Origin: Bordetella parapertussis
Lineage (GTDB): Bacteria > Pseudomonadota > Gammaproteobacteria > Burkholderiales > Burkholderiaceae_B
Direction of reading: 5' to 3'
DNA: 20,441 nucleotides
NCBI GenBank assembly: GCA_945882005.1
Contig: CAMCWG010000018.1
Location: forward strand, 1 to 20,441
Under the pieces are notes generated by a model. It saw only the letters and a list, made by a program, of their open reading frames with translations. It made no database searches and was not told the origin of the DNA. The translations under genes and the position numbers were made by a program. Positions 1-20,441 of this stretch are shown here, in pieces. Within the stretch, counting starts at the first letter, position 1; each line of letters starts with the position of its first letter.

Positions 1-1
1 G

Positions 2-205
2 TCCGCACCCGCCAGCACCCCAGGCGCGGTGATCGAACGGCTTAGCAAGTCACTCAACGAAGTCATCTCTGACCCCGCTGTTGCCAAACAACTGGCCAAT
101 ACGGGTGCTGACGCTACAAAAATGTCACAGGCAGAGTTCAAAAAGCTTATCTCCGCCGAACTCGATATCTACAAGAAGATTGTTGACGGGATGAAAACGA
201 AGTAA
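2..205 (+). CDS. Tripartite tricarboxylate transporter substrate-binding protein (Bug/TctC family), C-terminal fragment
   Basis: The window opens inside a reading frame that gives 67 residues and ends with TAA at 203-205. The residues fit the C-terminal end of Bug/TctC periplasmic receptors: an amphipathic helix with SLNEVISDPAVAKQLANTGA, then the segment around MSQAEFKKLISAELDIYKKIV, which matches the family's usual ending (S-x-x-E-F-x-x-x-I-x-x-E with a final helix). Such receptors bind carboxylates or other small organic acids in the periplasm for TctAB-type or orphan uptake. Signal peptide and ligand pocket lie outside the window, so the substrate cannot be guessed. It converges with the dioxygenase gene, with 11 bases between the stop codons. 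Confidence 0.8.
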   Translation, partial: SAPASTPGAVIERLSKSLNEVISDPAVAKQLANTGADATKMSQAEFKKLISAELDIYKKIVDGMKTK

Positions 206-216
206 GGCGCAGTTGA

Positions 217-972
217 CTACGCGGGCACCTTGACGGGTTCATCTAAGAAACCGCCGGAACGCAGCGTAATCACGAGTGTGTCTCGCCACCCCAGTTCACC
301 CTGAGGCTGAATAGGGGTGGTTTCGTGAATAACCCGCGCATCATCCAGCAACAATAACGACCAAGGTTCGGTCAAGGTAAAGCGTTGTCCGAACGGGCTA
401 CTCACGTCAAACACCCGCGTCTCGCCTCCCTTAATGCCATGGCGAGCGATTAAAAATACAGCAACAAGATCAACGCCGTCACGATGGGCTCCCTCTGGCG
501 TTGGTCTACCGATACCGTCAGTTGTATCAATCCGGAAAGGATGCGCCTCGACATACCAAGTCTGGTTACCCCGCAAACCAGACGCCACGGTCCCCAAAAA
601 AGCGAGTAACTTTGACCACACAGTTGTGCTTGTCATTGCGCCATCTAGCGGATCAAACCATCTCAGCATCCCACCGTGCAGCGCATTGTAGGAAAGAGGC
701 TGCCAGTGCGCTCGGTCTACATGACGCTCAACGGCATCATCTTTCACTAAAAAACTGCCATGCCGCCGACGCCGGTACCGCCCACCGTCTTTAAGATACT
801 GATCGGGCGGCAGATTATTCCAGAACGCGTTGAGGCTCAGCAATTCAGGAATCGCAAGATCACTCAAGTCGCTCACTGCCTGAGGCGACAGCACAGCAAA
901 TCCTCGCTCTCTGAGCTTGCCCTGCAGCTCAAGCGGTGCAGTCAAGGGCGGTGCAAGTAATGTTGTGCTCAT
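217..972 (-). CDS. 2-oxoglutarate/Fe(II)-dependent dioxygenase, PF10014 type
   Basis: A 251-residue protein with the fold signature of the 2OG-Fe(II) oxygenase family that includes the Bacillus L-isoleucine hydroxylase. The iron ligands are visible as H163-R-D165 (in EGAHRDGVD) and H216 (in RVIHETTPI), and R230 is well placed to hold the 2-oxoglutarate carboxylate. The segment GGETRVFD is also typical. Family members hydroxylate free amino acids or small molecules; the substrate here is unknown. Its ATG overlaps the stop of the upstream TIGR03643 gene as ATGA, so translation is probably coupled. It is the last gene of an Rrf2-TIGR03643-dioxygenase operon. Confidence 0.85.
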   Translation of the reverse strand: MSTTLLAPPLTAPLELQGKLRERGFAVLSPQAVSDLSDLAIPELLSLNAFWNNLPPDQYLKDGGRYRRRRHGSFLVKDDAVERHVDRAHWQPLSYNALHGGMLRWFDPLDGAMTSTTVWSKLLAFLGTVASGLRGNQTWYVEAHPFRIDTTDGIGRPTPEGAHRDGVDLVAVFLIARHGIKGGETRVFDVSSPFGQRFTLTEPWSLLLLDDARVIHETTPIQPQGELGWRDTLVITLRSGGFLDEPVKVPA

Positions 973-1277
973 CTGCTTCCTAAACGTGCGACATGGCGGT
1001 ATTCATGCGCCATCGACACCGGCCTGAGTGCCAAGTGTTTGGTGTGCCGTCCCGACACACGTTCGCGCCAGAGTTTGAATGACGCGCGCTTGAGTTCGCG
1101 ACGCATCAACTTTATCACCTCTGCCTCGTTTAAACCGAACTGCTGGGCGATCGCCTCAAAAGGCGTGCGATCTTCCCAAGCCATTTCGATGATTCTGGAA
1201 GTGTGGCTCAGCGTATTCAAAATTTGGCTCTTCTCTATCGATACGTATGTCGGTATCCCATTCGGGAATATTGTCAC
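969..1277 (-). CDS. TIGR03643/DUF2805 family protein
   Basis: About 102 residues if translated from GTG at 1275-1277. The core from about residue 26 (SRIIEMAWEDRTPFEAI, then QFGLNEAEVIKLMRRELK and the SFKLWRERVSGRHTKH region) is strongly characteristic of the small TIGR03643/DUF2805 family. Its function is unknown; it is predicted to be a helical DNA-binding-like protein and is often found near photolyase/cryptochrome genes. The start is unsure: GTG 1277 lacks a good ribosome site, whereas TTG at 1218-1220 follows a purine-rich GAGAAGAG and leaves only 65 bases of overlap with the Rrf2 gene. Even the conserved core overlaps the Rrf2 3' end in another frame. It is coupled downstream to the dioxygenase by ATGA. 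Confidence 0.8.
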   Translation of the reverse strand: MTIFPNGIPTYVSIEKSQILNTLSHTSRIIEMAWEDRTPFEAIAQQFGLNEAEVIKLMRRELKRASFKLWRERVSGRHTKHLALRPVSMAHEYRHVARLGSR

Positions 1278-1647
1278 CTAACAAGTCCGCGAAACGCTGC
1301 GATTTGAAAAACTCGATGCGCGCCAGCTCGTACTGCGCTTCGAGCCAGCCCGTGAAGTCCTCCCGCGAACCACTGTGGCGAAGCGGTGCAGGTGCCACAT
1401 AAAACACGGAAACGATGTCCCAGACGGACAGTCTAGCTGCGGCGCCGCAAAAACAGTGCCCACCCAAAGGACCGCGCCGGGAAGATACAAAGCCGTTCGC
1501 CCGCAAGAGCTTGAGCAGATTTTCCACATACGACACCGAGAGGCTCAGGCGTCTCGCCAATTCTTGGGTGGTCAGCGTTGAGGCTTTTGGCAACTTAGCC
1601 AAAGAAACAACTAGATTTAATGCATGCTTTGCTTCATTTGCGCTCAT
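1156..1647 (-). CDS. Rrf2 family transcriptional regulator
   Basis: A 163-residue protein with the Rrf2 winged-helix layout: helices from about residue 5, the recognition part LTTQELARRLSLSVSYVENLLKLLR-type segment at 24-49, then the wing with S-R-R-G-P-L-G-G at 56-63, and LSVWDIV at 73-79. It has two close cysteines (HCFC at 64-67) but not the three-cysteine spacing of IscR/NsrR, so an iron-sulfur cluster is not assured. A GAGAG stretch lies ahead of the ATG at 1647. It is the first gene of the leftward operon and is divergent from the MerR-type regulator. The last 15-40 residues are read from DNA that also encodes TIGR03643, so its C-terminus may be unconstrained. Confidence 0.75.
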   Translation of the reverse strand: MSANEAKHALNLVVSLAKLPKASTLTTQELARRLSLSVSYVENLLKLLRANGFVSSRRGPLGGHCFCGAAARLSVWDIVSVFYVAPAPLRHSGSREDFTGWLEAQYELARIEFFKSQRFADLLGDNIPEWDTDIRIDREEPNFEYAEPHFQNHRNGLGRSHAF

Positions 1648-1709
1648 GGACGTACTCTCTTTGAGTAGATTAAAACTATTTCGACGGTTAATTATCTACT
1701 ATAAATCTA

Positions 1710-1731
1710 TTCAAATACATATATATTTGAA
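1710..1731. promoter_or_regulatory. Inverted repeat in divergent regulator promoter region (candidate operator)
   Basis: TTCAAATA at 1710-1717 and TATTTGAA at 1724-1731 form a perfect 8-bp inverted repeat with a 6-bp spacer, in an AT-rich stretch between the divergent Rrf2 and MerR-type genes. A further related half-site (TTCAATA) starts near 1750. Size and symmetry suit binding by a dimeric regulator such as either neighbour. Which regulator binds is inference. The position also argues that the MerR-type protein starts downstream of it rather than at the far upstream ATG. Confidence 0.5.
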
Positions 1732-1777
1732 AATATCCGCTACAATCTGTTCAATACCTACTCATACTAAATTTAAA

Positions 1778-2755
1778 TTGAAATCGCTCTCGCAACAGTA
1801 TCGAATCGGTGCCATCGCAAAACTCGCGGGCGTGCCCGTCTCCACCCTAAGAGTCTGGGAGTCTAGGCACCAAGCCTTGAGCCCCATAAAGACCGCAGGG
1901 CAGCACCGCCTCTACGGTGAGGAAGATCTATTACGTGCGACACTTTTAAAACAGTTGAGCGATCAAGGCCACGCCATCAGCACCATCGCGCCTCTTGATC
2001 TCGAAGCGTTAAACGGGCTCCTGCAAAGGCAATCCATCCAGAGAGTGAGCAGTGCAAAATCAGGGCATACCCGAAATGTCTCTTTAGCGATCGTTGGACT
2101 TGCACTAGCGGGGCAAGTAGAGGGAACGCCGTTCGCAAAGTATCTCCAAAACACCCAACTTGCCGTCACCGGGGTGTACCAGAGCGTAGAGGCAGCGCGT
2201 CAGACGCCACCCTCCTCGTCGCCAGACATTTTTTTACTAAAGATCAACACCCTGCACGAAATCGTCGTGAATGACATTTTGCAAGCAGCTCGTGCGATGC
2301 GCACCAGCCAAATTGTTGTCCTCTATAACTACGGCCGAGAACAAGTCGTGCGCGCGATGCGCGAGAATGGGATGATCGTTCGTCGTGAGCCTCTATCAGA
2401 CTATGAGCTCGCAGAGCTCATCAACTCGGTGTTGGTGGTCGATGCGAGTCAACAACTGAGCGAAACCTCAACGAGTGCAACGATACCGGCGCGCAAGTAT
2501 TCTGATCAGATACTCAAGAAAATCAGTGGGATTTCAACCAACGTTCTATGCGAGTGCCCTCGCCACGTCGCAGAAATCATCGCGCAGCTCGCGAGCTTTG
2601 AGCAATACAGCCAAGAGTGCCTGAACAAAGGCGCAGAGGATGCGCACCTGCATGCATACTTATCATCAGTGTCAGGATCTGCACGTGCGCTATTTGAGCA
2701 AGCACTGGAAAAAGTAGCCCGACATGAAGGCATTGATCTGAGCGCGCAAGAATAA
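1778..2755 (+). CDS. MerR family transcriptional regulator, CarH/LitR-like architecture
   Basis: The N-terminus carries a MerR winged helix: YRIGAIAKLAGVPVSTLRVW, then the wing H-R-L-Y and helices ending in the linker DLEALNGLL. The remaining about 220 residues resemble the helical-plus-Rossmann effector region of CarA/CarH/LitR light regulators (SLAIVGLALAGQ, VVLYNYGRE) by layout. No E/D-x-H-x-x-G cobalamin-ligating motif is visible, so a B12-free role is possible. The frame is open from 1415, but 1646-1777 is AT-rich and contains the inverted repeat, so TTG 1778 is preferred; ATG 1646 is the alternative, and neither has a strong ribosome site. Link to light response is inferred from family and the TIGR03643 neighbour. 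Confidence 0.75.
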   Translation: MKSLSQQYRIGAIAKLAGVPVSTLRVWESRHQALSPIKTAGQHRLYGEEDLLRATLLKQLSDQGHAISTIAPLDLEALNGLLQRQSIQRVSSAKSGHTRNVSLAIVGLALAGQVEGTPFAKYLQNTQLAVTGVYQSVEAARQTPPSSSPDIFLLKINTLHEIVVNDILQAARAMRTSQIVVLYNYGREQVVRAMRENGMIVRREPLSDYELAELINSVLVVDASQQLSETSTSATIPARKYSDQILKKISGISTNVLCECPRHVAEIIAQLASFEQYSQECLNKGAEDAHLHAYLSSVSGSARALFEQALEKVARHEGIDLSAQE

Positions 2756-2804
2756 TTTACGATTCTTCGCTATAGTGGGCAGACTTGCCAACAGGACCGA
2801 CTCG

Positions 2805-3257
2805 ATGATTTTGGCTACAGCCTTTCTTATTAACTCAACAGTCGTCACGATGACGATGTTGATTCACTACGAAGCCCTTTTCTGGCTCTCAAAAAAACTA
2901 CCTAAACTCTGTCAAATCCGTCCTCGCTTGCAGGTCCTGGTGGGAGTCCTGTGTGTATTTATCGTGCATGTGGTCGAAATCTGGCTCTTCGCACTCGCCT
3001 TCTATTTTTCGAGCATGATAGAAGGGATGGGTAAGCTGGCGGGAAATCTGCTCGACCACGGCGGGCTTCTTGACTGCGTCTATTTATCCTTTGTAACGTT
3101 TACGACCGTCGGTTATGGTGATGTTATCGCTGAAGGTCGGCTTAGATATCTGGGTGGCATCGAGTCGCTGACCGGCATCGTTTTGATCACCTGGTCGGCG
3201 TCTTTCTTATTTGTTGAGATGCAGCGAAACTGGGCTGATCTGCGCAAACTGAAATAG
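2805..3257 (+). CDS. Two-transmembrane potassium channel-like protein (ion channel domain)
   Basis: A 150-residue membrane protein from ATG 2805, which has AGGA at 2793-2796 as ribosome site; an in-frame GTG at 2775 is a less likely start. There is a hydrophobic N-terminal helix, a second helix (VLVGVLCVFIVHVVEIWLFA region), a pore loop containing T-T-V-G-Y-G-D, and a last helix (SLTGIVLITWSASFLFV). The filter TVGYGD is the potassium selectivity signature of the Ion_trans_2/KcsA-like family. No RCK or cyclic-nucleotide domain is attached, so gating is unknown. It stops 10 bases before the GMC oxidoreductase and probably shares its transcript. Confidence 0.85.
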   Translation: MILATAFLINSTVVTMTMLIHYEALFWLSKKLPKLCQIRPRLQVLVGVLCVFIVHVVEIWLFALAFYFSSMIEGMGKLAGNLLDHGGLLDCVYLSFVTFTTVGYGDVIAEGRLRYLGGIESLTGIVLITWSASFLFVEMQRNWADLRKLK

Positions 3258-3267
3258 AGATCACAGC

Positions 3268-4887
3268 ATGCACACTACCTATGACTTTGTCATCATTGGC
3301 GCAGGCTCTGCCGGCTGCGTACTCGCCAACCGATTATCCGCGGACGAAACCCGGACGGTTTTGCTCCTCGAAGCCGGCCCTGCCGACAACAATCCGTGGA
3401 TTAAGATCCCAGCAGGCGTGCCGCGCATCGTTGCTGATCCTCAGATCACTTGGGGCTATCACTCCGAGCCTGAGCCAGGCCTCAATGGTCGCCGGCTCCA
3501 CTGGCCACGCGGCAAAACCCTCGGGGGTTCGAGCAGCATCAACGGCCATGTCTACATGCGCGGCACCCCTGATGATTACAACGGCTGGCGTGATGCGGGC
3601 AATCCAGGTTGGGGCTGGGACGACGTTCTGCCTCACTTCAAAGCGACAGAGTGTCACTTCGCCGGAGAGTCAGCCCTCCATGGGTCTCAGGGTGAGCTCA
3701 AAGTTTCTGCCCTGCAGGAACCTCACCCGGCGTCCCAAGCGTTTGTGGCCGCCGCTGTAAACGCCGGCATTGAACCAAATGATGACTTTAATGGCGTCAA
3801 CCAGGCTGGAGTTGGATACGTTCAATTAATGATTCACCGCGGCATACGTTCTTCTGCGGCCAGATCTTTTCTGAAGCCCATTCGCAACAGAAAGAACCTA
3901 ACGGTCGCAGTCAATGCGCTAGTCGAACGCATTGTGTTGACAGGTAAGCGTGCAACAGGTGTGCGCTACGAACAGCATGGTCAATCCATTGAAGTCACCG
4001 CTGGAGAATTGATTCTTTCAGCTGGCGCAATTAATTCACCGCAAATTCTTATGCTGTCGGGCATTGGCCCTGCTGACGAGCTAGGAAAACACGGCATAAC
4101 CGTGATCCATCCATTACCAGGTGTAGGGCAAAACTTACACGATCATGTGTACGTCCATGCGATGGCAAAAGTGAAGCCAGCGTTCTCGGTCAATCATAAA
4201 ATCTGCAGCAACCTGCGGATGATTCCCGATATTTTGCGCTACCTAGTTAGCCGCAAGGGACTGTTGAATTCGGCGGCGGCACAAGTCGCGCTCTTTGCAA
4301 AGTCTGGAGTCAACTCCGAGAAAGTCGATCTGCAAATGCAGATGCGCCCCTTCAGTATGCTGGGTGCAGGAGGCATGTTTCAGGCAGACAACTTTCCTGC
4401 CATCACCGCTTCCTGTGGTTTGCTTCACGTGCACTCGGCTGGCTCTGTGACGTTGAAATCTGCAGACTTTCGACAAGCCCCGAAAATGTTCGCGAGCTAC
4501 CTCACGGACCCACGCGACACCGCACCCTTAGTCTTCGGCTTGCGCCTGATCCGCCGCATTTTTACCGAGCCACCGTTTAGGGATATCTGCACAGGCGAAG
4601 CCTTGCCAGGACCCGACAGGAACACAGACGAAGAACTTATCGCCTACTGTCGCGAACAAGCACAAACGATGTACCATCCGGTCGGCACATGTCGCATGGG
4701 TTCAGATGCCCTCGCAGTCGTCGATCAACGCTTGCGCGTTCACGGCATACTAGGTCTGCGCGTCGTAGATGCTTCAGTGATGCCTAAAGTACCCTCGGGT
4801 AATACGAGCGCTCCAGTTATTATGGTTGCGAACAAGGCGGCTGAGATGATTATGGAAGACTCTCGCAATTCCTCTCAAAAGAACTGA
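3268..4887 (+). CDS. GMC family FAD-dependent oxidoreductase (choline dehydrogenase-like)
   Basis: A full-length 539-residue glucose-methanol-choline oxidoreductase. The FAD dinucleotide fold is GAGSAGCVLANRLS at residues 11-24; the first GMC signature is PRGKTLGGSSSINGHVYMRG at 80-99; the second is GAINSPQILMLSGIG at 253-267. The catalytic histidine is H470 (MYHPVGTCRMG) and the partner asparagine N512 (GNTSAPVIM). Members oxidise primary alcohols such as choline or alkanols; the sequence does not fix the substrate, so betA is not assigned. It has no signal peptide and is likely cytoplasmic or membrane-associated. It follows the channel gene by 10 bases, and no terminator is obvious after it. 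Confidence 0.9.
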   Translation: MHTTYDFVIIGAGSAGCVLANRLSADETRTVLLLEAGPADNNPWIKIPAGVPRIVADPQITWGYHSEPEPGLNGRRLHWPRGKTLGGSSSINGHVYMRGTPDDYNGWRDAGNPGWGWDDVLPHFKATECHFAGESALHGSQGELKVSALQEPHPASQAFVAAAVNAGIEPNDDFNGVNQAGVGYVQLMIHRGIRSSAARSFLKPIRNRKNLTVAVNALVERIVLTGKRATGVRYEQHGQSIEVTAGELILSAGAINSPQILMLSGIGPADELGKHGITVIHPLPGVGQNLHDHVYVHAMAKVKPAFSVNHKICSNLRMIPDILRYLVSRKGLLNSAAAQVALFAKSGVNSEKVDLQMQMRPFSMLGAGGMFQADNFPAITASCGLLHVHSAGSVTLKSADFRQAPKMFASYLTDPRDTAPLVFGLRLIRRIFTEPPFRDICTGEALPGPDRNTDEELIAYCREQAQTMYHPVGTCRMGSDALAVVDQRLRVHGILGLRVVDASVMPKVPSGNTSAPVIMVANKAAEMIMEDSRNSSQKN

Positions 4888-5001
4888 ATCCAGTCATAAA
4901 CAATAAGATTACGCCCAACGAGACGACTTAAAAATACATAACATATTGATTTAATGAGAATTTAGATAACATGCGCGACACGGCAGAGAGCGGAGCGAGT
5001 A

Positions 5002-5030
5002 TTGTTCATTACACAATTAACTGCTACTAT
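5002..5030 (+). promoter_or_regulatory. Predicted sigma70-type promoter for the 105-residue protein
   Basis: TTGTTC at 5002-5007 and TACTAT at 5025-5030 are separated by exactly 17 bases, a good match to the sigma70 consensus. The predicted transcript start near 5037 gives a leader of about 87 bases before ATG 5124, with GGAGA at 5109-5113 as ribosome site. The rest of the 236-base gap 4888-5123 is AT-rich and shows no open gene. Confidence 0.6.
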
Positions 5031-5060
5031 TTATTTGTGCGCAGTTGAGGGTAATACCTA

Positions 5061-5092
5061 GAGCAAAACCTAGCGAACGCTAACACGTAGCT
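5061..5092 (+). other. Stem-loop in the predicted 5' leader
   Basis: GAGC at 5061-5064 can pair with GCTC at 5089-5092 around an inner hairpin TAGCG-AA-CGCTA at 5071-5082. It lies between the predicted transcription start and the ribosome site. It may stabilise the leader or affect translation, but it is not a recognised riboswitch. Confidence 0.3.
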
Positions 5093-5123
5093 CAAAATTC
5101 TTAATCTTGGAGAAAACGGAATC

Positions 5124-5441
5124 ATGCAAACTCAAGCAAACGACCTGAATGTATTAACGAATGGCGCGAAACTGGTGGGCGAGTCTGTGCTCCCAGGTGC
5201 AAGTCTTCTAATGGACGGGCAGTTTTTAGCAGGTGCAGCACATGCCGCAGTTGGCATTGGCGCACGCATCGCGATCGGCCCAGCAGCTGTGGTTTTGGTA
5301 TGTGCTGACTCGTTCTCGAAATCAGTAACTGACAAGTTCTTGTGGACCCACGTCAAAGATGCAATCGCAGCGCGTAAAGCTGCCCGAGCAGAAAAAGCTG
5401 CAGCGAAAGCAGCCGCAGCAGCAGAAGTTCAGGCTGTTTAA
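5124..5441 (+). CDS. Small Ala/Gly-rich hydrophobic protein of unknown function (possibly DUF6072-like)
   Basis: A 105-residue protein. Residues 11-62 form a glycine- and alanine-rich hydrophobic region (LVGESVLPGASLLMDGQFLA, then AAVGIGARIAIGPAAVVLV) suited to one or two tightly packed membrane helices or a self-assembling surface. Residues 80-105 are a charged Ala/Lys/Arg tail of coiled-coil or nucleic-acid-binding character. I do not recognise it firmly; the composition recalls small families such as DUF6072, but that is memory, not a search. It stands alone with its own promoter, ribosome site and strong terminator, as expected for an abundant structural protein. Function is unassigned. 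Confidence 0.8.
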   Translation: MQTQANDLNVLTNGAKLVGESVLPGASLLMDGQFLAGAAHAAVGIGARIAIGPAAVVLVCADSFSKSVTDKFLWTHVKDAIAARKAARAEKAAAKAAAAAEVQAV

Positions 5442-5468
5442 AAATATTTTTTAGTTTTTGTAATAAAG

Positions 5469-5498
5469 GGCGGATGAATTATTCATCCGCCTTTTTTT
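5469..5498 (+). terminator. Rho-independent terminator of the 105-residue protein gene
   Basis: GGCGGATGAAT at 5469-5479 pairs with ATTCATCCGCC at 5481-5491, an 11-bp stem with a minimal loop, followed by seven T at 5492-5498. Flanking AAA can pair with TTT. It is strong on the plus strand and could weakly serve the converging ATP-grasp gene, which stops at 5538. Confidence 0.9.
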
Positions 5499-5537
5499 GT
5501 TAAGCCAACCGCAGATAATCAAATACCTCCACGAGTA

Positions 5538-6884
5538 TTACGATCCGCTCGCGGGGTAGCTGTAAAGCTGAGTGATTAGCTCGTCAACATCGCGCTCAAG
5601 CATGGCTAGCAATCGCTCACGAGAAATATCTGTTCGCGAGTAGTGCCCCGCAGCGCCACCACTGAGCACACTGCCCTTGGGGTACCAAGCGGCCGCATAG
5701 TGCGTTCCCACTTTATCGAATGGTGTTGAATGACCAATTTCGAAGGCGTCGCCTAGCGTTGCATTCGCGCGATAAGGCATGATTTTGCTATGTGCCCAAC
5801 AATAGGGCGGAGAAAACTTCTTATTTTGCATCGCAGGTAAGGGCTCATCAAAAATGACTCTCTGCTCAAGATCAATAAGGTTGATTTCCTTAGACATCAT
5901 GACATTGCAATGATACGATCCCTGCCTTCTGGGATTAAGATCAAGGGCATAACAATGTCCGGTACTGGTAATCAAAAAATCTAGCCCGAACAAACCTCGA
6001 AATCCGTGTTGTGACAAGTAATTACCGACAGCCTCTGTCATCTCAAAAATCATAGAGCGATGCCGCTCGTCAACGCTTGAGGGATAGACGTTACCGAGGT
6101 ACTGATGACCACGCAAAATCTGATCTGTTATGCACACCACAAGGGTGTTATTTTCACCAAGGACAATTGCACTAGCGTTTGGCGCACGCACAATGTCTTC
6201 CAATAGTCTTGCGGCGATAAAGTGATTGCTTTTGTTGAGCGATCGTATGCTTTCAAAATATGACGTCAATTCGTGACGCGATTCGATCCTTTGGCTATCA
6301 CTCCCAGCAGAAGAAAATGCAGCTGAAAGAAAAAATGGATATTCAGTGTGCTTAGCCTGCAATTCGTCATAGCTGGAATACACCCAAGTATGATTCATTG
6401 AAAAACCTAAATGACGGAACACATTCAAATGTTCAGCTTTATCATCAAATCTTGCAGCAACGCTAGGATCTGGACCAAGAACTTTGACCTTTGGATTGTC
6501 GAAGGCTAACCCGACACTCGTCAGACTGAGCACAAACACCTGTTCTTGTTTAACAAGCAGCTTAGCGATGAGCTCACGAACGAACTTGTTACTGCTGAAC
6601 TGCCTATTTAAGTCATCAGCTGCCAACACGGTAAATGTGTGTGTCGACGGACTCGAAGTCTCAAAGCCTGGGCTTGGATACTGATTGATGACAATGTAAT
6701 TTTCATCTTCAAACAAGTCGCTATGTCGCGAAGGAAGAACAAAGATAGGCTTAAAAGTGATGCCAAATCTCTTTTTTAAATTCGCCTCCCAAATAGAATG
6801 TAATGGGTGAAAGCGATCTGACAAGAGATTGAAGTAATAAGCATTATGATCGGTTAGTAGATTTTCGCTCAACTCCGAAGACAT
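5538..6884 (-). CDS. ATP-grasp domain protein (carboxylate-amine ligase-like)
   Basis: A 448-residue protein. A variable N-terminal part (1-135) precedes an ATP-grasp core: the ATP-contacting segment RFDDKAEHLNVFRHLGF around K149, the 220-255 strand region, then GFRGLFGLDFL at 294-304 and the metal/ATP motif ALDLNPRRQGSY at 313-324. This is the layout of ligases that make an acyl-phosphate and couple it to an amine or thiol, including peptide ligases; the substrate is unknown. It ends the leftward operon with two permease-like proteins and a methyltransferase, 69 bases after the second permease. A role in modifying an amino acid or peptide of the neighbouring nonribosomal pathway is inference. 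Confidence 0.75.
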   Translation of the reverse strand: MSSELSENLLTDHNAYYFNLLSDRFHPLHSIWEANLKKRFGITFKPIFVLPSRHSDLFEDENYIVINQYPSPGFETSSPSTHTFTVLAADDLNRQFSSNKFVRELIAKLLVKQEQVFVLSLTSVGLAFDNPKVKVLGPDPSVAARFDDKAEHLNVFRHLGFSMNHTWVYSSYDELQAKHTEYPFFLSAAFSSAGSDSQRIESRHELTSYFESIRSLNKSNHFIAARLLEDIVRAPNASAIVLGENNTLVVCITDQILRGHQYLGNVYPSSVDERHRSMIFEMTEAVGNYLSQHGFRGLFGLDFLITSTGHCYALDLNPRRQGSYHCNVMMSKEINLIDLEQRVIFDEPLPAMQNKKFSPPYCWAHSKIMPYRANATLGDAFEIGHSTPFDKVGTHYAAAWYPKGSVLSGGAAGHYSRTDISRERLLAMLERDVDELITQLYSYPASGS

Positions 6885-6953
6885 TTGTAAATTCCAATCG
6901 AAGAATAGTGAATGACCGCACGACCAAATTGAGACAGCAATAAATGCCCAAGC

Positions 6954-7619
6954 TTAAGACTGAGGCTGCTTGGAAAACTTTGATGTCAATGCAGCTCTAA
7001 AAAAATTGACAACCGCGAATCCAACCTGCATGATAATTCCAAAGCAGATAATTCCAATTGCAAATAACAATAAACGCTGATCAATAGACTCTATCCGCAT
7101 CGCGTAACGCACCAGCGTTGCAACACCTTCCGTTACACCAATTGCGGCACCGGAAGCTGAAGACATAATCAATATGAAATACATTCGCATTAAGTTTGGG
7201 AGCAGTTGAAGCGCAGTAATAATCTGCCCGAGTCGCCACTGCCGAATCGATTCTAAAAAATTATCAAAGACGTATGCGACGGCATAAGGCAAGAGCGAGA
7301 GGACAACAATTGAAACATTGGATAAGGTCCAGTTTGATCCAGCAATGACAATTTGTCTTGGTAGCAGGTAAAGCAGACTAATCATCACAAGAAAAGTCGG
7401 CATTGCGCGAATCAACGCAATAAAGAATCCGATGATCTTGCCTACAAAACCACCTGCCAAACTAAACCCAACGAGTAAACCACCTATTAACAAGCTGAAA
7501 AGTAATGTTAGAGAAGCGATCTTGAAATTAACCAGCATCCCACTGCCAAGCGAGCCGAAAAAGCCTTGCGGAATAAAGCTGAGAATATCAGTCACGGATA
7601 GTCTCCGATTTAGGCTCAT
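6954..7619 (-). CDS. Amino-acid ABC permease-like membrane protein with shortened coupling loop
   Basis: A 221-residue protein from ATG 7619, which has GGAGAG upstream; it overlaps the fused permease gene by 32 bases. Residues 25-70 contain the first helices, and R-A-M-P-T-F at 71-76 matches the R-G-T-P motif of polar amino-acid permeases (HisMQ family). Normally GQ starts the EAA loop, with LP about 20 residues later; here GQIITALQLLPNLMR at 131-145 shows only about 8 residues between, so most of the helix that docks on the ATPase seems absent. The end (SSASGAAIGVTEGV) resembles the last conserved permease block. No ATPase gene is nearby. Transport may be altered or lost; that is inferred from eye alignment. 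Confidence 0.7.
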   Translation of the reverse strand: MSLNRRLSVTDILSFIPQGFFGSLGSGMLVNFKIASLTLLFSLLIGGLLVGFSLAGGFVGKIIGFFIALIRAMPTFLVMISLLYLLPRQIVIAGSNWTLSNVSIVVLSLLPYAVAYVFDNFLESIRQWRLGQIITALQLLPNLMRMYFILIMSSASGAAIGVTEGVATLVRYAMRIESIDQRLLLFAIGIICFGIIMQVGFAVVNFFRAALTSKFSKQPQS

Positions 7620-9300
7620 GTCTCGCCATCCACTCTCCTGCCTTACCACACAACCAAACGACCACAAAAACAATGCCCATATAAAACAGCATTAAAAAGA
7701 CATACGTCGCAAGCCGAGAGCCTGAAAAAGAACTGATATCAGTCATCGAAGTGAGTAATTCAGGTGCGCCGATAAAGCTTGCCGCAGGCAACGCCTTACT
7801 GGCGTTAACAAGAAAAGCTTGCAACTGAATATGTGAGCGACGCAGCGCTTCAACATAGAGTCCAACTGAGCGCTCAGGACTACTACCGCAGATACTTATG
7901 ACAGACTCCGAGATGGACTGACCAGCATTTGCGCCATTCATAAGGCCGATCACTAAGATACAAACAGCCAAGCCCAGGCCTACCGAATACGAGAAGATGG
8001 CCGTAACAAGAACAAGGCCAATTACCAACGCTAGAACAAAAGGGGTAGACTGAACCGCTATGACGATTAGGCTAGTTGGCCAGCGCAGAGCCCGGCTCGG
8101 TGAACTTAGCGCCCAACCCACAAGGCAAGCAATGATCAACGTGGCAGCTAACGCGCCGACGAGCAAAAGAATTGTGTATAGAACACCCGTCTTAAAAAGA
8201 GTCCACCCTGATACTGTAGTGAGCCACGGCAACGCAATGTCGACACCCGTCAGGTTTGAAGTAAAAACTTCAACCTCTTTAACGAAACCGCTGAACCATG
8301 TGGGCTTAAGAACGGTGTCGAGCGGTGGGAGTATGCACTGAGGGTTAGAATTGCCAACTGACCGATTACAGATATCCTGCGTCCAAGTTTTACGCTGGTC
8401 CTCAAGAAAATCGGGATTAATGTTATTGGCCCGTGCGAGCTCTAGCAGCGTGCCATCGCGATGCATAATTTGAAACGTCAGACTCAAAGCGAGCGCCAAG
8501 TCTTTTGCGTTATCTTTCGGAACAGCTGCACCCCAAGGTACGGGAGCAAAACGAAACTTTGCATCAAAGTTCTTTGCGAACTCCGGCTTACTGTAAAGCC
8601 CAGCAAAATAACTGTCGTCATGTGCCGCTAACTCACACACGCCGGATTCGAGCGCCTCTTGCAACTTAGCAGAACCGTCAAAAAGCATCAGACGAAGACC
8701 GTGACCGACCAAGCCAGCGTTTTGATAGGAACCAACCGTCACGCAGACGGTACGGCCAGTCAATCCACCCCAATCGACGGCTCGAATATTACGTTCGCCC
8801 ATGATTTCAGTCATGGATGCATAGTAATGAGGTCTGACAAAAGTAACCTGACTGTCGCGTTGTGTCGTGTGTCCCAAGGTCGAGAGAACAACATCTACGC
8901 GTTTCTCTCCTAGCGCACCAATTCGATTCGCTCCCGTGACTGCAACGAATATCGCTTCAACGCCTAATTTAGCGGCAATGCGTCTGGCAATATCCACTTC
9001 ATAACCAGACCACTTACCATCTTTCTCAAATCCGAACCCTAGATACCTTGCGTTCAGCCCGAAACGTATCCGCTTGTCGCATAGTACGGTGTGCAACAAA
9101 TCAGAATTTTCTAATTTGCAGTTACTGACAGCAGACGAGAGAAGGTTCTTTAACGCCTCATCCGGAGAGAGCGATTCTTGAGCCAACCCCGGTTTGCCCA
9201 AAGTCAGCAACACACTGAGAAGGAGAAGAATCCTACAAAACGATTTGGTTAGCGCAGTGATATACAAAATATGTGTTCGATTTGAGACTAGCGCAAGCAC
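7588..9300 (-). CDS. Fusion of periplasmic solute-binding protein family 3 and amino-acid permease
   Basis: A 570-residue protein from GTG 9300. Residues 15-40 look like a signal peptide or anchor (LLLLSVLLTLGKPGLA). Residues 65-310 are a family-3 binding domain: GFGFEKDGKWSGYEVDIARR, then TTQRDSQVTFVRPHYY and G-S-Y-Q near 190-193. Residues 365-552 are a permease domain with T-L-F-K-T-G, a Q-S-T-P motif at 417-420, several helices and G-A-P-E-L-L at 511-516. The EAA region (around VGLYVEALRRS, 479-489) is about 12 residues shorter than usual by eye. Binding/permease fusions are known in glutamine-type importers; the missing ATPase is odd. It starts 6 bases after the methyltransferase. Confidence 0.75.
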   Translation of the reverse strand: MLALVSNRTHILYITALTKSFCRILLLLSVLLTLGKPGLAQESLSPDEALKNLLSSAVSNCKLENSDLLHTVLCDKRIRFGLNARYLGFGFEKDGKWSGYEVDIARRIAAKLGVEAIFVAVTGANRIGALGEKRVDVVLSTLGHTTQRDSQVTFVRPHYYASMTEIMGERNIRAVDWGGLTGRTVCVTVGSYQNAGLVGHGLRLMLFDGSAKLQEALESGVCELAAHDDSYFAGLYSKPEFAKNFDAKFRFAPVPWGAAVPKDNAKDLALALSLTFQIMHRDGTLLELARANNINPDFLEDQRKTWTQDICNRSVGNSNPQCILPPLDTVLKPTWFSGFVKEVEVFTSNLTGVDIALPWLTTVSGWTLFKTGVLYTILLLVGALAATLIIACLVGWALSSPSRALRWPTSLIVIAVQSTPFVLALVIGLVLVTAIFSYSVGLGLAVCILVIGLMNGANAGQSISESVISICGSSPERSVGLYVEALRRSHIQLQAFLVNASKALPAASFIGAPELLTSMTDISSFSGSRLATYVFLMLFYMGIVFVVVWLCGKAGEWMARHEPKSETIRD

Positions 9301-9306
9301 GTCGGA

Positions 9307-9999
9307 TTATTTGAGACCACCGAAAACACGTCGGAACTCCACAATATGAACTTCGGCAAACACGTACTCGCCATAAGAAACGATCGACTTACCTACCCTG
9401 CCGGCAACAACCTGAGGAGCCAGTTTACTCAAGCGTTCCTCCGAATAAGTCAGCAACCTCGTCATGACAATTTTAGCCTCAAACCCAGAGGCCTGAAGTA
9501 TCGCGATCGTCTTGGCGACATCGATCGGGTCAAAGTGGGTAATTAACCCCCAGCCGTCCACCGTTAAATGCGCAGCAACCCCATTTAGAAACTGATCAAG
9601 CACCGCCCGTCCATCTGACCCCCCAAAACTCCAGGTCACGGGACGACCATCAGGCATCGGCTTTTCAAAGGGACCCTGGGGTAAGTTGGCCACGATGACA
9701 TCGAACACTCGATCAGGTAGTGCTGACCACATGTCTCCTGTGTGTAAATCTGCTATGTCTAGGTATCCCTCGGCACTCAGGGTTTGTGTACTGACGCCTA
9801 TTGCATCAGCCTCGATATCAACCCCACAGACGCGCTGGGCGCCCTCTTTTGCCAAGGCCGCCAGTACAACTCCGGATCCACAACCAATTTCTAGAGCGGA
9901 TTTGCCTTTAATGCGGGCGCTCTCCAGCCTAATCTGCTGAATGAGCATCGCTGTGTATTCACTAGGACGAAATGCTAAGGTGTTCTTCACTATCGACAT
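9307..9999 (-). CDS. SAM-dependent methyltransferase, PrmC/HemK-like class I
   Basis: A 230-residue class I methyltransferase. SAM-binding motif I is LEIGCGSGVVLAALA at 36-50, the acidic residue ending strand 2 is D61 (GVDIEADAI), and motif IV is A-N-L-P-Q at 104-108. The N-P-P-Y-type motif IV marks enzymes methylating amide or ring nitrogens, such as glutamine in release factors; here it is changed to NLPQ, so substrate choice may differ. FRPSEYT near the N-terminus resembles the approach to the SAM site in this group. It lacks the long helical N-terminal domain of PrmC. It lies between two binding-protein genes and may act on a small molecule or peptide. Confidence 0.75.
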   Translation of the reverse strand: MSIVKNTLAFRPSEYTAMLIQQIRLESARIKGKSALEIGCGSGVVLAALAKEGAQRVCGVDIEADAIGVSTQTLSAEGYLDIADLHTGDMWSALPDRVFDVIVANLPQGPFEKPMPDGRPVTWSFGGSDGRAVLDQFLNGVAAHLTVDGWGLITHFDPIDVAKTIAILQASGFEAKIVMTRLLTYSEERLSKLAPQVVAGRVGKSIVSYGEYVFAEVHIVEFRRVFGGLK

Positions 10000-10054
10000 C
10001 CAGCCTAAACTCTACATAAGCCTGCGAAAGTAACACGGCGCTTCATTTTCCCAC

Positions 10055-10089
10055 AAAAAAACCTGCCTAACGCTCGCAAGCAAGAGCGT
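10055..10089 (-). terminator. Possible terminator or attenuator downstream of the binding-protein gene
   Basis: Read on the minus strand, ACGCTC and GAGCGT (10084-10089 and 10070-10075) can form a 6-bp stem with an 8-base loop, followed 8 bases later by seven T (complement of A at 10055-10061). The gap before the T run makes it weak. It could lower transcription into the methyltransferase-permease genes. Confidence 0.35.
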
Positions 10090-10122
10090 CGCTGTCACAG
10101 CTTGGCTCCGCCAGAACAATCG

Positions 10123-10950
10123 TTACTTCACCGCTGGCATAGGCGCTGGCGCAGCGGCTGGCATTGGAACTGGCGCAACCGGCTGACTTTCGTTAAAAAT
10201 ACTCCGGTACTTCTTTAGAAGCATGAAATACTGATTTTTCTTACTAGCCTTTTCAATTTCTTGTCCGACCTTTTCTTTCAAAAGGGCAGCGCATTTGGAG
10301 CGTTTAGAAAAAGCAAAAAACGTATCTATGCGAAATGGATAAGTCGCCAAAACTTGAACTTTATCACCCAGATCGCGTCGGTATATTTCAGAGGACGCAG
10401 AGTCCTCATAGGCTAGGACATAGTCGACTTCTTGAGCTAACAGCCGCCGAAAAGACTCTTCAAGCCCAGGCGATCGCGTCAGGTTCAATTCTTTTTCAAC
10501 AAACGTCCCGAACGTGCTGTCGCCAAAGGTCACACCAGCCCCCGCGACCCCTTTTCTCCCTTTTAAATCTGCGTATTGGTTCAGCTGGAACTGATCACCT
10601 CGTCGAACTATCACATATAAAAATTGATACGCATAAGACGGGTATACATAAGTCAAGTAGCGAGAACGATCCGAAGACCAACCCGCAGAAATAATCATAT
10701 CTACTTCGCCCGACCGCACCGCAGCTAGGGACTGAGCCCAAGTGGGAAAACGCACGATTTTTACGTTTTTAACTCCCGCCGCCTTCAGCGTAGTCTGCGC
10801 CAGTTCGACCCCAGCGCCAATGAGTTCGCCATCGAGCACCCAAGAAGCAGGAGCATCTCCGGAAGGGCCTGAAATACTAACCGTGTCACAAGTCTGGGCC
10901 CATGCGGAGCTGACCAACAGGGTACCGATAATAAAGAAGATCGATCTCAT
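10123..10950 (-). CDS. Periplasmic solute-binding protein family 3 with a Pro/Ala/Met-rich tail
   Basis: A 275-residue protein with a clear signal peptide (MRSIFFIIGTLLVSSAWA, cleavage before Q19). The body follows the family-3 pattern of amino-acid receptors: GELIGAGVELAQTTLKAAGV, the segment VRSGEVDMIISAGWSSDRSRYL typical of the ligand-binding lobe, and LLAQEVDYVLAYEDSA in the second lobe. Residues 253-275 form an unusual tail with repeated P-M-P-A that family members normally lack. It is the first gene of the leftward operon and the second binding domain in it. It starts after an A-rich run without an obvious ribosome site. The ligand is unknown; an amino acid or peptide is a family-based guess. 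Confidence 0.85.
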   Translation of the reverse strand: MRSIFFIIGTLLVSSAWAQTCDTVSISGPSGDAPASWVLDGELIGAGVELAQTTLKAAGVKNVKIVRFPTWAQSLAAVRSGEVDMIISAGWSSDRSRYLTYVYPSYAYQFLYVIVRRGDQFQLNQYADLKGRKGVAGAGVTFGDSTFGTFVEKELNLTRSPGLEESFRRLLAQEVDYVLAYEDSASSEIYRRDLGDKVQVLATYPFRIDTFFAFSKRSKCAALLKEKVGQEIEKASKKNQYFMLLKKYRSIFNESQPVAPVPMPAAAPAPMPAVK

Positions 10951-11011
10951 TTTTTTTTCACGAAGGAAGGGGTCAATTCATGCGATTCACGAGTAATTCA
11001 AAACACCGCTA

Positions 11012-11236
11012 ATGCTAAGACATTATCGCTATTTGGCTCCACTGCTGTTGCAAGTGTACTGTGATTACCCCGGAGAACTCGTGCTATTTGAACCGAGGTT
11101 ACAATCAGAGTCTGCATACTATCAATTATTTGAACGTGCAGCTCTTTCATTTTTAAAGATGCGAGCTCATGCGAGCTCAGTAGGGTATCGTCAATTGCAA
11201 AATATAGTTAGCAAGCTCTATACTGTATCACCGTGA
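11012..11236 (+). CDS. Doubtful small open reading frame upstream of the DUF697 gene
   Basis: A 74-residue frame from ATG 11012 with no visible ribosome site and no family I recognise. It has a hydrophobic start (YLAPLLLQVY) and then a mixed helical sequence. Its TGA at 11234-11236 overlaps a GTG at 11233-11235 that opens the frame leading into the DUF697 gene, so coupling is possible and is the main argument for it. A perfect tandem repeat TGCGAGCTCA occurs twice in a row at about 11160-11179. Without it, the region 10951-11403 would be a gap holding only the divergent promoter zone and the broken DUF697 start. Confidence 0.25.
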   Translation: MLRHYRYLAPLLLQVYCDYPGELVLFEPRLQSESAYYQLFERAALSFLKMRAHASSVGYRQLQNIVSKLYTVSP

Positions 11237-11403
11237 AAAATGATCCTGAAACCATGCCGCCAAACAAAGCCTCGACCGAGTGCAAGGCGAAACTCGCGAC
11301 CGAGCTCTTTGAGCGCTAGTCGCATATAGACCCCCCGCAAGGTACAAAAAATCCCGAACCCAATACTGATAAAAACTTCAGGCGACTCTACGCAGATCGC
11401 ACG
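11233..11403 (+). pseudogene. Upstream coding remnant of the DUF697 gene, interrupted by an in-frame TAG
   Basis: In the same frame as the DUF697 gene, GTG 11233 opens 28 codons that end at TAG 11317-11319; the frame then continues open into GTG 11404. The residues just ahead of 11404 read FRRLYADRTVHQW, clearly matching FQRLLADRIVKNW of the DUF697 paralogue further right. So the homologous N-terminal part lies upstream of any start codon after the TAG. Explanations are a nonsense mutation, a sequencing error, or readthrough. No ATG, GTG, TTG or CTG is seen in frame between 11320 and 11403 by eye. Confidence 0.5.
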
Positions 11404-11835
11404 GTGCACCAATGGTGCCAATGGGCGACCATGGCTGGATTTGTTCCCGTACCAGCGGTTGATTTGCTATCCATTTCGGCCGTTCAGGCAAAAATGGTAC
11501 ATAGCCTTTGTAAAATTTACGACAAGCGGTTTGAGCGCGATGCGATATCTTCAATTATCTCTGGTTTAGTCGGCGGCAGCCTGACCGGCCTAGTATCAGC
11601 AGGATTAGCTTTCACGCTAATTAAAAACATACCTGTCGTTGGCACAACCATCTCAACACTTACGCTTCCCGCCGTCGCTTTCGGGGCAACCCACGCGCTG
11701 GGAGCGGTTTTAATTCAGCATTTTGAGAACGACCTAGAAATCTCAGAGCTTTCAGTAAAAGAGGTTGAGCAGTACTTCGTCGATCAGTTCGAGAAAGGTA
11801 AAGCTCTCTTTCACAAAAAGAAATTAGCTGATTGA
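11404..11835 (+). CDS. DUF697 family membrane protein, N-terminally shortened
   Basis: A 143-residue protein from GTG 11404. The DUF697 core is clear: MAGFVPVPAVDLLSISAVQA, K-M-V-H-S-L-C-K-I-Y-D, a glycine-rich hydrophobic stretch (IISGLVGGSLTGLVSAGLAF), then IKNIPVVGTTISTLTLPAVA and GAVLIQHFE. DUF697 proteins are small, glycine-rich inner-membrane-associated proteins of unclear role, often linked to GTPases (YcjF type). It is a paralogue of the DUF697 protein at 17959-18570, which has about 50 more N-terminal residues. The GTG start has no ribosome site and cuts into conserved sequence. Its stop is one base from the thioesterase ATG, so the two are coupled. Confidence 0.7.
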   Translation: MHQWCQWATMAGFVPVPAVDLLSISAVQAKMVHSLCKIYDKRFERDAISSIISGLVGGSLTGLVSAGLAFTLIKNIPVVGTTISTLTLPAVAFGATHALGAVLIQHFENDLEISELSVKEVEQYFVDQFEKGKALFHKKKLAD

Positions 11836-11836
11836 A

Positions 11837-12589
11837 ATGCGCACGGTCACCAGTCCATGGGTGATACGCTCTGCCCCACAGCCGCATGCAAAAAAACGTT
11901 TGTTCTGCATTCCCTTTGCCGGAGGCGGAGCCTCTGCATATCGAAAATGGGCTAACGCGCTAGGACCAAGCATCGAAGTTTGTCCAATTCAGTTACCCGG
12001 CAGAGAGAATCGGTTGCTCGAGCCTGCTTATGATGACTGCCAAGCACTCACCGATGCCTTGTTATCGGCATTACGCCCGTTTTTAGACAAGCCATACTCA
12101 ATTTACGGTCACAGCATGGGCGCATTGCTTGCCTTTGAACTAGCGCGCCAGATAGAAGAGGTGAGTGATCAAATAGTCGGGCCTGAGCGAGTCTTCGTAG
12201 CAGCCCATAGAGCTGCGCACCTGCCTCTACAACGCCTTCCTATGGCTGACCTACCTCAAGAGGCCTTGATAGCGAAGCTTAACGAATATGGGGGATTTTC
12301 GAGCGAGGCGCTAAACAGTCCGGAGCTAATGGAGCTTTTACTACCCACGATTCGTGCAGACCTTAAGCTATGCGATACGTACCATTACGAACAAAAAAAA
12401 CCATTACGATGCCCACTCGAGGTCATCATAGGCGCCCTCGATCATCAAACTTCAACTGAGACCACGAACCCATGGGCCCTGCAAACTGCGGAGCCAACAA
12501 AGATCCACACTATAAATGGGGGACATTTTTTCTTGAACACTCACCTCGAGCAAGTATTACAAATAGTCCGCGCAGGAATGCTTGATTAG
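11837..12589 (+). CDS. Type II thioesterase (GrsT/RifR family, alpha/beta hydrolase)
   Basis: A 250-residue editing thioesterase. The start of the fold, LFCIPFAGGGASAYRKWA at 22-39, and the block IQLPGRENRL at 51-60 are diagnostic of stand-alone thioesterases of nonribosomal peptide and polyketide clusters. The catalytic triad is S93 (GHSMGA), D202 (GALDHQ) and H230 (GGHFFL). The enzyme frees carrier proteins blocked by wrong acyl or aminoacyl groups. No synthetase or carrier lies in the window, but an MbtH-like gene and a cyclic-peptide exporter at the right edge point to one nearby. It is 1 base after the DUF697 gene and converges with the lipoprotein gene at a shared terminator. Confidence 0.9.
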   Translation: MRTVTSPWVIRSAPQPHAKKRLFCIPFAGGGASAYRKWANALGPSIEVCPIQLPGRENRLLEPAYDDCQALTDALLSALRPFLDKPYSIYGHSMGALLAFELARQIEEVSDQIVGPERVFVAAHRAAHLPLQRLPMADLPQEALIAKLNEYGGFSSEALNSPELMELLLPTIRADLKLCDTYHYEQKKPLRCPLEVIIGALDHQTSTETTNPWALQTAEPTKIHTINGGHFFLNTHLEQVLQIVRAGMLD

Positions 12590-12592
12590 TTC

Positions 12593-12626
12593 AAAAAAAA
12601 ACGGCTCCCGATTATTCGGGAGCCGT
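12593..12626 (-). terminator. Rho-independent terminator of the lipoprotein gene
   Basis: ACGGCTCCCGA at 12601-12611 and TCGGGAGCCGT at 12616-12626 form a perfect 11-bp stem with a TTAT loop. On the minus strand the hairpin is followed by nine T (A run 12593-12601 on the plus strand), so it mainly ends the lipoprotein gene. On the plus strand only three T follow, so it may be a weaker terminator for the thioesterase gene. Confidence 0.9.
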
Positions 12627-12652
12627 TTCACATCAGAAGAACCACTCTACTT

Positions 12653-13951
12653 TTACTTAACCAAAACCGAAGGTGACGGCGGGATTGACCCTGCAATTTT
12701 GTTGAGCGTCAGCAGTTGAGAGAGCAGTACCATGACGTCTCTCGTGAAGCTTCCATCGCCAACTGGCAATGAGTAAGTGTCCCCGCGATAGCTAAGCGAA
12801 GTGAACGAATTGGAGAGTCGTTGATTCTTTTGCACTACAAATAACGGAACCGGTGGGTAGTCGGCAATGTTAACGTTACCAGCGCCACTTAGTAAATCAG
12901 GATTAAAAATCTTGACGACCGTGGGCTTCTCTGCGTTTTGCATCGAGACGATATCGCCCAAGAAGTCAAAGACGTTGCGTGTGGAACGAAGCTTGATATT
13001 GATCAACAGATTTTTTTGCGTACTATCCTGACTACCCTGCAATAGTTTGGCTAATTCGGTTGCAGTGCGACTTGCCACCTGTCGCTTGAACTGTTGTTGA
13101 CAGTACATCGAAGGAGATAAAGACTTTCCGAAGAGGACTTCGCCGTCCGTCCTGTTAAGGCAGAGCCTTGACTGTTGCATCAGTCGAATAAGACGGAACT
13201 TTTTAGGACGTCCCGGAGTGACGACCTCGTCAACGGTAACACCCGATGCGATTGCTGACGCGAACATTCCCATCGACGCGCGCATCGTTGCCTCATCCAT
13301 TTCAGGCCCCATGGGCATCTTGAATGGAACCTGCTCGACGGTTAGACCGGCCGCCACCAAGATGTAAAGCGCACGTTGAAACTGCTCATATTCCTTGCTA
13401 CCTGGATCGTTAACAAAACTCAGCATCACGTCTTTGTTTTCATTAACGATATCAATAGATTCGATAACTAGCGAGTACAAAACTGACTTCGGAGCTGCCT
13501 GGTTAGCAGTCAAAAAGCCTACGATCTGAGGCTCAATCGGCGACAGGAAAGGCTTCATAAATGTGGCGTTATCCAACGAAGACTGCGTAAAGGTGTAACC
13601 ACCACTCACGTTCATCGATACGTTAGGAGCGTAGTTTGCTAAACCTTGCGCACCAGCCCAAGGCTGAAAAAATCCTGCAACGGAGCCTGGGTCGGCACCA
13701 TAAACGACTCCAGACATTCCCGCACTCGCGCCAACGTTGCCGGTTCCCATAATCGAAGGGATATCCAAGAAACTGACTGGCATTTTTTGAGATGCGCGTA
13801 CGATGTTGATTAAGATGTTGTCGTTACTGTAAGACTCAACCACTTCACGATACGCGGACGACATACTGCGAAAGGTCATCGAGTTCATTGACCCACAACC
13901 AGCTAATCCCAACAGCAAAGTCAAAAGACCTGCAAAATAAACGCGACGCAT
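12653..13951 (-). CDS. Lipoprotein of unknown function
   Basis: A 432-residue protein from ATG 13951, preferred over TTG 13957 because GGAG lies 8 bases ahead. The N-terminus is a lipoprotein signal (MRRVYFAGLLTLLLGLAGC) with lipid-bearing C19; the S at position 20 after C-G suggests outer-membrane sorting is allowed. Near the mature N-terminus is SYSNDNILINIVRASQKMP, a pattern I associate with a poorly characterised group of large proteobacterial lipoproteins, followed by a glycine/serine-rich stretch (GTGNVGASAGMSGVVYG). No catalytic motif is seen. It is monocistronic or follows the two-helix peptide at 14024-14233 and ends at a strong terminator. Envelope role near a peptide exporter is inference. 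Confidence 0.8.
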   Translation of the reverse strand: MRRVYFAGLLTLLLGLAGCGSMNSMTFRSMSSAYREVVESYSNDNILINIVRASQKMPVSFLDIPSIMGTGNVGASAGMSGVVYGADPGSVAGFFQPWAGAQGLANYAPNVSMNVSGGYTFTQSSLDNATFMKPFLSPIEPQIVGFLTANQAAPKSVLYSLVIESIDIVNENKDVMLSFVNDPGSKEYEQFQRALYILVAAGLTVEQVPFKMPMGPEMDEATMRASMGMFASAIASGVTVDEVVTPGRPKKFRLIRLMQQSRLCLNRTDGEVLFGKSLSPSMYCQQQFKRQVASRTATELAKLLQGSQDSTQKNLLINIKLRSTRNVFDFLGDIVSMQNAEKPTVVKIFNPDLLSGAGNVNIADYPPVPLFVVQKNQRLSNSFTSLSYRGDTYSLPVGDGSFTRDVMVLLSQLLTLNKIAGSIPPSPSVLVK

Positions 13952-14023
13952 TATCAATGCTCCAAAATTATTTCAGCAAAAAATTAAAATGTAAGTCCGC
14001 TTCCAACGACGATCACAATGTAG

Positions 14024-14233
14024 TCACGCTAAAAACTTCGTAACAAACCAAAAACCTAGTATGGCCGCAGCGCCTATAAATACCACGCGCAAAATAAAAC
14101 CAAATAGAGTCGCTAACACGCTCACTTTTTTACCGGCTGCAACTTGCTGCTTGTGTCGGTATAAAGAAAACATAATGAAGCCGCCCAGCAACGCTCCAAC
14201 CAGCAAAATCTTGATAACAACAATGGCAGTCAT
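14024..14233 (-). CDS. Small two-helix membrane protein
   Basis: A 69-residue protein with a good ribosome site (GAGGTAA 5 bases ahead of ATG 14233). Helix one covers about residues 4-25 (VVIKILLVGALLGGFIMFSL), then a basic loop YRHKQQVAAGKK, then helix two at 38-66 (FGFILRVVFIGAAAILGFWF). No family is recognised. It is divergent from the proline-rich secreted protein and upstream of the lipoprotein gene, separated by 72 bases. The 191 bases to 14424 must hold both divergent promoters, but no convincing -35/-10 pair was found. Confidence 0.65.
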   Translation of the reverse strand: MTAIVVIKILLVGALLGGFIMFSLYRHKQQVAAGKKVSVLATLFGFILRVVFIGAAAILGFWFVTKFLA

Positions 14234-14424
14234 TTATTACCTCGGTGCGAGTCTGACGAAACTATTAACTGAGTTGACCCGTTAAGTGTTCAGCGTAGCT
14301 TGGACAGTGGAAGCTATGGTATCGGTGAGTTCTTTGATATCATACAAGCATCGTGAGATTTCACACAAGACATCCGCATTCAATATCAACAACTTCGTTG
14401 AAACAAAATCTAAGGATAAAAAGA

Positions 14425-15333
14425 GTGATCGTAAAAAAAACACTACTTGCACTCCTTACCTTGAGCAGTTTCCTAGCTGTATCACAGCCCTCTGCACAAC
14501 CCGCTCCCTCTGGCCCCCCGGCTGCACCGCCTTCTGCAGCGCCCTCTGCGCCGCCGTCTGGCCCGCCGGGGGGATCGACACCACCCGGTGGTGTCGCACA
14601 GCCCACCGCTGGCACGCCACCTGCTTCAGGTAGTGCGCCACCAGAAAAAAAATCCTCTCAAATCCTCGCGCCACAAAGAACCGGGCTCGTATGCTCAATA
14701 TTTGTGGGCAACTTCAGCTTAGCTGCACGTGGGATCCGTCTTACACAGTACTCTACGCTGGGCTTGGTACAAGATTGCGATGAAGATCATTTTAATCGCC
14801 TCACTACCACATCAATAGAGGCGCAGTTCAGAGCCGTACAGCAGCCGTTGTTCGTCATACGTGGGGGCGCACATCGCTACCTAATGGATGTGAACCTCGC
14901 CACACTTCCAAAACCATTTGTCCGCGTCGGCAACTTGATGCTGTCACCTGTTGGGTACATTGACATAAACTTCCGCGACGCTATTGCGAATAAAGGCTTA
15001 CAGCAAGGAAGCGTTGTGGCGAGTGAATACAAACCCTTTAAGTTAACAAGTCCCATACACTATATTTGGAACATCGGTCAGCCAGTCCACCGCCTTGTCA
15101 CACCCGAAGGAGATCGCTACGTGATGTTCGGTTACACGAAAAGGGTGATTGAGAATGTCAATACAAATAATCTCGCTCTAATCGGCCCATTGCTAAACCC
15201 ACCAGTGGGCTGGAAGTATGAGAGCTATCTTCTTGACCGTACACTAACCATCAAGGCAGAGCCTAGCAATAGTTTTACTCTGCAAATTGTGTTTGACGAT
15301 GCCTACAACATGTACGTTCAAACAGACGATTAA
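14425..15333 (+). CDS. Secreted protein with proline-rich linker, unknown function
   Basis: A 302-residue protein from GTG 14425, chosen because AAGGA lies 8 bases ahead and a signal peptide starts there (VKKTLLALLTLSSFLAVS). Residues 21-75 are almost only P, A, S, G and T, a flexible linker such as those that cross peptidoglycan or tether a domain. The folded part, about 85-302, contains two cysteines (LVCS and QDCDE) that could form a disulfide, and aromatic-rich segments such as FVIRGGAHRYLMDVN and YVMFGYTKRVIEN. I do not recognise this domain. It converges with the SPFH gene, with 16 bases between. Confidence 0.75.
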   Translation: MIVKKTLLALLTLSSFLAVSQPSAQPAPSGPPAAPPSAAPSAPPSGPPGGSTPPGGVAQPTAGTPPASGSAPPEKKSSQILAPQRTGLVCSIFVGNFSLAARGIRLTQYSTLGLVQDCDEDHFNRLTTTSIEAQFRAVQQPLFVIRGGAHRYLMDVNLATLPKPFVRVGNLMLSPVGYIDINFRDAIANKGLQQGSVVASEYKPFKLTSPIHYIWNIGQPVHRLVTPEGDRYVMFGYTKRVIENVNTNNLALIGPLLNPPVGWKYESYLLDRTLTIKAEPSNSFTLQIVFDDAYNMYVQTDD

Positions 15334-15349
15334 AAACTATCGCGGGGAC

Positions 15350-16261
15350 TTACTTTAGGACCTCACTACCGCCCATAATTAATGGCAGGCCAGAAGATCC
15401 CGACCCGAAAATTAACACTTTGCTGTTGTTCGAACTCGCTAAGTTCGCGCTCGCTTCTATCCCTTTGTAGCGCAAGAAGTTCTCTGTAAGACCACTCTCC
15501 GCGATGGATTGGAAGTCACGGATGCCAGCAGCCTCGATTCGCTTCCTCTCGGCCTCAAGCTTTTCTGTCACGATGCGGTATTGATACGCCTCGGACTTTA
15601 CATGTTCCACTGCCTTGTTTTGTAACGCAGCTTCTAATTCAGACGGAAAGCTAAACTTAATCACCTGAACATCACTGATCGTGAGCAAACGCACGTCCGT
15701 CAAACCGGTAGGCGTAATTTTCTTAAGAATGACATTTGTCGTGTCAAGAGATATTGTCTGACTAATTTTTTGTATATCTTTCGTAAAGGCGTCGACCGAA
15801 GAATATTGAGCCACCGACTCTCGTGCGGAAGATTCAATAATCGGCAGAATGACTTTTTCGTAATAGTCTGGTCCAACAAATTTGTGCAGCAATGGGAGGT
15901 TAAACGGATAGATGACGTACTGGAAAGACAGTGTCATTTTTGACTTCAACCGATCTGATGTCAACACTTCAATATCCGTCGTTTTTTGCTGAACCTTAGC
16001 ATCGTAAATCGTCATGGTGTTAAACGGCCAGGTTACCTGCAGACCCTCTTTGTATACTTCATCTAAATCCGTACCAGTCCCTAATCGCTTATACAGAATA
16101 CCCAAATTACCGGCAGGGATAATGTGAACAGAGTACGGCCAGAAGGCGACGACAACACCCAAGGTCAACATCACCAAAACGACTATAGAAACCGCGTGCG
16201 ATCGCAAAAACGCAATATAGGCCAGAAGCAAGCCTCGAAAGTACCCCGAAAATCTACTCAT
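15350..16261 (-). CDS. SPFH/prohibitin (Band 7) domain membrane protein
   Basis: A 303-residue protein with one N-terminal membrane helix (about 22-42, SIVVLVMLTLGVVVAF) and a Band 7 domain: IIPAGNLGILYKRLG, EGLQVTWPFNTMTIYDAKVQ, then SFQYVIYP and ESSARESVAQYS. Around 215-260 a charged helical stretch (EAYQYRIVTEKLEAERKRIE) should form the coiled coil that drives ring or cage assembly. The C-terminus ends in a glycine/serine-rich segment. SPFH proteins scaffold membrane microdomains and large rings around membrane enzymes. It is the last gene of the mbtH-parA-exporter operon, 14 bases after the exporter, which suggests a scaffold for export or assembly (inference). Confidence 0.85.
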   Translation of the reverse strand: MSRFSGYFRGLLLAYIAFLRSHAVSIVVLVMLTLGVVVAFWPYSVHIIPAGNLGILYKRLGTGTDLDEVYKEGLQVTWPFNTMTIYDAKVQQKTTDIEVLTSDRLKSKMTLSFQYVIYPFNLPLLHKFVGPDYYEKVILPIIESSARESVAQYSSVDAFTKDIQKISQTISLDTTNVILKKITPTGLTDVRLLTISDVQVIKFSFPSELEAALQNKAVEHVKSEAYQYRIVTEKLEAERKRIEAAGIRDFQSIAESGLTENFLRYKGIEASANLASSNNSKVLIFGSGSSGLPLIMGGSEVLK

Positions 16262-16275
16262 AGTAGGTTGCCCAA

Positions 16276-17913
16276 TTAATCAAACTTCACGAGCTTGCCG
16301 TGATCGATCATTAGCGAATGATCTGCTAAATGGAAATAGTGATCATCATGCGTAATAGCAATCACTATTTTGTTCATTGCACGTAACTCAGGAATAATCT
16401 TTTCATAAAAGAACTTACGGAACTCGGGATCCTGATCCGACGCCCACTCATCCAAAATGATGATAGGCCGTCTCTCCATTATCGAGACAATAAGCGCTAT
16501 CCGTTTTTTCTGTCCTGTAGATAGGTTCAAATCGCTGAAGGTGTGATTCATGAACTTAATTCTTTCAGGAAGCTCTAGCTTTTTCAACCACTCCTCGACC
16601 TCTTCTTCGGTCGCGTCATACATACCGTAGAGCTTTCTAAATAAATGAAAATCGCTATAAATCGCAGAGAATAAATCACGATACGCTTGAGAATGCGCCG
16701 CGTCGATCTCCGTACCATTCAGATAAATCCGCCCGGAATCGGGGGCTATTAAGCCAGTCAAAATCCTGATAAACGAGGTTTTGCCAGATCCATTACCACC
16801 TCGAACGAAATAAACGTTACCCGCTTCGAACTGACAACTAATCGGACCCAAGACAAAAGGCGAAACTCCGGACTTACCCGCAAACCGATAGGTAACATTT
16901 TCAACTGCAATCTTTTGAACAGTTGGCTCGATATACTCGCTCTCTGCCGCTGTCGGTTTGTTAATTTTCTCTAACTCTTGCATGAAGCGATTCACTTCCT
17001 CTGCAGCCGTGTTGGCCTGAGAAAGCAAAGGCAGTGACGTGATGACACCCGTCAAGGAGCCTGCGATAAACAGCACAGTTGTCGCGACAGATACAACGTT
17101 ACTACTGAAGTCCGACGCAAGCACGGGGACTACAAATATCGTCGCACCAACTAGAACGTAAATCATGACTTGAATGGAGGCAAAGCCATTCGACAAGTGC
17201 ACGAGCGCTGAGGACTTTACTTGTGCCACCTGACGTGAGCTAGCGATAATGTCACTGCTGATATCAAACGCTCGGGCCGAGTTCATCTTTATCTCTTTGA
17301 AACCCGAGAGAAAGTCAGAGATTTGGTCGGCCGCCCGCCCCTCCTCCGCCCAAGCTTCTGTCAACATACCATGCGTTGTCGTGAAGCTCTGGGAAAAGTA
17401 CACAATCACCGCAAGACCAAAAATGAGTGTGACTAATCCCGCCACAAAAGACATAAAGAATAAATACGTGATCGAGAAACACAACATCGCTGCGGCCTGA
17501 CAGGTCGGCACAAACATCGTCGCCCCCTGACTGATCGTAAGCGTATCGCGACTCAAAATGGTCAATATATGTGGGGGACCTATTTTCTGCAGCGTCAAGA
17601 GGTCCGTCTTGAGCACTTCACCCATCACTCGCATCCGAATTCGATGGATCAGCGTCTGTGTGGCAGTAATGCTTTCTCTATTGTTGACACGCAACAACAC
17701 GGCGTAACAGATTAATAGCGGAACGAAAACAAAAAATGCCCACAAGGGAGTTTCATGTTCCGCGACGCGCGCGGCAGAATAATTCACAAGTGCAATCAAG
17801 GCAGTGCTGGACAAGCCGGCCAGCGCTGCGACAGAGATAATTCGACGCAGACTCAGACCGCTGTACTGCTGTACTAGCTTCACCAACTCTGACATCTGAC
17901 GACCACTACTCAT
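16276..17913 (-). CDS. Cyclic peptide export ABC transporter (PvdE/SyrD-like)
   Basis: A 545-residue half-transporter with fused membrane and ATPase parts. Helices lie at about 25-80, 132-175 and 245-298. The ATPase has Walker A GGNGSGKT at 372-379, signature LSTGQKKR at 464-471, Walker B IIILDE at 484-489 followed by W-A-S-D-Q-D-P, and the switch histidine H522 (THDDHYF). The LDEWASDQDPEFRKFFYE stretch is typical of the cyclic peptide transporter family (PvdE, SyrD), which moves peptide siderophores or lipopeptides across the inner membrane. It probably works as a homodimer. Its place between DUF697 and SPFH genes and downstream of mbtH supports a nonribosomal peptide product. Confidence 0.9.
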   Translation of the reverse strand: MSSGRQMSELVKLVQQYSGLSLRRIISVAALAGLSSTALIALVNYSAARVAEHETPLWAFFVFVPLLICYAVLLRVNNRESITATQTLIHRIRMRVMGEVLKTDLLTLQKIGPPHILTILSRDTLTISQGATMFVPTCQAAAMLCFSITYLFFMSFVAGLVTLIFGLAVIVYFSQSFTTTHGMLTEAWAEEGRAADQISDFLSGFKEIKMNSARAFDISSDIIASSRQVAQVKSSALVHLSNGFASIQVMIYVLVGATIFVVPVLASDFSSNVVSVATTVLFIAGSLTGVITSLPLLSQANTAAEEVNRFMQELEKINKPTAAESEYIEPTVQKIAVENVTYRFAGKSGVSPFVLGPISCQFEAGNVYFVRGGNGSGKTSFIRILTGLIAPDSGRIYLNGTEIDAAHSQAYRDLFSAIYSDFHLFRKLYGMYDATEEEVEEWLKKLELPERIKFMNHTFSDLNLSTGQKKRIALIVSIMERRPIIILDEWASDQDPEFRKFFYEKIIPELRAMNKIVIAITHDDHYFHLADHSLMIDHGKLVKFD

Positions 17914-17958
17914 TTTTTCAATCCATTCAATCGTGATTCACCCCAACCCTCGACATAT

Positions 17959-18570
17959 CTATGTCGCCGACGGAGCGGTAGGTGACACGACACCCTCCAT
18001 TTTATTGAACATAGTTTTAGCCTTGAGAAGCTGCTCGTGATAACTGGCCTTCAACGCTTCGGCAGACATTGCCATCAAGGTACCATTCGATTCAAAGTGA
18101 CGCACAAACACAGCCCCAATGGCATATGTAGTGGCATAAGACAACGCAGGCTGAGTAATTGCACCAAGCGTCGAACCGACTATTGGAATATGCTTGATTA
18201 AAGCTCCAGACAACGCCGCAGATGACACCGTTGTGACGCCGCCACCAGCCAACCCAGACAGAATCGCACGAACCTGCCTTTGCTTAAATGGAACGTCGTA
18301 AACTTTACAAAGATCGTAGACCATCTTGATCTGGAGCCCTGAAATCGTTACCAGATCCAGGAATGGAACTGGAATAAACCCAGCTACCATTCCCCATTGA
18401 GACCAGTTTTTTACAATTCGATCAGCCAATAACCGTTGAAAATCTTTTTCAGATAAGGACGCTGTCGTTACTAATGCGGCGCCATGCTTATATTCGGCTT
18501 CAAACTGCTGGTTTGCGGCATCGCTGCTCGGAGCACTAGATGATTTCTTCGATTCAGTCATAACAGTCAC
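17959..18570 (-). CDS. DUF697 family membrane protein
   Basis: A 203-residue protein with AGGTGA 6 bases ahead of ATG 18570. Residues 1-40 are polar and low complexity (SSSAPSSDAANQQ). The DUF697 part runs from 41: DFQRLLADRIVKNWSQWGMV, GFIPVPFLDLVTISGLQIK, YDLCKVYDVPF, the glycine-rich ILSGLAGGGVTTVSSAALSG, IKHIPIVGSTLGAITQPALS and GAVFVRHFE. A short Ala/Ser/Pro tail ends it. It is a full-length paralogue of the broken copy at 11404-11835. Role unknown; the amphipathic, glycine-packed core suggests a membrane-embedded oligomer. It is mid-operon between the disordered protein and the exporter. Confidence 0.8.
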   Translation of the reverse strand: MTVMTESKKSSSAPSSDAANQQFEAEYKHGAALVTTASLSEKDFQRLLADRIVKNWSQWGMVAGFIPVPFLDLVTISGLQIKMVYDLCKVYDVPFKQRQVRAILSGLAGGGVTTVSSAALSGALIKHIPIVGSTLGAITQPALSYATTYAIGAVFVRHFESNGTLMAMSAEALKASYHEQLLKAKTMFNKMEGVVSPTAPSAT

Positions 18571-18600
18571 CTATTTAATGAACTACAAGTCAATACACTT

Positions 18601-18627
18601 GAGCCAACCTTGCCTAGGTAAGGGCTC
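18601..18627 (-). other. Intergenic imperfect hairpin within the operon
   Basis: GAGCC at 18601-18605 can pair with GGCTC at 18623-18627, with CCTT/AAGG and a central CCTAGG inside. It lies in the 76-base gap between the disordered-tail gene and the DUF697 gene. No T run follows on the minus strand, so it looks more like an mRNA processing or stability element than a terminator. Confidence 0.3.
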
Positions 18628-18646
18628 ACCAAAACACAAAGATTAA

Positions 18647-19528
18647 CTAGGGCGACGGTGCATGCACCACTCGCTTAATATATTCAATGCCTTTTGAATC
18701 AAGCAACACGTATTTGTGCTCCCCCGAAGGTTGCCGCGACAAAAAAATAGAATGCTTGCGTGTTTTGAGCAGAGAGGCCGCCACAAGACCAAGCGGACCG
18801 CCGATCGCAAATCCAGTCAAGGCGAGTGGCAAAAAATTCGCCTCCGGTTGATCAACAGGTCCCTCCAGATGCATCAGGGAAACAAAATTTCCATCCGCTT
18901 CGTAGAAGCCATAAACATCAAGTTGAGGGCCGCGAACGATCTCATGCGCACCTAACACCTTCCCATCTCGCACCCGAACTGAAGGCTTGCGATACAACCA
19001 GTCAAAATAGGCCTTGCCTTGGTCAGCTCCGGTAGATTGATTTTCTTTTTCAGCCGCGGGCGGAACGTCATGAACCTCCTCAGTCGCAGAGGGGCTAAGA
19101 TCTGCCGGCTGCTTAACTTTGGGCTGCTTCTCTACAGGAGGCCTCCGGGCGGCCACGTCGCCCGCTTTCGGATCATTACTACCATTTGCGATGGAGGACG
19201 TGTCGCTAACAGTTACCTTGACGCTCGATTTAGATGTTTTTTTCGGTGCTTGTTCAGCAGGAACTTTTGCGGCGATCGCCTTATCGGTTTTTACTTTTTC
19301 ATTATTTTTTTTAGTCACGACGGGCTGCAACTCCACTGCGACTATGGGCTGCGGGACCTTGGTTGCTGGTTTAGCTTTGGGCACTGGCTTAGCCCGACTC
19401 GCAACACTATTTTCCGTCGCAGACTCCGCAGATGAACTCGCCAACAAACCTGTTCGTTTTGTTGGTCTAGACTCGCTAACTGCGAGTGGATTAATTTTGA
19501 TTGTTTTCTTTGAACGCGTAGTGACCAT
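18647..19528 (-). CDS. Protein with long disordered basic N-terminus and membrane-inserting C-terminal domain; candidate ParA adaptor
   Basis: A 293-residue protein with a good ribosome site (GGAAGGA, 7 bases before ATG 19528), starting 2 bases after parA. Residues 1-170 are Lys/Pro/Ala/Ser-rich and almost surely disordered; basic residues near the start (TTRSKKTIKINP, RPTKRT) could touch DNA or ParA. Residues 171-293 are folded, with FDWLYRKPSVRVRDGKVLG, VYGFYEADGNFVSLMHLEG and YVLLDSKGIEYIKRVVHA. Inside lies a glycine-rich hydrophobic stretch at 232-254 (LPLALTGFAIGGPLGLVA). No family is recognised. ParA-type ATPases that position cargo usually have an adjacent adaptor with a short basic N-terminus; this protein fits the position and composition, but that is inference. 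Confidence 0.75.
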   Translation of the reverse strand: MVTTRSKKTIKINPLAVSESRPTKRTGLLASSSAESATENSVASRAKPVPKAKPATKVPQPIVAVELQPVVTKKNNEKVKTDKAIAAKVPAEQAPKKTSKSSVKVTVSDTSSIANGSNDPKAGDVAARRPPVEKQPKVKQPADLSPSATEEVHDVPPAAEKENQSTGADQGKAYFDWLYRKPSVRVRDGKVLGAHEIVRGPQLDVYGFYEADGNFVSLMHLEGPVDQPEANFLPLALTGFAIGGPLGLVAASLLKTRKHSIFLSRQPSGEHKYVLLDSKGIEYIKRVVHAPSP

Positions 19529-19530
19529 AT

Positions 19531-20292
19531 TTATTCCTTCCGACGCTGAATGACTTCTTTTGCAAGTGAGCGATAGTCAACCGAAGCTACGCAATTCTGA
19601 TCGTATTCAATAACTGGCATTGCATGGGAAGGGGCCTCCGCCAAACGAATATTTTCCCTAATCACAGTGGAGAGAACCTGAGTCCCGAATCGTTCTGTCA
19701 GTAGTTCCAATACTTCTTTGGAATGCTTGGTTCGCGCATCAACGCGAGAGGCAAGAAAACCCAAAATTTCAAGCTCAGGATTCAATACCTCTTGAATCTC
19801 AGAGACCAGCGCCATGAGTTGTGCAACACCAGAGAGAGTAAGCACATGCGTCGTGACTGGAATGAGCAACTCCTTCGAGGCGACCAATGCGTTAAGCGTT
19901 ACAACCCCTAAAGTCGGTGGCGTATCGATCAGCAAGTAATCCCAATGCGTAACATCTAGCTTTGACAGACGCCGCTTCAAGATTGAATCAATCGCTAACT
20001 TTCCAGCAAGCGCTTTTTCGACATTAGCAAGGTCTTGGCTAGCTGCAATGACCCCAACATTTGGCGTACCGGAGTTGCCAATCAATCCATCCAAGGCCTG
20101 TGTACCCGTCAGTAGCCTAAAGGCTCCATCAACTGGCCCGGAGGCATTTAGCCAATGCGTTGCGTTACCTTGAGGGTCTAAGTCCACCACCAAAACACGA
20201 AGCTTTTTCTCCGCAAGCGCCGCCGCCAAATTCACAACGGTGGTTGTCTTGGCGCAACCACCTTTCTGATTGGCAACAGCGATTGTTCTCAT
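19531..20292 (-). CDS. parA: ParA/Soj-type ATPase
   Basis: A 253-residue ParA without an N-terminal HTH, so the short Soj/McdA type. The deviant Walker A is KGGCAKTT at 10-17, with the signature lysine K10 and the A in place of the usual G before the second lysine. Walker A' is VVDLDPQGN and Walker B is LLIDTPPTLG. The C-terminal half keeps R-E-N-I-R-L-A-E-A-P-S-H-A. These ATPases dimerise on ATP, bind the nucleoid and move DNA, protein complexes or organelles. No ParB gene or parS site is visible beside it; instead the neighbours are mbtH (10 bases upstream) and the disordered-tail protein. AGGTG precedes the ATG. Confidence 0.9.
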   Translation of the reverse strand: MRTIAVANQKGGCAKTTTVVNLAAALAEKKLRVLVVDLDPQGNATHWLNASGPVDGAFRLLTGTQALDGLIGNSGTPNVGVIAASQDLANVEKALAGKLAIDSILKRRLSKLDVTHWDYLLIDTPPTLGVVTLNALVASKELLIPVTTHVLTLSGVAQLMALVSEIQEVLNPELEILGFLASRVDARTKHSKEVLELLTERFGTQVLSTVIRENIRLAEAPSHAMPVIEYDQNCVASVDYRSLAKEVIQRRKE

Positions 20293-20302
20293 CTATCTAC
20301 AC

Positions 20303-20441
20303 CTATTTCGTAGCCGCAGCCATCGCTTTGCGCAAGCTGGCCGGCCGCATATCAGTCCAGTGCTGATCAATATACTGGGTGACTTCACCTTTCGTGCCCG
20401 CAAAGCCCTGATCGTGCCATCCCGCTGGGATTGGCTTTTTC
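20303..20441 (-). CDS. mbtH: MbtH-like protein, C-terminal part (runs off the window)
   Basis: The frame entering from the right edge gives 45 residues before TAG at 20303-20305. It reads PAGWHDQGFAGTKGEVTQYI, then HWTDMRPASLRKAM, which matches the MbtH signature (P-A-G-W, G-x-K-x-x-x-x-x-Y-I and W-T-D-M-R-P-x-S-L-R). MbtH proteins bind adenylation domains of nonribosomal peptide synthetases and make them soluble or active. The usual C-L before Y-I is T-Q here. The gene starts beyond the window. It is followed by parA after 10 bases, so it heads this part of the operon or follows synthetase genes further right. Confidence 0.85.
   Translation of the reverse strand, partial: KKPIPAGWHDQGFAGTKGEVTQYIDQHWTDMRPASLRKAMAAATK

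Follow-up and report, generated by a model that had tools for sequence, protein, structure and literature searches.

The known cargoes of ParA/MinD ATPases include chromosomes, plasmids, carboxysomes, chemoreceptor arrays and flagella. In McdA/McdB and other ParA/MinD cargo systems, the genome has an additional ParA whose gene neighbours one for a partner protein; these partners are diverse and have a basic, disordered N-terminus, and the cargo genes lie close by (PMC12204374; PMC10241942). ParA partners are described as working through charged or basic, disordered N-termini (PMC10241942), and the first 20 residues of McdB as both necessary and sufficient for binding to its ParA-type ATPase, with K7 being critical (PMC12204374). 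The same layout is found in the window, the 20,441-nucleotide stretch of Bordetella parapertussis DNA analysed here, where the putative cargo genes, as opposed to those of McdAB, encode a nonribosomal-peptide exporter, an SPFH protein and a DUF697 protein, and where the putative ParA partner, or adaptor, would correspond to McdB. ParA-ParB chromosome segregation shares with this locus a Soj-type ATPase, and ParB in the same genomes begins with a basic-then-hydrophobic layout (e.g. MVTKKPKGLGRGLEALL) similar to that of the adaptor's N-terminal tag; however, the operon partner has no match in Pfam, and hence no ParB domain was recognised in it, and the operon ParA groups apart from chromosomal ParA. 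An example from the peptide side is a Thalassobaculum NRPS/PKS cluster, described in one genome, in which an exporter and a prohibitin lie beside the synthetase and the prohibitin may, according to the authors, interact with synthetases, whereas no DUF697, ParA partner pair or tag is described in the available part of that paper (PMC12016528). Another is the Pseudomonas siderosome, a membrane-associated synthetase assembly for which the exporter PvdE has been discussed as a possible companion and PvdL and PvdA with regard to anchoring, and for which the accessible sections report no ParA, DUF697 or SPFH genes (PMC11172790). A literature search, with bioRxiv preprints and most subscription journals outside its coverage, found neither a ParA pair nor DUF697 nor the tag described together with peptide synthetases, and nothing useful on flotillin with synthetases or on the didemnin plasmid. 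The exporter-prohibitin neighbourhood appears to have been noted once before, while ParA, DUF697 and the tag appear to be undescribed in this setting.

As judged from its sequence, the operon probably combines a ParA/partner pair with an export module for nonribosomal peptides. All six genes lie on the minus strand in the order MbtH, ParA, a protein with a disordered N-terminus, DUF697, exporter and SPFH, with intergenic gaps of 10, 2, 76, 45 and 14 bases from MbtH towards SPFH, and these coordinates and the family matches bear out the one-strand gene set with gaps of 2-76 bases given in the preliminary description. The mbtH gene is represented by its 3' end (20303..20440; 45 codons and a stop at 20303-20305, translation ending IPAGWHDQGFAGTKGEVTQYIDQHWTDMRPASL), with the 5' end beyond the window; the last 45 residues present in the window reach 20.4 bits with Pfam MbtH against a cut-off of 27, and the complete mbtH of the relative L009 scores 65.2 bits. 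The cyclic-peptide export ABC transporter (16276..17913, minus strand), with membrane part and ATPase in a single chain, had been recognised correctly, since it scores 320.5 bits with TIGR01194, above the curated cut-off of 286.2; we take this family to be that of the PvdE/SyrD-type exporters. In a tree, it falls outside a group of 15 other Burkholderiales exporters (support 82/60) and is placed among exporters whose neighbours include SPFH and DUF697. The SPFH/prohibitin-family protein (15350..16261, minus strand) matches Band_7 at 70.5 bits against a cut-off of 23.6 and has a single predicted N-terminal membrane segment (hydropathy maximum 2.67, 19-residue stretch starting at residue 23), and it is on this family match and predicted segment that a membrane microdomain housing peptide assembly would rest. 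The DUF697 protein (17959..18570, minus strand; 203 aa, PF05128 38.7 bits), untagged in the window, has 38 homologues and a mostly helical structure model of low confidence (mean pLDDT 66), for which a search against the PDB gave no match at E<=0.001.

Outside the operon, the window holds a second DUF697 gene (11404..11835, plus strand; PF05128 34.1 bits), on which the preliminary description was silent, beside a gene for a type II thioesterase (11837..12589, plus strand; PF00975 156.4 bits), a usual nonribosomal-peptide accessory; this pair is kept in L006, L008 and L009. Two further genes encode a lipoprotein-like protein (12653..13957, minus strand; lipobox judged by eye) and a proline-rich, probably secreted protein (14353..15333, plus strand), neither with a Pfam match at E<=0.01. 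Both accompany the module, with homologues in L005 (partial for the lipoprotein-like protein), L006, L008, L009, L013, L018 and L019 among the eight loci compared, and the lipoprotein-like protein may be an envelope partner.

The DUF697, exporter and SPFH genes stand in this order and on the same strand in 37 of 80 genome loci from several phyla, gathered with DUF697 alone as the selection criterion, and because the ordered module recurs in this way a chance or local accident is excluded. Downstream DNA of 5 kb or more was available for 55 loci, of which 30 have both exporter and SPFH within 6 kb. Of the 42 loci in which both exporter and SPFH lie no more than 6 kb from DUF697, 17 have a ParA in the same interval and the other 25, some of which end at contig edges, have none there, so that the export module can function without ParA. 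Of the neighbours that had been placed beside the exporter, DUF697 and SPFH are conserved in relatives as a module and ParA in part. The same gene grouping has been found on plasmids of Tistrella, Skermanella, Azospirillum and a Rhodobacteraceae, and a search of plasmid DNA with the window sequence gave no match.

The gene following parA encodes the putative ParA partner and cargo adaptor (18647..19528, minus strand; 293 aa), which has 11 homologues in a database of 5.8 billion proteins. Its N-terminal tag is followed by a K/P/A-rich disordered linker of ~160 residues and, at the C-terminus, by a small domain that contains a hydrophobic stretch. In its AlphaFold model, which covers the window's adaptor and is of low confidence, residues 1-180 are mostly below pLDDT 50, while residues 183-289 form strands and helices mostly at 50-70; the protein had been described as having a disordered tail, but the disordered part is its N-terminal ~180 of 293 residues, with a low-confidence domain following. 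The tag core (adaptor codons 8-15, KTIKINPL; 19484..19507, minus strand) fits a pattern of K/R and then T[I/V/L/M]xxNPL, often followed by D-D/E-I. This core gave 19 matches (one in a duplicate contig) among 7,705 ORFs, every one at the start of the gene following ParA, and two S-variants bring the aligned adaptors to 20, with T, N, P and L invariant in 20 of 20. Where type-I ParA is taken to mean an identity of 52% or more to the ParA of the window, the tag starts the gene after it in 24 of 25 distinct loci. It is carried by two different kinds of protein body, and the one locus without it is L156, in which no adaptor follows ParA and a tagged protein is encoded elsewhere in the genome. The 24 loci include L159 and three of three new loci found through ParA alone, which came to light after the pattern had been recognised. 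The varying synonymous codons of the tag led to rejection of DNA-level conservation as its source.

In most relatives, the tagged gene after ParA is DUF697 itself, and a profile comparison between adaptor and DUF697 aligned the 17-residue tag as the sole stretch, with a low probability of 4.2, so that the two bodies are taken to be unrelated. Proteins of 161 aa in L013 and L014 were considered as a third body; these align weakly with the adaptor C-terminal domain, and the body types are therefore counted as two. Ten DUF697 proteins of 391-435 aa, from nine genomes of a 399-genome scan, apparently have another architecture and were left out. ParA-like loci lacking the tag are L046, where an untagged DUF697 follows, L052, L068 and L078, and in all of these ParA is at most 29% identical to that of the window. 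Among DUF697 ORFs of ParA-less loci, the tag pattern was found in 0 of 65, missing a variant in L017, and a looser pattern found 2 of 65, namely the L017 variant and, in L056, a dissimilar match located 33 residues inside a long frame. The tagged DUF697 of L017 lies away from ParA in a genome that retains a type-I ParA beside exporter and SPFH.

The parA gene (19531..20292, minus strand; AAA_31 158.3 bits) encodes a second ParA-type ATPase with a deviant Walker A motif, KGGCAKT, which is present in 25 of 25 distinct type-I ParA proteins, the window's counted. Operon-type (53-80% identical) and chromosomal-type (36-39%) ParA are both present in six of six searched genomes and split from one another in a tree (support 99/92), and on these sequence grounds the operon ParA is a second copy, separate from the chromosomal ParA that accompanies ParB. 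Copy number in six further genomes is not always two, with four matches in G164 and one each in G162 and G165. The linkage of parA, adaptor and exporter is kept down to 53-58% ParA identity. The conserved module and the separate ParA with its tagged partner therefore lend strong sequence support to the earlier suggestion that peptide assembly and export is positioned by dedicated genes.

The proposed mechanism, which is considered somewhat more likely than not, has two units. The first would be a widespread export module, made up of a TIGR01194 exporter, an adjacent membrane SPFH protein and a helical DUF697 protein, that may serve nonribosomal-peptide or polyketide/peptide synthetases; the second would be a ParA/partner positioning pair, added in a Burkholderiales lineage. 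The first ~17 residues of the adaptor are predicted to bind ParA and trigger its ATPase, with the long disordered linker joining this tag to a cargo-facing body, which would be the small hydrophobic-stretch domain in the window and DUF697 in most relatives. If the adaptor works as ParB, McdB and similar partners do, ParA carrying ATP would be located on the nucleoid. An adaptor attached through its body to the exporter/SPFH/DUF697 assembly would then track ParA gradients by its tag, and in this way the export site, with any synthetase docked on it, would be spread along the cell and divided between daughter cells. We infer that the tag binds ParA, that ParA binds the nucleoid, that the exporter/SPFH assembly is the cargo and that synthetases dock on it, and the cargo itself would be an SPFH-membrane peptide factory. 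The full proposal is put forward tentatively, at somewhat less than even chances: ParA may move a nonribosomal-peptide assembly-and-export site in an SPFH membrane domain through a transferable TIxxNPL tag carried by either adaptor (DUF697 or the small-domain protein), and an RRR[L/M]Y tag, found so far in one locus each in Verrucomicrobiota, Lentisphaerota and Parachitinimonas, may do likewise for a second ParA lineage.

A different, rather unlikely reading is that the operon is an export-assembly unit only, in which SPFH and DUF697 have a stabilising or quality-control role for the exporter, and ParA and the adaptor form a local scaffold or a polar-targeting ATPase, with no cargo movement over the nucleoid. 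BcsQ in cellulose secretion is a model for such an ATPase, and the window's ParA exceeds the BcsQ profile cut-off (39.2 vs 21.3 bits), as would suit this reading together with the many DUF697-exporter-SPFH loci devoid of ParA; however, the BcsQ score is far under that for AAA_31, the best solved-structure matches of ParA are of the segregation/Soj type (1wcv, 'segregation protein', being the best), the partner is tagged like ParB/McdB-type partners and inspection by eye shows no MinD-like membrane-targeting end on the window's ParA.

A Pfam search of 20 of the window's frames revealed no synthetase, and none was found in the fetched DNA of the relatives L006, L008, L009 and L010, and in L008-L010, which have enough upstream DNA, mbtH is preceded by ordinary chromosomal genes, presumably dihydrodipicolinate-synthase-like and BamC-like as judged by reading. 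In Zwartia hollandica, 0 of 11 Condensation-domain matches lie on the operon's 552-kb contig. The expectation of a synthetase in the flanks is therefore partly contradicted in this clade (L006 and L008-L010) but holds for other relatives, with a synthetase beside the operon in L018, L019, L020, L032 and L170. The exporter-DUF697-SPFH module as such often lies close to synthetases. Condensation domains occur in 33 of 39 searched genomes with an exporter and SPFH locus, compared with 31 of 150 genomes of the order; of the six genomes with no such domain, one has a polyketide synthase instead (L029), and several are incomplete MAGs. In the window's clade, the operon would act in trans on synthetases encoded elsewhere. 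Elsewhere, DUF697 lies within 6 kb of synthetases with no exporter or SPFH gene there (L035, L044 and L056), and parA directly follows a synthetase gene in G331, as might be expected if the cargo were cytosolic, with DUF697 holding a synthetase/MbtH complex and SPFH and exporter being independent neighbours; this is improbable, however, as exporter and SPFH adjoin tagged DUF697 more constantly and the split pair of G167 leaves ParA beside them. Soj-type ParA genes are common on mobile elements and the operon ParA is of this type, but a ParA pair that is a relic plasmid- or island-partition system, beside the exporter by history, is highly improbable and was rejected on a partner that is not a recognisable ParB (DUF697 in relatives), the separate parAB in six of six genomes and the persistent linkage of parA, adaptor and exporter.

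If the proposed movement by ParA is true, a natural-product factory as ParA cargo would be a new cargo class, and the siderosome idea of membrane-bound synthetase assemblies would gain dedicated genes open to deletion and labelling. The short peptide tag would predict which protein joins cargo to motor, and a testable role is offered for DUF697 and for the SPFH proteins beside peptide exporters. The operon suggests that some bacteria actively control where in the cell their machinery for making and exporting peptides is located.

In the window, six genes of a nonribosomal peptide accessory operon were placed by the preliminary description on one strand, 2-76 bases apart, and this arrangement was borne out (minus strand, 15350-20440), as were, by profile matches, the family assignments of the SPFH protein, the exporter, the DUF697 protein and ParA. 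The mbtH gene is present as described, but only its last 45 residues lie in the window and their match to the MbtH profile is below the cut-off; complete copies occupy the same place in relatives (Pfam was run on one of them). The disorder ascribed to a tail of the 293-residue protein encoded after ParA (the adaptor, a putative ParA partner) is predicted to be N-terminal instead. Beyond the operon lie genes for two envelope-type proteins (12653-15333), whose homologues accompany it in most of the 8 loci compared, and a second DUF697 gene with a type II thioesterase, assigned by Pfam (11404-12589). The minus strand at 5538-9999 consecutively encodes an ATP-grasp protein, a possible membrane permease, a protein that combines a solute-binding domain with apparent membrane segments, and a methyltransferase; parts of this stretch, taken together with the binding-protein gene at 10123-10950, recur downstream of the operon in three other genome loci (L006, L008 and L009).

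The ParA of this operon is distinct from the chromosomal ParA encoded beside ParB. Both an operon-type ParA (53-80% identical to that of the window) and a ParA beside ParB (36-39%) are found in 6/6 genomes, with no third match at E<=1e-12, while six further genomes, some of them incomplete MAGs, hold two copies (G010, G011, G167), four (G164, two of operon type) or one (G162, G165). A tree containing four distant rows with very long branches splits the operon ParA from the chromosomal ParA (support 99/92). The operon group, termed type I, comprises 25 distinct ParA, each at least 52% identical to that of the window and all carrying KGGCAKT; the remaining ParA-like genes encountered are at most 29% identical.

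The gene after a type-I ParA opens with a few residues including K/R, followed by T[I/V/L/M]xxNPL and often then by D-D/E-I. In 7,705 frames, some of them overlapping, which total 1.02 million residues, [KRN]T[ILMV]xxNPL occurs 19 times, one of them in a second copy of L025, and in 19/19 cases it marks the start of the gene after type-I ParA (the L009 frame as listed opens 22 residues ahead of its likely start); in two further adaptors, S replaces the first K. Among 20 distinct adaptors, the T, N, P and L of this tag are invariant, and mean majority identity is 0.63 in the tag vs 0.26 in the linker. The codons of the tag vary synonymously, and selection therefore acts on the protein. Two unlike bodies carry the tag: DUF697, and the small domain seen in the window's adaptor, which takes a short form in L013 and L014. 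The adaptor linkers of L029 (9191-10456), L030 (9293-10456) and L036 (7495-8649) are rich in short K-V-A/E/D-type repeats and differ in length between close relatives.

After this pattern had been seen, it was met again at L159, the contig start of another genome, where ParA is followed by a tagged frame. A search of 200 genomes from the family with ParA yielded eight matches, five in genomes already known and three new (G593, G607, G628); in 3/3 of the latter a tagged DUF697 lies directly after ParA, followed by the exporter, and then by SPFH in the two whose contig extends that far. Altogether, the tag lies immediately after 24/25 type-I ParA (20 adaptors, L159 and the three new loci), a count that excludes a further match cut by a contig end (G164:C71). 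The exception, L156, adjoins the exporter and SPFH with no adaptor between, and its genome carries on a separate contig the only tagged protein among 65 DUF697 frames of loci without ParA (L017), where the tagged DUF697 adjoins a response regulator in place of ParA.

Outside type I, the ParA-like loci L046 and L052 have no tag; in L046, DUF697 directly follows the ParA-like gene. A second tag class, resting on three sequences only, is RRR[L/M]Y near the start of a DUF697 directly after a different ParA, in Lentisphaerota, Verrucomicrobiota and Parachitinimonas (L068 13620-14222, L078 515-1159 and L154 1531-2193, the last encoding a protein identical to that of Parachitinimonas caeni). It is missing from a Chitinimonas lacunae DUF697 protein (P0052, seen as protein alone) that is 70% identical to that of L154 over 65% of its length. 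In L160 (5238-13999, genome G331), a ParA gene in the same orientation as a synthetase gene abuts or overlaps the end of the latter and is followed by DUF697 with this second tag.

The conservation of DUF697 and SPFH beside the exporter, on which the preliminary description made its reading depend, was upheld in a set selected by DUF697 alignment scan with one genome per species (best 80 of 134 confirmed loci), in which partner genes were called by a home-made profile per gene run on all open reading frames. In 37/80 loci, the DUF697 gene is succeeded by the exporter gene and then by SPFH, all with the same orientation; where at least 5 kb of downstream DNA is available (n=55), the exporter lies within 6 kb in 34, SPFH in 31 and both in 30, and no partner gene lies within 6 kb in 17/80. 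Loci with exporter and SPFH span Alpha-, Beta- and Gammaproteobacteria, Myxococcota, Campylobacterota, Bacteroidota, Lentisphaerota, Verrucomicrobiota and further groups. The organisms are given under their labels, several of which are doubtful for MAGs ('Bordetella parapertussis' is one example). Two modules may occur per genome (L015 and L016 vs L036 and L030, same assemblies), one with ParA and tagged DUF697, the other with an additional SPFH gene and a DUF697 that lacks the tag; the DNA examined around the latter module showed no ParA. DUF697 relatives also occur in L046, L053 and L079 (Desulfamplus) and L063 and L065 (Nitrospirae), which are magnetotactic lineages.

The expectation of a synthetase in the flanks held in part: a synthetase-type frame (>35 bits) lies anywhere in the locus in 24/80 loci, but none adjoins the operon in the window's own clade, which counts against the link. 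The former figure includes AMP-loading polyketide synthases (two Pfam-confirmed) and one hybrid, and is probably low because many contigs end nearby. On annotated plasmids of Skermanella and Azospirillum, genes named non-ribosomal peptide synthetase adjoin those for the exporter, prohibitin and DUF697; on a Rhodobacteraceae plasmid, the neighbours of these three are a 7-kb gene and one for a phosphopantetheinyl transferase, and the annotation names no synthetase there. On a Tistrella plasmid, whose record is unannotated, the module was called from open frames. Condensation domains were sought at genome level for 52 loci, most of them picked for module genes or a synthetase at the locus (most of the 28 left out lack exporter and SPFH), and are present in 11/12 and 34/40 genomes of two sets. 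They occur in 33/39 searched genomes whose locus has exporter and SPFH vs 31/150 of the order of the window's relatives (the reference G001 is one of the 31), a rough comparison because the module genomes were hand-picked and drawn from many phyla. In L008-L010, ordinary chromosomal genes lie upstream of the operon, and in the genome of L005, the window's closest relative, a synthetase is on a different contig. In Zwartia hollandica, all 11 Condensation matches are on contigs other than the operon's 552-kb contig, and the single TIGR01194 exporter (E<=1e-60, best 8 candidates scored) is that of the operon, so that its export in trans for synthetases coded elsewhere is plausible.

Among 150 genomes of the order, 13 carry exporters, 17 in total, and flanks of 1.5 kb show an SPFH neighbour for two of these, in Z. 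hollandica and in G145, where wider flanks hold two DUF697 genes and a synthetase around the exporter. The other 15, which include two (L091 and L101) whose contig ends within one flank, cluster to the exclusion of the module exporters (support 82/60, 80% of bootstrap trees, 65 rows) in a tree without four loci (duplicates or cut copies) and exporter frames <480 residues or <300 bits, G145 being labelled by hand from its wider flanks; deep branching is poorly supported, and the claim is therefore limited to this separation.

Partners of ParA-type ATPases bind via basic, disordered N-termini, according to excerpts of two studies (PMC12204374, PMC10241942), and in McdB the first 20 residues are necessary and sufficient for binding, with K7 critical (PMC12204374, excerpt). 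The N-terminal layout of ParB of the same genomes is similar to that of the tagged protein. On the simplest reading, the tagged protein would be the partner of type-I ParA, and its body, either DUF697 itself or a domain that acts together with it, would sit on the exporter/SPFH assembly. For Pseudomonas, synthetase assemblies bound to the membrane have been proposed, with the anchoring of PvdL stated as open (PMC11172790). In a single Thalassobaculum NRPS/PKS cluster, the gene after a cyclic-peptide exporter codes for a prohibitin, which may, the authors suggest, interact with the synthetases (PMC12016528). This precedent leaves the ParA and tag results unaffected; no description of the ParA pair, DUF697 or the tag was found among the hits of a literature search or in excerpts of PMC12016528. 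The operon is rated as a form of ParA/partner positioning whose putative cargo is of a new kind, and not as a new kind of machine.
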